Assembly: GCF_900240945.1 (NCBI RefSeq)
Contig: NZ_OESG01000014.1
Coordinates: 1,594,015 to 1,658,014, forward strand
DNA: 64,000 nucleotides
DNA from: Mycobacterium sp. 3519A
GTDB lineage: Bacteria; Actinomycetota; Actinomycetes; Mycobacteriales; Mycobacteriaceae
Direction of reading: 5' to 3'
Shown: positions 1-64,000 of the stretch, one piece after another
How the letters are laid out: every line of letters begins with the position of its first letter
Numbering within the stretch: the first letter of the stretch is position 1
Notes under the pieces: generated by a model
Database searches by the model: none
Seen by the model: the letters and a program-made list of their open reading frames with translations, nothing else
Told to the model about the DNA's origin: nothing
Translations under genes and position numbers: made by a program

Positions 1-1
1 G

Positions 2-187
2 GTGATGCTGGTGCTGCCGACCATCGACGAGACGCCTGCCGACTTCTCCGCGGACGTCCTCTATGAATTCCGGCTGTACTCGTTGGGCACTCAGTTCGTG
101 ATGTGGGCGGTGATCGGCCTGGTGTTCGCATCGATGGCGGATCGGCTGCTCGGACAATCGCGACGGCGGGAGAGCGTCAGCGCGTGA
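2..187 (+). CDS. CbtA-family cobalt transporter subunit, C-terminal fragment
   Basis: This is the last 61 codons of a gene whose 5' part lies outside the window. The visible part contains a PADFSADVLYEFRLYSLGTQ-type stretch followed by one hydrophobic segment (MWAVIGLVFASMA). Both resemble the last loop and last membrane helix of CbtA, a predicted cobalt transporter subunit of the cytoplasmic membrane. The stop overlaps the GTG start of the next gene (GTGA), so the two are probably co-translated. The family call rests on a short segment and could be wrong. Confidence 0.6.
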   Translation: MMLVLPTIDETPADFSADVLYEFRLYSLGTQFVMWAVIGLVFASMADRLLGQSRRRESVSA

Positions 188-735
188 GTGAAGTCGTCCG
201 GCTGACACTCGTATCGCATGCGATGACCGATGCGATGGCAGCCGGACGGTTTCCCACCGACGAACCGCTGAATGCGGTCGGCCATCGTCAGGTCGATGCG
301 TCCATCGACCTGGGCGTCACCGAGCGGGCCTACTGCGGACCGGAGAAGCGGACGCGGCAGACCGCTGAACTGCTCGGCCTGCAGGCCGGCGTCGACGACC
401 GGTTGGCCGACCTGAACTACGGCCGGTGGCACGGCGACGTGGTCGGCGGGGTGCAGCCCGACGATCTGGCCATCTGGTTGACCGATCCCACGCGGGCGCC
501 GCACGGCGGTGAGTCGATCGTCGACCTGATCGACCGCGTGGGCGGGTGGATGGACTCGTTGACCACGCGTCGGGCACGCCTGGTGGCGGTCACCCATCCG
601 GCGGTGGTGCGTGCCGCCATCCTGGTCGCGCTCAATGCGCCGCCAAAGTCGTTCTGGCGCATCGACATTGCGCCGGTGAGCCGCACCGTGATGCATTTCC
701 GCGGGCACGCGTGGACTTTGCGGTCCAGCCTGTAG
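184..735 (+). CDS. Histidine phosphatase superfamily protein (SixA/PGM-like)
   Basis: The 183-residue protein has the layout of the branched histidine phosphatase family, which transfers phosphate through a catalytic histidine. The N-terminal motif is LTLVSHAMTDA instead of the usual RHGxT, so the catalytic His (residue 12) is kept but the neighbouring Arg and Gly are Ser and Ala. A second conserved histidine is in VAVTHPAVVRA near residue 138, and an acidic motif (HGGES) precedes it. The GTG start at 184 overlaps the stop of the cbtA-like gene by 4 bases, which suggests translational coupling. Substrate unknown. Confidence 0.75.
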   Translation: MSEVVRLTLVSHAMTDAMAAGRFPTDEPLNAVGHRQVDASIDLGVTERAYCGPEKRTRQTAELLGLQAGVDDRLADLNYGRWHGDVVGGVQPDDLAIWLTDPTRAPHGGESIVDLIDRVGGWMDSLTTRRARLVAVTHPAVVRAAILVALNAPPKSFWRIDIAPVSRTVMHFRGHAWTLRSSL

Positions 736-736
736 A

Positions 737-2101
737 TCAGGGCACCGGAATCAAGCCGAACGTCTGCTTGACGATCGACAGCAGCCAGGCCGCCGCGGTG
801 GTGCTGCGAAAACGCGGCCAGTTCAACTGAAAGCTGACCACCCACGGTTGGCCGGTGTGATCGACGGCGTACCAACTGAATGTCAAGTCGCCCGGCAGGT
901 TTCCGCCCTTGGCGCCGATGTACGGCCACTTCGATCGATCCAGATCGATGCCGGGAATGGCCGAAAGGATCTGCTTCACCGGCGCCGCCTCACCGACCGC
1001 GGCGGCCTGAAGCGCGGCGTGCACCCGGCAGATGTCGGCGGCGCTGCCGTACCACTCGGCGCCATAGGTGGAGGCGGGGGAGCTGGTCCGGGTCGGATCC
1101 GGTTGGTACGGACGCGAATTCGTTTGCGCCAGCAGCTGCGCCCTGGCTTGCGGGTTGGCTTCCTTCCACTGTTCGCGAAGATCCGGTTCGCCCCAGCCGA
1201 TCGAAAACAGCTCGTGCATGGTCGGGAACGGCGTCATGCTGGCCGGGTCGTGGTGGCCCGCCGCCGCCAACGCGCGCTCGACGCCGTGTGGGGTCACCCG
1301 GCCGATCAACAGATCGGTGGCCATGTTGTCGCTCGCGGAGATCATCTCTTGCGCCGCCCTGCGCACGGTCACCTTGGCGCCCGCAGGTAGGTCGTTGAGG
1401 TGAGCGGAGCCGAGCTTCTTGGCTTCGTCGGTGACCGTGAGTTCGTCGGTCCAGCGCAGCGTCCGCGCTTTGACCGCATCGGCAACCGCAAGCAGCACAT
1501 ACAGTTTCATGATCGAGGCCAACGGCATCGACACGTCGTTGTTCGTGCCTGCGATCGGTGAGCACTCGCCGTTGTTCACCTTGGCGACCTGATACGAATA
1601 GCGCGCACCCGACTTCGTCAGCTCGGTGTCGATGTCGGCCCACTTCTTGATCGGGGGCGGTTGCAGCGTCACCTCGAACCGGTCGACAAGGCCCTGGGGG
1701 TTCGTGCGCAGCGCAATGTCTTGTGCCGCACCGTAGGACGTCAGTGTGTGCAGCGTCGCCTGGCCCGCGCCGATGTCGATGCCTGCAACGGTGATCGGTC
1801 GGTCCAACCAGAGGTTGCCCATCGCGGAGGTGATGGGGTTGACCTGTTGCGGCGTCGCCATGGTGCGCACCCCGACGGTGCCGATCGGCCACTCCGAGTT
1901 GAGCATGTCGATGGTCTGCTTGGCCCGCAGACCCTGCGGCGTGTTGATCTCGATCGGCACACCGTACGTGGTGTCGGCCACCGGTACGGGTGTTGTGCTC
2001 TTGGTGCAGCCGACCGTCAGGCCGCCGACGAGGGCAGCCGCGACCGACAGTGCGACTGTGGCGCGGGTGCCACGCCCGGCCTTACTTACCGGCGCCCGCA
2101 A
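737..2101 (-). CDS. lpqF: LpqF-like lipoprotein with class A beta-lactamase/serine hydrolase fold
   Basis: This predicted exported lipoprotein of about 454 residues has a hydrophobic signal segment ending in a lipobox (LTVGC, Cys near residue 32). The penicillin-recognising serine hydrolase motifs follow in order: SIMK (SxxK, about 196-199), SDN (about 257-259) and KGG (about 398-400, in place of KTG). Position next to mhuD and a divergent hydrolase matches M. tuberculosis Rv3593 (lpqF). No ATG or GTG lies between the mhuD stop and the signal peptide. The best start is a TTG at 2101 with a GAGG about 12 bases upstream, which overlaps the end of mhuD by 20 bases. Whether it acts on peptidoglycan or beta-lactams is unknown. 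Confidence 0.8.
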   Translation of the reverse strand: MRAPVSKAGRGTRATVALSVAAALVGGLTVGCTKSTTPVPVADTTYGVPIEINTPQGLRAKQTIDMLNSEWPIGTVGVRTMATPQQVNPITSAMGNLWLDRPITVAGIDIGAGQATLHTLTSYGAAQDIALRTNPQGLVDRFEVTLQPPPIKKWADIDTELTKSGARYSYQVAKVNNGECSPIAGTNNDVSMPLASIMKLYVLLAVADAVKARTLRWTDELTVTDEAKKLGSAHLNDLPAGAKVTVRRAAQEMISASDNMATDLLIGRVTPHGVERALAAAGHHDPASMTPFPTMHELFSIGWGEPDLREQWKEANPQARAQLLAQTNSRPYQPDPTRTSSPASTYGAEWYGSAADICRVHAALQAAAVGEAAPVKQILSAIPGIDLDRSKWPYIGAKGGNLPGDLTFSWYAVDHTGQPWVVSFQLNWPRFRSTTAAAWLLSIVKQTFGLIPVP

Positions 2102-2393
2102 CGTCCAGGACAACCTCGAACTCGAGCAGGGATGCTCCTGTGGCGACCGGGTTGGCGGCCTGGCCCTTGTGCGCCTCGATGGCCGGGCCCGTCGCCCAGG
2201 CTTGGAACGCCTCTTCGGATTCCCACTGCGTGACGACGAAGTAGCGGTCCTCACCCTTGACCGGGCGCAACAGTTGAAAGCCCAGGAAACCGGGCTGGTT
2301 GTCGACGGCGTGTGCACGGTGTGCGAACCGCTTCTCCAGTTCCGGACCGGCGTCGGGCGGGACCTCGATTGCGTTGATCTTCACCACAGGCAT
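2082..2393 (-). CDS. mhuD: MhuD mycobilin-producing heme oxygenase
   Basis: The protein has 103 residues and an ABM (antibiotic biosynthesis monooxygenase) fold, and closely resembles M. tuberculosis Rv3592. Residues known to be important for heme binding and ruffling are present at the expected positions: Asn7, Phe23, Trp66 and His75. The family degrades heme to mycobilin and releases iron in the cytoplasm, as part of heme-iron use. The gene is upstream of and overlaps lpqF. It is divergent from an alpha/beta hydrolase with only 24 bases between the starts, so one or both transcripts may be nearly leaderless. Confidence 0.93.
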   Translation of the reverse strand: MPVVKINAIEVPPDAGPELEKRFAHRAHAVDNQPGFLGFQLLRPVKGEDRYFVVTQWESEEAFQAWATGPAIEAHKGQAANPVATGASLLEFEVVLDVAGAGK

Positions 2394-2417
2394 CCCGCTA
2401 GGCTACCGTGCGCACTG

Positions 2418-3188
2418 ATGTCCCCCGACCTGCTGACGCCTCGCGGAGGCGAAGGCGATCCACTGGTTCTGGTACATGGCCTGATGGGGCGGGGCAGCAC
2501 GTGGTCACGCCAGTTGCCGTGGCTGACGACGCTCGGCGCGGTCTACACCTACGACGCGCCGTGGCACCGTGGCCGCGACATCGCCGACCCGTATCCGATC
2601 AGCACCGAACGATTTGTGGCCGACCTCGGTGCGGCTGTCGAGCAGTTGGGCTCGCCTGCGGTGCTGATCGGGCATTCGATGGGAGCGTTGCATTCGTGGT
2701 GTCTGGCCGCGGCACGCCCGGAACTGGTCAGCGCGCTGGTGGTTGAGGACATGGCACCGGATTTTCGCGGTCGCACCACCGGGCCGTGGGAACCCTGGCT
2801 GCATGCGCTGCCCACCGAATTCACTGCCGCAGAACAGGTTTACGCGGAATTCGGCCCGGTGGCCGGCCAGTATTTCCTCGAGGCGTTCGACCGCACCGCG
2901 ACCGGGTGGCGCCTGCACGGGCAGCCCGCGACCTGGATCGAGATCGCCGCCGAATGGGGAACCCGCGACTACTGGACGCAATGGGAGGCGGTGCGTGTTC
3001 CCGCGTTGCTCCTCGAGGCAGGCGACTCCGTCACACCCCCGGGACAGATGCGCAAAATGCAGGAAACCGGCTACCGGACAACGTATTTGCACGTGCCCGG
3101 TGCCGGTCACCTGATCCACGACGATGCGCCGCAGACCTACCGAGAAGCGGTCGAGTCGTTCCTAGCGACGCTCGCCGGTCGCGCCTGA
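2418..3188 (+). CDS. Alpha/beta-fold hydrolase (Rv3591c-like)
   Basis: This 256-residue cytosolic alpha/beta hydrolase has the oxyanion-hole motif VLVHG (His20-Gly21) and the nucleophile elbow GHSMG with Ser87. The catalytic His lies in PGAGHLIHDD near the C-terminus, and an acidic residue in LLEAGDSVTPP probably completes the triad. No signal peptide is seen. It is divergent from mhuD/lpqF, as Rv3591c is in M. tuberculosis. The ATG at 2418 gives a family-sized protein. Substrate unknown. Confidence 0.85.
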   Translation: MSPDLLTPRGGEGDPLVLVHGLMGRGSTWSRQLPWLTTLGAVYTYDAPWHRGRDIADPYPISTERFVADLGAAVEQLGSPAVLIGHSMGALHSWCLAAARPELVSALVVEDMAPDFRGRTTGPWEPWLHALPTEFTAAEQVYAEFGPVAGQYFLEAFDRTATGWRLHGQPATWIEIAAEWGTRDYWTQWEAVRVPALLLEAGDSVTPPGQMRKMQETGYRTTYLHVPGAGHLIHDDAPQTYREAVESFLATLAGRA

Positions 3189-3416
3189 GGCGGGCCAAAA
3201 GGGCTGCCGCTCAAAGCGGGTGCGGACCGCGTCGACATCATGCGCGACACGGAAGCCGTCGCGGTCGTCCTCGAAGAGCCTGCCCACCATCGGGGCGGAC
3301 CAGCGGAACTGGCCGTAGCGGATGCGAAGCGAGTCAGAGCGATGGGCGGCCCAACTGAGCGCCGCTGCCACCGCGAACGGGGCGATCAGGATCAAGAGAG
3401 TCAGTGCAGTGGTCAT
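3162..3416 (-). CDS. Small membrane protein of unknown function
   Basis: The predicted protein has 84 residues. One N-terminal hydrophobic helix (about residues 3-23, LTLLILIAPFAVAAALSWAA) is followed by a polar, charged C-terminal half rich in Arg and Asp. I do not recognise a family. The ATG at 3416 places the helix at the very N-terminus; a longer frame starts upstream but would add a cysteine-rich non-hydrophobic leader. The 3' end overlaps the alpha/beta hydrolase by 27 bases convergently. The gene is divergent from the GlxA-type regulator with about 70 bases between starts. Confidence 0.6.
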   Translation of the reverse strand: MTTALTLLILIAPFAVAAALSWAAHRSDSLRIRYGQFRWSAPMVGRLFEDDRDGFRVAHDVDAVRTRFERQPFWPASGATGERR

Positions 3417-3487
3417 GGCAGTAATGCTCCGCTGATAAAGATCCCGCCAACAGTGGCAGGAAGGACACCTTGCGATAAAATGCTGCC

Positions 3488-4471
3488 ATGGCATTGAGAA
3501 GCGTATCTGCGCTGGTGCTGGACGGTCTAGCGATTTTCGAGTTCGGCGTCATCTGCGAGGTGTTCGGCATCGACCGGTCTGCGGACGGGGTGCCCAATTT
3601 CGATTTCAAGGTGTGCGGGCCTGAGCCCGGCAAGCCGCTGCGGACGTCCGTCGGCGCCACCATCACCCCCGACTGCGGCCTCGACGGCCTGGTGGGCGCC
3701 GACCTGGTTGCGATCCCGGCGATCAGCAGCCAGTACGGCGGCTATCTGCCGGAGGCGCTCGACGCGATCCGGAAGGCCGCCGAGTCAGGGTCGATCATCC
3801 TGACGGTGTGCTCCGGGGCCTTCGTTGCCGGCGCCGCGGGCCTGCTGGACGGCAGGCCGTGCACCACGCACTGGATGCACGCCGACGAGCTGGCGCAGCT
3901 GTATCCGACCGCCAAGGTCGACCGCAACGTGCTGTTCGTCGACGACGGCAACCTGATCACCAGCGCGGGCACCGCGGCCGGCATCGATGCCTGCCTGCAC
4001 CTGGTGCGCCGCGAGTTGGGCGCCGAGGTCACCAACAAGATCGCGCGCAGGATGGTGGTGCCGCCGCAGCGCGACGGCGGTCAGCGTCAGTACATCGACC
4101 AACCCATTCCGGTGCGCTGCTCGGAAGGTTTTGCACCGCATCTGGATTGGATCCTCACCAACCTAGACAAGCCGCACACGGTCGGCACACTGGCTGCTCG
4201 TGCGCACATGTCGGCGCGCACCTTCGCCCGCCGATTCGTCGAGGAGACCGGCCGGACTCCGATGCAATGGGTGACCGATCAGCGGGTGCTGTACGCGCGC
4301 CGGTTACTGGAGGAGACGGATCTGGACGTGGACAGGATCGCCGACCGATCCGGATTCGGCACGGCGACGTTGCTGCGCCACCACTTCCGCAGGGTGATCG
4401 GGGTGACGCCGTCGGACTATCGCCGCCGGTTCTCGTGCAACGGTCCGTGTGAGGAAGCCGCGACCGCGTAG
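3488..4471 (+). CDS. GlxA/FtrA-type AraC-family transcriptional regulator
   Basis: The 327-residue protein joins an N-terminal DJ-1/PfpI (class I glutamine amidotransferase-like) domain (about 1-190) to a C-terminal AraC/XylS DNA-binding domain (about 220-320). The first domain carries the elbow motif LTVCSGAFVAGAAGLLDG with a nucleophile-like Cys. The second has two helix-turn-helix units (VGTLAARAHMSARTFARRF and DVDRIADRSGFGTATLLRHH). In this family the amidotransferase-like domain probably senses a ligand. It starts with an ATG divergent from the small membrane gene. The IS30 element begins 21 bases after its stop, so the coding region is intact. Confidence 0.88.
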   Translation: MALRSVSALVLDGLAIFEFGVICEVFGIDRSADGVPNFDFKVCGPEPGKPLRTSVGATITPDCGLDGLVGADLVAIPAISSQYGGYLPEALDAIRKAAESGSIILTVCSGAFVAGAAGLLDGRPCTTHWMHADELAQLYPTAKVDRNVLFVDDGNLITSAGTAAGIDACLHLVRRELGAEVTNKIARRMVVPPQRDGGQRQYIDQPIPVRCSEGFAPHLDWILTNLDKPHTVGTLAARAHMSARTFARRFVEETGRTPMQWVTDQRVLYARRLLEETDLDVDRIADRSGFGTATLLRHHFRRVIGVTPSDYRRRFSCNGPCEEAATA

Positions 4472-4492
4472 CACTTGCGCCCTCCTGCCGAA

Positions 4493-4543
4493 TGGCCAGT
4501 TATGAAACGCTTTTCAGCGGCGGTTTCACGCTGTGATTGCAAC
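4493..4543 (+). repeat. IS30 element left terminal inverted repeat
   Basis: The repeat starts TGGCCAGTTATG and ends GTGATTGCAAC. It pairs with the reverse complement of 5803-5853. The transposase stop codon (4526-4528) lies inside it. Confidence 0.85.
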
Positions 4544-5779
4544 AGCGGGTGGTTTTGACGGGGTTGAGAGTAGTTCGTCGAGGGGTTCGGCTGGGGGCTT
4601 CCAGCTCAGGGGTTGCCGGGGCCGGGTGTTGAGCTTGGCGGCGACGTAGTCCAGATAGTCTGCCGGGGAGATCGACAAGTCGGTGCCTTTAGCAAAGTAT
4701 TGGCGCAGCAGTCCGTTGGTGTTCTCGTTGGTCCCGCGCTGCCATGGTGAGTGCGGATCACAGAAGTAGATATCTAATTCCGTCGCTGCGGCGATAGCGG
4801 CGTGATTGGCCATCTCTTTGCCTTGATCCCAGGTCAGTGTCTTACGCAGAATCGCCGGCAGCTGAGCCATTTTCGCGACGATGGCCTCTTGCACTGCCAG
4901 GGCACCGTGGTCGTCAGGCAGATGCAGCAGCAGCACGAACCGAGTCATGCGTTCGACCACGGTGCCGATCGCCGAACCCGATGCGGTGCTACCCATGATC
5001 AGGTCACCTTCCCAGTGGCCGGGTACGGCACGGTCTTCGACCTCCGGTGGACGCTCGCTGATGTTGACCATGTCGCGGATTTGCCCTCGGCGCTGGTTAC
5101 CGCGTCGTTGAGGCTTGCGCAACGCCCGCCCAGTGCGTAGACATTTGTGCAGCTCACGGCGCAGATTTCCTTTACCCTGCACGTAGATCGACTGATAGAT
5201 GGTCTCGTGGGACACCCGCATCTCCGCATCGTCGGGAAATTCGATCGGCAGCCGGTTGGCGATCTGTTGAGGACTGTGGTCGTCTAGCAGCCGATTCTGC
5301 ACCTCAAGGTGCAACCGTTCATTGGTGGCCAGCTTGCGCGGTTTCGGGCGTCGAGCCCGCGCGTGAGCACGCGCCTGTGCGACGCCGGCCCGATACCTCG
5401 GCGTGGCATCCCAGCCGCCGTGCCGTTGCGCCCCGAACCGGTACCGCGAACGATATCGTCCACGGCAGAACGCGTTTCGGTCGATCTCACGCATGACCGT
5501 CGAGGCCGGGCGGCCCAGCCGCCTGCCGATCTGCCGAATGCTTTCCCCTCTGGCAATGCCGTCTTGAATTTCGTTACGTTCGTCTTCGCCCAGCCGCGAC
5601 CACTTCCGCACACCGGTCTCATCAGGAAATTTGGGTCTCACCCCGCCAGCATCGGCAAACCAGCGCCAGCCGGTGCGCACCGACACACCGACTGCCTGCG
5701 CCGCCTCCACCACCGACGTGCCATCGCCGACATGACCCCAGAACTGACGACCAACACAGGCATAACGCGACGGACGCAT
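4526..5779 (-). CDS. IS30-family transposase
   Basis: The protein has 417 residues. An N-terminal helix-turn-helix of IS30 type (IRQIGRRLGRPASTVMREI) is followed by a DDE integrase core. The catalytic residues are visible in GHWEGDLI (first Asp), LTWDQGKEM (second Asp) and RGTNENTNGLLRQYF (Glu), with the typical C-terminal KLNTRPRQPLSWKPP. The chosen ATG at 5779 has GAGGAG about 6 bases upstream; an in-frame TTG at 5809 would start inside the right inverted repeat. The gene looks intact and the element may be active. Confidence 0.93.
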   Translation of the reverse strand: MRPSRYACVGRQFWGHVGDGTSVVEAAQAVGVSVRTGWRWFADAGGVRPKFPDETGVRKWSRLGEDERNEIQDGIARGESIRQIGRRLGRPASTVMREIDRNAFCRGRYRSRYRFGAQRHGGWDATPRYRAGVAQARAHARARRPKPRKLATNERLHLEVQNRLLDDHSPQQIANRLPIEFPDDAEMRVSHETIYQSIYVQGKGNLRRELHKCLRTGRALRKPQRRGNQRRGQIRDMVNISERPPEVEDRAVPGHWEGDLIMGSTASGSAIGTVVERMTRFVLLLHLPDDHGALAVQEAIVAKMAQLPAILRKTLTWDQGKEMANHAAIAAATELDIYFCDPHSPWQRGTNENTNGLLRQYFAKGTDLSISPADYLDYVAAKLNTRPRQPLSWKPPAEPLDELLSTPSKPPAVAITA

Positions 5780-5802
5780 CAACAACTCCTCAGCTAGGAG
5801 CC

Positions 5803-5853
5803 GTTGCAATCACCCCTTGAACCTGAGAGCATTTCGCGTGACATAACTGGCCA
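5803..5853 (-). repeat. IS30 element right terminal inverted repeat
   Basis: Read on the minus strand it begins TGGCCAGTTATG and ends GTGATTGCAAC, matching both ends of the left repeat at 4493-4543. The transposase ATG lies 23 bases inside it. Confidence 0.85.
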
Positions 5854-5876
5854 CTCGCCGCGTCAGTTGCCCGTCG

Positions 5877-6737
5877 CTAGTCACCTTCGCCTGCAAGAGC
5901 GAACCGGCCGTCGGCCGTCTGCTCCACCAATCCGTCGACAAGTAACGAATCCAGCGCACGGTCGCGCTGTGCGGTGTCGGTCAGCCACGCCACGTCGAGC
6001 TGCGCACGCGTGACGGGGGAGTCGTTGCCGCGCAACACATCAAGTAACCGGCCGCGCACCTGGCGGTCGGTCCCGGCGTATTTCTGCACCCGGCGCACCG
6101 ACGTTCCTGCCGGAAAGCCGCGCGTGCGCCAAGCGCACGAACCCAACGGGCACACGCCACACCGTGGAGATCGGGCCGTGCACACCGTCGCACCTAGTTC
6201 CATCAAGGCCACCGAAAATCGCGGCGCGTCCCGCGCGGGCAACAACGCGGCGACATCGTCGAGATCCCGCGACGACGCAGCGGCGTCGGCCTTACCGTGC
6301 ACGGCGCGCGCTACCACCCGGCGCACGTTGGTGTCGACGACGGGCACCCGCTGCCCGTAGGCAAAGCAGGCGATGGCGCGCGCGGTGTAGGCGCCGACAC
6401 CGGGCAGAGTCAACAGCGTCTCGACGTCCGAGGGCACTTCGTCGTCGAACCGCTCGGCGAGCACCGTCGCGCATTCATGCAGTCGCTTGGCCCGCCGCGG
6501 ATAGCCGAGCTTGCCCCACGCCCGCAGCACCTCGGCCGACCCCGCCGCCGCGGTCGCCGACGGCGTCGGCCACCGCGCCACCCACGCCAGCCAGATCGGC
6601 TCCACCCTGGCCACCGGCGTCTGCTGCAACATGAACTCGCTGACCAGGATCTGCCACGGCGTCACTCCTGGTCGACGCCACGGCAGATCGCGCTGCGCAT
6701 GCTCATACCAGCTTGATAAATGCTGTGAATCGATCAC
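5877..6737 (-). CDS. mutY: MutY adenine DNA glycosylase
   Basis: This 286-residue enzyme removes adenine mispaired with 8-oxoguanine in base excision repair. The HhH-GPD core is clear: the catalytic Glu in SEFMLQQT, the helix-hairpin-helix LPGVGAYTARAIACFAYG, and the catalytic Asp in VPVVDTNVRRVV. Four cysteines around VCTARSPRCGVCPLGSCAW fit the [4Fe-4S] loop. The C-terminal part (TDRQVRGRLLDVLR) resembles the mycobacterial orthologue Rv3589. A GTG at 6737 was chosen; a second in-frame GTG lies slightly upstream. It is divergent from canB with 28 bases between starts. Confidence 0.93.
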   Translation of the reverse strand: MIDSQHLSSWYEHAQRDLPWRRPGVTPWQILVSEFMLQQTPVARVEPIWLAWVARWPTPSATAAAGSAEVLRAWGKLGYPRRAKRLHECATVLAERFDDEVPSDVETLLTLPGVGAYTARAIACFAYGQRVPVVDTNVRRVVARAVHGKADAAASSRDLDDVAALLPARDAPRFSVALMELGATVCTARSPRCGVCPLGSCAWRTRGFPAGTSVRRVQKYAGTDRQVRGRLLDVLRGNDSPVTRAQLDVAWLTDTAQRDRALDSLLVDGLVEQTADGRFALAGEGD

Positions 6738-6765
6738 GACAGAAAATTCCTGCACAATGACGGCC

Positions 6766-7386
6766 ATGCCCAATACGAATCCCGTGACCGCCTGGAAATC
6801 ACTCAAGGAGGGTAACGAGCGCTTCGTTGCGGGCAAGCCCGAACATCCCAGCCAGAGCATCGAGTACCGGGCCAGCCTGGCCGACGTGCAAAAGCCGACC
6901 GCGGTCGTGTTCGGCTGCGCAGACAGCCGGGTGGCCGCCGAGATCATCTTCGACCAGGGTCTCGGCGACATGTTCGTAGTGCGCACCGCCGGCCATGTCA
7001 TCGACTCGGCGGTGCTCGGGTCCATCGAATACGGGGTGACGGTGTTGAACGTGCCCCTGATCGTCGTGCTCGGCCACGACAGCTGCGGTGCGGTGAAGGC
7101 CGCGCTTTCGGCGATCGACGGCGGGGCCGTGCCGAACGGCTACGTGCGTGACCTGGTGGAACGCGTGACGCCGTCGATTCTGCTCGGCCGTCGCGACGGC
7201 CTCACGCGTGTCGACGAACTCGAGGCGCGCCACGTGAACGAGACCGCCGCGCAGCTTGCTCAGCGGTCCTCGGCCATCACCGAACGGCTCGATGCCGGCA
7301 CCCTGGCGATCGCAGGCGTGACCTATCACCTGGCCGATGGCAGGGCCGTATTGCGCGATCATCTGGGTGATATCGGCGAAGGCTGA
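6766..7386 (+). CDS. canB: Beta-class carbonic anhydrase CanB
   Basis: The 206-residue protein interconverts CO2 and bicarbonate. Zinc ligands of beta-class enzymes are present: Cys51 with the Asp53-Arg55 dyad in GCADSRVAAE, and His104/Cys107 in VLGHDSCGAV. The sequence is very close to M. tuberculosis Rv3588c, whose start MPNTNP fixes the ATG at 6766; an ATG three codons upstream (6757) is possible. It is a cytosolic enzyme, divergent from mutY as in other mycobacteria. Confidence 0.95.
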   Translation: MPNTNPVTAWKSLKEGNERFVAGKPEHPSQSIEYRASLADVQKPTAVVFGCADSRVAAEIIFDQGLGDMFVVRTAGHVIDSAVLGSIEYGVTVLNVPLIVVLGHDSCGAVKAALSAIDGGAVPNGYVRDLVERVTPSILLGRRDGLTRVDELEARHVNETAAQLAQRSSAITERLDAGTLAIAGVTYHLADGRAVLRDHLGDIGEG

Positions 7387-7445
7387 GCAGCGACACGCCG
7401 GGCAACCTCGGCCGAGGTGGCGTGACCTGCCCTTACCGTGAAGAT

Positions 7446-8231
7446 GTGCTGGATCTAGAACCGCATGGCCCGCTACCGACGCAGATCTACTGGCGTCGCA
7501 GGGCACTCGCGCTGGGCATAGCGGTCCTCGCCATCGGCGTCGTCGCCGCAGTGGTGGTGATGGTCGTGATGAACAGCACGAGCACAGACAACAAGCCCGC
7601 CGAGAAGCCGGCCCCCACGCAGGCCGCCGCGCCGACACCGCTGCCGGGTGAGAACCCCGAAGTGAAGACGCCGGTGATGCCGCCTGCGCAGCAGGCCCCG
7701 GCGCCGACTCCGACGCCGACCGCGGCCGTCGTCCCGCCGCCGGTGCTCAAAGAGGGCGACGACTGCCCGGATTCGACGCTCGCGGTCAAGGGCATCACCA
7801 ACCAGCCGCAGTACGTGGTGGGGGATCAGCCGAAGTTCACGATGGTCGTGACGAACATCGGGCTGGTGGCGTGCCAGCGTGACGTCGGCGCCGCGGTGCT
7901 GGCCGCCTACGTCTACTCACTGGACAACAACAGGCTGTGGTCGAACCTCGATTGCGCGCCGTCGAACGAGACGCTCGTCAAGACGTTCCAGCCGGGCGAG
8001 CAGGTGACCACAGAGGTGACCTGGACCGGTATGGGGTCGGCGCCGCAGTGCCCGCTGCCGCGGCAGCCGATCGGGCCTGGGACGTACAACCTGGTCGTGC
8101 AGTTGGGCAATTTGAGATCGGCGGCGGTGCCGTTCATCCTCGCGCCCGCTGCCGCGCCGGCACCGGGGCAGCCCGGCGCCGATGCGGTGCCCCCACCGGC
8201 TGAGCCCGGGCCCGCGCCACAGGGCGGCTAA
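7446..8231 (+). CDS. Membrane-anchored extracytoplasmic protein (Rv3587c-like)
   Basis: The protein has about 261 residues: a short cytoplasmic N-terminus (LDLEPHGPLPTQIYWRRR), one membrane helix (about 25-47), a Pro/Ala/Thr-rich linker, and a globular extracellular domain. That domain includes VLKEGDDCPDSTLAVKG, four cysteines and a Pro-rich tail. It matches the conserved mycobacterial Rv3587c type, whose function is not established. The GTG at 7446 agrees with that family; an earlier GTG at 7422 would add eight residues. The 3' end faces the tandem palindromes at 8251-8346. Confidence 0.85.
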   Translation: MLDLEPHGPLPTQIYWRRRALALGIAVLAIGVVAAVVVMVVMNSTSTDNKPAEKPAPTQAAAPTPLPGENPEVKTPVMPPAQQAPAPTPTPTAAVVPPPVLKEGDDCPDSTLAVKGITNQPQYVVGDQPKFTMVVTNIGLVACQRDVGAAVLAAYVYSLDNNRLWSNLDCAPSNETLVKTFQPGEQVTTEVTWTGMGSAPQCPLPRQPIGPGTYNLVVQLGNLRSAAVPFILAPAAAPAPGQPGADAVPPPAEPGPAPQGG

Positions 8232-8250
8232 CCGCCGGCGTTATCCGATT

Positions 8251-8346
8251 GCCGGTTCAACCGGCGTTATTCGGATTGCCGGTTCAACCGGCGTTATTCG
8301 GATTGCCGGTTCAACCGGCGTTATTCGGATTGCCGGTTCAACCGGC
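8251..8346. repeat. Four tandem 27-bp repeats, each carrying the palindrome GCCGGTTCAACCGGC
   Basis: The 15-base palindrome GCCGGTTCAACCGGC occurs at 8251-8265, 8278-8292, 8305-8319 and 8332-8346, in a 27-bp repeat unit. Each can form a GCCGG/CCGGC stem with a TTCAA loop on either strand. The array fills the space between two convergent genes, and the last copy covers the stop codon of the downstream minus-strand gene. A repeated bidirectional terminator or a protein-binding array are the main options. The repeats have no unique spacers, so this is not CRISPR. Confidence 0.9.
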
Positions 8347-8910
8347 GTTATCCCCGACAAGTTCTTCTTCCCAACCATTGACGTGCTGTTCCTGTGGTTG
8401 ATCCTCCTGCACCGGTTCTGGCTGGGGCGGCCGCAGGTGTTCGGTGCCAGGCACTCCGCCGAGGGCTTCGATGGCGTCCTTGATCTTCGCCGCTTCCTCG
8501 TCGTTGGGCGTCGCGCCTGCCTCGAGTTCGTCGAGCAGTCCTTCGCGAAGACCCGCCCCGTTCTCGACTTCGCGCGCGGTCAACTTCGCCGCCAGCCGGG
8601 TCGCGTAGATCTGTTGTCCGAGGCTTGATCCCGGCGCCGCCGCGGCGTGTTCGACCAGATTGTCGTAGCGCCTGCGGACATTGCTCAATTCGACGATCAC
8701 CGCGGACGACGGCCTGCTGGTGCTTGCTGCATCCGCCAACGCGGAGCGCAGTTTCCGCATGCCCTCGAGTACGACGTCGGCGCGCTTGTGGAACTTCTTG
8801 TCCTCCTGAAACGGCAGCGCATCGATTGCTGCCGTATACATGTGCATCGCCGCCTCGGACAGTTCGACGATGATCGCCGAGTCGCCTCCCTGCGCCGCGG
8901 GTTGTGCCAT
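8338..8910 (-). CDS. Conserved hypothetical protein with a weak XRE-like helix-turn-helix
   Basis: The 190-residue protein lacks a signal peptide or membrane helix. The N-terminal half is helical and acidic/basic mixed. Residues about 96-152 (GQQIYATRLAAKLTAREVEN then GLREGLLDELEAGATPNDE) resemble an XRE/Cro-type helix-turn-helix, although the match is only by eye. The last 35 residues are Pro/Gln/Glu-rich and look disordered. It is divergent from the coiled-coil membrane protein at 9047, with about 135 bases between starts. Its stop lies in the last tandem palindrome. A DNA-binding role is inference. Confidence 0.75.
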   Translation of the reverse strand: MAQPAAQGGDSAIIVELSEAAMHMYTAAIDALPFQEDKKFHKRADVVLEGMRKLRSALADAASTSRPSSAVIVELSNVRRRYDNLVEHAAAAPGSSLGQQIYATRLAAKLTAREVENGAGLREGLLDELEAGATPNDEEAAKIKDAIEALGGVPGTEHLRPPQPEPVQEDQPQEQHVNGWEEELVGDNAG

Positions 8911-9046
8911 GGGACCTCAATTCTTCAGCGGGTCAATTCGATAGCAGTGAGTACGAAACGACCCTAGCGGTCCCGGGCAGACGGTTCGACCCGTGCCGCC
9001 TAGTCTGAACCAGCATGGCCGCAGGCTCGCGTGAACGGAGGTCGCA

Positions 9047-9958
9047 ATGACCGGTCTGGTGCAATCCGCCAGTGCCACCGAGGATTCGGCGTACGCACCG
9101 GCGGCACAGCCGGCGCAACCACAGGTGCCGGTTAGCCCCGCGCCGTCTCCGCCGGGCTGGCGCAGGATGGGTTGGTTTGCCTCGGCGGCCGCGGCCGTTC
9201 TGGTCATCGTCTGGTTCATCGTTTTCAGCCGCGGCGAATCCGGGTCGAAGGCGGAATGGTTCTTCGGCGCGGTCGTCTTCTGCGTTGTGCTGGTCACCAT
9301 GTGGCAGACGTTGACCATCCAGCGTCAGGCGAACCAGCACGCCGCCGAGGCCGCCGAACGTCTGCGCGCCGAATTGGTGGCCGCCGAGGAACGAGCGGCC
9401 CGCGAGGTGGCGATGGCTCAGGCATTGCACAGGGTCGAGATGGAGGCCCGCGAGAAGTCGTTCCGGGCCGAAGTGGAGGCGCAACGCGAATTGGCCCGCA
9501 TCGAGCGGGCCCACTTGGTCAATCAGCTACAGAAGCAGGCCATGGTGGAGGTGTCGCGCGCGGTCAACGCGCACACCCAGATGCTCGCCACCCTGTGGAA
9601 CGAAGGCGCCCGCATCCTGCGGATCGAGGACCGCGACGAGCGCGAGCAGGCGATGAACCCGATCTTCGAACAGATCAGCCGGGTGGTCAACGACTTCTCG
9701 GTCGAGGTCAGCAACGCCAATGTCCTCCTCGAGGACGACCGCCTGCACCGCGCACTGAACCAGGTCAACGAGGCTGCCGCGATGGCGATCCGGGTCGCGG
9801 CCGACGTGCACGACGCCGTCGTCGAAGGTCGGACGCCGAAACCGGATTCCATCCGGACCGTGCAGCGGTTGATGCACACCAGAGCGGCGGAAGCCCGCGG
9901 GCTCGCCTGGGAGTTACTCAGGAATGGGCTGGAAAACGCAAGGGCGACAACGGGTTAA
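9047..9958 (+). CDS. Two-helix membrane protein with long coiled coil, unknown function
   Basis: The protein has 303 residues. A Pro/Ala-rich N-terminus (1-40) precedes two membrane helices (about 43-62 and 70-88). A long charged heptad-like region rich in Ala, Glu and Arg (about 90-165) suggests a cytoplasmic coiled coil, and the C-terminal part is helical. I do not recognise a family. GGAGG lies 5 bases before the ATG. The 3' end overlaps disA convergently by 4 bases. Confidence 0.75.
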
Positions 9959-11073
9959 GCGAGTCGGTCGGCGATGGTGGACTCCGCCAGCTGAGAGAGG
10001 CCTTCCCGGATGTGCCTCGCCCACATCGAGCCGATGCCGTCGACGGACTGCAGATCGTCCGACGTCGCCGCCAGCAGTCCCTGCAGCGAGCCGAAGGACC
10101 GCACCAGAAGGTCGACGTGGGCGAACTGCAAGCGGGGAATTCCGGCCATCGCGCGGTAGCCGCGCGAGCTCATCGCGGAATCCTGCGCTTCCGCCGTCGA
10201 GGGATAGCCGAAAACCCTTGCCAGCGTTGTGAAGTCGAGCAACTCGTTGTCCGAAAGCGAGTCGAGCTCCTCGAGTGTGGCGCTGACCTGAGCGGCGGTC
10301 GGGGGATCGGGGTTGGCGTGGTAGTCGCGCACGATCAGTTCGCGCGCGGTGTCGTTGTCGCCGACGAGTTCTTCCAGCTGCAGCTTGAGCTGACGTCCGT
10401 CGGTACCCAATTCGACGACGTCGGAATCGATTTCGAGGCTGATCCGGCGCACCATCTCCAGCCGCTGCACGACGGTCATCACGTCGCGCAACGTCACGAA
10501 ATCCTCGATCTCGGCCGTCGACAGCTGGCGGCTGACCTCGTCGAGGCGGGTCTTGTAGCGCTCCAGCGTGTCGATGGTCTGGTTGGCGCGCGACAGGATG
10601 GCCGCCGAGTCCGGAATGACGTGGCGCTCACCCGCGACGTACACCGTGACGATGCTCATGGAATGACTGACCGAGATCACCGGATAGCCCGTCTGGATGG
10701 CGGTGCGTTCGGCGGACCGGTGCCGGGTGCCGGATTCCTCGGTGGGTATCGACGGGTCGGGCACCAACTGCACGTTGGCCCGCACGATGCGGCCGCCGTC
10801 GCTGGACAGCACCACGGCGCCGTCCATCTTCGACAGCTCGCGAAGCCGGGTGGGCGCATAGCGGATGTCGAGCTCGAAGCCGCCGTCGCAGATGGCTTCG
10901 ACGCTGTCGTCGTAGCCGATCACGATCAGCGCGCCGGTGCGGCCGCGAAGGATGCGCTCCAGGCCGTCGCGAAGCGCGGTCCCCGGCGCCAGCCGCGCAA
11001 TGGTCTCGCGCAGGGTCGGGCGCGCCAACTGCACCACGTTGCGGTTCGACCTGCCGCTCGCCTTGACGGCCAT
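9955..11073 (-). CDS. disA: DisA diadenylate cyclase and DNA integrity scanning protein
   Basis: This 372-residue protein makes cyclic di-AMP from two ATP molecules. The DAC domain shows DGA (84-86) and RHR (117-119, in [11 protein letters not shown]). A helical linker and a C-terminal HhH DNA-binding domain ([20 protein letters not shown] and [16 protein letters not shown]) follow. It lies 8 bases downstream of radA on the same strand, as in M. tuberculosis Rv3585-Rv3586. The radA-disA pair is probably one transcript, and in bacilli RadA modulates DisA activity. Confidence 0.96.
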
Positions 11074-11081
11074 GCCTCCTC

Positions 11082-12467
11082 CTAGGATCGGCAGGCGTCA
11101 GTCTGACTGATTTCCCGCAGCACCCGCAACGCCGTTTGAATGTTGTCTGCGCCGATGGCCCGCAAACCGGCGGGCGCCGCCGTGACGCCTGCGGGCACCA
11201 CAGCGCAGCCGAAGCCCAACCGTGCCGCCTCCGCCAGCCTGCGATCCATGCCGCTGACCCTGCGCAGATCGCCTGCCAGGCCGACCTCTCCGATCGCCAC
11301 GGCGTTGGTGGGCATCGGCAGATCGGTGTAGGCCGACGCGATCGCGAGCGCCACCGCCAGATCGGACGAGGGGTCGGTGAGCCGCATGCCGCCGACCGTG
11401 GACAGGTAAATGTCGTTGGTGCCGACGGGCAGTTTGGCGCGCTTCTCAAGCACCGCGGTGATCATCGCGGCGCGGGACGAATCGATACCGCTGACGGCGC
11501 GGCGCGGTGAACCGCTGGCGGGTGCGCCGATCAAGGCCTGCACTTCGCCGATCAGCGGACGTTTACCGTCCAGCGTGACGGTCACGGCGGTGCCGGACAC
11601 CGGCTTGGGCCGCTGATCCAGGAACAACCCCGACGGATCCGCGACGCATTCAATCCCGTTGTCGTGCAACAGAAAACAGCCGACCTCGTCGGCGGCGCCG
11701 AACCGGTTCTTCACGCCGCGCACCATCCGAAGCGCCGAAGTACGGTCGCCTTCGAAGTGCAGTACGACGTCGACGAGGTGCTCCAGTGACCGCGGGCCCG
11801 CGATGGCGCCGTCCTTGGTGACGTGACCGACCAGCAGCATGGCCACCCCCGACGCCTTCGCGGCCATGGTCAACGCCGTCGTCACCGCCCGCACCTGGGT
11901 GACCCCGCCGGTGACACCGTCGACCTCGGTGGTGGACATGGTCTGCACCGAGTCCACCACCACCAGGCTGGGCCGCACCTCGTCGATGTGTCCGAGCGCG
12001 GTCTGCAGGTCAGATTCGGCGGCCAGGTAGACCTCGTCGTGCGTGCAGCGGGTGCGTTCGGCCCGCAGCCGGATCTGCCCCGCCGACTCCTCACCGGACA
12101 GATACAGCGCGCGCCTGCCCTCCAGCGCCCACCGATGCGCAACCTCGAGCAGCAGCGTGGACTTGCCGACACCGGGGTCGCCGGCCAGCAGCGTGACCGA
12201 TCCAGGGACCAAACCGCCGCCGAGGACGCGGTCGAGTTCACTGATCCCGGTGTGGAAGTGGCGGGTGGTGCCCGGATCGATCGAGCTGATCGGCACAGCA
12301 GGCGACGTTGGCGCGACCGAACGCCGAGCACCCGAACCGTTGACCGCGGCCAGCACGGCGACCTCGTCGACGGTGCCCCAGGTGCCGCAATCAGGGCAGC
12401 GGCCAACCCATTTGGCGGTGACGTGGTGGCACTCCGAGCAGCGGTACTGCGAACGCGCTTTAGCCAC
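11082..12467 (-). CDS. radA: RadA DNA repair ATPase
   Basis: The 461-residue branch-migration ATPase of recombination repair has all family parts. The N-terminal C4 zinc finger is at Cys10, Cys13, Cys24 and Cys27. The Walker A motif GDPGVGKS is at 96-103, and a KNRFG motif specific to RadA lies in [15 protein letters not shown] Lon-protease-like C-terminal domain includes [20 protein letters not shown]. It is upstream of disA in the same direction. Confidence 0.96.
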
Positions 12468-12510
12468 GTCGTGACCGTAGCCGGTCGGTCCGACAGACCG
12501 GCCGAACTGA

Positions 12511-13065
12511 CTAGTGGTGGCCGCCCGTGTCGCCGGCCTCCGCTGCCGCTTCCCGGCGCGGTTGCTCGCCCGCGGAGATCGGCACCTGCACGGTGGTTTC
12601 GCCTGCCTTCTCGAAGGTGAACGTGAACGCGTAGGTCAGCCCGTTGGTGATCGGCTTGGAGAGTGCGACCTTCGCTTGCACGGCGTCCGCCTTCTCGGCG
12701 GCTTCCAGCGGCGCGATCTGGCCGTCGGGTTCGCCGACCACCAGGACGCCGTTGGCGGGCACCGTGGTGTCGCCGGAAAGGCTGACCGAGCCGACGTCGG
12801 AGCTGACCGAAAGCAACTTGTCGTTGACGTCGGGGGAACCGTTGATGGCGACGAACAACAACTCGACGTCGCTGCCGGGCTGGATGTAGTCGGATTTCTG
12901 GGTGGCACGCAGATGGATGTTGCGCACCGCCATCGAGCCCACGGTCGTGAGCGTGCCGTTCACGGCCGGCTCCTGCGTCGCGGTCTGCGATATCTGCCCG
13001 GCGCCACAGCCGGACAGGGCGAGGGCGGCGGCGACCGCGCACGTGGCCAGTCTGAAGCGGTTCAC
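12511..13065 (-). CDS. lpqE: LpqE-like lipoprotein
   Basis: The 184-residue protein has a lipoprotein signal (lipobox ALSGC, Cys near residue 20) and a beta-rich extracytoplasmic domain ([20 protein letters not shown]). A His-containing tail ([10 protein letters not shown]) ends it. This build resembles copper-chaperone-like (PCuAC/DUF461) folds, but a metal role is not shown. Position next to radA matches Rv3584 (lpqE). In M. tuberculosis it is divergent from carD; here the accessory island starts on its upstream side. Confidence 0.85.
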
Positions 13066-13271
13066 TGAACTCTCCTGCGAAAGTCGGCGAGACGACCGCG
13101 AAGTGGTCGCCCGGTTTTAGCTATGCAGAAAGTACCGTACGAGGGTTTCTCCAGCGGGGCTGCGGTGCCATCAGCCGGTCGAGAGTAAGAAGCCTGGCAA
13201 AGGTCTTGGGGTGGCTGCGTCCAACGGGTACCTTGTTCAGGAACCAGGCTCTGCGAGGGAGGTTTCGCGCC

Positions 13272-14006
13272 ATGGGGGAGGCGTCCACGGTGAATCGCGG
13301 CATTCGCGCGCAATTCCTGCAAACCGATCAGGAGTGGGAAACGCGTAACGCGGTGCTCAGTCGCCGGCTGGCGGACCTGATCAAGGAGCACAGCTCGCCA
13401 CAGGCCACCCACGGTATCGAGATCGGGTGTCAAACCGGTGCGCTGACCGAACAGCTCCAACAGCTCACGCACATTAAGCATTGGGCGGGCATCGATCCGA
13501 AGCTGACCGAGGAGGTCGTCACCGATCGCGGCTGCGTCCTGAAGCCGGGTCGGGCAAGCGAATTGAGCTTCGCCGACCAGACATTCGACGTCGCGGTGTT
13601 CGCGAACGTCTTCGAGCACATTCCACCGGATGAGCGCGACGACAGCCTGCGCGAGATCTACCGCGTGCTCAAACCGGGCGGTCACGTGATCGGTCAGCTG
13701 CCGAACCCCTACTTTCCGATCGAGTCTCACAGCAGGCTTCCGTTCATGGGATGGCTGCCCGTCAAGTGGCAGCACCGCTATTGGAAGCTGGCGCCGGTCA
13801 GTTGGGGCCACGATTTCTACGTGGTGACGATGAAGCACCTCAGACAGTCCGCGCGCCGCGCCGGCTTCGAGGTCGGCCACGTCCGGCACTTCAATTACCC
13901 GCCCGAGGTGATACCCAGCGGGGTCCGATGGGCCGCCCGCCTGTTGGAACGACCGATGCGGTACGTGCCCTGGTCCTGGCAGTTCGTCCTCATTCGGCCT
14001 AGCTGA
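13272..14006 (+). CDS. Class I SAM-dependent methyltransferase
   Basis: The 244-residue protein has the class I methyltransferase core: motif I (GIEIGCQTGALTEQL, about 56-70), an acidic strand end (HWAGIDPKL), and motif IV-like FDVAVFANVFEHIPPDER. The motif REIYRVLKPGGHVIGQLPNP follows, as in UbiE/Methyltransf_11 proteins. It is the first gene of the island and is separated from the glycan operon by 485 bases. The ATG at 13272 has GAGGGAGG upstream; a GTG at 13290 with a stronger-placed GGGGGAGG is an alternative. Substrate unknown; a sugar or lipid is plausible from context. Confidence 0.85.
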   Translation: MGEASTVNRGIRAQFLQTDQEWETRNAVLSRRLADLIKEHSSPQATHGIEIGCQTGALTEQLQQLTHIKHWAGIDPKLTEEVVTDRGCVLKPGRASELSFADQTFDVAVFANVFEHIPPDERDDSLREIYRVLKPGGHVIGQLPNPYFPIESHSRLPFMGWLPVKWQHRYWKLAPVSWGHDFYVVTMKHLRQSARRAGFEVGHVRHFNYPPEVIPSGVRWAARLLERPMRYVPWSWQFVLIRPS

Positions 14007-14491
14007 TCAACGACGCCACCGATCGTCGATGTTTCGTTCTGTGGACGATGCCCGCTTCGGTCCGGTCCGAACCGACTACAGCTACATTCTTGTCATGCGC
14101 CAGCGACGTATCAACAGCAGCGGAACCCGAGGTTTCAGCAAAGTCTCTGTAGACAGCAGAATTGTTGCTAGCGGAAATCGGATAGGGATGGCAAGCCTCG
14201 CCTCAGGCAACGAACCGCAGTAGCTCTGCGAAGTTGCTTGATGTGACATAGATGCGTGTAAGAACGATTGTTTAAGTTTGCCACACTGGCTGACGGACCC
14301 GGTGCGAAGATGCTTCCACAACCAATTCTGCGGGCGTATTAATTTTTCCCTAGGTTCTCTTAACGTGTCGCACGGCATATGCTAACGTCGCAGGCGGGAC
14401 GCTCGGGGGGGTTGTCCAACAGAAACGACAGCTAATCGAGCGTGTCCACACGGCGTCGGCACCGGCGCATGGGTTGGACGGGGGTCTAGCA
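14007..14491. other. Non-coding, AT-richer leader region of the glycan operon
   Basis: No credible gene is seen in these 485 bases. The stretch from about 14070 to 14390 is visibly AT-richer than its surroundings. A weak promoter candidate is TTCTCT (14355-14360), 17 bases and TATGCT (14378-14383), about 110 bases before the ATG at 14492. A run of seven G residues near 14405 follows. The region probably carries the promoter and control sites of the operon that starts at 14492; the exact elements are uncertain. Confidence 0.5.
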
Positions 14492-15352
14492 ATGGCCGAA
14501 CCATCGGCGACAAACGCATACAAGGACGGGGCGCCAGTAACACAACTGGCGAACGGTCAGGGCATGGAACCTGCACCCCTCGCAACAAAGCGGCGCAAAC
14601 GCTCACGGGCAGCCTCCGCGAAACCGGTGACCGTCAGTTTGGTCATTCCGGTCAAGAACGAGGCGCGAAACATCGGCTGGGTGCTCGAACAGGTCGCCGA
14701 TGAGGTCAATGAGGTCATTCTCGTCGACGGCAATTCCACCGACGCGACGCTCATCACCGCGCGTAGCTACCGCCCGGACATCAAGGTGGTCCTGCAGGAA
14801 GGTCTGGGCAAGGGCAGCGCGCTGAGGGCTGGTTTCCTAGCGGCGACGGGCGACATCATCGTGATGATGGATGCCGACGGCAGCATGGCGCCTCAGGAGA
14901 TCCGCCACTACCTGCACTTCCTCAACAACGGATACGACTTCGTCAAGGGCTCTCGCTTCATCGCGGGTGGCGGGTCGCTGGACATCACACCCTTCCGGCG
15001 TTTCGGTAACCGGTTCCTGTTGCGAGTGTTCAACCAGCTGTACGGCGGTGACCTGACCGATTTGTGCTACGGGTTCCTCGCCTTCCACCGCCGTTACTTG
15101 GAGACCATGGCGCTTTCGGCAACCGGGTTCGAGATCGAAGCCGAAATGGTCGTACGTGCGATGCAGGCCGGATTGCGGATCGCGGAGGTGCCGAGCCTGG
15201 AACTGCCTCGGCGCGCGGGGAAGTCGAATCTCCGCTCGATTCGCGACGGCACCAGGGTGCTGCGCACAGTCGTCCGTGACCACCGGTCGGGTCTTAGTGG
15301 GCGCCTGGTGCAGTCGGTTCGCAAGCACGCGCACGCCGGCGAGCGCGTGTGA
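14492..15352 (+). CDS. Family 2 glycosyltransferase (polyprenyl-phosphate sugar synthase-like)
   Basis: The 286-residue protein has a disordered, Lys/Arg-rich N-terminal 45 residues and then a GT-A fold. The motifs are VSLVIPVKNEARNIGWVLEQ, EVILVDGNSTDAT, and the metal-binding MMDADGSM. The KGSRF/GGG and LTDLCYGF stretches resemble dolichol-phosphate-mannose-synthase-like GT2 enzymes, which load a sugar on a lipid carrier at the inner membrane face. It lacks C-terminal membrane helices. The ATG at 14492 starts the operon, and the stop overlaps the next GTG by 4 bases. Confidence 0.88.
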   Translation: MAEPSATNAYKDGAPVTQLANGQGMEPAPLATKRRKRSRAASAKPVTVSLVIPVKNEARNIGWVLEQVADEVNEVILVDGNSTDATLITARSYRPDIKVVLQEGLGKGSALRAGFLAATGDIIVMMDADGSMAPQEIRHYLHFLNNGYDFVKGSRFIAGGGSLDITPFRRFGNRFLLRVFNQLYGGDLTDLCYGFLAFHRRYLETMALSATGFEIEAEMVVRAMQAGLRIAEVPSLELPRRAGKSNLRSIRDGTRVLRTVVRDHRSGLSGRLVQSVRKHAHAGERV

Positions 15353-16584
15353 CCAACCGAAACGTGGACGACGGACTCGTTCTCGTCGTCGGGCCTGGAG
15401 ATCGATTCCTTTCGGGCGTGAGCTACATCGCGGCCATGCAGACTGGAGCACTCGCCGAACGGGGACCCGCTGCGACGCTGCTGTTGCGTCGGCTCTGCCC
15501 TCGCGTGTTCTATCCCGGCCGGGCGCGCGTGGGCAGCACCGACGGCGCTCTGTCGTGGCCCGATATCCCCGTCTTCAACGGGCTGGACTGGTTCTGGGGG
15601 CTGTCGGCCCTTCGCGCATGGCGCTTTTGGCGTCGAGTTCGGCCCAGCGTGGTGGTCCTGCACTGGTGGACCGCGACAGTGCTGCACAGCTACGTGGCCC
15701 TCGCGTGGCTGGCCAAACGGTCGGGGGCGCATGTGGTCGTGGAGTTCCACGAGGCGCAAGACGTCGGTGAGGCCACCTTGCCGCTGGTCGGTCGTTACAC
15801 CAGGGCGGGGATGCGCCTGCTGCTGAACCGGGTGGACGCCGTCACTGTGCATTCCGAATTCGACCGGGTTGCGCTTCGGGCCACCTATCCGCAACTCGCC
15901 AGTCTGCCAAGCGAAGTCGTCACGATCGGCCCGTTCGGCAATCACGTTGCGTCCGGTGTCGCAGCCGCCCGCAACGAAGGCAAGCCGCCGGATGACCCGG
16001 TCCGCTTGCTCATCTTCGGAGTGGTGCGCCCGTACAAGGGACACAGTGAGCTTGCCGAGGCGGCCCGCCTGCTCAGGGCCACCGGGGTCGACGTACATGT
16101 CACTGCGGTGGGTGAAGTCTGGCAGGGCTACCGGCAACCGCTCGACGAACTGGCGGCAGTCCTGCCGCCGGACCGATTGACCATTGTCGACCGCTTCGTC
16201 GACGACGATGAGGTGCCCGCGTACTTCGCAGCGACGGATCTCGTTGTCCTTCCCTACCGCCGCAGCTCGGCATCGGGGCCGTTGCTCACCGCGATGGCCT
16301 GGGGCCTGCCGGTCGTGACCACCGCGGTAGGCGGGCTCGTCGAGGCTTCCGCGGGTTACAGCGGCGCGGTATTGGTGCCGCCCTGTGACCCGAAGGCTCT
16401 TGCCGACGGAATCCGCTCGGCGCTGCCGCTGATCGGGACCACGCATGTCGACCCGAACTCGTGGGCGCAGACCGCCGAGGAGTACACGGGCCTGTTCGAT
16501 CGGATCGGCGCGCGCTGGGGCCGGGACCGGCGCAGTGCGACTCTGCAGAGGGCGGACGACAGCGTGGCGGGGGGCATCGCATGA
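15349..16584 (+). CDS. Family 4 glycosyltransferase
   Basis: The 411-residue protein has a GT-B fold. The C-terminal donor half contains LLIFGVVRPYKGHSELAEAA and a glycine- and proline-containing loop (PYRRSSASGPLLTAMAWGLP) typical of GT4. The usual E-x7-E motif is altered: the first acidic position is replaced by Ser/Ala. Its GTG start overlaps the upstream stop (GTGA) and its stop overlaps the next ATG (ATGA). It is probably cytosolic and adds one sugar of the glycan repeat. Donor unknown. Confidence 0.85.
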   Translation: MTNRNVDDGLVLVVGPGDRFLSGVSYIAAMQTGALAERGPAATLLLRRLCPRVFYPGRARVGSTDGALSWPDIPVFNGLDWFWGLSALRAWRFWRRVRPSVVVLHWWTATVLHSYVALAWLAKRSGAHVVVEFHEAQDVGEATLPLVGRYTRAGMRLLLNRVDAVTVHSEFDRVALRATYPQLASLPSEVVTIGPFGNHVASGVAAARNEGKPPDDPVRLLIFGVVRPYKGHSELAEAARLLRATGVDVHVTAVGEVWQGYRQPLDELAAVLPPDRLTIVDRFVDDDEVPAYFAATDLVVLPYRRSSASGPLLTAMAWGLPVVTTAVGGLVEASAGYSGAVLVPPCDPKALADGIRSALPLIGTTHVDPNSWAQTAEEYTGLFDRIGARWGRDRRSATLQRADDSVAGGIA

Positions 16585-17717
16585 CCGATACCGCACTGCG
16601 GGTCGGGCTCATCATCCCCCGCTTCGCGCCGTACCTGGGTGGTGCCGAGACTTACGCCGCGCAGGCTGCCGCGGCGCTGGCGGCCAAGGGTGCCGAGGTC
16701 ACCGTGATCACTCAGATTCCGCGTCGCGCAACGCTTTCCGCGCGGGATCGACAAGACGGATACAACATCGAGCGGTACGACCTGCCGGTGGGTGAAGTCT
16801 TCGATCTGCCTTCACCGGCCGCAGCGGGCACCGCCCGGCAGTCCCGGCGCTTCGACGTCGTATGGGTGCACAGCTACCACACCCCGTTGGCCTGGCTGGC
16901 CGCCGAGCAGGCGAAGGCGCCGGTGGTGCTCACCCCGTGGTACCACGGCGCCGGACATACCCCGATGCGCAATGCGATGCACCGGTTCTACCGCCCCGCA
17001 GGCCGACGACTGATGGCGGCGTGCCGCCGAATTCTGGTGGCCACCCAGGCCGAAGCGGATCTGGTCATGCGGGACTTCTCGCGACAGGTGGACAGCGACA
17101 AGATAAGCCTTGCCCCCGTTGGGGTTCCCGATCCGGTGGGCGGCCGGACCCCGTACCCCGGCCAATCGAACGTTGTGCTGACCGTCGCCCGCCAAGAGCC
17201 GTACAAGCGCACGGATGTGTTGATCCGCGCCGTCGCCCACCTTCGCGACAACGGTGTGCCGGCGCGACTCGTTGTCGTGGGGCAAGGTTCCGGTTTGGCG
17301 GCCTACCGGGAACTCGCCACCGCACTCGACGCCGATGACGTGGTGACGTTCACCGGCGCAATCGACGACGAGGCGCTCGGCCGGTGGTGGGCGACGGCCT
17401 CGCTCTACGCGACGGCAAGCCTCCACGAGGCCTTCGGCCTGTGCCTGGGTGAGGCGCTCGTGACGGGTCTGCCTGTCGTCGCAAGCGGTATCGGCGCGCA
17501 TCGTGAAGTGATTCGCCGAGCCGGGCCCGGCGCGGCGGCGGCTTTGTGCGAATTGGACGGCGAAAGCGCGGATTCCGTGTTGCAGTACGCCGACGCGATT
17601 GCCCGACTGCTTCGTTCGACTGGGTCACGCAAGGCGCGTGCGGCGCAGTGCACGCTGCCGACCGAAGACGAGATGGTCAACCATCTTCTGAAGACGCTCA
17701 GCGCGGCGAGATCGTGA
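16581..17717 (+). CDS. Family 4 glycosyltransferase
   Basis: The 378-residue GT-B enzyme shows an N-terminal LIIPRFAPYLGGAETYA acceptor-domain start. The C-terminal GT4 signature is VVLTVARQEPYKRTDVLIRA and then ASLHEAFGLCLGEALVTGLP, with the E-x7-E pair present (HEAFGLCLGEA). The ATG at 16581 overlaps the previous stop, giving translational coupling. The protein has no membrane helix. It is the second GT4 of the operon. Confidence 0.9.
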   Translation: MTDTALRVGLIIPRFAPYLGGAETYAAQAAAALAAKGAEVTVITQIPRRATLSARDRQDGYNIERYDLPVGEVFDLPSPAAAGTARQSRRFDVVWVHSYHTPLAWLAAEQAKAPVVLTPWYHGAGHTPMRNAMHRFYRPAGRRLMAACRRILVATQAEADLVMRDFSRQVDSDKISLAPVGVPDPVGGRTPYPGQSNVVLTVARQEPYKRTDVLIRAVAHLRDNGVPARLVVVGQGSGLAAYRELATALDADDVVTFTGAIDDEALGRWWATASLYATASLHEAFGLCLGEALVTGLPVVASGIGAHREVIRRAGPGAAAALCELDGESADSVLQYADAIARLLRSTGSRKARAAQCTLPTEDEMVNHLLKTLSAARS

Positions 17718-17724
17718 GCCGACG

Positions 17725-19722
17725 GTGACTGCCACTTCAGAGATCCCAGACACCGCGGTAAGCCAGCCACCCGACGACTTCCATTACGCGCCAGCGCAAT
17801 CCGGTAAGTCCCGGTGGCGCGACCGCAGAGTTGCCGCTGTGCTGCTGCCGCCCATCGGAGCGGTCCTGCTCTCGCTGTCCTTTCATCATGCCGCGGGTTT
17901 GACCCAGCCCGACCAATTACAGTTCGCGCTTTTCTGGGCGGGGTTTCTGGCGGGTATGCTGCCGCTGGTCGCTCTTGCCTGCGCCATCCACATCGACGGT
18001 GCGACGCGGACGTGGGCGCTCGCGGGTATCGGCTTCTTCGGAATGGTTCCGCGCCTTCTGCAGCCCGGCCCGGCAGGGCCCGACGAGTTCGCGCATACAC
18101 GGCAGGCATTGGAGGCGTTTCTTGCCGGCGACGTCGGCCACACCAATTACCTGCTGCCGATCACCAAGGAATTCCCCGGCCTGCATCAAGCGGCCGGTGC
18201 TTTCGCCCGGTTGACGGGACTGTCGCTCTGGCCTGCCGCGCTCATCGTGATCGTGCTCGCACACATTCTGTCGGTGCTCGCGATCTATCAACTGGTCCGT
18301 ATGGTGGGTGCGCCCGCCAGGGGCGCTGCGGTCGGCGCTGTTGTGTACACGCTCAATCCCTCTTGGCTGTACTTCAATTCGGTGTTCTCCTACGAGACAC
18401 TGGCACTGCCGTTGCTCATCTGGTGCTTGGCGGCAACCGTCGCGGCTAGTCGCGCATCGCACAAGCTCAACCGGCGCGCCTTCGCGATGGCGATGTTGTG
18501 CGTGGTCGTTCTGCCGGTCGTTCACCACTTGAGCACGACCATGCTTTTCCTCATCCTGATTCTGCTCGTCCTCGCGCGCCTGCTGCCGTTCGTCAGGCAG
18601 ACAGCGGCACAGGGACGGCGTGCGGAGGGTGAGCGATTCTGGCCTCTGGTCTTCATCCTGGGCGCTCTGGTGGTTTCGATCACCTTCTGGTGGTCGGGAC
18701 TGTCCAGCAGGCTCCTTGCTTACCTCGGCCCAGAACTGGCCCGCGGGTTCATGCAGCTGCAGAAGATGATGGACGGGGTGGGCCAGTCGTCCGGGCGACG
18801 CTCACTGTTTGCGAACTCCTTGAATCCCGGCTATGAGATCGTCTGCGGCTACCTGTTCCCATTCGTGTTGTTGGCGCTGTTCATGTGGTCCATGGCGGTG
18901 CTGTGGCGAAACCGGCGCCGGATCGGCTCGATGCCGTGGGCCTTCGCCGTGCTGGGCGCGATGTTCTTCGCGAGCCTGCCGCTGCTGATGACCGGCGGCG
19001 CGGAAGGGGCGCATCGGTCATGGGGATTCAGCTTCATCGGAATCGCGGTGGTGTGCGGTCTCGCGTGGTCCTTCGGTCACCAGCGCCAAGGCGACGAGGG
19101 TGCCGGTCGGTGGCGTCCGGTCCGCAGGGTGTTGGGCCGACCCGGCGTCGCGGTCGGTGTCATTGGGGTCCTGTTCACCGTGTTGGCCGTCGGAAGCGCG
19201 GCAGTGGGTGTCAAGGTCACGCATCGCTTCCCTGGCAGTGCTCTCGTGGGTGACGACGGCCGATCGGTGTCGAGAGACAGTGTGGCGGTTGCCGAATGGT
19301 TGGCGGCCAACGCGCCTGTCGACACCGCGGTGATGACGGATCGGTTCAGTTCGCTGGCGATTGGGTCGCTCGGTCGGATGGCCACGCTGCGTCCCAGTGC
19401 CTCGTTCCCGATCTGGGACTTCTACGCCAATCCCGCACCGATACGCCTGGAAGTCCTCAAGCAACTGTTCGACGCCAAAATCAGATACATCGTCGTTGAT
19501 TCCCGGATGGCGACCACGCGGCCTGTGCTCGGAATCTGGTTCACCCGAGAAGAGCCCGGCGCCCGCGGCAAGGACCCGTACCCGCAAGCGGCCATCGACC
19601 GGTTCAACTGTCTGCCCTGGCTGAACGCCGTTTACGCAGCCGGTCCGCTGACGGTCTACCAAGTGAACATCTTCACGTTGTATCGCACACGTGCCACTAG
19701 TTGTGAGGGAGCGGGCGCATGA
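17725..19722 (+). CDS. Large polytopic membrane protein, GT-C-like candidate
   Basis: The 665-residue protein has about a dozen predicted membrane helices and a soluble C-terminal domain of about 170 residues that should face outside. The first large loop after helix 3-4 contains GPAGPDEFAHTRQALEAF; an Asp-Glu pair in this place is where GT-C transferases keep their catalytic acid. That makes a lipid-linked-sugar-using glycosyltransferase likely, but a polymerase or ligase is also possible. It starts at a GTG 7 bases after the GT4 gene and overlaps the next ATG by 4 bases. Confidence 0.75.
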   Translation: MTATSEIPDTAVSQPPDDFHYAPAQSGKSRWRDRRVAAVLLPPIGAVLLSLSFHHAAGLTQPDQLQFALFWAGFLAGMLPLVALACAIHIDGATRTWALAGIGFFGMVPRLLQPGPAGPDEFAHTRQALEAFLAGDVGHTNYLLPITKEFPGLHQAAGAFARLTGLSLWPAALIVIVLAHILSVLAIYQLVRMVGAPARGAAVGAVVYTLNPSWLYFNSVFSYETLALPLLIWCLAATVAASRASHKLNRRAFAMAMLCVVVLPVVHHLSTTMLFLILILLVLARLLPFVRQTAAQGRRAEGERFWPLVFILGALVVSITFWWSGLSSRLLAYLGPELARGFMQLQKMMDGVGQSSGRRSLFANSLNPGYEIVCGYLFPFVLLALFMWSMAVLWRNRRRIGSMPWAFAVLGAMFFASLPLLMTGGAEGAHRSWGFSFIGIAVVCGLAWSFGHQRQGDEGAGRWRPVRRVLGRPGVAVGVIGVLFTVLAVGSAAVGVKVTHRFPGSALVGDDGRSVSRDSVAVAEWLAANAPVDTAVMTDRFSSLAIGSLGRMATLRPSASFPIWDFYANPAPIRLEVLKQLFDAKIRYIVVDSRMATTRPVLGIWFTREEPGARGKDPYPQAAIDRFNCLPWLNAVYAAGPLTVYQVNIFTLYRTRATSCEGAGA

Positions 19723-20831
19723 GCGATCTGACGACTCGCACCATCGACGCCGATACCGTCGCTACCGGCTACGACGACACGCCGGATCGGACGGCGCGGC
19801 TACGGCTGCTCATCGCGTCGGCTATCGGCGTCGCGTTGCTCTTCGTCGCCCATTGGCTTGCACCACAACAGGATTCGTTGGTAGCGGCACCGGCCGGTGC
19901 GGTCGGGTGGATTGCGGTGATCTGCGGAGTTGTCGGGGTCTGGTTGGTCCCGGGGCTGTGGATCTCTGCGGTGTTGGTGCGTCTCGGGGTCGGGCCGGTG
20001 GGATGGATCGGCACCCGGATCGCGACGACGCTCGCCTGGTATGCGGCAGTGGGTCCCGTCATACACCACGTCGGCAGGGCAACCGTGGTGACCACCCTCG
20101 GCATCCTCACTGTGACGACGGCAGCGACAGCCGCGGTTTCGCTCGGTGTCGCGTTCGGATTGTCGCAGCGGCCCACTGGACGGTGGCGGCGCTCCGTCGT
20201 TGCCGTGGTCGCCGGCGGCGGTTGTGCCCAGATCGCGCTGTGGGTTTCGCGGTTGTGGATCGACGAGGCGCCTTATATGCGCAACGTCGTCCTGGACGTG
20301 GTCATCGTGCTCGCCGGGGCGCTGCTGGTGGTCGCGGGGGCGCTGAGCAGTCCCCAACTGCCACCGAGAATGTCCGCCCGAGACATCCGGACCACCCTGA
20401 TTGCGCTGGCAGCCATCGCATTGACTGCCGTGGCGTTGACGGTGGTGAACGCGAACTGGTCGCCCGCACAACGCATGCCGTCGTCCTTCGCCGCCGAGCA
20501 GATCCCCGCGCCTGCAGGTGCCGACCTGGCGTTGTCCTTGACCGCACTCGGTCCAGATGGACCAGAAATGGTCCGGCGCGCTGATTTCAGTGCCTACGAC
20601 ATCACCGGTCGTCCTGTTCCCGTCGACACCCGGCTGGTACTGACTGACGGCACGGGAGAACGAGTGACGCTGCTTGTCGAGCTGCCGCGCAGCAGCCAGG
20701 CTCAGTTGTGCGGGCCCAAGCAGCTGGAGCTCGCCCGCACCGCCGGCGCGCCGATCAAACTGACCATGCGGGACAACGCGTCCGACATGACTCTGCAGGC
20801 GGTCATTCCGATCGGGTGGTGCACAGGATGA
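19719..20831 (+). CDS. Polytopic membrane protein with extracytoplasmic C-terminal domain, unknown
   Basis: The 370-residue protein has about seven hydrophobic helices (residues about 27-245). A soluble C-terminal domain of about 120 residues follows and has two cysteines (QAQLCGPKQL and IPIGWCTG). I do not recognise a family. Its start and stop both overlap neighbours by 4 bases (ATGA). That places it within the glycan operon, between the GT-C-like protein and the flippase, so a partner role in export or polymerisation is plausible. Confidence 0.7.
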   Translation: MSDLTTRTIDADTVATGYDDTPDRTARLRLLIASAIGVALLFVAHWLAPQQDSLVAAPAGAVGWIAVICGVVGVWLVPGLWISAVLVRLGVGPVGWIGTRIATTLAWYAAVGPVIHHVGRATVVTTLGILTVTTAATAAVSLGVAFGLSQRPTGRWRRSVVAVVAGGGCAQIALWVSRLWIDEAPYMRNVVLDVVIVLAGALLVVAGALSSPQLPPRMSARDIRTTLIALAAIALTAVALTVVNANWSPAQRMPSSFAAEQIPAPAGADLALSLTALGPDGPEMVRRADFSAYDITGRPVPVDTRLVLTDGTGERVTLLVELPRSSQAQLCGPKQLELARTAGAPIKLTMRDNASDMTLQAVIPIGWCTG

Positions 20832-22162
20832 CGACTACCCGTCCACGGACCACCCGAGGTATGGTGGCCAACAGCATCGCTCTTCTTGCGATGAACCACC
20901 TCACCTCGTTGCTCGGCTATGTGTTCTGGGTGATCTGCGCGCGCAGTGTCGACGCCGGGGTTGTCGGTGTCTCCAACACGGTGATCGGCGGGATGACGCT
21001 GGTCGGGATCGTGTCGGTCGCCGGATTCATACCGTTGCTTCCGCGGGTGCTGCCTGGTGCCAGCTCCGAAGAGCGTAATGGGCTGTGCAGCACCGCGTTT
21101 GTCGTCGCCGTCGTCATCTCGGGCGCGGCGGGCGCAGTGGGCGCGCTTGTGCTGCCGGACTCAGTGCAAGCTGCGCTCGGCACGGGATGCCTCGTCGCAC
21201 TGATGGTCGCGGGCTCGGTGGGCACCGCCCTGATGCTTGTGATCAACGGGGCGTTGCTCGGCGTTCGCCGGGCTGAGCTCTCGCTGGTCGGCAGCATCGT
21301 CGGTGCGTTGTCACGGCTGGCGGCCGTCGCAGTGTTTCTACCGTTGGCGGTGGTCACGGTCGGAGCCGACACCGATTCCGCGCGCGTGATTCTGTTCGGC
21401 TGGGTTGCTTCGCTGATGCTGAACTTCGTGCTGTCGCTGCGGCTGTTCGTGCGTGCGACGACGGACTTCCATTTCCGCCCCAGGCGCATCTGGCTGTCGC
21501 GACTACGACAACTGGTGCCGTGGGACTACGTCGCCACGATTGCGGTCAGGGCACCCTTCTATCTGGTGCCCATCATCGCCGCCGCGTACTTCCCGCCCGA
21601 CCAGGTCGCATACCTGTCGATGGCGGCGATGATCAGCACCGCGTTCTTCGCGGTGAACGCCGCGGTGTCCAACGCGCTGCTGGCAGACTGCGCCGACCGC
21701 CCGGATCGACTTCGATCACAAGCGCGCCGCGCCCTCGGGCTGATCGGCGTACTGCTGATCCCCGCGATGGCCATCACCTGCTTGCTGGCTCCGCAAATCC
21801 TTGGCATCTTCGGCGCGGATTACGCCGAGCACAGCACCCTGCTGGTGATCGGGTTGATGTCCACCCTCCCAGATGCGTTGGTGAACGTGGCCGTCGCAGT
21901 GCTGCGCGTGCAGCGCCGACTGAGGGCTGTCGCTGTCATCAGCGTGTCCGGAGCATCGATCGGCATCGGTGTGTCGGCGCTGCTGATGCCGCATCTCGGC
22001 ATCATCGGCGCGGCCTGGGCCGCGCTCGCCTCACCGACGGTCGTCGTCGCCGCGTTGGCTGCGATGGGCTTCTTTCGATGGCTGATCAACGTCCGCGCGG
22101 CGGCCAGCGCCGCCCGATTGCGCGCCAGCGTCATCGAGGAACCGGCGATGGGACTTCCATGA
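20828..22162 (+). CDS. Polysaccharide flippase (Wzx/MOP superfamily)
   Basis: This 444-residue protein has 12-14 predicted membrane helices and the overall pattern of MOP/PST exporters that flip lipid-linked oligosaccharides across the inner membrane. It begins MVANSIALLAMNHLTSLLGY. Characteristic spots are FWVICARSVDAGVVGVSNTV in the first helices and a positively charged loop near the middle (RPRRIWLSRLRQLVPWD). It is coupled to both neighbours by 4-base overlaps. A Wzx-type role fits the glycosyltransferases around it. Confidence 0.85.
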   Translation: MTTTRPRTTRGMVANSIALLAMNHLTSLLGYVFWVICARSVDAGVVGVSNTVIGGMTLVGIVSVAGFIPLLPRVLPGASSEERNGLCSTAFVVAVVISGAAGAVGALVLPDSVQAALGTGCLVALMVAGSVGTALMLVINGALLGVRRAELSLVGSIVGALSRLAAVAVFLPLAVVTVGADTDSARVILFGWVASLMLNFVLSLRLFVRATTDFHFRPRRIWLSRLRQLVPWDYVATIAVRAPFYLVPIIAAAYFPPDQVAYLSMAAMISTAFFAVNAAVSNALLADCADRPDRLRSQARRALGLIGVLLIPAMAITCLLAPQILGIFGADYAEHSTLLVIGLMSTLPDALVNVAVAVLRVQRRLRAVAVISVSGASIGIGVSALLMPHLGIIGAAWAALASPTVVVAALAAMGFFRWLINVRAAASAARLRASVIEEPAMGLP

Positions 22163-23496
22163 CTGGTCTGCGCATCCTGCACGCAACGGACACCTTCCTG
22201 CCGAACGTCGGCGGGCTCGAATTGTCCACTGCGGCATTGGCGCGCGCCCAAGCGAACCGGGGGCAGCCGGTCGCTGTGGCCACGCCCCGACATCCGCACG
22301 CACCCCGACGAGAAGATCTCGACGGTGTGCAGGTGCACCGGCTGCCGATGGCGATGGCGCACGTGCCGGGCGCCTACGCGGACCCCACCCACCTCTTCTT
22401 TCCACCGGTTCCGGATCCGTTGTTCACCCGCGGGTTCGCCAACCTCGTCAACGATTTCTCCCCGGACGTGATCCACGCCCGGGGATGGATTCTCTATAGC
22501 GTGCTGGGCGCCGCCCGACGCGCAGGCATCCCCGTGGTCGCGAGCGCGCATGATCACAGTCACGTCTGCGCCACGAAAATCATGTTGTACCACGGCCAGC
22601 ACCTCTGTTCGGGACCCGCGTTGGGCAAGTGCGTGAGCTGCGCGCGTTCCCACTACGGGCTCAAGGGAATTCCGCTGGCACTGGGGCTGCACCAGCTGGG
22701 TTCGAGGCGGCACCGTGAGGTCGCCGAATGGACGGCGATCTCGACCGCGCTCGCTGACCGTGGTACTGCGCCCCGGGTCGAGGACCACAGCGCAGTCACC
22801 GTGATACCGACGTTCATCGATGACGATCTGCTCGCGTTGGCCAGCGACGAGCGCACCGCGTGCCGTCCTGAATTCGTGCCTGCCACAGGGCCTTACCTGT
22901 TCTACGCGGGAGTGCTGGGGGCGTTCAAGGGTGTCGATGTACTGCTCGACGCGCACGCTCGACTGCGCGCCGATGGCCTGGACGTGCCGTTGGTGCTCGC
23001 AGGACTTCCGCGCGCCGACTATCGGGTACCGGACCAGCCGGGCGTGGTTGTCGTGCACAATGTCCCGCGGCCCGCGGTCATCGCGGCGTGGCGACATGCC
23101 GCGGTGGGTGTCGTGCCGAGTCTGGTGCCTGAAGGATTCGGCAGGGTGGCGGTGGAATGCCTTGCGGCAGCGACACCGTGTGTGGTCACTGCGCTCGGCG
23201 GTCTGCTGGACGTGGTCACCGACGGGGTCGACGGTCTGCACGTGCCGCCGGGCGACGCCGCGGCGCTGGCTCGCGCCATCCGAAAACTCCTAGCGGACGA
23301 GGGGCTGCGATCGCGGCTCGCCGCGGCAGGCCCCGCCAAGGCGGCCGGCTTCACGTTGTCACGGGTCCTGCCCCGACTCGACGAGGTGTACGGCCGGGCT
23401 GTCGACAATGGGCCGGCCGGTCGGGCGGCTGGACGGAAAGCACTGTCGCTCAGGCGAATGGCACAACCGGTTGGGAGCACGGGGGGTAGCCGATGA
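22159..23496 (+). CDS. Family 4 glycosyltransferase with N-terminal cysteine cluster
   Basis: The 445-residue GT-B protein starts LRILHATDTFLPNVGGLELS and has the GT4 donor-site motif SLVPEGFGRVAVECLAAATP with the E-x7-E pair. An insert at about 125-165 carries one His-Asp-His group and four cysteines (HDHSHVCATK, HLCSGPALGKCVSCARSH). This pattern occurs in a GT4 subgroup and may bind metal. Start and stop overlap neighbours by 4 bases. It is the third GT4 in the operon. Confidence 0.9.
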   Translation: MTGLRILHATDTFLPNVGGLELSTAALARAQANRGQPVAVATPRHPHAPRREDLDGVQVHRLPMAMAHVPGAYADPTHLFFPPVPDPLFTRGFANLVNDFSPDVIHARGWILYSVLGAARRAGIPVVASAHDHSHVCATKIMLYHGQHLCSGPALGKCVSCARSHYGLKGIPLALGLHQLGSRRHREVAEWTAISTALADRGTAPRVEDHSAVTVIPTFIDDDLLALASDERTACRPEFVPATGPYLFYAGVLGAFKGVDVLLDAHARLRADGLDVPLVLAGLPRADYRVPDQPGVVVVHNVPRPAVIAAWRHAAVGVVPSLVPEGFGRVAVECLAAATPCVVTALGGLLDVVTDGVDGLHVPPGDAAALARAIRKLLADEGLRSRLAAAGPAKAAGFTLSRVLPRLDEVYGRAVDNGPAGRAAGRKALSLRRMAQPVGSTGGSR

Positions 23497-24284
23497 CGAC
23501 TTCGACCACTGAAGGCTCGTCGAAGAGCGCTGATATGACGGCGATTCCGCTGGTGTTGATGTACCACTCGGTGTCGCCATACGACGAAGACCCGTTTGAG
23601 GTGACCATGACCCCGCAGCGGTTCGAGCGGCATATGCGCTGGCTGCGTAACCGAGGTCTGCGGGGCGTCTCGATGGCGGAGTTGCTCAACGCATCCGAAA
23701 AGGGCCATGCGCGTCGCATGGTGGGGCTGACCTTCGACGACGGCTACCAGGACTTCATCGACAACGCGATGCCGGTCCTTCAGAAGTACGGATTCTCCGC
23801 CACGATGTTCGTGCTCGCAGGACGGCTGGGTGGGGAGAACGAGTGGAGCAGGCCGGGACCGTGCAAGCCTCTGCTGACCGCCAGCCAGGTGCGCGAAATA
23901 GCAAGTGATGGAATCGAAGTCGCTTCCCATGGATTGGAACACGTGTCTCTGCTCAAGGCCGACGATGCGCAGTTGCGGGCCGAGACCGCGCGCAGCCGAA
24001 CTATTCTCGAAGAGCTGGTCGGCCAACCGGTAAGGGGATTCGCCTATCCGTACGGTGACTCGGATGCGCGGGTTGTCGCGGCGACGCAGGCCGCGGGCTA
24101 TCAGTACGCATGCGCGGTGACACCGTGGTCGGGTATCGGCCGCTACGCGATACCGCGAACCGCGGTCTTCGAACACGACACCTCATGGCGATTGGATGCG
24201 AAGCGGATGGTGTCGGCCGTGACCGTCGGCAACCGCTTCGGTGTGCGGCGATACCAGGGGGGTGAGCCATGCGCGTCGCGGTAG
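23493..24284 (+). CDS. NodB-type polysaccharide deacetylase, apparently cytosolic
   Basis: The 263-residue protein carries the carbohydrate esterase 4 motifs. The first is TFDDGYQDF with Asp82-Asp83, the second is SHGLEHVSL with His146 and His150, and a later FAYPYGDSD motif follows. These bind a metal and remove N- or O-acetyl groups from sugars. There is no signal peptide or membrane helix, so it may act on a lipid-linked intermediate on the cytoplasmic side. It overlaps the upstream gene by 4 bases and the downstream dehydrogenase gene by 16. Confidence 0.88.
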   Translation: MTTSTTEGSSKSADMTAIPLVLMYHSVSPYDEDPFEVTMTPQRFERHMRWLRNRGLRGVSMAELLNASEKGHARRMVGLTFDDGYQDFIDNAMPVLQKYGFSATMFVLAGRLGGENEWSRPGPCKPLLTASQVREIASDGIEVASHGLEHVSLLKADDAQLRAETARSRTILEELVGQPVRGFAYPYGDSDARVVAATQAAGYQYACAVTPWSGIGRYAIPRTAVFEHDTSWRLDAKRMVSAVTVGNRFGVRRYQGGEPCASR

Positions 24285-25525
24285 TCGGACAGGGATACGT
24301 CGGCCTGCCGCTGGCCGTGCGGGCCGCGCAGGTCGAGCACGACGTGATCGCATACGACATCGACGAGGCCAGGATCAAGCGGCTGCTTTCCGGCCAGTCC
24401 TACATCGAGGACATCAGCGACGCCGACCTCGGTGCTCTCCTCGAAGCGGGGACCCTGCATCCGTCGTGCGAGGCACGTGCGTGCGCAGGCTTCGACGTCG
24501 CGGTCATCGCCGTGCCCACGCCACTGCGGGAAGGCGTGCCGGATCTGCGCTACATCGAACAGGCTTCGCGCATGCTCGCCCGCTTCCTTCGGCCGGGGGC
24601 GACGGTCGTCGTGGAGTCGACAACGTATCCGGGTACCACCCAGGAATTGGTCGCGCCGATTCTCGAGGACGGTTCGGGCCTGGTCGCCGGTGTGGACTTT
24701 CATCTGGGCTACAGTCCCGAGCGCATCGATCCGGGCAACGCCACCTGGACCCTCATCAACACGCCGAAGATCGTGTCTGGCGTCGATGGGGCGTCGTTGG
24801 CGGCGGTCCAGTCGTTCTACGACACGCTGGTCGAGAAGACCATCGCCGTGAGCTCGCCGCGGGAGGCGGAGTTGGCCAAACTCCTGGAGAACACCTTCCG
24901 CCACGTCAACATCGCATTGGTCAACGAGGTCGCGATGTTCGCCCACGAACTCGGCATCGACGTGTGGGAGGCGATCGACGCCGCGTCCACGAAGCCGTTC
25001 GGGTTCATGCGGTTCACACCTGGCCCAGGGGTGGGCGGGCACTGTCTGCCGATCGATCCCTCGTATCTGTCGTGGCGCGTCGAGCGGGTACTCGGCCACA
25101 ACTTCCGCTTCGTCGAACTCGCCAACGACATCAACGGGCACATGCCCGATCATGTCGTGCACCGAATCGTGATGGGCCTCAACGCCAGACGCCGGGCCGT
25201 CAACGGTTCGCGCATCCTGCTACTGGGTTTGTCGTACAAGAAGAACACCGGAGACGCTCGCGAGTCGCCTGCGGTGCGCGTCGCCCAACTGCTGGTCGAG
25301 ATGGGCGCACAGGTGCACGGGGCCGATCCGTACATCGTCGAAGAGACCCCCGTGGACGGTCTGCTGTGTCGGGTCGACGTGACGCCCGAGGAGCTGGCGG
25401 CCGCCGATGCCGTCGTGCTGCTGGCCGACCACGACGAGTTCGATCTCGACGACATCGTCGCGCACGCGAGGTTCATTCTCGACTGTCGGCACCGGTTGAC
25501 CGGTCCTCATGTGGAGTACCTATGA
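24269..25525 (+). CDS. Nucleotide-sugar dehydrogenase (UDP-glucose/UDP-ManNAc type)
   Basis: The 418-residue enzyme is of the UDPGDH family and converts a nucleotide hexose to its uronic acid by two NAD-dependent oxidations. Visible are the Rossmann motif VGQGYVGLPLA (6-16), the KLLENTFR helix, and catalytic Cys259 in PGPGVGGHCLPIDPSYL. The C-terminal LGLSYKKNTGDARESPA is also present. The GHCLPIDP form is common in WecC-like enzymes. It implies that the glycan contains a uronic acid, so it is acidic. Confidence 0.9.
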   Translation: MRVAVVGQGYVGLPLAVRAAQVEHDVIAYDIDEARIKRLLSGQSYIEDISDADLGALLEAGTLHPSCEARACAGFDVAVIAVPTPLREGVPDLRYIEQASRMLARFLRPGATVVVESTTYPGTTQELVAPILEDGSGLVAGVDFHLGYSPERIDPGNATWTLINTPKIVSGVDGASLAAVQSFYDTLVEKTIAVSSPREAELAKLLENTFRHVNIALVNEVAMFAHELGIDVWEAIDAASTKPFGFMRFTPGPGVGGHCLPIDPSYLSWRVERVLGHNFRFVELANDINGHMPDHVVHRIVMGLNARRRAVNGSRILLLGLSYKKNTGDARESPAVRVAQLLVEMGAQVHGADPYIVEETPVDGLLCRVDVTPEELAAADAVVLLADHDEFDLDDIVAHARFILDCRHRLTGPHVEYL

Positions 25526-25526
25526 C

Positions 25527-26396
25527 ATGACCGACCTTCGCACCTCCACCGTCGAAGCCAAGCCCATCACCGATGCCGATACCTGGGCGGTGGCCGAATT
25601 CTTGCGGCGGGAAAGGTCACTGAAAATGTCAGTGGCCGACTGGCATCGGTACATGGTGACGCCGGGGCATTTCGAGCAACCCAACCACGGCTACCTGCTG
25701 CGTGAGAACGATCGTGTCGTCGGCGCGTATCTCGCCCTGTACTCCGAGCGGGTGATCGACGGCCGTCGCCATTCGATCTGCAACCTGGGGCTGTGGTGTG
25801 TCGCCCCGGAACATCGTGCGCATGGCCTTCGGCTGTTGAGGTCGTTACTTCGCCAGAAGGGATACACGTTCACGGATCTGACGCCGAACCAGAATGTCGT
25901 AGCGCTGAATTCTCGGGTCGGCTTCACCGAACTCGACACCACAACGGCTGTGGTCCCCAACATGCCGTGGCCGTTCCCTTCGAAGAAGGTGCGAGTGGTG
26001 GACGCACCCGACGAGATCGACGGATTGCTTCCGGAAAAGGAGCGATCGATCTATCGCGACCACGCCGCGACGGCGGTCCACCACGTCGTGCTCTCTAGCG
26101 AGAACCGGGCCTGCTACGTGATGTTTCGACGGGAACGGCGCAAGCGCATGCGCGTGTTCGCATCGATCCTCTATGTCAGCAACCCCGACCTCTTTCGGGA
26201 GTGCGCGTCGCACTTCTATCGATACTTGCTGCTGCGCCACAGGATCTGCGCGACGCTGGCCGAGATCAGGGTGGTCAAATACCGGCCGAAGTTGGCCGTG
26301 ACCGTAGCCGGCTGGCCGAAGATGTACCTCAGCGAGGATCTGCAGCCCGCCCAGATCGACTACCTCTACAGTGAATTGGTTTGCCGCTCATGGTGA
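25527..26396 (+). CDS. GNAT-like acyltransferase
   Basis: The 289-residue protein has an N-terminal GNAT-like part: substrate strands up to LGLWCVAPEHRAHGLRLLRS (acyl-CoA loop like) and FTDLTPNQNVVALNSRVGF. A second, less clear domain follows, with a basic stretch FRRERRKRMR. The ATG at 25527 is 1 base after the dehydrogenase stop, and the stop overlaps the next ATG by 7 bases. It could transfer an acyl or aminoacyl group to the glycan. The donor might be the acyl carrier protein of this operon rather than CoA; that is inference. Confidence 0.7.
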   Translation: MTDLRTSTVEAKPITDADTWAVAEFLRRERSLKMSVADWHRYMVTPGHFEQPNHGYLLRENDRVVGAYLALYSERVIDGRRHSICNLGLWCVAPEHRAHGLRLLRSLLRQKGYTFTDLTPNQNVVALNSRVGFTELDTTTAVVPNMPWPFPSKKVRVVDAPDEIDGLLPEKERSIYRDHAATAVHHVVLSSENRACYVMFRRERRKRMRVFASILYVSNPDLFRECASHFYRYLLLRHRICATLAEIRVVKYRPKLAVTVAGWPKMYLSEDLQPAQIDYLYSELVCRSW

Positions 26397-27964
26397 TCGA
26401 CGAACATCCCGATGGTAGGAAGGTGAATCTCCATCACCTCGTCGAAGAACGTGCGCGGTCGCATCCCGATTTGCCTGCGCTGACCTTCAAACAGCAGACG
26501 CTCACCTACGGGGCGCTGTGGAACCAGGTCAGGGAGGTCGCCGCCGGTCTTGCTGCGCTGGGTGTGGGCTCTGGCCAGCGTGTCGCCTTGTTCCTCGACA
26601 AGAGGATCGAGACGGTGACGGCGATGTATGGTGCGTCGGCGGCGGGCGCTGCGATCGTGCCGATCAATCCCCTGCTCCGTCCTGCACAGGTCGGACACAT
26701 CCTGCGGGACTGCGAAGTTCGGGTTCTCGTCACATCGCGCGAGCGGTTGTCCCTGATGCGCGACGAGCTGGCAGCATGCCCGTCGATCGAACACGTCGTG
26801 CTCGTCAGCGCGCCGATCGACGAGCCAGATGTGCACGCGCATTACGCAATACACGATTGGGAGCGGGTGCGCGGGCCAGTACAGGCGCTGCCCACCTCGA
26901 ATGTGTCCGAGCGCGATCTTGCCGTCATCATCTACACCTCGGGAAGCACGGGTAAGCCGAAGGGCGTCATGCTCAGCCACGGCAACGCGCTGGCCACCAG
27001 CATGCAGTCGTACCTCGGCAACACCTCCGACGACGTGATCCTCGTTGCGCTGCCGTTGAGCTTCGATGCCGGTTTCAGCCAGTTGACGCTGGCCTTCGCC
27101 GCGGGCGCGCACGCGATCCTGATGAACTACCTGCTTCCCGGTGACGTGCCGCGGTTGTGCGCCAAGCACGGCGTGACCGGCATTACCTGCGTGCCTCCGC
27201 TGTGGAGCCAAATCGTCGAGCAGAAATGGCCGGAGGAAGCGAAGGCGTCGCTGCGCTACTTCGGGACGACCGGCGGACGGATGCCCAAGACCATCCTGGA
27301 GAAGTTGCGCGAGCTGTTCCCGTCGGCGACGCCGTTCTTGATGTACGGGATGACCGAGGCATTCCGGTCGACCTACCTCGATCCGGCAGAAGTCGACCGC
27401 AGGCCCGACTCCATCGGGAAGACCGTTCCCACTGCCGAAATCCTGGTGGTGCGCCATGACGGGTCGCCGTGCGACCCGGGCGAGGAGGGCGAACTGGTCC
27501 ACCGCGACGGACCGCATATCGCCCTCGGCTATTGGAACGATCACGAGCGCACGGCGGAGCGTTTCCGGCCGGTTCCTGGCTTGGATGGACTTGCGGTCTG
27601 GTCGGGCGACAGGGCGATCACCGACGACGAAGGCTTCATCTACTTCATCGGACGCAGGGACTGGATGATCAAGACGTCCGGCTACCGGATCAGCCCGACG
27701 GAGGTGGAGGAGGTCGCTTACGCGACGCGGTTGGTGCGCGATGCGGTGGCATTCGGCGTCGACGATGAGACTCTCGGGCAGCGCGTCCGCCTGGTAGTCG
27801 CGCCAGCTGTGACGGAGTTCGACCCAGATGTCCTGATCAAGGAGATGAAGGCGCAGTTGCCGCTGTACATGGTGCCCAGCTCAGTCGTCGTACTGGATGC
27901 GTTGCCTCGCAATCCCAATGGCAAGTTCGACAGGGCGTTTTTGCGCGAGGAGTTCGGAACGTGA
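26390..27964 (+). CDS. AMP-forming acyl/amino-acid ligase of the exosortase-A-associated type
   Basis: The 524-residue member of the ANL superfamily activates a carboxylate as an adenylate and usually passes it to a thiol. The phosphate loop YTSGSTGKPKGV is at 182-193, with YGMTEAF, the hinge-side GYRISPTEVEE and the C-terminal lysine in PRNPNGKFDR also present. Gene order ligase, PLP decarboxylase and ACP is the one known beside exosortase A loci (the TIGR03098/TIGR03099 pair). No exosortase is present here. The likely acceptor is the ACP encoded at 30220. Substrate unknown. Confidence 0.87.
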   Translation: MVIDEHPDGRKVNLHHLVEERARSHPDLPALTFKQQTLTYGALWNQVREVAAGLAALGVGSGQRVALFLDKRIETVTAMYGASAAGAAIVPINPLLRPAQVGHILRDCEVRVLVTSRERLSLMRDELAACPSIEHVVLVSAPIDEPDVHAHYAIHDWERVRGPVQALPTSNVSERDLAVIIYTSGSTGKPKGVMLSHGNALATSMQSYLGNTSDDVILVALPLSFDAGFSQLTLAFAAGAHAILMNYLLPGDVPRLCAKHGVTGITCVPPLWSQIVEQKWPEEAKASLRYFGTTGGRMPKTILEKLRELFPSATPFLMYGMTEAFRSTYLDPAEVDRRPDSIGKTVPTAEILVVRHDGSPCDPGEEGELVHRDGPHIALGYWNDHERTAERFRPVPGLDGLAVWSGDRAITDDEGFIYFIGRRDWMIKTSGYRISPTEVEEVAYATRLVRDAVAFGVDDETLGQRVRLVVAPAVTEFDPDVLIKEMKAQLPLYMVPSSVVVLDALPRNPNGKFDRAFLREEFGT

Positions 27965-29187
27965 CGGCGCGGACAATGATTGCGGCGTTCGGCAGCATCG
28001 ACGGTCAGCTGGCCGTTGGCGGGATGCCACTGGAACGGCTCACGGCACGCGTGGGCTCCACCCCCTATTTCGCTTATGATCGGCGGCTGCTGACCGACCG
28101 GATCGACGTACTGCGGGCTACGTTGCCGCCCACCGTGAAGTTCAGTTATGCGGTGAAGGCGAACCCGATGCCTGCGGTGCTGCAACACCTCTCGGGTCTC
28201 GTCGACGGCATGGACGTCGCCTCGACGACCGAGATGCAGAACGCCCTCGATACCGGACTCCCGGCTCGCGCAATAAGTTTCGCGGGACCGGGTAAGACGG
28301 AGGCCGAGATCGTCCAGGCGGTCGCGGCGGGCGTCACCATCGAGATGGAATCCGTGGCCGAAGCCCAGCGAGTGATCCGCGCCGGCGACATGCTCGGCAT
28401 CCGACCGCGTGCCGCGGTACGGGTGAATCCCGACTTCCAGGTGAAAGGGTCAGGCATGCGGATGGGCGGCGGGCCGCAACAGTTCGGCGTCGACGCCGAG
28501 CAAGTGCCGGACTTTCTTGCCGATCTGGCCGCCGCGGACCTGGATTTCGTCGGCTTCCACGTGTTTCCGGGATCGCAGAACCTCAACGCCGAGATCCTGT
28601 GTGGGGCGCAGCGTCAGACCGTCGAGTTGATCATCGCGCTGGCCGAGAAGGCGCCTGCGCCAGTGCAGTACATCAACCTCGGTGGTGGGTTCGGCATCCC
28701 GTATTTCGACAAGGACGCCCCGCTCGACCTGTCCGCTATCGGAGCCAATCTCGCTGAGTTGATCGACAACAGAATCTCACCGAACCTGCCCGACGCCGAG
28801 GTCGTGATCGAACTCGGGCGCTACATCGTGGGGGAGTGCGGTGTGTATGTGACGCGGGTGGTCGACCGCAAGGTTTCGCGCGGTCGCACCTATCTCGTGG
28901 TCGATGGCGGGCTGCATCACCAGATGGCCGCCTCAGGAAACTTTGGTTCGGTCATCCGCCGGAACTATCCGATTGCCGTCGGTAACCGCTTGATTGAACC
29001 GGCCGGCGGTCCGGTGACCGTCGTGGGTTGCCTCTGCACTCCGCTTGACCTGTTGGGCGACGAGGTCATGCTTCCCGACGCGCGGATAGGCGACCTCATC
29101 GTCTTGTTCCAGGCAGGCGCTTACGGGTTGACGGCAAGTCCGACAGCATTTCTCAGCCACCCGTCCCCAGTCGAAGTGCTTGTGTAG
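27961..29187 (+). CDS. Fold-III PLP-dependent decarboxylase (DAP/ornithine decarboxylase type)
   Basis: The 408-residue enzyme has an alanine-racemase-like barrel and a C-terminal beta domain. Lys66 in FSYAVKANPM should bind PLP. Glycine-rich phosphate binding is at INLGGGFGIPYF, and VVGCLCTPLDLLG carries the cysteine used across the dimer in this family. Family members decarboxylate diaminopimelate, lysine, ornithine or arginine. Members paired with an AMP ligase and ACP have no proven substrate to my knowledge. It overlaps the ligase by 4 bases, so the two are translated together. Confidence 0.88.
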   Translation: MTARTMIAAFGSIDGQLAVGGMPLERLTARVGSTPYFAYDRRLLTDRIDVLRATLPPTVKFSYAVKANPMPAVLQHLSGLVDGMDVASTTEMQNALDTGLPARAISFAGPGKTEAEIVQAVAAGVTIEMESVAEAQRVIRAGDMLGIRPRAAVRVNPDFQVKGSGMRMGGGPQQFGVDAEQVPDFLADLAAADLDFVGFHVFPGSQNLNAEILCGAQRQTVELIIALAEKAPAPVQYINLGGGFGIPYFDKDAPLDLSAIGANLAELIDNRISPNLPDAEVVIELGRYIVGECGVYVTRVVDRKVSRGRTYLVVDGGLHHQMAASGNFGSVIRRNYPIAVGNRLIEPAGGPVTVVGCLCTPLDLLGDEVMLPDARIGDLIVLFQAGAYGLTASPTAFLSHPSPVEVLV

Positions 29188-29222
29188 GCGCACCGGCGGG
29201 GCGCAAAAGGAGAGACCGATCG

Positions 29223-29255
29223 ATGAACTTCAGCCACAGCGGGGACGCTACGTGA
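29223..29255 (+). other. Possible 10-codon leader ORF resembling the start of the ACP gene
   Basis: An ATG at 29223 has a good AAGGAG ribosome site 9 bases upstream and opens MNFSHSGDAT, ending in TGA at 29253-29255. That stop overlaps the GTG chosen for the next gene (GTGA). The bases TCGATGAACTTCAGCCA match the start region of the ACP gene (TCGATGAGCTTCAGCCA, from 30217) at 16 of 17 positions. It may be a translational-coupling leader or a leftover of a duplicated ACP start. Expression is unproven. Confidence 0.4.
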
Positions 29256-30223
29256 ACGCCATCAAGGAGCTCCGAAGGACCGGGCAGCTGTCCCGAGAGG
29301 ACCTGGAAAGAACCCGACTCTACAAGTTCGCCGGGAAGATCTACCATCGCGGCCTGATCGGGTCCCGAACACGACTCGAATACCGGTGGCGGTACCTCAG
29401 CAGGAAGTTGGCAGGCACCAGCCTCGGCAAGACCATCCTGTGCTACCCCGATACTCCCGACCATTCGCAGCTGCTCTACAAAATCTGTAATTTCTTGGGC
29501 TGCAAGATGACTGATTCGATCACATCACGGCCGGACCTGATCATCGCCTTCGAAGACACCACCAAGCGCGCGCACAGTCCAATCCTCGCCGACCTCGCCG
29601 AGGGCCACCGCGTGGTGAATCAAGGATGCGACGACATCAGCAAGATCAAGGTGGAGAGCGTATTCCGCGACGTCTTCGGATACGGGACCTTCGTCGATCC
29701 CGAAGCGCACCAAGGGCTATGCGTGATGAAGTCGAATGCGAATGCGATGCATGACGGCCAACTGGTCGAATGCCCCATCATCGCGGCGCGTAGCGGCGTC
29801 ATCTATCAGAGACTGATCAACAACGCCGCAGACGACGAGGTGCTCGACATTCGGGTTCCCATCATCGGCACCGACATTCCATTCGTGTATCTGAAATACC
29901 GCAGTCTGCGATCGCGATTCAGCAACAAGAACACCCGGGTCACCATGAGTGCCGTCGACGCGGTTTTCACCAGCGACGAGGTAGCGAAGATAAAGCGGTT
30001 CGCGGACGAACTCGGTTTGGGCTTCGGCGAACTCGACATCCTCAGAGATGTTGACGACGGTGACATCTACATAGTCGACGTGAACAACACTCCCTGTGGG
30101 CCCCCGAATCATCTGTGCAAGGAGGAAAGTCGGCGAGCAGTGCAGATCTTGAGTCATAGCTTCGACACGCAGTTTCTCACCAGCTCCAATCGACGAGACG
30201 CCGACGGAAGGGACGTTCGATGA
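29252..30223 (+). CDS. ATP-grasp-like protein of the ligase/decarboxylase/ACP cassette
   Basis: The protein has 323 residues from the GTG at 29252. The C-terminal third ends FGELDILRDVDDGDIYIVDV followed by NNTP, which looks like the metal- and ATP-binding end of ATP-grasp ligases (acidic residue, then Asp-x-Asn-x-x-Pro). The middle is weaker and the family call is tentative. ATP-grasp enzymes join a carboxylate to an amine or thiol. It sits between the PLP decarboxylase (64 bases away, or coupled through the leader ORF) and the ACP (4-base overlap). A TTG at 29180 is another possible start. Base composition is a little lower in GC than upstream genes. Confidence 0.65.
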   Translation: MNAIKELRRTGQLSREDLERTRLYKFAGKIYHRGLIGSRTRLEYRWRYLSRKLAGTSLGKTILCYPDTPDHSQLLYKICNFLGCKMTDSITSRPDLIIAFEDTTKRAHSPILADLAEGHRVVNQGCDDISKIKVESVFRDVFGYGTFVDPEAHQGLCVMKSNANAMHDGQLVECPIIAARSGVIYQRLINNAADDEVLDIRVPIIGTDIPFVYLKYRSLRSRFSNKNTRVTMSAVDAVFTSDEVAKIKRFADELGLGFGELDILRDVDDGDIYIVDVNNTPCGPPNHLCKEESRRAVQILSHSFDTQFLTSSNRRDADGRDVR

Positions 30224-30480
30224 GCTTCAGCCAAGACACACTCGATCGCGTGAAGGTCGTGATCGCGAAGACTCTCGGAATTCAGGATCGGGCCGACCGA
30301 CTCGAGGACACCACTGAATTGTTCGGCAGCATGCCGGAACTGGATTCGATGTCGGTGGTCGCACTTGCAGTCAATCTGGAACGGGAGTTCGATTTCGAGA
30401 TAGACGACGAGGCCTTCACCGGAGAGGTCTTCGAGACGATCGGAACGTTGGCGGAGTTCGTCGACCAACGCAAGGGTTAG
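30220..30480 (+). CDS. Acyl carrier protein
   Basis: The 86-residue acidic helical protein is of the phosphopantetheine-carrier family. Ser43 in PELDSMSVVAL is the expected attachment site (DSM in place of the usual DSL). GGAAGGGA lies 9 bases before the ATG. It is the last gene of the glycan operon and overlaps the ATP-grasp-like gene by 4 bases. The presence of its own AMP ligase suggests that it carries an amino acid or a similar acid, not fatty acid intermediates. Confidence 0.9.
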   Translation: MSFSQDTLDRVKVVIAKTLGIQDRADRLEDTTELFGSMPELDSMSVVALAVNLEREFDFEIDDEAFTGEVFETIGTLAEFVDQRKG

Positions 30481-30482
30481 CG

Positions 30483-31760
30483 TCAGCCTTGGCGCTCAGG
30501 GCAATTCGAGGGAGCGACTGCGCCGGCGAATCGATCGGCGATCCAACGATCCACTGGACGAGAGACCTTCCACAGGATGTTCTGATGGTCGGCGTTCACT
30601 TGCAGATACTGGACCGTTCCGCCGAGTGCGCAACTGCGTGACACCGCGAACTGAACCCATTCCGGGAAGATGACCGCATCCTGTTTGGCGCTGATGACGA
30701 GCATCGGCTTCTCCAGCGGCCGATCAGGCACTGCGACCCGACGCAACACTTCCTGTAACTTGCCGACGGCCTGACCGGAATCCGCGCTCAGATCGTTGGA
30801 GTCGCGGAGGCGGTGGGCGACGGGGCGCCAGAGCACGGGGGCAGGCACCACCCGGGTGCGTCTCGGTTGTCGGGGACTGATTTTGCACCGGCTCAGTGAT
30901 TTCACGTACGACCGCGTGTCCTGGTGGAGGAATGCACGCGCATCGAGATCAGGGTTGTATCGGGCCAGGCCGACAATGAGTGACGGAAACAAAGCCCGCT
31001 GTTCGTCGGTCATCGACTTCGACAGCGCAAGTTCGGCGGCCCCCGACAGATTCGTCGCCGGCGCCAGCGCAACGGTTCCTTGCAGCTGCAGACCGCCTCC
31101 GTAGAAGGAGTCCAGCTCGTTGGCGACCCAGACGGCCTGCCCGCCTTGCGAATAGCCGATGGCGACCCAACGTGTCGACGCCTTCGTTGTGAGGTTCCGC
31201 ATGGCGCGCACCGCGTCGATGGTGTTGAAGGCCGCCGTGCGGGGTTCGAGGTAGGGATGTGAACCGGTCTCACCGAGGCCCTCGTAATCGGTGAGGGCCA
31301 CGGCGTAGTGGCTTTCCAACAACTCCTGGATCAGGAAGCCGTAGCCCTGCAGGTTCGGCTGGCGAGAAGGGCCGCAGTTGTTGCCGATGCCAACCGTTCC
31401 GTGGGCGAGCGCGACGACCGGCCAGCCATTCGGCGGCGGCGCACCGCGGGGGACGAAGAATGCTCCCGAAATCTCGCGCATTCCGCCGTCCAACCCGGAC
31501 ACCGACTTGTACACCGCGCGCCAGGCCTGCCCTAACGTGTCAGGGTCCGCCAGCGGTGGGTCGTTGTACGGCTCTTGCCGGACGAGATTGCCGCGGCTGC
31601 TCCAGACATCCTTCGCGACCTCGGGCAACTGCGAGACGAGTGGCGTCGGAGGCGGAGCGGGAGGCGAGGCGCAACCGGTCAGGGCGGCCAGACACAGGAG
31701 TAGCGCGACTGCGAGCGTCGGCCGCCAATTCAACCGGGCGACCATCGCTGCTGCGCGCAT
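30483..31760 (-). CDS. Exported lipoprotein esterase/lipase, alpha/beta hydrolase
   Basis: The 425-residue protein has a lipoprotein signal (lipobox AALTGC, Cys near residue 30) and a secretory-lipase-like alpha/beta hydrolase domain. The HG motif is in VVALAHGTVGIGNNCGPS and the nucleophile elbow is GYSQGG. The acid and His candidates are in SAKQDAVIFPEW and NADHQNILW. It is convergent with the ACP gene with only 2 bases between stops, and follows the PP-loop gene by 30 bases. It should act outside the membrane and could edit ester groups on the glycan or lipid; that is inference. Confidence 0.8.
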   Translation of the reverse strand: MRAAAMVARLNWRPTLAVALLLCLAALTGCASPPAPPPTPLVSQLPEVAKDVWSSRGNLVRQEPYNDPPLADPDTLGQAWRAVYKSVSGLDGGMREISGAFFVPRGAPPPNGWPVVALAHGTVGIGNNCGPSRQPNLQGYGFLIQELLESHYAVALTDYEGLGETGSHPYLEPRTAAFNTIDAVRAMRNLTTKASTRWVAIGYSQGGQAVWVANELDSFYGGGLQLQGTVALAPATNLSGAAELALSKSMTDEQRALFPSLIVGLARYNPDLDARAFLHQDTRSYVKSLSRCKISPRQPRRTRVVPAPVLWRPVAHRLRDSNDLSADSGQAVGKLQEVLRRVAVPDRPLEKPMLVISAKQDAVIFPEWVQFAVSRSCALGGTVQYLQVNADHQNILWKVSRPVDRWIADRFAGAVAPSNCPERQG

Positions 31761-31790
31761 TCACCGACCTCCACCCCAGAGCAGGCCACG

Positions 31791-33386
31791 CTATTGTCCA
31801 TTTCGCCACGCCTCTACCGCCGTACTGTAACGAGGACGGATGCGTTCGGTCGCCCAGATCATCGGTAGCGGTCCAAGACGCGAGTGGCTGTGAATTTCGA
31901 TCGGTTTCTTTTTCAGTGCTGGAGCGACGCGTAACAAATTGAGCCTGTGCAAAATGCGATATGTGAGAGAACGTCCCGATTCGGTCCATGCGTCAAGCAG
32001 ATAGCTGAGCCGTATTCGAAGAGGCAGCCTCTGCTGCCGCGAGAAATCGCGGACAGCCTGGCGTGTTGGCGATGTCCAAGCGTCCTCGCCGTGCACATGC
32101 AGCAGAGCTGTTGTCGCTCGCTTTTTCTGTCCGAAGGCAGCGCGCGGAACGCCTGCCTCCTCGACGATGCGGCGAGCGATCGGACGGTCGTAATCCGTGC
32201 CGATCGACCAAGGTCTCATCGTTGCGCTGTTGGCGATCTCGAGGAGCTTCGGCAGTCGGCGAGCACAGATAAACGGAGCAGGAACATGTACGAAGTCGAC
32301 CCGAAGGCGGAACTCGTTCAGCGACGCGCCACTCATGTCGTTGCTGCGTAGTTGCTCATCGGGATGGCTGTGCACGTTCCACACGCGACCGCCGTGATAG
32401 CCGGTGAAGAACACGCTGTGCTGCAAGTCGTGTTCGAACGCCAGCATGTTGACGTCTTCACCGCTCATTCCGGTGGCCAGGAACTCAGCTTCCGGGCACG
32501 AGTCCATGCCCCGGTAAGCCTCACGTTCGAATTCCTTCAGTCCAAACTGCAGTGCGGCGGCGACCGGCTCGCCGGAGTCACCCTCGATCTGCGCCCTTCC
32601 GTGCGGGCGGGCGTCTCTGAAAGTGACCGCCCTTTCACAGCCGGCGCGGCGGGCCAGGGCCGCGACGGCGGGTGAGTCGTATCCGGTGGAGACCGATGCG
32701 AGCGGCGAGTACGCGCTTTTGCGACAGGCCGAGGCGGCATTGGTGACCGTCTTCTGCACGACGTCGGCCAGGATCGCGACGTACTGGTCAAACGTGTCGA
32801 ACGGCGGCGACTGGGGCTTGTCTTCGAAAGAGATGCGGCCGTCGCAACGGAGCCGGAGATTCTTGAAGTAGACGATATGGCCTTCGCCTCGACTACCCGT
32901 TGCGGTCTCGCCCACGGCGCCGGTGAAGCGCACCGGGATCACGGTGTCGAAGGCGTCGGTTCCGTCGTAGACGATCTTCGTGAAGTCGGCTGCGTAAATC
33001 GTGTGGTGCGGATCGAGTTCCGCGCCCGCGGCGGTCAGCAGAAACACCAGCGAATTCGACACAAAGATTTCGCCGTCGTGTTGGATGAACTGCACTCGCT
33101 CAAGTGTGTGGCTTGGCGTGACGACGATCAGTTCGTCGCCGGCGATTCGTCCTCCGGAGCCGAACACGTCGGCAGTTTCGGAGAAGTCGAAGGCTTCGGC
33201 GCTGCCGGCCCACGCCCCCTCGAAGAAACCATCACCGCGTATCTCCACGCTACTGCCGCATAGCAGGTCGACGGCATCGTTGCCGAAACAGAGGTGAGCA
33301 CACCATGCCATGAGCGGCAGGGTGGGATCGGAGGTGACCCTGAGCCGCACTGCCGCAGCATACCTGTCAGTTGAACCGTTGCGCAC
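31791..33386 (-). CDS. Asparagine-synthetase-like PP-loop enzyme lacking the glutaminase cysteine
   Basis: The protein has about 531 residues. The C-terminal part (from about 200) has the ATP-pyrophosphatase loop SVSTGYDSPA (STGYDS at 233-238) of asparagine-synthetase-type amidotransferases. The N-terminal part (QFIQHDGEIFVSNSLVFLLT) resembles the glutaminase fold, but no N-terminal catalytic Cys is seen. Related enzymes without it (beta-lactam synthetase type) use AMP activation to make amides. The start is uncertain: GTG at 33386, GTG at 33350 or ATG at 33311. It is divergent from the ATP-grasp gene. GC looks lower than in flanking core genes, especially at 31850-32300. Confidence 0.72.
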   Translation of the reverse strand: MRNGSTDRYAAAVRLRVTSDPTLPLMAWCAHLCFGNDAVDLLCGSSVEIRGDGFFEGAWAGSAEAFDFSETADVFGSGGRIAGDELIVVTPSHTLERVQFIQHDGEIFVSNSLVFLLTAAGAELDPHHTIYAADFTKIVYDGTDAFDTVIPVRFTGAVGETATGSRGEGHIVYFKNLRLRCDGRISFEDKPQSPPFDTFDQYVAILADVVQKTVTNAASACRKSAYSPLASVSTGYDSPAVAALARRAGCERAVTFRDARPHGRAQIEGDSGEPVAAALQFGLKEFEREAYRGMDSCPEAEFLATGMSGEDVNMLAFEHDLQHSVFFTGYHGGRVWNVHSHPDEQLRSNDMSGASLNEFRLRVDFVHVPAPFICARRLPKLLEIANSATMRPWSIGTDYDRPIARRIVEEAGVPRAAFGQKKRATTALLHVHGEDAWTSPTRQAVRDFSRQQRLPLRIRLSYLLDAWTESGRSLTYRILHRLNLLRVAPALKKKPIEIHSHSRLGPLPMIWATERIRPRYSTAVEAWRNGQ

Positions 33387-33440
33387 AGAACATCATGAAT
33401 TGTTTGCTGTAGCGGTCCTGCGCACCGTAGGGTGGAGCCC

Positions 33441-34658
33441 GTGACAGGGGGCATGGCCGGCGGCGAACGCCGGCGGGAGGACATTTGCGTCAGCGAGCAG
33501 CCGGCGGCCGACTGTGTGCGCGCCGCAGCTCGGCGCGGAATTGGGTCGAAGTCGGCGCTCATAGAGCACGCAGCGGCCGAGAGAGGCATCGCCGCGTCTC
33601 GGTTGAGCAACTCCGAAGTCCTGATCGACGTTCCGGGGTGGGGTTCCTCGGTCTACTTCCACCATATGAATGGACCGCGAAGTATCGGCGGCAGGTTCTA
33701 CTGCGACGAAAAGGCTGTTGCGCGAGACATACTCAGGTCCGCAGGCCTCAACGTCGCCACCTCTCGCGCCTTTGCTCCCCATGAGCTCGAGGAGGGGTTG
33801 CAGTACGCGGAGAGCATCGGATACCCGGTCGTCGTGAAGCCAACCAACTGCGCGCGAGGCACGGGCGTCACTGCCAACGTTCAATCGCCAGACGCTTTGA
33901 TGAGCGCGTGGCGCCGCGCGAGTGCGGCAAACTTCGGTTGGTTCGACAAGGCAGCCACCATTGCGCGGTCCCTGTGCGAGAGCCCGGTGCCGAGCGGCGG
34001 CAGCGGCTGGAAGGCTCAGGCGGCCGCGTACCGAGACGCGATTCGCCGGGCGGCTTCTCGAGCCTGGGAGAGTCGCTTCCGCCCGGTGCTCGTCGAAAAG
34101 CACTTCGACGGTAACGACTTCAGGGCCTTCGTTGTCGGCGACAAGGTGGTCTCCGTGACGCAACGGAAGCGGGCTAACGTCATCGGTGACGGTGTCGCGA
34201 CGATCCGGGAATTGATCGAGCGCAAGAACGCTATTCGGGCGGGGAACGCCTATCTCCGTGATTGTCCGATCCCAACTAGGCCCGATGTGTTGGACCTCAT
34301 GTCTGGGGCCGGACTCACGACGGCGCACATCCCGGCACGAGACGAAACAGTTGTACTCCGAAGCGCTTCTAACTTGTCGGCAGGCGGGGACAGCATCGAC
34401 GTCACCGACGAAGCGCACCCCGAGTTCATCGACATCGCCGTCAAGGCAGTTCGAGCGATTCCTGCGGTCGAATACGCCGGAGTTGACCTCATCACGCCGG
34501 ACATCACAGCGCCACCCACTGCCGCGAACCACATCGTGAGCGAGGTCGAACACTCGCCCGCCATGCTGGCCCACTTCCCTTTGGTCGGGGCTCCGCGGGA
34601 TATGGCAGGCGCTGTGCTGCAGCACTATCTGGAGCAGGGCGTGGGGCTGACGGGCTGA
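33441..34658 (+). CDS. ATP-grasp ligase, cyanophycin-synthetase-like
   Basis: The protein has about 405 residues. The ATP-grasp core is recognisable in GYPVVVKPTNCARGTGVTAN and VLVEKHFDGNDFRAFVVGDK, followed by RKRANVIGDGVATIREL. This run is typical of the central domain of cyanophycin synthetase and glutathione-synthase-like ligases. It lacks the Mur-ligase half of cyanophycin synthetase. Such enzymes form peptide-type bonds with ATP. GTG at 33441 has AGGGTGG 5 bases upstream; GTG 33432 and ATG 33453 are alternatives. It lies 12 bases before the racemase gene, which suggests a D-amino-acid or Asp/Glu substrate. Confidence 0.8.
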   Translation: MTGGMAGGERRREDICVSEQPAADCVRAAARRGIGSKSALIEHAAAERGIAASRLSNSEVLIDVPGWGSSVYFHHMNGPRSIGGRFYCDEKAVARDILRSAGLNVATSRAFAPHELEEGLQYAESIGYPVVVKPTNCARGTGVTANVQSPDALMSAWRRASAANFGWFDKAATIARSLCESPVPSGGSGWKAQAAAYRDAIRRAASRAWESRFRPVLVEKHFDGNDFRAFVVGDKVVSVTQRKRANVIGDGVATIRELIERKNAIRAGNAYLRDCPIPTRPDVLDLMSGAGLTTAHIPARDETVVLRSASNLSAGGDSIDVTDEAHPEFIDIAVKAVRAIPAVEYAGVDLITPDITAPPTAANHIVSEVEHSPAMLAHFPLVGAPRDMAGAVLQHYLEQGVGLTG

Positions 34659-34670
34659 GGGGGCATTGAT

Positions 34671-35450
34671 ATGGGGGGCGGTTTGAAGCGCGAAGTGATC
34701 GGAGTGGTCGGAGGAATGGGACCTCTGGCCGGAGTGCGTTTGGTGGAGCTGATTACGCGGCTGACACCTGCTAGTCGCGATCAGAACCATCGCGACGTCG
34801 TGCTCGTGTCGATGCCGAGTCGCATTGGTGATCGCACGGAGTTTCTGCTCGGGCGCTCCAGAGACAACCCGGCCGTCGCCGTTGCGGAATGCGTGCAGAC
34901 ATTGGCAAGGGCCGGGGCCACCTGTGTAGGGGTGGCGTGCAATTCGGTTCACGCACCTCCGATATGGGATGACGTCACATCGGTACTGGCTCGCGACGGG
35001 TGCGACGTCACCCTCCTGCACCTCATCGAGGAAACCGGTGTGGAGATTTCCGCCCGTTTCGCTCCGGGTTCGAAGGTGGGAGTGCTTGGGACGACCGGCA
35101 CCGTCCGTACCGACCTATATGGAGGCGTGCTGCGCGCTGAGGGCCTCGATGTCGTGTATTTGGACGATTGCCGACAGCGTGAGCTCCATGAGGTGATCAG
35201 CAACCCCTACGACGGTATTAAGTCCGGGGCGACAGCGAGTCAGCGTGTGCGCAATTTCGTGGCATGGGCAGCTCGACACCTCATCGATCAGGGTGCGCAG
35301 TGCGTCGTCCTCGGTTGCACCGAATTACCGTTGGCCCTTCCCGCCAAGAGCGTGGACGGTGTGCCGGTCATCGATCCTTCGGTGATCTTGGCCCGCCAGC
35401 TGCTCATCGGGGCACGGGTCGGGCGAGAACCTGTCCGGGCACGCATCTGA
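34671..35450 (+). CDS. Aspartate/glutamate racemase family protein
   Basis: The 259-residue protein is of the PLP-independent Asp/Glu racemase family, which uses two cysteines to invert the alpha carbon. Both are visible: Cys90 in VGVACNSVHAPP and Cys216 in VVLGCTELPLAL. The N-terminal IGVVGGMGPLAG motif is also typical. It is co-directional with the ATP-grasp ligase gene. It would supply D-Asp or D-Glu, or act on a related acid, for the amino-acid part of this locus. Substrate not proven. Confidence 0.88.
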   Translation: MGGGLKREVIGVVGGMGPLAGVRLVELITRLTPASRDQNHRDVVLVSMPSRIGDRTEFLLGRSRDNPAVAVAECVQTLARAGATCVGVACNSVHAPPIWDDVTSVLARDGCDVTLLHLIEETGVEISARFAPGSKVGVLGTTGTVRTDLYGGVLRAEGLDVVYLDDCRQRELHEVISNPYDGIKSGATASQRVRNFVAWAARHLIDQGAQCVVLGCTELPLALPAKSVDGVPVIDPSVILARQLLIGARVGREPVRARI

Positions 35451-35544
35451 TGATCGTTAACTGTAGCCCGGGTGTGGACGTTGCTGGAAACGCCGGCTAA
35501 ACAATGTATCCATTTCTGCAGAAACAAACAGTTGAAGGCACATT

Positions 35545-36240
35545 ATGCGAGTTCGTGAAGTCATCAATGTCCTGAGGTCCCGCCAGGGGCTCCGTTGGCT
35601 GCGGCACACCCTGCGTCTGCGACTCCACTCGCGTCGGATAGCGATCGGGGTGCGCCGGGATTTGCTTGAGCATGTTCCGGTGGACCCGCCCAGGATTCCG
35701 CTCGAGGTGCGGTACCTCCGCCCTGACGACGACCTCTCGTTCATCGCCGATGAACCGGGGCTGTCGTCGAAGGCGGCGGCGGAGCGGACGGTCCAGCGCT
35801 GGCTCCTGGCCTCCAACCTTCCCGCGCCTGCGGTTGCCGTCGATTCCGACGGCAAGGTGGTCTTCATGGCCTGGATGCTCACGGCGGAAGACAACGACGT
35901 CATCCAGGCCCGGTGGGGAAAAATGCTGCCGATCCTCAAACCGGGCGAAGCGATCGTCGAGGGCCCCTTCACGGCGGAGAGCCATCGCGGCCTGGGGGTC
36001 ATGCTCGCGTACAACGCGATTCTCGACGCGGCGCGGGAGTCCGGCATCCGGTACGTGATGGGGTTCATCGCCGAAAACAACATCGCCCAGCTGAAGATCG
36101 CCGAGATCGGCCAGTTCGTTCCGTTCGTCGAGCGTGAGGAAAGCTGGTTCCTGTTCCGTCGACGGATCCGGTTCCTGCCGGTGACCGAGGAAGAGAAGAC
36201 GGCCTCGATTCCGGCTGAGCCAAGCGCAGGCGGAGGCTGA
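35545..36240 (+). CDS. GNAT-like acyltransferase, unknown substrate
   Basis: The 231-residue protein has a basic N-terminus (about 1-35, many Arg). A GNAT-like domain follows, with EAIVEGPFTAESHRGLGVML as the acyl-CoA loop and IRYVMGFIAENNIAQLKIAE as the following helix and strand. The ATG at 35545 follows a GAAGG site. The 94-base gap before it is AT-rich and probably contains its own promoter. It is the last gene of the island before carD. The specific role is unknown; it may modify the amino sugar or amino acid made by the locus. Confidence 0.72.
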   Translation: MRVREVINVLRSRQGLRWLRHTLRLRLHSRRIAIGVRRDLLEHVPVDPPRIPLEVRYLRPDDDLSFIADEPGLSSKAAAERTVQRWLLASNLPAPAVAVDSDGKVVFMAWMLTAEDNDVIQARWGKMLPILKPGEAIVEGPFTAESHRGLGVMLAYNAILDAARESGIRYVMGFIAENNIAQLKIAEIGQFVPFVEREESWFLFRRRIRFLPVTEEEKTASIPAEPSAGGG

Positions 36241-36413
36241 TCGCGGGCAGGCACAGCCGCCCGTAGGGCCACCGCCGATTTTCTCTCGGAAACCGCCGTT
36301 GATCACCTGCTGGTGCGCGACGGCGGCTGGTCGCCGCGGACCGTCGGCCAGCCCTCGCGTTGCACGGATTCGTCACCGTGTCAACCCCTGCTCTTCACCG
36401 ACTGTGCCCCTGA

Positions 36414-36971
<558 letters not shown>

Positions 36972-36976
36972 AGGTC

Positions 36977-37456
36977 ATGACGGGCCTGCCCAGGGTCGGG
37001 CTCGGCACCGACGTACATCCCATCGAGGCCGGTCGGCCGTGCTGGTTGCTGTGCCTGTTGTTCAGCGACGCTGACGGCTGCGCAGGCCATTCCGACGGCG
37101 ACGTCGCGGCGCACGCTCTGTGTGACGCCCTGCTGTCTGCTGCCGGCCTCGGTGACCTCGGCGAAGTGTTCGGTACCGGGCGCGCCCAATGGCGCGACGC
37201 AGGCGGTGCCGACATGCTCAAACACGTGGTGGGGCTGCTGAGTGCGGAGGGGTACCGGGTCGGCAACGCCGCTGTGCAGGTGATCGGCAATCGGCCCAAG
37301 GTGGGGCCGCGCCGTGGCGAGGCGCAGAAGGTGCTGTCTGAGCTGCTGGACGCCCCGGTGTCGGTGTCCGCGACGACCACTGACGGCCTCGGCCTCACCG
37401 GCCGCGGCGAGGGTCTGGCGGCCATCGCCACCGCTCTGGTAATTCACGCCGAATAG
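36977..37456 (+). CDS. ispF: IspF 2-C-methyl-D-erythritol 2,4-cyclodiphosphate synthase
   Basis: The 159-residue enzyme of the MEP isoprenoid pathway forms MEcPP from CDP-ME 2-phosphate. The metal ligands Asp12, His14 ([10 protein letters not shown]) and His46 ([12 protein letters not shown]) are present, as is the C-terminal [16 protein letters not shown] stretch that contacts CDP. It starts 5 bases after carD. The usual upstream partner ispD is absent. The cysS frame overlaps its stop. Confidence 0.96.
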
Positions 37457-37476
37457 TGCCGGTAAGCTGGCCCGTC

Positions 37477-38889
37477 GTGAGCGGAGCGAACGGCGAGTTG
37501 CGGCTTTACGACACCATGACCGGTGCCGTGCGCGATTTCGTCCCGCTGCGGCCGGGCCACGCGTCGATCTATCTGTGTGGCGCCACGGTGCAGGGACTGC
37601 CGCACATCGGCCATGTCCGCAGCGGGGTCGCCTTCGACGTGCTGCGCCGCTGGCTGATGGCCAACGGCTACGACGTCGCGTTCATCCGCAACGTCACCGA
37701 CATCGACGACAAGATCCTCAACAAGGCCGCCGACGCCGGTCGGCCGTGGTGGGAGTGGGCCGCGACCTACGAGCGGGCGTTTTCGGCCGCCTACGACGCG
37801 CTGGGCGTGCTTCCACCGTCCGCTGAGCCCCGCGCCACCGGCCACATCACCCAGATGGTCGAGTTGATCGAGCGGTTGATCGAGCGAGGACACGCCTATA
37901 CCGGTAACGGCGACGTCTACTTCGACGTGCTGAGCCTGCCCGACTACGGCAAGCTCTCCGGACACCGGATCGACGACGTGCACCAGGGTGAGGGCGTCGC
38001 CAAGGGCAAGCGCGACGAACGCGACTTCACCCTGTGGAAGGGCGCCAAACCGGGCGAGCCGTCGTGGCCGACGCCGTGGGGTCCGGGCAGACCCGGCTGG
38101 CACACCGAGTGCGTCGCCATGTGCGAGGCCTACCTCGGGCCGGAATTCGACATCCACGCGGGCGGCATGGATCTGGTGTTCCCGCACCACGAGAACGAGA
38201 TCGCGCAGGCCGAGGCGGCGGGGGACAAGTTCGCCCGGTACTGGCTGCACAACGGCTGGGTCACCATGGGCGGCGAGAAGATGAGCAAGTCGCTGGGCAA
38301 CGTTCTCGCGATTCCCGCTGTGCTGCAACGTGTTCGGGCTGCCGAGCTGCGCTACTACCTGGGCAGCGCGCACTACCGGTCGATGCTGGAGTTCTCCGAG
38401 AACGCACTGCAGGACGCGGCCAAGGCCTACACCGGCATCGAGGACTTCCTGCACCGGGTGCGCAATCGCGTCGGCGCGGTGGTGCCCGGCGAATGGACAC
38501 CGAAGTTCGCGGCCGCGCTCAACGACGACTTGTCCGTCCCCATCGCGCTTGCCGAGGTGCATGCCGCCAGGGCCGAGGGCAACCGCGCGCTGGATGCCGG
38601 CGACCATGACACGGCACTCGCACAAGCGATGTCGATCCGGGCGATGATGGGCATTCTGGGCGCGGATCCACTCGACGAGCGGTGGGAATCCAAGGACGAG
38701 ACGTCGGCTGCGCTCGCGGCGGTCGACGTGCTGGTCCAGGCCGAGGTGCAGCGCCGTGAGGACGCCAGGGCCCGTCGGGACTGGGCGGAAGCCGACGCGA
38801 TCCGCGACCGGCTCAAGGAAGCGGGTATCGAAGTCACCGACACCGCCGACGGGCCGCAGTGGTCGCTGCTCGATGGGTACACGAAGTAG
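37477..38889 (+). CDS. cysS: Cysteinyl-tRNA synthetase
   Basis: The 470-residue class I aminoacyl-tRNA synthetase carries the HIGH signature (His43-His46 in LPHIGH), the KMSKS signature (268-272 in GGEKMSKS) and zinc-site residues. Those include Cys34 (YLCGATVQG) and the [14 protein letters not shown] helix. It closely resembles M. tuberculosis CysS1 (Rv3580c). The GTG at 37477 gives the length of that protein; an in-frame GTG at 37456 overlapping the ispF stop would add seven residues. The next gene follows without a gap. Confidence 0.95.
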
Positions 38890-39834
38890 ATGGCAGGCAA
38901 CTCGCGACGCCGCGGCGCAATTCGCAAACCCGGTACGAAGAAGGGCCCGACGGTCGGATCCGGCGGTGTGCGCAGGCGCGGCCTGGAGGGCCGCGGCGCC
39001 ACCCCGCCCGCGCACATGCGACCGGGCCATCCGGCCGCCAAGCGGGCGGCGAAGGCCCAACGACAGCAGCAGGGGAGATCTGGTCGTAAGACCGACGAGA
39101 CCGAAACCGTGCTGGGCCGCAATCCGGTGCTCGAATGCCTGCGGGCCGGGGTGCCTGCCACCGCGCTGTACGTAGCGCTCGGCGCAGAGGCCGACGAGCG
39201 GCTGACTGAATCCGTGAAAATCGCTGCCGACCACGGCATCTCGATACTCGAGGTGCCGCGCCACGACCTGGACCGGATCGCCGCCAACGGGCTCCATCAG
39301 GGCATCGCGTTGCAGGTGCCGCCGTACCAGTACGCGCACCCCGACGATCTGCTGGCGGTGGCGACGAAAGACAGCGCCCCGGCGCTGGTGGTGGCGTTGG
39401 ACAACATCTCCGACCCGCGCAATCTCGGTGCGATCGTGCGATCCGTCGCGGCGTTCGGTGGCCACGGAGTCGTGATCCCGCAGCGCCGATCGGCATCGGT
39501 CACCGCCGTGGCATGGCGCACCAGCGCCGGCGCGGCAGCGAGGCTGCCGGTGGCCAGGGCGACGAATCTCAATCGCACACTTAAGGATTGGGCTGGCGCC
39601 GGACTGCAGGTGATCGGGCTCGACGCCGGCGGCGACACCACCATCGACTCGCTGGACTGCTCGGGGCCGATGGTGGTCGTGGTGGGCTCCGAGGGCAAAG
39701 GATTGTCCCGGCTGGTGCGGGAGAACTGTGACGCGGTGGTGTCCATCCCGATGGCCGGGCCGACGGAATCGTTGAACGCATCGGTCGCCGCGGGAGTGGT
39801 GCTGGCCGAAATCGCGCGCCAGCGGCGGGGGTAG
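38890..39834 (+). CDS. TrmH/RlmB-family RNA 2'-O-methyltransferase
   Basis: The 314-residue protein has a long basic N-terminus (about 1-65), an L30e-like substrate-binding part ([20 protein letters not shown]), and a SPOUT catalytic domain. The three SPOUT motifs are present: [37 protein letters not shown] and [20 protein letters not shown]. The position matches Rv3579c. The likely target is a ribose in 23S rRNA (RlmB type), but tRNA is possible. The last 538 bases are overlapped by an open antisense frame of the next gene. Confidence 0.92.
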
Positions 39835-40619
39835 GCTTCCGGGGGGATCCGCGTCAGCGTCGGGGATTTCGCCTCCCCACCCGCACCCGGCGGCGCGCGG
39901 CGCCGCCGTTTGGCCCCCCACGGCGCGGCGAACGCCAGCGTCCACCGCAGGTTCGCCCACAGGCCGCGGGCAGGCGGATCCAATGACGACAGGGCGGCCG
40001 AGCGCGTCGGCAGGTCGTGGGGAACAGCCAGCGTGTCAAGCACTTTCGCCGCCATCCGGACGTGCCCGAGCGGTGAGAGGTGAATGCGATCGCGGGCCCA
40101 CAGCCGCGGGTCGCGGAATTCGGTGAAGCGCCAGAAGTCGACCAACTGCAGGCCAAGATCGTCGGCGATGCCGCGCAACAATTCGTTGTACACCGCGGCC
40201 CGGCCACGCAGCCGTCGAAACAGCGGCACCGTGCCGAGATCACCCGCCGTGAACGCCAACACGTGGGCACCGGTCTGCTGCAGCGTCTTCAGTGCGTCGG
40301 CGTATCTGGCCATCATCGCGTCGATGTCGTTGCGCACCAACAGCAGGTCGTTCATTCCCGCGTAGACGACAACCAGGTCAGGTTCGAGCATGACGGCGGC
40401 GTGAAGTTGGTCGGCGAGGATCTCGTTCATCCTGCGACCGCGCACCGCGAGGTTGGCGTAGCGAAGCTGCGGGTTGTGTTGTGCCAGCGCGACGGCGACA
40501 TGATCAGCCCATCCGCGCAACCCGTTGGGGCTCGTCGGATGCGGGTCCCCGACCCCCTCGGTGAACGAGTCGCCGAGCGCCACGTATCTGGTGAACGCCA
40601 CGCCACCAATCTTGCGCAT
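39297..40619 (-). CDS. SGNH/GDSL hydrolase with an anomalous C-terminal run-on
   Basis: The first 250 or so residues form an SGNH hydrolase. Block I is [12 protein letters not shown] with the catalytic Ser, block III is YAGMNDLLL, and block V is [10 protein letters not shown] with the catalytic Asp and His. The tail [15 protein letters not shown] is usually near the C-terminus of mycobacterial members. Here no in-frame stop follows at about 39850, and the frame stays open to 39297 on the strand opposite to the rlmB-like gene. That adds about 185 low-information residues. A frameshift or stop loss near 39840-39880 is the likely reason. GTG at 40604 is an alternative start. Confidence 0.65.
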
Positions 40620-40711
40620 GCCGACGTCGTCTGCTCGCCGGCTGCGCCGCAAATGGGCGAATCGTCGCCGCCCGTCCCTGCACTGTTCGCGCCGGCGTAA
40701 CCGCCGCGTCG

Positions 40712-41947
40712 CTAGACGCCGAAGATCCGGATTCCCAGCCACAGCCCGACGACGGCACCTGCGATCGTCGCCGGCACCGTCACCAACCCGATGCGGCTGA
40801 ACTCGGCGAAGCCGGCGGGCAGGTCGCGCCGTACGACGCTGCGCCACAGCAGGTTCGCCAGCGATCCGACATAGCTCAGGTTGGGCCCGACGTTGACCCC
40901 GATCAGCACGGCCAGCACCGCCGCCGGGCCGCTCACCAGTGGCAGCAGCACCAGCACCGCGGGCAGGTTGTTGACGACGTTGGACAGTACCGCCGCGACG
41001 GCGGCGATGCCGAGCAGAGCGGGCAGGCTGTCACCGTCGGGCAGCACGTCGCGCATCGCGGAGTCCATGCCGTTGGTCATCACTGCCGCGACGACCACAC
41101 CGAGGCACAACACGAACGCCAGGAACGGCACATCCAGCGCATCCACAATGCCCGCGACGGTGGCGCGACCGCGCGCCAGTCCATGCACGCCGAGCACGAC
41201 GGCACCGGCGAGGGCCGCCCACGCGGGCGACAACCCGACCAGTGAAGTGAGGGCGAACCCGACCAGCGTGAGTCCCAGCACCACGAGCACGAACACCGGC
41301 ACCCTGACCTTGTCTGCCTCGGTGTCATGAGTTGGCGCGACAGCGAGTGATCGCGCGAAAATCCAACGCAGCAATACGAATTCGATGGCGATCGCGATCA
41401 GCCACGGCAGTGTCATGACCGCCGTGAAATGCAGGAAGGACAGGCCCGCCGCTCCGAACGCCAGCAGGTTGGTCAGGTTGGACACCGGCAGCAGCAGCGA
41501 GGCGCTGTTCGCCAAATGCGCAGTGGCGTACGCATGCGGCTTCGCAGGCACGCGCAGCGAGCGAGCGGTCGCAATCACCACCGGGGTCAGCAGTACCACC
41601 GTCGCATCGAGGCTCAAGATCGCCGTGGTGCCCGCCGCGATCGCGAAAACCGTGATGAGCAACCGATGTTGGTGGCCTGAGTTGGACCGCGCCATCGCCG
41701 CGCCTGCGGCCAGGAACAACCCTTCGTCGTCGCAGAGCCTGGCCAATACCAGCACCGCGGCGAGAAACCCGACGACGGGCAGCAGCCGCGCCACTTCGGC
41801 CCAAGCGGCCTGCCAGGAGATCACTCCCGCCGCGATCAGCAGGGCCGCCGAAGGCACCGCGGCCACGGCCTCGGGCCAGCCCCGGGGCCGGACCATCGCG
41901 AACCCGAGCACCACCGCCAGCGCCGCCAGCGCCAGCGTCAACTCCAC
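40712..41947 (-). CDS. arsB2: ArsB/NhaD-type anion permease (ArsB2-like)
   Basis: The 411-residue protein has about 11-12 membrane helices, with internal repeats typical of the ArsB/NhaD ion transporter superfamily. Examples are AAGTTAILSLDATVVLLTPV and the related VLSNVVNNLPAVLVLLPLVS. The position matches M. tuberculosis Rv3578 (arsB2). Arsenite export is suggested by the name only; no arsC or arsR is nearby. The GTG at 41947 overlaps the upstream metallo-hydrolase stop by 10 bases, so the two are probably co-translated. Confidence 0.87.
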   Translation of the reverse strand: MELTLALAALAVVLGFAMVRPRGWPEAVAAVPSAALLIAAGVISWQAAWAEVARLLPVVGFLAAVLVLARLCDDEGLFLAAGAAMARSNSGHQHRLLITVFAIAAGTTAILSLDATVVLLTPVVIATARSLRVPAKPHAYATAHLANSASLLLPVSNLTNLLAFGAAGLSFLHFTAVMTLPWLIAIAIEFVLLRWIFARSLAVAPTHDTEADKVRVPVFVLVVLGLTLVGFALTSLVGLSPAWAALAGAVVLGVHGLARGRATVAGIVDALDVPFLAFVLCLGVVVAAVMTNGMDSAMRDVLPDGDSLPALLGIAAVAAVLSNVVNNLPAVLVLLPLVSGPAAVLAVLIGVNVGPNLSYVGSLANLLWRSVVRRDLPAGFAEFSRIGLVTVPATIAGAVVGLWLGIRIFGV

Positions 41948-42858
41948 GGGTCGCTGCGCTGCCAGAGGGTGGGCAGGTGCAGCGGCACGCCGTCCTCCTC
42001 GGCCAGTCGGGACAACGTCCGCATCGACTCGTCGAGATCGTCTGCGGCGTATGGCAACGCCCGCAGCGGCTTGTGCAGCGGACGAAAGAAGTCGTCCCAG
42101 TGAATCAGCACCACGCGGCGCGCGCCGACAGTGCGTACCGTCTCGGTCCAGTAGTCGGTCAGATACCGCTCGGGCTGCAGTCCCAACTGCCCGACGCCCA
42201 GGTACACCACTTCGGCGCGGTGACCGACGAGCGCCCCGCGGACGAACCCGGCACTTCCGACGATCAGCAGCCGCCGGTTCGACGGCCGGTGGTGCACCAG
42301 CGTCGACCAGGCTTCGCCGCACTTGTACGCCGACGCCTTGACCGGGGGCACAACGGGTTCGCTGATCACGCCGGGAAAGCGGTCGGGCGGGCAGTGCTCG
42401 CCCTCGACCAGCGTCACGTCGTAGGCGCCAAGCGTGATCGGCTCGCCCGGTGTGACGGCCGTCAGCCGATCGTCGGGCAGGCCCGCGCCGCGGCCGACCG
42501 CGACGGCTGATGCCCCGCCGACCACCTGTGCCTGCGTCCGCTCGGCTACCACCGCCGAATCCATCGCATGGTCGAAGTGGGTGTGCACCGGCAGCACCGC
42601 TTCCAACCGGCGCACGCCGAGCCGAGACAGGCAACCATCGATGCGCGGCGCCGACGGCGCCAACCGACCCAACCCGACCCGCAACAGGCTGGGCCGCGAG
42701 AAGAAGCCGTCGGTCATCAGAGCGGACTCGCCGTCGTCGACGAGCAGCGTGGTGACGCCGGCCCAGGTCACCGTCAGCGGCGCGCCGGCCCCGGCCGCGG
42801 GCACGTCGAACGCGCCCGCGTACGTGCGCAGATCTGGGCGGCCGGGCTTGAGGCGCAT
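41938..42858 (-). CDS. Metallo-beta-lactamase fold hydrolase (Rv3577-like)
   Basis: The 306-residue protein has the MBL-fold metal motif HTHFDHAMDS and later metal-ligand candidates in EGEHCPPDRF and IHWDDFFRPL. It resembles a family of MBL proteins distantly related to lactonases, and the place matches Rv3577. There is no signal peptide. It is transcribed with arsB2, whose start it overlaps. Substrate unknown. Confidence 0.83.
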   Translation of the reverse strand: MRLKPGRPDLRTYAGAFDVPAAGAGAPLTVTWAGVTTLLVDDGESALMTDGFFSRPSLLRVGLGRLAPSAPRIDGCLSRLGVRRLEAVLPVHTHFDHAMDSAVVAERTQAQVVGGASAVAVGRGAGLPDDRLTAVTPGEPITLGAYDVTLVEGEHCPPDRFPGVISEPVVPPVKASAYKCGEAWSTLVHHRPSNRRLLIVGSAGFVRGALVGHRAEVVYLGVGQLGLQPERYLTDYWTETVRTVGARRVVLIHWDDFFRPLHKPLRALPYAADDLDESMRTLSRLAEEDGVPLHLPTLWQRSDPWS

Positions 42859-42867
42859 GACGACACC

Positions 42868-44013
42868 TTAGGGGTCCTGGCTGCGTGTGGAGGCATCGAC
42901 GTCGGCGGGCTCGGCAAGGTCCTCACAGGGGTCTTCGTGCCTGTCGCCGAATGGATCGCGGTATCCGACCCATGCGGCCGGGCGGGTCAGCTCGTCGTCG
43001 GTGAGCAGAGCACGCGCCAACTCGTCGACGATGTCTTCGGGTGCGGCCCCACAGGTCAACACGGTCATCGACACGTGGCGGTCCCCGACGCGTTCGTCCC
43101 AGTCCGCGGCGGCCAACGCGCGGCGCTGCGGATCGGCATACGCGAGTTGGTTGGAAGTCATTGCCGCCAACCACTTTCCGATGTACTTCACCATCAGGCC
43201 GCCGCCGGCCGACTCCACCCAGATGGCATCGTCGAATCGATTCGCCAACCAGATTCGGCCCCGTGCCCGCACCACACCGTCCAGCAGCACATCCAACCCC
43301 GCGTGCAGACGCTCGGGATGAAATGGGCGTCGGGCGGTGAACAACAGCAGGCCGATGTCACCGTCGGCATCGAGGGAGGGCTGGCCCGCCAGCAGTGGTT
43401 CGTGCGGATGGTTGCTGCGTCCCCGGCGCGCATCGGGTTCCAGGTGGCGCAGCGCAGCAGCGAGCCGGTCCGTGCCCACCGTGACCCGCGAGCGCGGCGA
43501 CAGGCGACGCAGCACCGACAAGGTTCTCGGTACCGGCCTGGTCAGCACCAGCACGTCGGCGAACTCGGCCTGGCCGACCACCACCTGGGCGACCGTGCGG
43601 CCGTCATCGAGTTCGTCAGCGCCGAGTGCCTGCTCCAGCCAGTTGGTCGTGTCGATCGTCGACACCACCGCGTCCACACGCACATCGGTGGCCACCGGCC
43701 CGTTCGCGATCGCCCAACAGACCGGTTCCGGCTCCAGCCATGGCATCAGGTGCACGGCGATGCGGCGGACGTCGCTACGCAGGTGAAGCCTTCGGAGCAG
43801 GGCCATCAGATCGTCGCGCACAGTGCAGGCCACGCACCCGTTGGTCACCTCCAATGGCCACTGCGACATGTCCCATCGGGTGCTGACGACCCGGAGCACC
43901 ACCTGCCCGTCGAAGCGGTGGCTGACCACGACGGTGCCGGTCTGCTGTGCCAGTACCTCCGCCACGCCGTCGCTATCGCCTTGGCCACAGATCAAGACCA
44001 CCGGAGTTCGCAT
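42868..44013 (-). CDS. mrf: Mrf-like CobW-family protein of the zinc-starvation ribosome system
   Basis: The 381-residue protein is related to CobW/P47K GTPases, but the P-loop is degenerate (ICGQGDSDGV) and the cysteine motif is GCVAC in place of CxCC. A CobW C-terminal domain follows (IWLANRFDDAIWVESAGG). In M. smegmatis the gene beside the cysteine-less ribosomal protein operon is Mrf, which recruits the hibernation factor MPY to ribosomes under zinc starvation; the context here is the same. The ATG at 44013 has GGAGG just upstream and lies 16 bases from a Zur-like box. Confidence 0.85.
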   Translation of the reverse strand: MRTPVVLICGQGDSDGVAEVLAQQTGTVVVSHRFDGQVVLRVVSTRWDMSQWPLEVTNGCVACTVRDDLMALLRRLHLRSDVRRIAVHLMPWLEPEPVCWAIANGPVATDVRVDAVVSTIDTTNWLEQALGADELDDGRTVAQVVVGQAEFADVLVLTRPVPRTLSVLRRLSPRSRVTVGTDRLAAALRHLEPDARRGRSNHPHEPLLAGQPSLDADGDIGLLLFTARRPFHPERLHAGLDVLLDGVVRARGRIWLANRFDDAIWVESAGGGLMVKYIGKWLAAMTSNQLAYADPQRRALAAADWDERVGDRHVSMTVLTCGAAPEDIVDELARALLTDDELTRPAAWVGYRDPFGDRHEDPCEDLAEPADVDASTRSQDP

Positions 44014-44028
44014 GTACCCTCCTGTATT

Positions 44029-44048
44029 ATTGAAAACGATAATCATTA
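44029..44048. promoter_or_regulatory. Zur-type operator between mrf and rpmB2
   Basis: ATTGAAAACGATAATCATTA is AT-rich and imperfectly palindromic, in a GC-rich surrounding, as mycobacterial Zur boxes are. It lies between the divergent starts of mrf and the L28 gene. The same pattern (TTG, then AAACG, then TCATT) recurs upstream of the metal ABC transporter at 51374-51393. Zur with zinc would repress both sides. Confidence 0.8.
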
Positions 44049-44076
44049 ACGTTAGCGCACGACGACGGAGAGGCAC

Positions 44077-44313
44077 ATGTCCGCGCACTGTCAGGTCACC
44101 GGCCGAAGCCCCGGCTTCGGCAACACCGTTTCGCATTCGCACCGCCGCACCCGCAGGCGGTGGGACCCCAACATCCAGACCAAGTCGTACTACCTGCCGT
44201 CCGAAGGCCGCCGCATCAAGTTGCGCGTCAGCGCAAAGGGCATCAAGGTTATCGACCGGGACGGCATCGAGGCCGTGGTGGCCCGTATCCGGCGCAATGG
44301 GGGCAAGATCTGA
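44077..44313 (+). CDS. rpmB: Alternative (C-minus) 50S ribosomal protein L28
   Basis: The 78-residue L28 protein has the conserved [19 protein letters not shown] part. The zinc-binding CxxC of the primary form is missing: the N-terminus reads [14 protein letters not shown]. This is the zinc-free paralogue made under zinc starvation. It is the first gene of the alternative ribosomal operon, 29 bases after the Zur-like box. The stop overlaps the L33 start (TGATG). Confidence 0.92.
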
Positions 44314-44477
44314 TGGCGCGCAACGAAATTCGTCCTATCGTGAAGCTGCGTTCGACGGCGGGCACCGGTTACACCTACATCACCCGCAAGAATCGGCGTA
44401 ATGATCCGGACCGATTGGTGCTGCGCAAGTACGATCCCGTCGTCCGCCGTCACGTCGACTTCCGCGAGGAGCGCTGA
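44313..44477 (+). CDS. rpmG: Alternative (C-minus) 50S ribosomal protein L33
   Basis: The 54-residue L33 protein contains the conserved [20 protein letters not shown] and [16 protein letters not shown] parts and no cysteine at all, in contrast to zinc-binding L33. It starts inside the TGATG overlap with L28. In other mycobacteria the S14 paralogue follows; here only about 100 bases separate it from the S18 gene. Confidence 0.92.
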
Positions 44478-44482
44478 TAGCC

Positions 44483-44503
44483 GTGGCATCGAAGATCGCA
44501 ATC
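44483..44503 (+). pseudogene. Possible 5' remnant of the alternative S14 gene (rpsN2)
   Basis: GTGGCATCGAAGATCGCA reads V-A-S-K-I-A, similar to the MAKKSKIAKN start of S14 proteins, at the place where rpsN2 stands in related operons. The frame then continues with unrelated residues to the S18 gene at 44581. The rest of S14 is not found in 44478-44580. The match is short and could be chance. Confidence 0.35.
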
Positions 44504-44580
44504 AGGCTCGGCGAACCGCGCGGTTGGGTAGACTGCCCGGCACATCCGATCGGTGAACCCACGCGCTATTGGAGTATCTG

Positions 44581-44838
44581 ATGGCAGGCAAGAAGTCACG
44601 GACACGGCGGCCGCCTCTTCCAGAGCTCAAGCGGCAGAGAAAGAATCCACTCAAGGCTCTCGGCGTCACGACGATCGACTACAAGGACACGCATCTGCTG
44701 CGGACGTTCATCTCCGAGCGCGGCAAGATCCGGTCACGACGAGTGACGGGGTTGACCCCTCAGCAGCAGCGCCAAGTGGCGACGGCGATCAAGAATGCGC
44801 GCGAGATGGCGCTGCTGCCGTTCGTCGAGACTAAGTAA
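44581..44838 (+). CDS. rpsR: Alternative (C-minus) 30S ribosomal protein S18
   Basis: The 85-residue S18 protein has the [19 protein letters not shown] and [15 protein letters not shown] parts and ends [17 protein letters not shown]. The cysteines of the zinc-binding form are absent. The ATG at 44581 begins [13 protein letters not shown]; an upstream in-frame ATG at 44569 is less likely. The 3' end overlaps pxpA convergently by 8 bases. It is the last gene of the zinc-starvation operon. Confidence 0.92.
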
Positions 44839-45589
44839 ACGGCTTCAGTTCGACACCGTCCGCGATCAACCGGTCGCGCACCGCGTTGGCGATCTGCACG
44901 GCGCCTGGCGAATCCCCGTGTACGCAAATGGATTCCACCGTGATCGGAATGGTGGAGCCGTCGACGGCGGTGACCCGGCCGGCGGTCACCATCGACGCCA
45001 CCCGGTCGGCGATCTCTTCGATGTCGTGCAGCACGGCGTTGCGCTCGCGGCGCGAAACCAGCTGTCCGTCGGACCGGTACCCGCGGTCGGCGAACGCCTC
45101 GGGCACGGTACGCAGCCCTAGCTCCTGGGCCTCGGCGAAGAACACCGAGCCCGCCAGCCCGAGCACCGCGAGATCGGGGTCGACGGCACGCACGGCCTGC
45201 GCGACGGCCCGGGCCTGGCCGTGATTGGTGACGATGCTGTTGTACAGCGCGCCATGGGGTTTGACGTAGCTGACGGTTCCACCTGCCGCGTTCGCCAGCG
45301 CCTGCAGCGCGCCGATCTGATAGATCACGTCGGCCTTCAGCTCTTCCGGCGGCACGTCGATGAAGCGGCGACCGAAGCCCGCCAGATCGCGGTAACCGAC
45401 CTGAGCGCCGATCCGCACTCCGCGTTCGACGGCGGCGTGGCAGGTTCTTGCCAGCGTGACGGCATCTCCGGCGTGGAAGCCGCATGCCACATTGGCGCTG
45501 GTGACGAGGTCGAGCATCGCGTCGTCGTCGCCGAGCCCCCAGACGCCGAAGCTCTCACCCAAATCCGCGTTGAGATCCACAGTCGCCAC
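44831..45589 (-). CDS. pxpA: 5-oxoprolinase subunit A (LamB/YcsF family)
   Basis: The 252-residue protein of the LamB/YcsF family has the N-terminal [14 protein letters not shown] and the [11 protein letters not shown] motif, then [10 protein letters not shown] and the C-terminal [14 protein letters not shown]. PxpA acts with PxpB and PxpC to open 5-oxoproline to glutamate with ATP. No pxpB or pxpC is seen next to it, so the partners must be elsewhere or the role differs. Confidence 0.92.
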
Positions 45590-45599
45590 GGCTGCCAGC

Positions 45600-46259
45600 C
45601 TATGCCGGTGCGGGTGCGGGCCAGCCGTTCTCCGAGACGAATTCCGTCAGCGGCCGCGCCACCGTCCAGTGATCGATCTCCAGTTGCGGGCGCGGCGGGA
45701 ACTCGGGCACCGGCCCGAGGCACAGGATCGCGACGGGCTCCGCATCCTGCGGCATCGTCAGCAGCGCGCCGAGCCGGGCTGGATCGAAAATCGAGACCCA
45801 GCCCATCCCCAGGCCTTCCGCACGAGCGGCCAGCCACAGGTTCTGGATCGCGCAGGACACCGACGCCAGGTCCATCTGCGGCAGTGTGCGCCTGCCGAAC
45901 ACGTGGGCTTGCCGCCCCTCGCCGAGCGCCACGACGAGCAGTTCGGCGCATTCGAGGATGCCCTCGACCTTGATGGCCAGGAACTCGTCACCGCGCGGGC
46001 CCAGCGCTTCGGCGGTGCGTAACCGCTCCTCCTCGACGATGGCGTGGATGCGGGTTCGTAATCCCGCGTCGGTGACTCGGATGAACCGCCACGGCTGCAT
46101 CAGGCCCACACTCGGCGCGGCATGCGCGGCCCGCAGCAGTCTGGCGAGCACCTCCTCGGGCACGACGGCGTCGGGCACGAACCGGCGCATATCGCGACGT
46201 TCGGCGATGACGCGGTAGACGGCGCGTCGCTCGGCTGCGCTGAAGGCGTGCTCGGTCAC
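45600..46259 (-). CDS. bluB: BluB 5,6-dimethylbenzimidazole synthase
   Basis: The 219-residue nitroreductase-fold flavoenzyme is of BluB type. It shows the FMN-binding VIAERRDMRRF and APSVGLMQPWRFIRV motifs, then LPQMDLASVSCAIQNLWLAA and GMGWVSIFDP. BluB breaks FMNH2 with oxygen to make DMB, the lower ligand of vitamin B12. The GTG at 46259 gives the family size. It lies 10 bases upstream of pxpA on the same strand. Confidence 0.88.
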   Translation of the reverse strand: MTEHAFSAAERRAVYRVIAERRDMRRFVPDAVVPEEVLARLLRAAHAAPSVGLMQPWRFIRVTDAGLRTRIHAIVEEERLRTAEALGPRGDEFLAIKVEGILECAELLVVALGEGRQAHVFGRRTLPQMDLASVSCAIQNLWLAARAEGLGMGWVSIFDPARLGALLTMPQDAEPVAILCLGPVPEFPPRPQLEIDHWTVARPLTEFVSENGWPAPAPA

Positions 46260-46290
46260 GGCCGACAGCTTAGGTGGCACTATCGATGCG

Positions 46291-47097
46291 GTGAGTCCCG
46301 ACAAGGTGTTGATCACCGCGACCGAACTGGCTCGGCGCTTGAACGCCGGCGAACCGCTGACGATCTTGGACGTGCGCTGGCAGCTGGCGGAGCCCGACGG
46401 CAGGGCCGCCTACGAACAGGGCCACCTGCCCGGCGCCGTGTACGTCTCCCTCGACGACGAACTCAGCGATCACACCGTGGTGGGGCGCGGACGACATCCG
46501 CTTCCCTCTGGCCGCGATCTCGTGGCCGCGGGGCGGCGCTGGGGTCTGCGCCATGGCGTCCCTGTCGTCGTCTACGACGACTGGAACCGGGCAGGTTCGG
46601 CGCGGGCGTGGTGGGTGCTCACCGCTGCGGGCATCGGCGACGTGCGAATCCTCGACGGCGGCCTGCGCGCGTGGAAAGGGCCGCTCGAAACCGGTAGTGT
46701 CACACCCGAACCCGGTGACGTGCGGGTGCCGCATGACGACCTGTACGCCGGCGCGCTGCCGACGTTGATCGCGGACCAGGCCGCCGCGGCCGACGTGCTG
46801 CTCGACGCCCGCGCACCCGAGCGGTTCCGCGGGGAGACGGAGCCCATCGATCCGGTGGCGGGCCACATTCCCGGCGCCCGCAATGTGCCAAGCACAGCGC
46901 TTCTGGGCGACGACGGCACCTTCGCGCTGAACCGGTTGCCTGCCGTCGACGGACCCGTCGGGGTCTACTGCGGGTCCGGCGTCACCGCTTCGGTCGTGGT
47001 GGCGGCGCTGGCGGCAGCAGGTGTTGACGCTTCGCTGTATCCCGGTTCGTGGTCCGAATGGTCTTCGGACTCAACGCGTCCCGTCGAAACCGGCTAG
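46291..47097 (+). CDS. Two-domain rhodanese-like sulfurtransferase
   Basis: The 268-residue protein has two rhodanese domains. The N-terminal domain lacks a catalytic cysteine (YDDWNRAGSARAWW at the loop). The C-terminal domain has VYCGSGVTASVV with the active Cys near residue 230, in a CGSGVTA loop seen in thiosulfate and mercaptopyruvate sulfurtransferases. It starts with GTG, divergent from bluB with 31 bases between. It overlaps the convergent fadD gene by 4 bases. Confidence 0.9.
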   Translation: MSPDKVLITATELARRLNAGEPLTILDVRWQLAEPDGRAAYEQGHLPGAVYVSLDDELSDHTVVGRGRHPLPSGRDLVAAGRRWGLRHGVPVVVYDDWNRAGSARAWWVLTAAGIGDVRILDGGLRAWKGPLETGSVTPEPGDVRVPHDDLYAGALPTLIADQAAAADVLLDARAPERFRGETEPIDPVAGHIPGARNVPSTALLGDDGTFALNRLPAVDGPVGVYCGSGVTASVVVAALAAAGVDASLYPGSWSEWSSDSTRPVETG

Positions 47098-48716
47098 TCG
47101 GCGAGTTCGGCGCCGTCGTGTGCGCCCTTCTGCCACGCCTCGCGGATGGCGAACTTCTGGATCTTGCCGGATCCGGTGAGCGGGAAGCCGTCGACGGCAT
47201 ACCACCTCGTCGGTGTCTTCTGCGGTGAGATGTGGGCCCGCACATGGGAACGCAACTCGGCGGCGGTCGGCGGCGCGGCAGGATCGTGTGGCCGGATGAA
47301 CGCGCCGACCACCTCACCCCAGCGATCGTCGGGTAACCCGACCACAGCCACCTCCGCGACGGCGGGATGACGGTAGAGGACCTCTTCTATCTCGGCGGGG
47401 AAGAGATTCTCGCCGCCGCGGATGATCATGTCCTTGCACCTGCCGACGATTCGGCAGTAGCCGCGCTCGTCCAGCACCGCCAGATCGCCGGTCTGCACCC
47501 AACCGTCGGAGGTCAACGTCTTGGCGGTCACCTCGGGCATGTTGAAGTAGCCGAGCATCGTGAAATAGCCACGGGCCCAGAGCTCTCCGGACGAGCCGAT
47601 CGGAACCGTCTCCAGTGACGTCGGGTCGACAATGCGGATTTCGGTGTGCGGCAGCGGTTTTCCCACTGTCGAACCCTTGTCGGCGGCACTGTCGGATGGA
47701 AACGTGTTGGTCAGCACGGGAGAACACTCGGTCTGGCCGTAGACGATGGTGAAGTCGACACCCAGCGTGCTTTCGACGCGCTTGACCAGCGCCTCCGGCA
47801 CCTGCGAACCACCCGACACGACCGAGTGCAGCGACGACAGGTCGCGACGCGAGAGGTCCTCGTGCTCCATGGCGGCGATGATCATTGTCGGGACGCCGCC
47901 GGCATACCACGGCCGCTCCAACTCGATCAGCTCGAGGAACGCACCCGGGTCGAACATGGGCATCAACACCAGTTTCGCGCGGCGGTCCAGCGCCCCCAGC
48001 ACGCCCATCACGCAGCCGCCGGTATGGAAGAGCGGCATCGGCAACAGCATGCCGACGCCGTCGGGTATCTCGACCCGATCGACCCACAGGCGGGCGTTGT
48101 TGACGATCGCCGTGTGCGGGAGCATCACCCCTTTGGGGAAGCCGGTGGTGCCACTCGTGTACTGGATCTGGGCGGGGTGGTTCTCGTCGACGGCAGGCAG
48201 CGTCACCTCGGGCGCGTTCGCGGTCAGCTCGTCGAGTTGGTCGAGCAGGAACACTTCCCGAAGGTCGGGCAGATCCGGGCGGATGACCTTGACATGCGCG
48301 CCAAGCGGATTGCCTCTGACCTCGTCGACGTGCAGCAGCCCAGCCGCCCGCGACTGTCCAAGGATGTACTTCACCTCCTCGGGCTGCAGGCTCGGGTTGA
48401 CGGTCACCAGTGTCAGACCGGCCAGCGCAGCGCCGTACTCGACGATCACCCACTCCGGCAGGTTGTGCGCCCACACCGCGATGTGCTCGCCGGGCCGAAA
48501 GTGTTGCAACAGCCAACGCGCGCAACGTTGGCCGTCGGCGAGCAACTGCGCGTAGGTCCACTCGCGGCGGCCCGGTTTGGCTAGTCCCTCGACGAGGGCG
48601 ACGCGGTCAGGCACCTGCGCGGCGACCTCACGCAGCCGGCTGCCGACGGTGACACTGTCGAGCAACGGTGGACCGCTGCCGTCGGGAATCCAGTGTGATG
48701 TGGTCAGCGCCTCCAT
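47094..48716 (-). CDS. Acyl-CoA synthetase (FadD family)
   Basis: The 540-residue AMP-forming acid-CoA ligase contains the phosphate loop YTSGTTGFPKGV, the VYGQTECSPV motif, LGYFNMPEVTAKT, and the hinge GRCKDMIIRGGENLFPAEIE. It ends with the catalytic lysine in LTGSGKIQKF. The ATG at 48716 was chosen because the longer frame adds a non-conserved Arg-rich leader. The acid substrate (fatty acid or steroid side chain) cannot be told from the sequence; kstR-regulated sterol genes lie a few kb away. Confidence 0.9.
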   Translation of the reverse strand: MEALTTSHWIPDGSGPPLLDSVTVGSRLREVAAQVPDRVALVEGLAKPGRREWTYAQLLADGQRCARWLLQHFRPGEHIAVWAHNLPEWVIVEYGAALAGLTLVTVNPSLQPEEVKYILGQSRAAGLLHVDEVRGNPLGAHVKVIRPDLPDLREVFLLDQLDELTANAPEVTLPAVDENHPAQIQYTSGTTGFPKGVMLPHTAIVNNARLWVDRVEIPDGVGMLLPMPLFHTGGCVMGVLGALDRRAKLVLMPMFDPGAFLELIELERPWYAGGVPTMIIAAMEHEDLSRRDLSSLHSVVSGGSQVPEALVKRVESTLGVDFTIVYGQTECSPVLTNTFPSDSAADKGSTVGKPLPHTEIRIVDPTSLETVPIGSSGELWARGYFTMLGYFNMPEVTAKTLTSDGWVQTGDLAVLDERGYCRIVGRCKDMIIRGGENLFPAEIEEVLYRHPAVAEVAVVGLPDDRWGEVVGAFIRPHDPAAPPTAAELRSHVRAHISPQKTPTRWYAVDGFPLTGSGKIQKFAIREAWQKGAHDGAELAD

Positions 48717-48756
48717 CACCAGAAGCGTACGTACTGCGCTCCCGGTTCGAGGCAGT

Positions 48757-49623
48757 TCAGCCCGACGCGCGCTCGCGGTGGCGGTTCCCGATCGCCCAGC
48801 ACACCAAGAAGATTGCGAACGAAATGGTCGTGACGAACACCGATACCGGCACACCGGGCGCCAACGACAACAGGATCCCGCCCACCGCCGAGATCTCGGC
48901 GAACACCACCGAGGCGATGATCGTGGCGGCCGGCGAGGCGAACACCCGCACCGCGGCCGCCGCCGGGGTGATCAACAGCGACATCACCAGCAGGGCGCCG
49001 ACGATCTGCACACCCTGCGCTGCCGTCACGCCGACCAGAGCGGCGAACACAATCCCCAATGCGCGCACCGGAAGACCGCGTCCGGCAGCAACTTCCGGAT
49101 CGACGGTGGCGAACAACAACGGCCGATAGGACACCGCAAGCACGGCGACGACGAGCACCACGACGACGGTCAACAACGCAAGACCGGAGTAGCCGACGCC
49201 GACGATCTGACCGGTCAGCAGCGCGAAACTGGTGCCGGTACGGCCGGGGTAGAGGTGGATGAACAACACCGCGAGGCCGAGTCCGAACGCCAGCACCACA
49301 CCGATCGCCGAATCACGCTGTTGCGCCCGCTGCCCCAGAATGCCGAACAGCACCGCAGCCAACCCGCAGCCGAGTAGCGCGCCGAAGCCGACGTTGAAAC
49401 CAGCCAGCAACGCGAAAGATGCTCCGGTGAGCGACAATTCGCTCGACCCGTGCACAGCGAACGACATCTGGCGCATCACGATGAACGGTCCGATCAGACC
49501 GGACACCAGTGCCAGCAGCGCGGCGGCCAGCAGCGCCTGCTGGACGAAATCACGGCCGAGCAGATCGGCTGTGACGTCGAACGAGAACAGCTTCGACAAC
49601 ATGTCGGTGAGCCGGTCAGTCAT
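48757..49623 (-). CDS. znuB: Zinc/manganese ABC transporter permease (ZnuB-like)
   Basis: The 288-residue protein has about eight membrane helices and the ABC-3 family pattern (MRQMSFAVHGSSELSLTGAS; GALLVMSLLITPAAAAVR). It is the membrane part of a high-affinity divalent metal importer with the next two genes. Its start overlaps the ATPase stop by 8 bases. The nearby Zur-like box points to zinc as the substrate. Confidence 0.9.
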   Translation of the reverse strand: MTDRLTDMLSKLFSFDVTADLLGRDFVQQALLAAALLALVSGLIGPFIVMRQMSFAVHGSSELSLTGASFALLAGFNVGFGALLGCGLAAVLFGILGQRAQQRDSAIGVVLAFGLGLAVLFIHLYPGRTGTSFALLTGQIVGVGYSGLALLTVVVVLVVAVLAVSYRPLLFATVDPEVAAGRGLPVRALGIVFAALVGVTAAQGVQIVGALLVMSLLITPAAAAVRVFASPAATIIASVVFAEISAVGGILLSLAPGVPVSVFVTTISFAIFLVCWAIGNRHRERASG

Positions 49624-50431
49624 GCTCGTGTCCGCTCGCGTGGCCCGAGTGGTCCTCCTGGCCGACCACCACGTAGCGGCCGCCCACCTTCACCACCTGG
49701 ATGTCGGCGCGGTACAACTCGGACAGCGTCGCCGACGTCATCACCTCTTCGACGGCGCCGATCCGGAACCGGCCGTCGACCAGATACAGCACCCGATCCA
49801 CGTACGGCAGAACCGGATTCACCTCGTGGGTGACGAACAGCACCGCGGTATCGGCTTCGCGGCGGCGCCGATCGATCAGCGCGGACACCAGGCGGGCGTT
49901 GGCGGGGTCGAGGTTCAGCAGCGGTTCGTCGCACAGCAGCAGCACCGGATCGGTCGCCAGCGCCTGCGCGATCCGGACCCGCTGCATCTCGCCGCCGGAC
50001 ATCACGCCGACCGGCACCGCGGCCAGGTGCATTCCGTTGACCTGTTTGAGCGCCTGCTGTACCGCGGCGCGTTTGGCCGCCCTTTCAGTGCGCCGCACAC
50101 TGGCCACGCCCCACCGATGTCCGTCGTAGCCAAGGCCGACGAGATCCTGGCCGCGCATCGACCCTCCGCGTTCCACCGCCCGGTGCTGGGGGACGTAACC
50201 GATCCGCTCACTGCCGGTGCGCACCGGTTGCCCCGTCACCGTGACGCTGCCCGCACTGAGCGCGAGTTGACCGAGCAGCACCCTGAAAAGCGACGTCTTG
50301 CCCGTGCCGTTGGGTCCCAGCACAGCGACGAACTCGCCGGCGCGGACGGTCAGGTCCAGATGGTTCCACAGCGCGCGATCGCCGAATTTCAGACAGGCAC
50401 CGGTCAATTCGGCGACGACGTCAGCAGGCAC
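49616..50431 (-). CDS. znuC: Zinc ABC transporter ATP-binding protein (ZnuC-like) with His-rich tail
   Basis: The 271-residue ABC ATPase has Walker A GPNGTGKTSLF, the signature MSGGEMQRVRIAQAL and Walker B LLLCDEPLLNLDP. The last residues are rich in His and acidic side chains (QEDHSGHASGHEHD), which could bind zinc and sense the cytosolic level; that is inference. It lies between the binding-protein and permease genes in one operon. Confidence 0.92.
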   Translation of the reverse strand: MPADVVAELTGACLKFGDRALWNHLDLTVRAGEFVAVLGPNGTGKTSLFRVLLGQLALSAGSVTVTGQPVRTGSERIGYVPQHRAVERGGSMRGQDLVGLGYDGHRWGVASVRRTERAAKRAAVQQALKQVNGMHLAAVPVGVMSGGEMQRVRIAQALATDPVLLLCDEPLLNLDPANARLVSALIDRRRREADTAVLFVTHEVNPVLPYVDRVLYLVDGRFRIGAVEEVMTSATLSELYRADIQVVKVGGRYVVVGQEDHSGHASGHEHD

Positions 50432-50440
50432 AAGGAGAAC

Positions 50441-51355
50441 TTATCGGGTGCTCTGTGCTGCCTTGTCCAGCTGGCTGGCCAGCTGGTCCACGGTCTGCCG
50501 TTGCCAGGTCAGGAAGTCGACGCCGGCGGGCAGCGTCTCGGTCACCGTGATGATCGGCACCGAGGCTTGTCGGGCGGCGGCCTGGATCTGTTCGGTGACG
50601 TTGGTCTGGGTCTGCGAGTTGTACACCAACGCCGACACCTGGCGGTTCTTGATCAAGTCGAGCAGCGCGGCCAGGTCGGCGGGCGACGGGTCGGTGTCGG
50701 CTTCGATCGCCTTGGTGAAGCCCTCCGGCGTCTTGTCGACGATCCCGGAGTTGGTCAGCAGGTAGTGCGCGACGGGTTCCGTCGCCACCACGGACGAGCC
50801 GGGATGGGAGGCGCCGATGGCACGCTCGGCGGCGGCGATCGTGTCGGCCTGCTGGGAGAACTGGTCGGCGTTGGTCTTGTAGTCGTCGGCGTGCGACGCG
50901 TCGACCTGCGACAGCTTCGCCGCGATCTGCTTGGCGACCTCCTTGGCGGTCTCCAGGTCGTAGAACACGTGCTCGTTGGCGGGCCGCGGCACGGAGGCGG
51001 ACAGCAGCGAGTACGCGTCGACGGCCGGTACGTCCTTGTGGGTGGCCAGCACGTCGTCGACCCAGTGGTCGTAACCGCCGCCGTTGTACACCACCAGGGA
51101 GGCGTCGGAGATCGACGCGGCGTCGGCCGGTGTGACCTCGAACGAGTGCGGGTCGTCAGCCGGATTGGAGATGATCGCCTGCACGGACGCGTGGTCGCCG
51201 GCGACGGCGCGTGCCACGCTGCCCCAGACATTCGTCGACGCGACCACCGACGGCCGGTGGTCGGAGGCGGCCTTGTTGCCCTGGCTGCAGCCGGTCATCC
51301 CGCCGATCAGGGCCGTGCTCACCAGCAGAGTCGCCGCTGCCGTGATCGCGCGCAT
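50441..51355 (-). CDS. znuA: Zinc ABC transporter substrate-binding lipoprotein (ZnuA-like)
   Basis: The 304-residue lipoprotein (lipobox GGMTGC, Cys near residue 23) belongs to the cluster A-I metal-binding proteins. Metal-ligand candidates are His in PADDPHSFEVTPADA, NEHVFYDLE and VATEPVAHYLL, and a late acidic residue. It lacks the long His-rich loop of proteobacterial ZnuA. It is the first gene of the transporter operon, with a Zur-like box upstream. Confidence 0.9.
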   Translation of the reverse strand: MRAITAAATLLVSTALIGGMTGCSQGNKAASDHRPSVVASTNVWGSVARAVAGDHASVQAIISNPADDPHSFEVTPADAASISDASLVVYNGGGYDHWVDDVLATHKDVPAVDAYSLLSASVPRPANEHVFYDLETAKEVAKQIAAKLSQVDASHADDYKTNADQFSQQADTIAAAERAIGASHPGSSVVATEPVAHYLLTNSGIVDKTPEGFTKAIEADTDPSPADLAALLDLIKNRQVSALVYNSQTQTNVTEQIQAAARQASVPIITVTETLPAGVDFLTWQRQTVDQLASQLDKAAQSTR

Positions 51356-51373
51356 CGCACACTCCTAAATACA

Positions 51374-51393
51374 AATGAAAACCGTTTCCAATT
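51374..51393. promoter_or_regulatory. Zur-type operator upstream of znuABC
   Basis: On the minus strand the site reads AATTGGAAACGGTTTTCATT. It shares TTG, AAACG and TCATT spacing with the box at 44029-44048. It is 19 bases upstream of the znuA ATG and about 55 bases from the divergent LacI-family gene. Confidence 0.75.
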
Positions 51394-51448
51394 ACTCTAG
51401 CGCACGGCTGCCGGGCTTTACCAACTTGATCCGCTAACCTCGGGGAGC

Positions 51449-52549
51449 ATGTCGAGGAGCCCCACGCCAAGACGGCGTGCGACGCTGGCCTCGTTGGCCG
51501 CCGAGCTGAAAGTCTCGCGCACCACGATCTCCAACGCCTACAACCGACCGGATCAGCTGTCGTCCGATCTTCGCGAACGCGTATTGGCCACCGCCAAGCG
51601 GTTGGGCTATCCCGGTCCGGATCCGGTCGCCCGCTCGCTGCGCACCCGCAAGGCCGGTGCGGTCGGCTTGATGATCACCGAACCGCTGAACTATTCGTTC
51701 TCCGATCCCGCCGCGCTGGATTTCGTTGCCGGTCTTGCCGAATCGTGCGAGGAGGCCGGGCAGGGCCTGCTGCTGGTGGCCATCGGGCCGAACCGCAGCG
51801 TCAGCGACGGGTCGGCGGCTGTGCTGGCGGCCGGTGTCGACGGGTTCGTGGTGTACTCGGCCTCAGATGATGACCCGTATTTGTCGGTGGTGCAGCAGCG
51901 GCATCTGCCGGTCGTCGTCGTGGATCAGCCTAAGGACGTGCCCGGCACGTCGCGGGTTTCCATCGATGATCGGGGGTCGATGCGACAGCTCGCCGAATAC
52001 GTTCTGGGACTTGGGCATCGGGAGATCGCGCTGCTGACCATGCGACTGGGACGGGATTGGCCGCACGGCGGCCCCGGCCCAGCGGTGGCCGATCCCGAGC
52101 GGGTGCAGACGCCGCATTTCCACGTCCAGCGCGAACGCATCCACGGCGTCTACGACGCGATGACCGATGCGGGTCTGGATCCTTCGTCGCTGACCGTGGT
52201 GGAAAGCTACGAGCACCTGCCGACGTCGGGTGGCGCGGCCGCCGAGGTGGCGCTCGAGGCCAACCCGCGCGTCACCGCCTTGATGTGTACCGCCGACGTG
52301 CTCGCGATCTCGGCGATGGACTACCTGCGGGCGCGGGGGATCTACGTGCCCGGCCAGATGACGGTGACCGGATTCGACGGCATCCCCGAGGCGCTGCGCC
52401 GCGGCCTGACCACCGTCGTCCAGCCCAGCATGGAAAAGGGCAGGCGGGCCGGGCAGCTACTGCACAATCCGCCGCGCGACGGCCTGCCGGTGATGGACGT
52501 GCTGGAGACCGAAGTCGTGCGCGGTCGCACGTCGGGTGCGCCTGCCTAG
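51449..52549 (+). CDS. LacI-family transcriptional regulator (Rv3575c-like)
   Basis: The 366-residue protein has an N-terminal LacI helix-turn-helix (ATLASLAAELKVSRTTISNA) with the hinge helix SLRTRKAGAVGLM. A periplasmic-binding-protein-like sugar sensor domain follows (VDGFVVYSASDDDPYL; MTVTGFDGIPEA). The position matches Rv3575c. Next to it is the trehalose-phosphatase/GH15 fusion gene on the other strand (4-base overlap of stops), so a link to trehalose is possible but unproven. Confidence 0.88.
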   Translation: MSRSPTPRRRATLASLAAELKVSRTTISNAYNRPDQLSSDLRERVLATAKRLGYPGPDPVARSLRTRKAGAVGLMITEPLNYSFSDPAALDFVAGLAESCEEAGQGLLLVAIGPNRSVSDGSAAVLAAGVDGFVVYSASDDDPYLSVVQQRHLPVVVVDQPKDVPGTSRVSIDDRGSMRQLAEYVLGLGHREIALLTMRLGRDWPHGGPGPAVADPERVQTPHFHVQRERIHGVYDAMTDAGLDPSSLTVVESYEHLPTSGGAAAEVALEANPRVTALMCTADVLAISAMDYLRARGIYVPGQMTVTGFDGIPEALRRGLTTVVQPSMEKGRRAGQLLHNPPRDGLPVMDVLETEVVRGRTSGAPA

Positions 52550-55113
52550 CCGTCCAGCAGTTGCGCGCAGCGCAGCAGGCCGATGTGGCTGTAGGCCTGC
52601 GGATGATTGCCAAGTGCGCGCTCGGCGACCGGGTCGTACTCCTCGGACAACAGCCCCGTCGGCCCCGCCGCGGCGACCAGCCTGTCGAACAGAGCCTCGG
52701 CCTGCGAACGCTGGTCGACCAGCAGGTAGGCCTCGAGCAACCATGCGGCGCACAGATGGAACCCGCCCTCGGTACCGGGCAGGCAGTCGTCCCGGCGGTA
52801 CCGGTAAACGGTTGCGCCGCTGCGCAATTCGGCTTCGGTCGCGACAACGGTGGCCGCGAACCGCTCATCCGACGGGTCGATCAAACCGGACAAGCCGATA
52901 TGCAGTGTGGCCGCATCGAGGTCGGTGCCGTCGTAGGCGGCGGTGAACGAGCGCACCTCGTCGTTCCAACCGCGCTCGAGCACCTGTGCGGCGATCTCAT
53001 CACGGAGCGCCGCCCATCCGGACGGCGCCACCCGCCCGAATTCCGTTGCCAGCTTCAACGCGCGGTCCACCGTCAACCAGCACATCACCTTCGAGTAGAC
53101 GTGGTGGCGGGGATTGCCGCGGATCTCCCAGATCCCGTGGTCGGGTTCCATCCATCGGCTTTCGACCGCGAACACCATCTCGCTGACCAGATTCCAGTCC
53201 GCGTCCGTCAACGGCTTCGAAACGCCGTCGGCCACCCGGCGATGACAGAGATCCGAAATCAGTTGGACCACAGGACCGAACACGTCCAACTGCACCTGCA
53301 CGTTGGCGGCGTTGCCGACCCGAACCGGACGTGAGCCCGCATAGCCGGGCAGCGAATCGATCACCGCCTCGGGGCCCAGTATCGCCCCGGACAACGCGTA
53401 CAGCGGATGCAGCCGCTCGGGTCCGTGCATGGTCTCGATCACCCCGTGCAGCCAGCGCAGGTACCCCTCGGCTTCCTCGGTCGACCCGAGGGACACCAAC
53501 GCCGATGCGGTCATTGCGGCGTCGCGGATCCAGCAGTAGCGGTAGTCCCAGTTGCGCACCCCGCCGATCTCCTCGGGCAGCGACGTGGTGGCCGCCGCCA
53601 TGATCGCGCCGGTGTCGGCGTGCACCAACCCGCGCAGCGTCAGCGCCGAGCGCTTCATCAACTCCGGCTTCAGCGACGGCAGCGTGAGCGTGGAAACCCA
53701 GTCGCTCCAATAGCTTTCCGCACGCGCACGGCGCGAGTCGGCGTCGACCGGGCTTTCCGTCAGGTCCTCGGTACCGCACCGCAGTTCCAGCACCACCGCG
53801 CCCTGCGACGGGTCGACGACGGCGCGCGCCGTCTGGTGCAAACCGTCCGGGACGATCTCCCATTCGACTCCAGGGGAGCGCAACACCATCGGGTCGTTGG
53901 TGGCGAATACGCGTAGTCCGTCCGCGTCCGCCTGCAGATGAACGGGCGCCTGTGCGAACTCCGGGCGCGGTGCGAATTCCACCACCGCCTTGGCCTGTCC
54001 GCTGATCACCCGGATCAGGTCGGTGCGTCCCGCGCCGACATCGTGTGACAGGTAATCGGTGACAAGCAAGCTCGCCCAACGTGTTTCGGCCGTCATCGTG
54101 CCGGTGACGTAGCGCTGCGACAACGGCAGCGCTTCCCGCTGCGGACCGATCGAGAAATGGCCCGAGGTGGCGTCGCCGAGTAGTCGGGAGAACACCGCGG
54201 CGGAGTCGGCCTGTGGGTGGCACATCCACACCACGTCGGCGTCCGGTGTCAGCAGCGCCACCGTGCGCGAGTTGGACAGCATCGTCAACCGCTCGATCGG
54301 CGTGCTGTGGCCGCCGAGCAGCCAGGTGCGGCGCGCCTCGAGCAGGCATTCCAGCACGGCCGCAACGTCTTCCGGCGAATCGACGCGGTAGCCGGCAAGC
54401 GACTCACCGTCGCCCACCTTGATGCCGACGTCGGGACCGTGCAGTCGGCGGAAGGCCTTCTCGTCGGTGACGTCGTCGCCGATGAACACCGCCGCCGACG
54501 CCGCCTCCTGGTGGCGCAGGATGTCCAGCGCCTGCCCCTTGTCGGTCTGGATGACGGCGAACTCCAGCACCGCCTTGCCCGTGGTCACCTGTGCGTCCCA
54601 GTGCATCGCGGCGGACTGCGCCCTGTCCAGGGCCTCCCTGGCATCGTCGGGGTCGGCGTTGCGCACGTGCAGCGCGACGCTGGCCGGCTTGATCTCGACT
54701 GTGACACCGGCGTACTCGGCCGCGATCGCGCCGAGGGCGTCCTTGATCCTGCCCAACAGCGCCTTGGCCGAATCGTCGATGGCGTGCACGAACCCGGTGT
54801 CGAACTCCGACCCGTGGCTGCCCACCAGATGAACTTCGGCGGGCATCCGGGACAGCGTCGCGAGGTCGCGCAGCGCGCGACCCGAGATCAACGCGGCCGT
54901 CGTCGACGGCAGCGCGGCCAGCGCACGAAGGGCGGCCGCCGATTCGGTCAGTGGACGGGCGTCATCGGGGTTGGCGACGATCGGCGCCAAGGTGCCGTCG
55001 TAGTCGCAGGCCACCAAGAGGCGCGGCACCCGCGCGACGGTGCCCAGCGCGCGTTGGAGTTCGACAGGCAGCGCTCCTGCTGAATGTCGCCGGCTATCCG
55101 GCTCCGATGCCAC
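52546..55113 (-). CDS. Fusion of trehalose-6-phosphate phosphatase (OtsB) and GH15 glycosidase
   Basis: The 855-residue protein has two catalytic domains. The N-terminal HAD domain (about 20-260) has DYDGTLAP (37-44) and GDDVTDEKAF of OtsB enzymes. The C-terminal GH15 domain (about 265-855) has VRNWDYRYCWIRDAAMTAS and a catalytic Glu pair near 824-825 (LLSEEYDP). GH15 enzymes hydrolyse alpha-glucosides, and some actinobacterial ones are trehalases. The fusion could remove phosphate and then split trehalose, or link two separate steps. It starts with GTG 3 bases after the kstR stop. Confidence 0.87.
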   Translation of the reverse strand: MASEPDSRRHSAGALPVELQRALGTVARVPRLLVACDYDGTLAPIVANPDDARPLTESAAALRALAALPSTTAALISGRALRDLATLSRMPAEVHLVGSHGSEFDTGFVHAIDDSAKALLGRIKDALGAIAAEYAGVTVEIKPASVALHVRNADPDDAREALDRAQSAAMHWDAQVTTGKAVLEFAVIQTDKGQALDILRHQEAASAAVFIGDDVTDEKAFRRLHGPDVGIKVGDGESLAGYRVDSPEDVAAVLECLLEARRTWLLGGHSTPIERLTMLSNSRTVALLTPDADVVWMCHPQADSAAVFSRLLGDATSGHFSIGPQREALPLSQRYVTGTMTAETRWASLLVTDYLSHDVGAGRTDLIRVISGQAKAVVEFAPRPEFAQAPVHLQADADGLRVFATNDPMVLRSPGVEWEIVPDGLHQTARAVVDPSQGAVVLELRCGTEDLTESPVDADSRRARAESYWSDWVSTLTLPSLKPELMKRSALTLRGLVHADTGAIMAAATTSLPEEIGGVRNWDYRYCWIRDAAMTASALVSLGSTEEAEGYLRWLHGVIETMHGPERLHPLYALSGAILGPEAVIDSLPGYAGSRPVRVGNAANVQVQLDVFGPVVQLISDLCHRRVADGVSKPLTDADWNLVSEMVFAVESRWMEPDHGIWEIRGNPRHHVYSKVMCWLTVDRALKLATEFGRVAPSGWAALRDEIAAQVLERGWNDEVRSFTAAYDGTDLDAATLHIGLSGLIDPSDERFAATVVATEAELRSGATVYRYRRDDCLPGTEGGFHLCAAWLLEAYLLVDQRSQAEALFDRLVAAAGPTGLLSEEYDPVAERALGNHPQAYSHIGLLRCAQLLDG

Positions 55114-55116
55114 CCG

Positions 55117-55797
55117 CTAAATCTTAGGGTGCTCGCCGTCCCCGATGAGTAGACGCACGGCCAGATCGAGTCGCTTGCTGACGTCCGTTGCCGACGCTCG
55201 CCGGGTCAGCCAGGCCAGCAGGTTCGACAGCCAGACATCCGAGATGACCCGCGCGATGTGGTACTGGTCCTCGGTCGGCTCGCCGTCGCTCATGGCGCGG
55301 GCGAACATCGAATCCATCAACTTGCCGACGTGATCAACCTCACCGGCCGCGGACGCGTCGGCGAACACGAACGCACGCGTCATGGCCTCGGTCAGCAGCG
55401 GGTTGCGTTGCATCGCCCGGTTCAGCTTGCTGACCATCAGGTTCAGTCGCTGATACGGCGTGCCGCCCATCAACGCGGCACGATCGGTCTTGGCGTCGAT
55501 GCGCTCGAACTCCCTGCCGAGCGCGGATACCAGCAGGTGCACCTTCGACGGGAAATAGCGGTACAGGGTGCCGACGGCGACATCCGCGCGTTCGGCCACC
55601 GCACGCATCTGTACTGCCTCGTAACCACCCTTCGAGGCGATGGCCAGTGTGGCGTCCAGGATGCGTTTGCGGCGCTCCCGCTGAGCCTCTGACCCCAGCT
55701 CGGACTCCGCCAGCACGGCCACGTTCATCACCTGGCGCGGTCGCGAATCCGAGCCCGGACCTGACGTGGGCTGTGCCGGCTGCGACGTCCCAGACAT
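55117..55797 (-). CDS. kstR: KstR TetR-family repressor of sterol catabolism
   Basis: The protein is 226 residues from the ATG at 55797, or 203 from the ATG at 55728, which is nearer to M. tuberculosis KstR (Rv3574). The TetR helix-turn-helix is ADVAVGTLYRYFPSKVHLLV. The rest is nearly the same as KstR (VISDVWLSNLLAWLTRRAS). KstR represses the upper cholesterol pathway until a 3-oxo-cholestenoyl-CoA ligand binds. It is divergent from fadE34 across a KstR operator. The OtsB-GH15 gene follows after 3 bases and may be co-transcribed. Confidence 0.95.
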   Translation of the reverse strand: MSGTSQPAQPTSGPGSDSRPRQVMNVAVLAESELGSEAQRERRKRILDATLAIASKGGYEAVQMRAVAERADVAVGTLYRYFPSKVHLLVSALGREFERIDAKTDRAALMGGTPYQRLNLMVSKLNRAMQRNPLLTEAMTRAFVFADASAAGEVDHVGKLMDSMFARAMSDGEPTEDQYHIARVISDVWLSNLLAWLTRRASATDVSKRLDLAVRLLIGDGEHPKI

Positions 55798-55938
55798 GTG
55801 GTCGACTGCTCCTTGTTCGTGCGTATGCGTCGAAAACGATACGCATGCGCGGCTCAATTTTCTCACCCCAGCGCTGCCGCGGCACCGACGTGTACTGCTG
55901 CGATGGCGGTCGACTTGACGGTCGAACGCTGGCACTAT

Positions 55939-55952
55939 TAGAACACGTTCTA
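55939..55952. promoter_or_regulatory. KstR operator between kstR and fadE34
   Basis: TAGAACACGTTCTA is a perfect palindrome and fits the known KstR box TnnAACnnGTTnnA. It lies 41 bases before the fadE34 start and in the kstR upstream region, so it should control both genes and give KstR autoregulation. Confidence 0.9.
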
Positions 55953-55993
55953 GTGAGAAGCACGCACTTCTCGCCCGAAGGTAGGAGTCTACG

Positions 55994-58105
55994 GTGTCGG
56001 CCACGATCATCGACTTGCAGTTTGCCGCGCGCGATCTGGTCCGTAGCTGGGCGTCCAGCTCGGCCGCTGTGGAGACCGCGCGTGCGGTCGAGCGTGGTGA
56101 CGCTGACGCGTGGCGCACCCCCTACCAGGGCCTTGCCGACCTGGGCACGTTCGGCGTCGCACTGCCCGAGGAGTTCGGCGGTGCGGACGGCACGGCCGAG
56201 GACCTGTGCGCGATGGTCGACGAGGCCGCCGCCGCGATGGTGCCCGGCCCGGTCGCCACCACCGCGCTGGCCACGCTGGTGCTCGGCGAACCGCACGCCA
56301 AGCTGCTCGAGGCGCTCGCGTCGGGGGAGCGGACCGCAGGCGTCGCTCTGTCGGCCGATCTGCGCTACGACGCCGATCAGGTCACCGGCACCGCGGAGTA
56401 CGTACTGGGCGCTGACGCGGCCGGGGTGCTGATCCTTCCCGCGGGGGACAGGTGGCTGCTCGTCGACGCGAGCGCGGCTGGCGTGACGATCGAACCGGTG
56501 AAGGCCACGGACTTCTCCCGCCCGCTGGCGCGGGCGGTGCTGGAGTCGGCGGCCGCGGACGTGTTGGACGTCGACGCGCAGCGGGTGACGGATCTGGCCG
56601 CGACGGTGCTGGCCGCCGAGGCCGCGGGGGTGGCCCGCTGGACGCTGCAGACTGCCACCGAGTACGCGAAGGTGCGCGAGCAGTTCGGTAAGCCGATCGG
56701 CAGCTTCCAGGCGATCAAGCACATGTGCGCGGAGATGCTGCTGCGCTCCGAACAGATTTCGGTGGCCGCCAGGGACGCCGCGGCCGCGGTCGCGAATTCC
56801 GATGGCAGCCAACTGTCGATCGCTGCCGCTGTGGCGGCGGCCACCGCGATCGAGGCGGCCAAAGCGAACGCCAAGGACTGCATCCAGGTGCTCGGTGGTA
56901 TCGGGATCACCTTCGAACACGACGCGCATCTGTATCTTCGTCGCGCGTACGGGATTTCGCAGTTCCTCGGCGGATTGTCGCGTTGGTTACGGCGGGTGGC
57001 CGCGTTGACCGGCGACGGGGTGCGCCGCGACCTGCACATCGATCTGGAATCGGTGGCCGACCTGCAGCCTGAAATCGCTTCGACGGTAGCCCAAATCGCG
57101 GCGCTGCCCGCCGAGAAGCGGCAGGCGGCGCTTGCGGAGTCCGGGCTTCTCGCGCCGCACTGGCCGCGACCGTACGGCCGCGAAGCGAGCCCCGCCGAGC
57201 AGCTGCTGATCGACCAGGAAATGGCGAAAGCCGGTGTGGTGCGGCCGGATCTGGTGATCGGGTGGTGGGCCGCGCCGACGATCCTCGAACACGGCAGCCC
57301 AGAGCAGATCGGGCGGTTCGTACCGCCGACGCTGACCGGTGAGCTGTTCTGGTGTCAGCTGTTCAGCGAGCCAGGTGCCGGCTCGGATCTGGCGTCGCTG
57401 AGGATGAAAGCGGTTCGCGCCGACGGGGGCTGGAAGCTCACCGGGCAGAAGGTGTGGACGTCGCGAGCGGACTGGGCGCAGTTCGGTGTGTGCTTGGCGC
57501 GCACCGATCCGGAGGCGCCGAAGCACAAGGGCATCACGTACTTCATCATCGACATGAAATCGCCGGGCATCGAGATCCGTCCGCTGCGCGAGATCACCGG
57601 TGACAATCTGTTCAACGAGGTCTTCTTCGACGACGTGTTCGTGCCCGACGAGATGGTCGTCGGGCAGGTCAATGACGGTTGGCGGTTGGCGCGCACCACC
57701 CTGGCCAACGAGCGTGTCGCGATGGCGCACGGCACCGCACTGGGCAACCCGATGGAGGAGTTGCTCCGCACCGTCGGCGAACTCGACGTCGATCCCGCGG
57801 TCGCCGACCAACTCGGAGAACTCATTCGCTCCGCGCAGGTGGGGTCGCTGCTCGATCAGCGGATCGCGCAGTTGATCCTCGGCGGCCAGGATCCGGGCCC
57901 ACAGGCCAGCGCGCGCAAGCTGATTGGCGTCCGGTACCGCCAGGCGCTCTCGGAGTTCCGGATGGACATCTCGCAAGGCGCCGGCATCGTCGAGAACAAG
58001 GAAGTACACGACTTCCTCAACACCCGCTGCCTGACCATCGCGGGCGGTACCGAGCAGATCCTGCTCACGATGGCAGGCGAGCGCCTGCTGGGCCTGCCGC
58101 GCTGA
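55994..58105 (+). CDS. fadE34: Acyl-CoA dehydrogenase FadE34 of cholesterol side-chain degradation
   Basis: The 703-residue protein has two tandem acyl-CoA dehydrogenase-like halves. The second half holds the clear motifs CQLFSEPGAGSDLASLRM, KVWTSRADWAQFGVCLA and the C-terminal CLTIAGGTEQILLTMAGERL. In M. tuberculosis this single-chain enzyme (Rv3573c, also ChsE3) dehydrogenates the 24-carbon steroid-CoA. GTG start at 55994. The KstR operator lies just upstream. Confidence 0.94.
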   Translation: MSATIIDLQFAARDLVRSWASSSAAVETARAVERGDADAWRTPYQGLADLGTFGVALPEEFGGADGTAEDLCAMVDEAAAAMVPGPVATTALATLVLGEPHAKLLEALASGERTAGVALSADLRYDADQVTGTAEYVLGADAAGVLILPAGDRWLLVDASAAGVTIEPVKATDFSRPLARAVLESAAADVLDVDAQRVTDLAATVLAAEAAGVARWTLQTATEYAKVREQFGKPIGSFQAIKHMCAEMLLRSEQISVAARDAAAAVANSDGSQLSIAAAVAAATAIEAAKANAKDCIQVLGGIGITFEHDAHLYLRRAYGISQFLGGLSRWLRRVAALTGDGVRRDLHIDLESVADLQPEIASTVAQIAALPAEKRQAALAESGLLAPHWPRPYGREASPAEQLLIDQEMAKAGVVRPDLVIGWWAAPTILEHGSPEQIGRFVPPTLTGELFWCQLFSEPGAGSDLASLRMKAVRADGGWKLTGQKVWTSRADWAQFGVCLARTDPEAPKHKGITYFIIDMKSPGIEIRPLREITGDNLFNEVFFDDVFVPDEMVVGQVNDGWRLARTTLANERVAMAHGTALGNPMEELLRTVGELDVDPAVADQLGELIRSAQVGSLLDQRIAQLILGGQDPGPQASARKLIGVRYRQALSEFRMDISQGAGIVENKEVHDFLNTRCLTIAGGTEQILLTMAGERLLGLPR

Positions 58106-58127
58106 GTACCGCTCGCGCAGGGGGCGG

Positions 58128-58182
58128 TCAGATGAATGTGGTCTGCGCGCACGCGGTTTCCGTGGTGAGGTTCACCCCGCCG
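58128..58182 (-). pseudogene. 3'-end fragment of the Rv3572-like secreted protein gene
   Basis: On the minus strand it reads GVNLTTETACAQTTFI and a stop, against GVNLTTPSACAQTTFS in the intact gene at 62288. The DNA at 58133-58182 matches 62293-62342 at 44 of 50 bases in the same orientation. Upstream coding sequence is missing. The fragment sits where the intact gene would be expected, directly after fadE34. The remaining bases to 58255 show nothing that I recognise. Confidence 0.8.
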
Positions 58183-58255
58183 CTCCGGCCAAAGCGCCTG
58201 TGCAGGGTCCGGATGGAGCCACCTTGGTGGGTGAGTTCTGCCTGACGCCGAAGCC

Positions 58256-58711
58256 CTAGCGCCGGTTCCGGAAGAGGCTGAGCAGCAGCGGCAGCGCGGC
58301 GCGCGGGCGCAGAGCTACCGCCTTCAGGAGCGGCATTGGGTCGAAGTACGACCGCCGCTCGCGAATCAGGTTGTCCTGCAGGATGATTCGGTCAATAACG
58401 GTCCACTCGACGGGCTTGCCACCCAGATGGCCGCGCAAGGTCAGCTCGATGAACACGCCGTCGGCGGTCTCGCCCGATCGGTTCAGCTCGCCGGTCAGGT
58501 CAGGCACTGCCTTGAACAGCGGTCCGAACAGTTCCCGCAACGCGTTTGGCCCTCGCGCGGGTGGTGCGATGGGTTGAATCAGTTCGGTGTCGGGGTGCAT
58601 GCGCGGTCCGAAGTGCCGGAAGAAACCGTCGGCGTCGCCGGCACCGAGTTTCCAACCCACGGCGAAGAATTCGACGAACTCGGCGGTGGAAGCCGTGGAA
58701 GCGGCGGTCAC
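58256..58711 (-). CDS. NTF2-like/SnoaL-fold protein
   Basis: The 151-residue protein has a SnoaL/NTF2-like cone fold pattern: FVEFFAVGWKLGAGDADGFF, LFGPLFKAVPDLTGELNRS, then GHLGGKPVEWTVIDRIILQD and IRERRSYFDPMPL. Such proteins act as isomerases, hydrolases or dehydratases on hydrophobic rings or as binding proteins. The GTG at 58711 overlaps the stop of the upstream SnoaL-like gene by 4 bases. Confidence 0.8.
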   Translation of the reverse strand: MTAASTASTAEFVEFFAVGWKLGAGDADGFFRHFGPRMHPDTELIQPIAPPARGPNALRELFGPLFKAVPDLTGELNRSGETADGVFIELTLRGHLGGKPVEWTVIDRIILQDNLIRERRSYFDPMPLLKAVALRPRAALPLLLSLFRNRR

Positions 58712-59091
58712 TGCGCGACCGCCAGGCCGAGCTGCGCCTGCATCGAAACCGCGTCTAGATAGCTGTCTTTTGTTCTGACGCGGCCGTTTTCGACCGTGAT
58801 CAGGTCGATCACGTCGACCTCGAACTGCGCACCCGTCGCCGCGAGAGTGCCGGTCATCATCCACTCCACCACCCAGAAGTCGCTGCCGGTGATGAGCGAG
58901 ACCTGTTCGAAGCCGAGATCGGGGAACTGGGCCAAGAGGTCGGCGAACGCTTGACGAACCGCTGCCTTGCCGTGTGCAGGTTCTTGGCCGATGTGAGCGT
59001 GAAAGCGGGTGTCGTCGGTGTGCAGGGCAATGATTGCGTCGGGATCGTGGCTGCCCCAGACGTCGGCGTAGCGGTGGAACAGATCGCGCAT
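58708..59091 (-). CDS. SnoaL-like polyketide cyclase/isomerase-fold protein
   Basis: The 127-residue protein of the SnoaL-like NTF2 superfamily shows LFHRYADVWGSHDPDAIIAL, TRFHAHIGQEPAHGKAAVR and VVEWMMTGTL. The catalytic role is unknown. The ATG at 59091 lies just after a promoter and palindrome (59110-59154). It is coupled with the next NTF2-like gene. Confidence 0.82.
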   Translation of the reverse strand: MRDLFHRYADVWGSHDPDAIIALHTDDTRFHAHIGQEPAHGKAAVRQAFADLLAQFPDLGFEQVSLITGSDFWVVEWMMTGTLAATGAQFEVDVIDLITVENGRVRTKDSYLDAVSMQAQLGLAVAQ

Positions 59092-59109
59092 GACGGCTCC
59101 TCTCAGTTA

Positions 59110-59154
59110 CATACGGGTGGTATGCAACTTACGTACCGGCTGTCTGTATGTCAA
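59110..59154 (-). promoter_or_regulatory. Promoter with overlapping palindromic operator upstream of the SnoaL-like pair
   Basis: On the minus strand a perfect -35 TTGACA (59149-59154) is followed by 17 bases and a -10 TAAGTT (59126-59131). Just downstream is the palindrome CATAC-N5-GTATG (59110-59124), 19 bases before the ATG at 59091. The arrangement is that of a repressor-controlled promoter of TetR type. The cognate regulator is not obvious; the LysR gene nearby normally uses a different kind of site. Confidence 0.65.
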
Positions 59155-59160
59155 TGGAGG

Positions 59161-60567
59161 TTACATTCGCCCCCTGGTGCGCCGACTCCTGGCCGTCGGG
59201 CTCACCGCGGAGAGCAGGCCGGCAAGTTCCGAGATCGGTATGCGTTCGAGGTTGTTGACGGCCGTGACGATGTCGTCTCGCAACGCGTGGTCAGCGAACG
59301 GCTCGGCCAGCCAGTCGAACTTCTCGACCACCCGGTCCCAGGACATCGGTTGAGTCGGCGAACCTTCGAAGTCCGATTGCTCGCGTGACAGTGTCCGCCC
59401 ATCGTGCGTCTCGACGTGCACGCGGGCAGCGGTCCGTCCGGGATAGGCCGCGGTGAGATCCGGTGCGGGCTTGACGTCAACACGAGACAGCAGGTCCTGC
59501 ACGTCGCCACGGTTGACGCGCTCGGTTTCGATTTGTTCGGGTCCGACCTGTCCATCGAGCAGTGCGACGGCGGTCAGATATTTCAGGTTGTAGTCGGCCT
59601 GCTCCTTGGTCGACGGATGCTCCTTATCGCCGTAGCTGCCGCCACCCGCGAAATCGAAAGCGCCCTGGAACACCTCGAGTGTCGCCGAGGCGACATCGCG
59701 GCCGTTGAGTCGGTACTCGTTGCGAATCGCCAGCGTCGCATCGATGATGGCCTGGCCGTGAATCAGTGAGCAGTACTGCTTGAGGTAGGTCTGCCTCACC
59801 GCTGTCAAGGATCGATCGGCGGTGCGCATGTCGATACCTTGGTCGAAGAGCAACTCGAGCCCGTTCGGGCCGTCGAAAAGCGCACGGGGACCGGTGATTC
59901 CGCGAGCAGCCAGTAGTGTTGTGTACACCGCTCGCATGCCGGTCATCGCCGGCGAGATGCCCTTCCAGTTCGAAACCGGTTCGGCGTGCACTGCGGCCAG
60001 CGACACGTTGTCGACTGTTGAGGCGGCGATGGTCGACGCGGTGCGGGCGGCGTCAAGACCGAGGAGCTTTGCCGACCCAGCGGATGACGACATCGCCAGT
60101 TGCAGAGCGTGATTCAGCCCGCGGGCCATGACGGGGACCTGAGCGCTGAACCGGCACTGGATCTCATAGGCCACCGCAAGGGCGAGCAGAAAATCCAGAC
60201 CACTGGCGTCAACGTGCTCGGCCATCGCGAAGATTGCACCGAAATTGTCCGCCGGATGGCAGAGGCCGCCTGGTGTCAGGAATGTGTCCAACAGGTCGGG
60301 ATAGCGCACCAGCACGGCGTTGAAGAATGCCGCCTGATCGACCGATGCTCGCCCGCCTCCGATGAAGGTCGCGGTGGGGCGGGAACTGAACTTCTCGGCG
60401 TGCGCGCGGATCGGACCGATCAGTTCTCCATCGAGTGCACCGATCGCGCAAGCGATGCTGTCGAGCACGTTGCGCTTGAGTAGCCACATGGAATCGGCGT
60501 CGATGTCCACCGCAGCCGCCTCAGTCACCCACTGGGCCAGCTCATCCACAATGTGCTTGTCTGTCAT
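59161..60567 (-). CDS. MmgE/PrpD family protein
   Basis: The 468-residue protein has the MmgE/PrpD pattern: WLLKRNVLDSIACAIGALDG, the active-site region NAVLVRYPDLLDTFL with GGLCHPADN, and NWKGISPAMTGMRAVYTTLL. PrpD is 2-methylcitrate dehydratase, but this superfamily also includes aconitate decarboxylase and other lyases. No prpB or prpC is nearby, so methylcitrate as substrate is not supported. It follows the LysR gene by 81 bases on the same strand. Confidence 0.88.
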   Translation of the reverse strand: MTDKHIVDELAQWVTEAAAVDIDADSMWLLKRNVLDSIACAIGALDGELIGPIRAHAEKFSSRPTATFIGGGRASVDQAAFFNAVLVRYPDLLDTFLTPGGLCHPADNFGAIFAMAEHVDASGLDFLLALAVAYEIQCRFSAQVPVMARGLNHALQLAMSSSAGSAKLLGLDAARTASTIAASTVDNVSLAAVHAEPVSNWKGISPAMTGMRAVYTTLLAARGITGPRALFDGPNGLELLFDQGIDMRTADRSLTAVRQTYLKQYCSLIHGQAIIDATLAIRNEYRLNGRDVASATLEVFQGAFDFAGGGSYGDKEHPSTKEQADYNLKYLTAVALLDGQVGPEQIETERVNRGDVQDLLSRVDVKPAPDLTAAYPGRTAARVHVETHDGRTLSREQSDFEGSPTQPMSWDRVVEKFDWLAEPFADHALRDDIVTAVNNLERIPISELAGLLSAVSPTARSRRTRGRM

Positions 60568-60648
60568 GGCTTTTAGTCAACTGTTCGCGGAACAGCGCCG
60601 CCACGACCAAATGCTTACCTGTGGTCGGTGGAACTTCGTACCACAGGT

Positions 60649-61584
60649 CTACGGACCGAGGGTGGTGCGGTGCGGGTCGCCCGCCGGCACCCACCAGTCA
60701 CCTGCCGGGGCGATGCGCCAGTTTCGGCTTTCAGCGAACGCGATCACGGACTCGACGACGTGCGCGATAGCCGGGCGGTCGTCGTGTGCCCGGTGCAGCA
60801 GCGACCACGTCCACAGCGGAACCGGATCGGTCACCTCGCACTGCCCCAGCCGCGGCGGCATTGTCGACGTGTGCCGTTTCGGCGACTCGAGCACAGGCAC
60901 CCGAAGTCGTCGCACATGCGCGTAGAACGCGTCACCGGTGATGCCGCCATCCTCGACGGGTATGGCGCGCGCGCCCGTGTCGACGGCGAATTGCTGGATG
61001 AAGCGGTTCCACGACGACCAAGTCGGGCCGCCTGGATCGGTCAGCACGGTGACGCGCGCAGCAGGCACTTGCATCGCCGAACCGGGTCGTACCGCGTGTA
61101 GAGGCTCTGCTCGGACGAGATGAACTGCAAGCCCGCGTGTTTCGGCTTCAATCCGATCGACCCATGCAATCGCGAGATCGAGGCTGCCTTCGGCGACACG
61201 GTCGGCCTGGGCATGCGAGGGCAGCACCCACTCATCGACTCGCACCGGGGCCGTCGGTGCCAGCAGAGCAGTGATGTCGTCGGGTAACCAACTGACGTAA
61301 CCCATCCGAAGCGGTGTCGCCTCGGTTGCTGTGCGACGCAGGCGTTGACGGGCGTCCTCGGCCAGCGCGAGCATTCTGCGCGCATCGTCGAGCAGGGACC
61401 GTCCCGCATCGGTCAGCGCAACGCTGCGACGATCGCGGACGAACAACTCGGCCCCGAGCTCGCGTTCCAGCGCGATTATCTGCTGCGACAACGCGGGACC
61501 TGAGATGTGCAGCCGTTCCGCGGCTCTGCCGTAGTGCAATTCCTCGGCGACGGCGACGAAGTAGCGCAGCTGCCGCAGTTCCAT
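60649..61584 (-). CDS. LysR-family transcriptional regulator
   Basis: The 311-residue protein has an N-terminal winged helix-turn-helix (LRQLRYFVAVAEELHYGRAA and ISGPALSQQIIALERELG). A LysR effector domain with about 220 residues follows. It is divergent from the CMD-like gene (104 bases between starts) and upstream of the PrpD-like gene. That is the usual layout for a regulator that controls its divergent neighbour. Confidence 0.9.
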   Translation of the reverse strand: MELRQLRYFVAVAEELHYGRAAERLHISGPALSQQIIALERELGAELFVRDRRSVALTDAGRSLLDDARRMLALAEDARQRLRRTATEATPLRMGYVSWLPDDITALLAPTAPVRVDEWVLPSHAQADRVAEGSLDLAIAWVDRIEAETRGLAVHLVRAEPLHAVRPGSAMQVPAARVTVLTDPGGPTWSSWNRFIQQFAVDTGARAIPVEDGGITGDAFYAHVRRLRVPVLESPKRHTSTMPPRLGQCEVTDPVPLWTWSLLHRAHDDRPAIAHVVESVIAFAESRNWRIAPAGDWWVPAGDPHRTTLGP

Positions 61585-61688
61585 GGACCGAGCTTAAGTC
61601 GGGGCTGACCTGCGATGCGAAGAACTGCCTACCAGTCGTGGCTGAGAAGTCGTGGACTCTCAGCGGGCTTCGGCGGTTTGCTCGGTGC

Positions 61689-62249
61689 ATGCGTTTGCCA
61701 GCCATTCCACCCGACCGTCTCAGCGATGAGCAGCGCCTGCTCTACGACGACATGGCCGCTGTAATCGAGGCGAACTTCGGTGAGCTGATCGCGCGACGCC
61801 GAGACGGCGCGCTGATCGGTCCCTTCAATGGTTGGCTACATTTTCCGTCGTTTGGACGGCATGCGTGGGCGTTCAACAGATCGTTGTGGGAGCACTCCGT
61901 GCTACCTGCAGATATCCATCAGTTGGTCATTCTCGTGACGGCCGCGAAGTTCGGTGCCCATTTCGAGATGCACGGACACGAGTACTTCGCGCGGCGGGCC
62001 GGACTGTCCGAGCACACAATCGCAACGGTTGCTGCCGGCGAGCGGCCCGGTACCTTGAGGCGCGCTGAAGCGGTCGCATATGACATGGCAGCGGCTCTCA
62101 ATCGAGGCGGGTTGTTGCCGGAGACCACATACCGTGCGGTGGTCTCTGAGTTCGGTGAGGGGGGCGCCGCCGAAATCGTGTTCCTCGTCGGATGTTTCTC
62201 GATGGTGGCGGTCACGCTGAACGCGTTCGACGAATCGGTCTGGCATTGA
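61689..62249 (+). CDS. Carboxymuconolactone decarboxylase-like (AhpD-fold) protein lacking CxxC
   Basis: The 186-residue helical protein has a CMD/AhpD-like pattern: GPFNGWLHFPSFGRHAWAFN, LVILVTAAKFGAHFEMHGHE and AGLSEHTIATVAAGE. The peroxidase CxxC of AhpD is absent, so a lactone decarboxylase or other role is more likely. The ATG at 61689 was chosen; an upstream GTG in frame could add 17 residues. It is divergent from the LysR gene. Confidence 0.82.
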   Translation: MRLPAIPPDRLSDEQRLLYDDMAAVIEANFGELIARRRDGALIGPFNGWLHFPSFGRHAWAFNRSLWEHSVLPADIHQLVILVTAAKFGAHFEMHGHEYFARRAGLSEHTIATVAAGERPGTLRRAEAVAYDMAAALNRGGLLPETTYRAVVSEFGEGGAAEIVFLVGCFSMVAVTLNAFDESVWH

Positions 62250-62287
62250 ATTTCATGGTCCTGCGGGTTGATCGGCCGACCGGGAAG

Positions 62288-62860
62288 CTAGCTGAATGTG
62301 GTCTGCGCGCATGCGGACGGCGTGGTCAGGTTCACCCCGCCGTAGACCACCTGGATCTGTGAGCACGCGATGAAGTCGGCCTGCGTATTCGGTTGACCCG
62401 TACGCCAATCCGTTGGCACGGACTCGCCGTCAATCGTGTAGCGCTCGATCGGTCCGCCGCCGAAGGTGGTGATGGAGATCTCGACGTCGTCGAGCGACTT
62501 GTAGAGCTTCGACAGCACGTTGTCGTGATTTTGGCCCTTGTTGTCGCGGGGCATGCCGGACGGCGCGCTGTAGGTGGCCTCCTGCCAGACGCTGCGTGAC
62601 GAGCTACGCAGTGTGATGGTCTGCCGTGACCACGCGTCGCCGGGGAATCCCGTCGGGCCATCCGGGGTCAGCAGGTTCGCCGTCGTGCTGAACGTGCATC
62701 GGCCGGCCGTGCAGTCGGCATTGACGTGCATCTCGATCTGGGTCGCGGGATCGACCGGAATCGAGGTGACGGCGGAGTTGGCCGCGGCCGTCGCGGACGC
62801 GGGCGAGACGAGCACCGCGGTTGCCAGTGCTGCCGCACTCGCTGCTGTGAGCCGGTTCAT
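62288..62860 (-). CDS. Secreted protein of unknown function (Rv3572-like)
   Basis: The 190-residue protein has an N-terminal signal peptide (SAAALATAVLVSPASATA, cleavage probably after an ATA/AxA site) and four cysteines (NADCTAGRC, IACSQ, SACAQ), so two disulphides are likely. The family is mycobacterial and uncharacterised. It stands between kshB and fadE34, as Rv3572 does in M. tuberculosis. Its 3' end is duplicated at 58128-58182. The ATG at 62860 was preferred to the ATG three codons upstream. Confidence 0.82.
   Translation of the reverse strand: MNRLTAASAAALATAVLVSPASATAAANSAVTSIPVDPATQIEMHVNADCTAGRCTFSTTANLLTPDGPTGFPGDAWSRQTITLRSSSRSVWQEATYSAPSGMPRDNKGQNHDNVLSKLYKSLDDVEISITTFGGGPIERYTIDGESVPTDWRTGQPNTQADFIACSQIQVVYGGVNLTTPSACAQTTFS
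62293..62342 (+). repeat. Right copy of the 50-bp imperfect direct repeat
   Basis: This segment of the Rv3572-like gene matches 58133-58182 at 44 of 50 bases in the same orientation. The two copies enclose the module from the NTF2-like gene to the CMD-like gene. Confidence 0.85.
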
Positions 62861-62882
62861 CGTCAGCAAGGTATCCGTTCGT

Positions 62883-63941
62883 CTACTCGTCGTAGGTGAC
62901 TTCGACGGAATCCGACCGCGGACGGGCCTGGCAGCCCAGGATCAACCCCTCGTCCAGATCCTGTTGCTCGAGCACGTCGTTGACTTCCATCTCGACCTCG
63001 CCGCTCTTCTTCAGCACCGCGCACGCGCCGCAGTGGCCCTCACGACAGGAGAACGGCGCATCGAGACCCTTGTCCAACAGCACGTCGAGCAGCTTGGCGT
63101 TGCGCGGCCACCGCACCTCGTGCCGTTCCCCGTCGAGCGTGACGATCGCGGTCGCGGGGCCCTCGTCGCTGTCGTCCTCCTCGATCACAACAGCTGCGAA
63201 CGGATCGGACTCCAACGACTTGAACACCTCGATGTGGATGGTGTCGGCGGGCGCTCCGGAGTTCTTCAGCGCTTCTTCGGCAGCGGCCATGAACGGGCCC
63301 GGCCCGCAGATGTAGGCGTCGCGGCCGATATACGGACCCGCCAACGCGGCCAGCGCCGCCGCGTTCGGCAAGCCCTGCACCGACACCAACCAGTGCACGA
63401 CCGTGAGCCGGTCGGGATACTTCGCCGACAGCTCACGCAGCGCGCCCGCGAAGATCACCGAGTTCTCGTCCTCGTTGGCGTAGATCAGCAGCACCTTGCC
63501 GCTGCCCTCGGCGAGGGCGGACTTGCAGATCGCCAGCATCGGGGTGATGCCGCTGCCTGCAGCCAACAACAGGAAGTCCTGGTCGAGTGTTTTCGGCACG
63601 AACGTGCCCGACGGTGCCAGCACGTGGATCTTCATCCCGGCATGTGCGTTGTCGCAGAGCCAGTTCGACGCGTATCCGTCGGAGGTGCGCTTGACCGTGA
63701 CCGTCATCGGGTCGCCGGTGAACGGCGAACTGCACAGCGAGTAGCAGCGCGCCACCGATCCGGTGCGCTCGCTCGGCACCCGCAACGTCAGGAATTGTCC
63801 CGGTGAATAGCGGAGCCGGTCCGCCGGAATGTCGGCTCCGTCGGGCACCACGAACACCAGCGATCGCGCGTCGGAAGTCTCCTCGACGACCTCGGCGACT
63901 TGCAGCTCGAGCACGTGGCTACCGAGCGGCTCGTCAGTCAC
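62883..63941 (-). CDS. kshB: KshB, reductase of 3-ketosteroid-9-alpha-hydroxylase
   Basis: The 352-residue electron-transfer protein has an FAD domain (ARCYSLCSSP), an NAD(P)-binding domain (LLAAGSGITPML; YICGPGPFM) and a C-terminal plant-type [2Fe-2S] ferredoxin domain. The cluster cysteines are CREGHCGACAVL and GCQARPRSD. KshB passes electrons to the oxygenase KshA, which opens the steroid B ring. The order kshB, Rv3572-like, fadE34, kstR agrees with M. tuberculosis. A KstR operator lies upstream. Confidence 0.93.
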   Translation of the reverse strand: MTDEPLGSHVLELQVAEVVEETSDARSLVFVVPDGADIPADRLRYSPGQFLTLRVPSERTGSVARCYSLCSSPFTGDPMTVTVKRTSDGYASNWLCDNAHAGMKIHVLAPSGTFVPKTLDQDFLLLAAGSGITPMLAICKSALAEGSGKVLLIYANEDENSVIFAGALRELSAKYPDRLTVVHWLVSVQGLPNAAALAALAGPYIGRDAYICGPGPFMAAAEEALKNSGAPADTIHIEVFKSLESDPFAAVVIEEDDSDEGPATAIVTLDGERHEVRWPRNAKLLDVLLDKGLDAPFSCREGHCGACAVLKKSGEVEMEVNDVLEQQDLDEGLILGCQARPRSDSVEVTYDE

Positions 63942-63968
63942 TTGCGCACCCTTCTTGTGAGCGATAAC

Positions 63969-63982
63969 TAGAACAGGTTACA
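63969..63982. promoter_or_regulatory. KstR operator upstream of kshB
   Basis: TAGAACAGGTTACA fits TnnAACnnGTTnnA and lies 28 bases before the kshB start. It is less symmetrical than the kstR/fadE34 site. It places kshB in the KstR regulon. Confidence 0.85.
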
Positions 63983-64000
63983 GAAATGCATGTGCCCAGG

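What the first reader, a model, noticed from the sequence alone, without database searches (positions are those of the whole stretch)
26390..30480. Exosortase-A-type ligase/decarboxylase/ACP cassette in an actinobacterium, with an ATP-grasp protein and no exosortase
An AMP-forming ligase, a fold-III PLP decarboxylase and an ACP in one translationally coupled unit is the set known from PEP-CTERM/exosortase polysaccharide loci. Here it is joined by an ATP-grasp-like protein and ends a mycobacterial glycan operon. A coherent model is: the ligase loads an amino acid on the ACP, the decarboxylase makes an ACP-bound amine (before or after another amide is formed), and an acyltransferase puts the unit on the glycan. 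The chemistry of the cassette is not established to my knowledge.
Basis: partly seen in the sequence, partly recalled or inferred. Interest (0 to 1): 0.9.

Follow-up and report, generated by a model that had tools for sequence, protein, structure and literature searches.

The report
Beta-alanyl carrier module for glycans (predicted)
A mycobacterium carries a small gene set that probably loads aspartate on a carrier protein, trims it to beta-alanine and hands it to a surface sugar polymer; the same set sits in quite different bacteria, which makes a poorly understood gene family testable.

Summary
Ligase and decarboxylase pass the curated cut-offs of TIGR03098 and TIGR03099, an ACP with a Ser site follows, an ATP-grasp protein lies between, and no exosortase is found in the genome. 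Two points change the reading. (1) The chemistry can be predicted: over the pocket the ligase matches the VinN entries best, and VinN's Asp230/Ser299/Arg331 align with Asp/Thr/Arg, invariant in 23 of 23 ligases. The decarboxylase matches BtrK, not LysA. Relatives load L-Asp on an ACP and decarboxylate it there (PMC12186527, passages). Most likely the cassette makes beta-alanyl-ACP. (2) The core unit is GNAT-ligase-decarboxylase-ACP, also on Sinorhizobium meliloti megaplasmids and an Aureimonas plasmid. The ATP-grasp is an accessory: 4 of the 7 carriers among 396 genus genomes, inserted at the ACP start, and without ligase or decarboxylase in the other 77 of 80 fetched loci. Transfer to the glycan is inferred; substrate and acceptor are untested.

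The parts
14474..25525 (+). upstream part of the glycan operon: three glycosyltransferases, two polytopic membrane proteins without Pfam hit, flippase, GT4, polysaccharide deacetylase (23493-24284), NDP-sugar dehydrogenase (24269-25525)
   Evidence: Pfam/NCBIfam scans; membrane segments
25509..26396 (+). GNAT-like N-acyltransferase, proposed to transfer the ACP-bound unit
26390..27964 (+). AMP-forming ligase (TIGR03098), proposed isoaspartyl-ACP ligase
   Evidence: 686 bits vs cut-off 592; start as in P0241
27065..27067 (+). codon of ligase Asp226, aligned with VinN Asp230
27269..27271 (+). codon of ligase Thr294, aligned with VinN Ser299
27365..27367 (+). codon of ligase Arg326, aligned with VinN Arg331
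27961..29187 (+). fold-III PLP decarboxylase (TIGR03099), BtrK-like
   Evidence: 581 bits vs cut-off 478; best solved relative BtrK 241 bits, best entries named diaminopimelate decarboxylase 160, 157 and 141 bits
28156..28158 (+). codon of Lys66, expected PLP lysine (role from family knowledge, recalled)
   Evidence: aligned with the KAN lysine of BtrK
29029..29049 (+). CLCTPLD motif, where LysA-like paralogues have HCESGD
29223..29255 (+). 10-codon leader, a decayed copy of the ACP start, overlapping the ATP-grasp start
   Evidence: 19 of 24 bases, 0 of 300 shuffles as good
29252..30223 (+). ATP-grasp protein, accessory, substrate unknown
30220..30480 (+). acyl carrier protein
   Evidence: PF00550 34.1 bits vs 20.8; nearest solved relative 2lki
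30346..30348 (+). codon of ACP Ser43 in LDSM, expected phosphopantetheine site
   Evidence: Ser kept in 10 of 10 aligned ACPs, 7 mycobacterial and 3 others

Best explanation
The constant unit is GNAT-ligase-decarboxylase-ACP. The ligase activates the side-chain (beta) carboxyl of L-aspartate, or a close relative, as AMP ester and loads it on the ACP phosphopantetheine arm. The decarboxylase removes the alpha-carboxyl on the carrier and gives beta-alanyl-ACP. The GNAT-like enzyme passes the beta-alanyl group to an amine on the glycan, perhaps one freed by the deacetylase of the same operon. The ATP-grasp protein is a later addition that may add a further unit by an amide bond to the carrier-bound or glycan-bound amine. 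Shown: gene content, family membership, pocket residues, synteny, no exosortase found. Inferred: substrate, product, order of steps, transfer to glycan, role of the ATP-grasp.
For: Ligase pocket: best solved match 3wv4/3wv5/3wvn, 45 bits against 30 for the next; these entries are titled non-ribosomal peptide synthetase, and that they are VinN is recalled, but Asp230, Ser299 and Arg331 (roles in PMC7756342, passages) all fall in place with one numbering offset. They align with D/T/R, invariant in 23 of 23 ligases, in all 9 added ones, by motif in L204-L206; the ligase of a true XrtA locus, L207, has D/S/R exactly as VinN. Among 30 AMP-binding loci of the own genome only this ligase shows D,[ST],R; 14 of the 30 had a gap at one or more of the positions. 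Decarboxylase: BtrK best, CTP motif and no CESGD. PMC12186527 (passages): VinN-type AfcQ loads L-Asp on AfcK and AfcP decarboxylates it there, in vitro; the side-chain carboxyl is argued there from homology and docking. A Burkholderia cluster with ACP, KAS III and acyl-CoA dehydrogenase genes carries a ligase and a decarboxylase over both exosortase-A cut-offs, 700 and 559 bits. Same order GNAT-ligase-decarboxylase-ACP, then glycosyltransferase and deacetylase, on S. meliloti RCAM1115; GNAT-domain protein, ACP, ligase and decarboxylase in 6 of 6 loci L165-L170 of another actinobacterial family.
Confidence: 0.55

Rival explanations
1. The ligase loads L-glutamate by its gamma-carboxyl and the decarboxylase makes GABA-ACP, as in butirosin side-chain synthesis.
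For: Best solved relative of the decarboxylase is BtrK, L-glutamyl-[BtrI] decarboxylase; BtrK reaction as described in PMC7857480 (passages).
Against: Butirosin uses an ATP-grasp ligase for loading (recalled), not a VinN-type one; the VinN-type residues point to the shorter aspartate skeleton. No VinO or AfcP entry was seen among the solved matches, so BtrK being first says little about chain length.
Confidence: 0.15
2. The ligase activates an alpha-carboxyl in the ordinary way, for example of diaminopimelate, and the decarboxylase acts at the far end to give lysyl-ACP.
For: Asp226 is also the usual alpha-amine anchor, seen in other amino-acid domains of this genome; decarboxylase fold shared with diaminopimelate decarboxylases.
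Against: CTPLD in place of CESGD; Arg at the VinN 331 position is argued to preclude ordinary side-chain placement in AfcQ (PMC12186527, passage).
Confidence: 0.1
3. Decarboxylase is a second lysA and the ligase an ordinary fatty acyl-CoA ligase; the ACP is unrelated.
For: Source databases name many of the listed copies diaminopimelate decarboxylase; the ligase is in the acyl-CoA ligase superfamily.
Against: lysA score 218.5 under cut-off 297.9; of four further matches in the genome three have CESGD and form a clade of their own; the gene pair stays together with ACP and GNAT across phyla.
Confidence: 0.04
4. The unit makes a beta-alanyl or similar small molecule or lipopeptide, not a glycan decoration.
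For: Known VinN-type modules serve polyketides and lipopeptides; the Burkholderia cluster L206 looks of that kind.
Against: No PKS, KAS or NRPS gene among the neighbours scanned here; glycosyltransferases, flippase and deacetylase upstream, and glycosyltransferases and deacetylase beside the S. meliloti and Aureimonas copies.
Confidence: 0.1
5. The ATP-grasp protein is a kinase acting on the glycan or its precursor and has nothing to do with the ACP chemistry.
Against: RimK, ArgX and LysX rank first by Z, within about 1-2; in mycobacteria it sits between decarboxylase and ACP in 4 of 4 carriers.
Confidence: 0.35

Closest known systems
VinN-VinL-VinO (vicenistatin starter unit) and AfcQ-AfcK-AfcP / BolO-BolC-BolN (lipopeptides)
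   Same: Stand-alone adenylation enzyme with Asp, Ser/Thr and Arg in the pocket, free ACP, PLP decarboxylase (BolN is called BtrK-like in PMC7756342)
   Different: Here the unit ends a glycan operon, has a GNAT-like partner and no PKS, KAS or NRPS among the neighbours scanned; ligase and decarboxylase fall in TIGR03098/TIGR03099; substrate not measured
Exosortase A (XrtA) polysaccharide cassette, TIGR03098 plus TIGR03099 plus ACP
   Same: Both proteins over the curated cut-offs; ACP; deacetylase and glycosyltransferases near; the XrtA ligase of L207 shares the pocket pattern
   Different: No exosortase; GNAT-like partner instead of the FemAB-type one of the Sphingomonas XrtA locus; ATP-grasp added
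Butirosin BtrI-BtrJ-BtrK
   Same: ACP, fold-III decarboxylase acting on an ACP-bound amino acid, an ATP-grasp enzyme (BtrJ, recalled)
   Different: Loading here is by an AMP-forming ligase; no sequence of BtrJ was compared
RimK / LysX / ArgX ATP-grasp ligases
   Different: No sequence-level match to any solved chain; second metal ligand is Asp, not Glu (my reading, from recall of RimK)

Membership tests
TIGR03098 ligase | curated cut-off 592.35 bits | tested here: met
   686.3 bits
TIGR03099 decarboxylase | curated cut-off 478.45 bits | tested here: met
   580.7 bits
Exosortase A / PEP-CTERM system | exosortase (PF09721) in the genome | tested here: not met
   0 of 1 own genome, 0 of 9 genomes of the family incl. 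own, 0 of 23 phylum carriers; the search does find the exosortase of the Sphingomonas XrtA record, 215 bits
VinN-type beta-amino-acid adenylation enzyme | Asp230, Ser299, Arg331 equivalents | tested here: met
   D226, T294 (Ser to Thr), R326; VinN identity of 3wv4/3wvn recalled, numbering inferred as chain index minus 16, which fits all three
VinN-type beta-amino-acid adenylation enzyme | loads aspartate-type substrate by the side-chain carboxyl | not testable with these tools
   needs a loading assay
BtrK/VinO-type ACP-substrate decarboxylase | BtrK-like sequence and CTP motif instead of CESGD | tested here: met
   241 bits vs at most 160 for others; CLCTPLD
BtrK/VinO-type ACP-substrate decarboxylase | acts on carrier-bound substrate | not testable with these tools
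   needs an assay
LysA, diaminopimelate decarboxylase | TIGR01048 cut-off 297.9 and CESGD motif | tested here: not met
   218.5 bits; CTPLD
Acyl carrier protein | PF00550 cut-off and attachment Ser | tested here: met
   34.1 vs 20.8 bits; LDSM
ATP-grasp superfamily | ATP-grasp fold with metal-binding acidic residues and Asn | tested here: met
   which residues bind metal is from recall
ATP-grasp amide ligases (RimK type) | carboxylate-amine ligase activity | tested here: inconclusive
   fold matches ligases and inositol kinases alike
GNAT acyltransferases | Pfam GNAT cut-off or confident GNAT fold | tested here: inconclusive
   18.9 vs 25 bits; pLDDT 55 model with mostly acyltransferases among the 50 rows

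The most novel reading that the evidence does not exclude
The gene pair filed as exosortase-A associated is really a general beta-alanyl-ACP (or beta-amino-acyl-ACP) generator, and GNAT-fold transferases (GNAT or FemAB type) use this carrier-bound unit to N-acylate amino sugars of surface glycans in mycobacteria, rhizobia and XrtA bacteria: carrier-protein-borne beta-amino-acid decoration of polysaccharides, with an ATP-grasp enzyme extending the unit in some mycobacteria.
Probability: 0.45. Interest if true: 0.78.

Novelty: new variant of a known kind. Interest (0 to 1): 0.64.

Why it matters
TIGR03098 and TIGR03099 are 'hypothetical equivalog' families named after exosortase A, with no substrate in their names. 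The pocket residues, the BtrK-like decarboxylase and the Burkholderia cluster over both cut-offs give them a concrete substrate and product to test (Asp to beta-alanine on an ACP). The S. meliloti copy offers a tractable laboratory organism. If right, the name should be uncoupled from exosortase, 'diaminopimelate decarboxylase' labels on such copies corrected, and a route for beta-amino-acid decoration of bacterial surface polysaccharides opened.

Tried and rejected
Rejected: second lysA; fatty acyl-CoA ligase; exosortase overlooked; ATP-grasp as a fixed member of the set.

Led nowhere: a search for a constant partner of the ATP-grasp outside mycobacteria. The widest neighbour cluster spans 20 of 77 loci (not identified); 32 of 77 loci hold a homologue of one of this operon's glycan genes, 0 of 77 a ligase, decarboxylase, ACP or GNAT homologue at E 1e-4. 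These counts hold for the stretch held, at most 10 kb each side and less where contigs are short. Structure of the GNAT-like protein from a five-sequence alignment was poor; one solved chain matches its profile, at E 0.71. No solved chain matches the ATP-grasp by sequence at E 1. No BtrJ, VinO or AfcQ sequence was at hand, so none was compared directly; L206 resembles the bolagladin/AFC kind of cluster but was not shown to be either, and its record is not annotated. Paper searches, as rows seen of papers found: 20 of 31; 23 of 23; 15 of 133; 15 of 33; 73, 25 of 204 (none of these 25 held the TIGR numbers); 12 of 255; 8 of 8. No row listed named a study of this cassette's chemistry in a glycan locus; that is not proof that none exists. 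PMC1569441 (passages only) holds no occurrence of ligase, decarboxylase or acyl carrier.

Limits: the own-genome pocket control covered the best 30 of 82 AMP-binding matches, and 14 of these 30 had a gap at one or more positions. Genome counts are samples: 301 family, 396 genus, 396 phylum genomes. On the plasmids exosortase was sought on four records only, not on their chromosomes. In record CP140959 (L204) the ACP match falls in two reading frames; in RCAM1115 it is an annotated ACP, and in SM11 one frame covers it. In L166 FemAB matches are only fragments. Gene calls are crude; strand-shadow ORFs replaced some real genes there, which tblastn recovers. From recall, no call: BtrJ being ATP-grasp, VinN as the protein of 3wv4/3wvn, ITPK1 and RimK metal residues, PLP lysine role. 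Papers: PMC11284099, PMC1569441, PMC7857480, PMC7756342 and PMC12186527 were seen as passages; all others as search listings; the VinN structure paper PMC4223343 is not held.
Full report
What is there. The reported genes are present on the + strand: a ligase (26390-27964), a decarboxylase (27961-29187), an ATP-grasp-like protein (29252-30223) and an ACP (30220-30480). Ligase and decarboxylase pass the NCBIfam cut-offs of TIGR03098 (686 vs 592 bits) and TIGR03099 (581 vs 478), the two families named after exosortase A. The ACP passes PF00550 and keeps a serine in an LDSM motif; the Ser is kept in 10 of 10 aligned ACPs. The unit ends an operon with glycosyltransferases, a flippase, a polysaccharide deacetylase and a nucleotide-sugar dehydrogenase. 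The window lies in a 7.3 Mb genome; by matching coordinates its genus includes Mycolicibacterium vaccae (inferred).

Exosortase. PF09721 finds nothing in the own genome, in 0 of 9 genomes of the family searched, own genome included, and in 0 of 23 other carriers of the phylum sample. The same search finds the exosortase of a Sphingomonas plasmid that holds a real XrtA locus, and none on the S. meliloti, Aureimonas and Burkholderia plasmid records (their chromosomes were not searched). The arrangement is not peculiar to this genome: 9 of 120 listed decarboxylases and 11 of 120 listed ligases already carry a Mycobacterium or Mycolicibacterium name with the exosortase-A name.

How common. Over the TIGR03099 cut-off: 1 of 301 family genomes and 2 of 396 phylum genomes (24 of 396 at E 1e-120). 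An orthologue of this decarboxylase (E 1e-110): 7 of 396 genus genomes. The ATP-grasp: 4 of 396, all four among these seven and next to the decarboxylase.

The ligase. Over its pocket the best solved structures are 3wv4/3wv5 and 3wvn (45 bits; the next, MenE-type, 30). They are titled non-ribosomal peptide synthetase; that they are VinN is recalled. VinN loads 3-methylaspartate on the carrier VinL (PMC11284099, passages). Asp230 and Ser299/Arg331 are proposed to hold its amino and alpha-carboxyl groups (PMC7756342, passages). In the alignment these fall on Asp226, Thr294 and Arg326 of the ligase if VinN numbering is the chain index minus 16; the one offset fits all three. The three are invariant in 23 of 23 aligned ligases and in nine more from mycobacteria and other actinobacteria. 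The ligase of the Sphingomonas XrtA locus has Asp, Ser and Arg, as VinN itself. Among the best 30 of 82 AMP-binding matches of the own genome only this ligase shows the pattern, but 14 of the 30 were gapped at one or more positions, and one of those (L187) has Asp and Arg. Asp alone recurs in other amino-acid domains, so it marks an amino-acid substrate, while Arg and Thr/Ser argue for the VinN-like orientation.

The decarboxylase. The best solved relatives are the two BtrK entries (241 bits); the best entries named diaminopimelate decarboxylase reach 160, 157 and 141. It shares BtrK's motifs and has CTPLD where three of the four further matches in the genome have CESGD. In a tree those three form a supported clade apart from the TIGR03099 proteins and BtrK; some branches are long and the deep order is not firm.

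Known chemistry of the relatives. In vitro, VinN-type AfcQ activates L-Asp and loads it on AfcK, and AfcP decarboxylates it on the carrier towards beta-alanine; that the side-chain carboxyl is used is argued there from homology and docking (PMC12186527, passages). A Burkholderia cluster with ACP, two KAS III and two acyl-CoA dehydrogenase genes and a LuxR-type regulator carries a ligase and a decarboxylase that also pass both exosortase-A cut-offs (700 and 559 bits). Hence the families are wider than exosortase loci, and Asp to beta-alanyl-ACP is the best guess here.

The core module. Where a carrier contig reaches far enough (6 of 7 genus carriers), a homologue of the GNAT-like gene 25509-26396 lies with ligase, decarboxylase and ACP. 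The same order GNAT-ligase-decarboxylase-ACP, with 47, 57, 69 and 53% identity, followed by a glycosyltransferase and a deacetylase, is in S. meliloti RCAM1115; in strain ml45 the ACP match falls in two frames. Aureimonas has GNAT, ligase and decarboxylase in that order and the ACP nearby. In another actinobacterial family 6 of 6 loci read have a GNAT-domain protein, ACP, ligase and decarboxylase, and 3 of 6 a long FemAB match. The XrtA locus of Sphingomonas has FemAB and a deacetylase. A GNAT-fold transferase beside the carrier unit is therefore a recurring theme; that it moves the carrier-bound unit to a sugar amine is inferred.

The ATP-grasp protein. AlphaFold2 gives a confident model (pLDDT 91). 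By Z, RimK, ArgX and LysX rank first (about 17) and inositol-phosphate kinases follow at 15-16; by Foldseek E-value the kinases lead. Ligase or kinase is open. No Pfam or NCBIfam model reaches it, and its relatives match only weakly. In 77 of 80 fetched loci it stands without ligase, decarboxylase or ACP in the stretch held; 32 of the 77 hold homologues of this operon's glycan genes. In three genus carriers the cassette lacks it. In the window and in Mycobacterium sp. ACS1612 a copy of the ACP start lies just before it (19 of 24 and 30 of 36 bases, 0 of 300 shuffles as good); in two other species this is not visible (13 of 24 in each, matched by most shuffles). The likely story is insertion into a complete decarboxylase-ACP pair.

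Verdict. It is a new variant of a known kind, with a clear, cheap test.

Noticed in passing
window 29223-29255: Decayed copy of the ACP start acts as a 10-codon leader that ends on the ATP-grasp start; in L043 the copy is in frame and forms the ATP-grasp N-terminus.
   Followed up: yes
P0021, P0027, P0039: Proteins of about 600 residues that, read by eye, hold two copies of the ATP-grasp domain in tandem.
   Followed up: partly
L204, L210, L211 (S. meliloti megaplasmids): GNAT-ligase-decarboxylase-ACP module on symbiotic megaplasmids; 34 of 164 plasmid records with a decarboxylase match are Sinorhizobium.
   Followed up: partly
L165 8356-17865: Three FemAB-like and two GNAT proteins around one ACP-ligase-decarboxylase set in another actinobacterial family.
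   Followed up: no
L165 9493-10893: Decarboxylase that scores 298.0 bits against the lysA cut-off 297.9 yet has a CTPLD motif; annotation risk.
   Followed up: no
L044 and L135: A second GNAT-like copy lies on the far side of the cassette in M. vaccae and in genome G504.
   Followed up: no
own genome C12:841790-858196: Open frame of 6121 residues with several carrier and adenylation domains, a large NRPS by its look.
   Followed up: no
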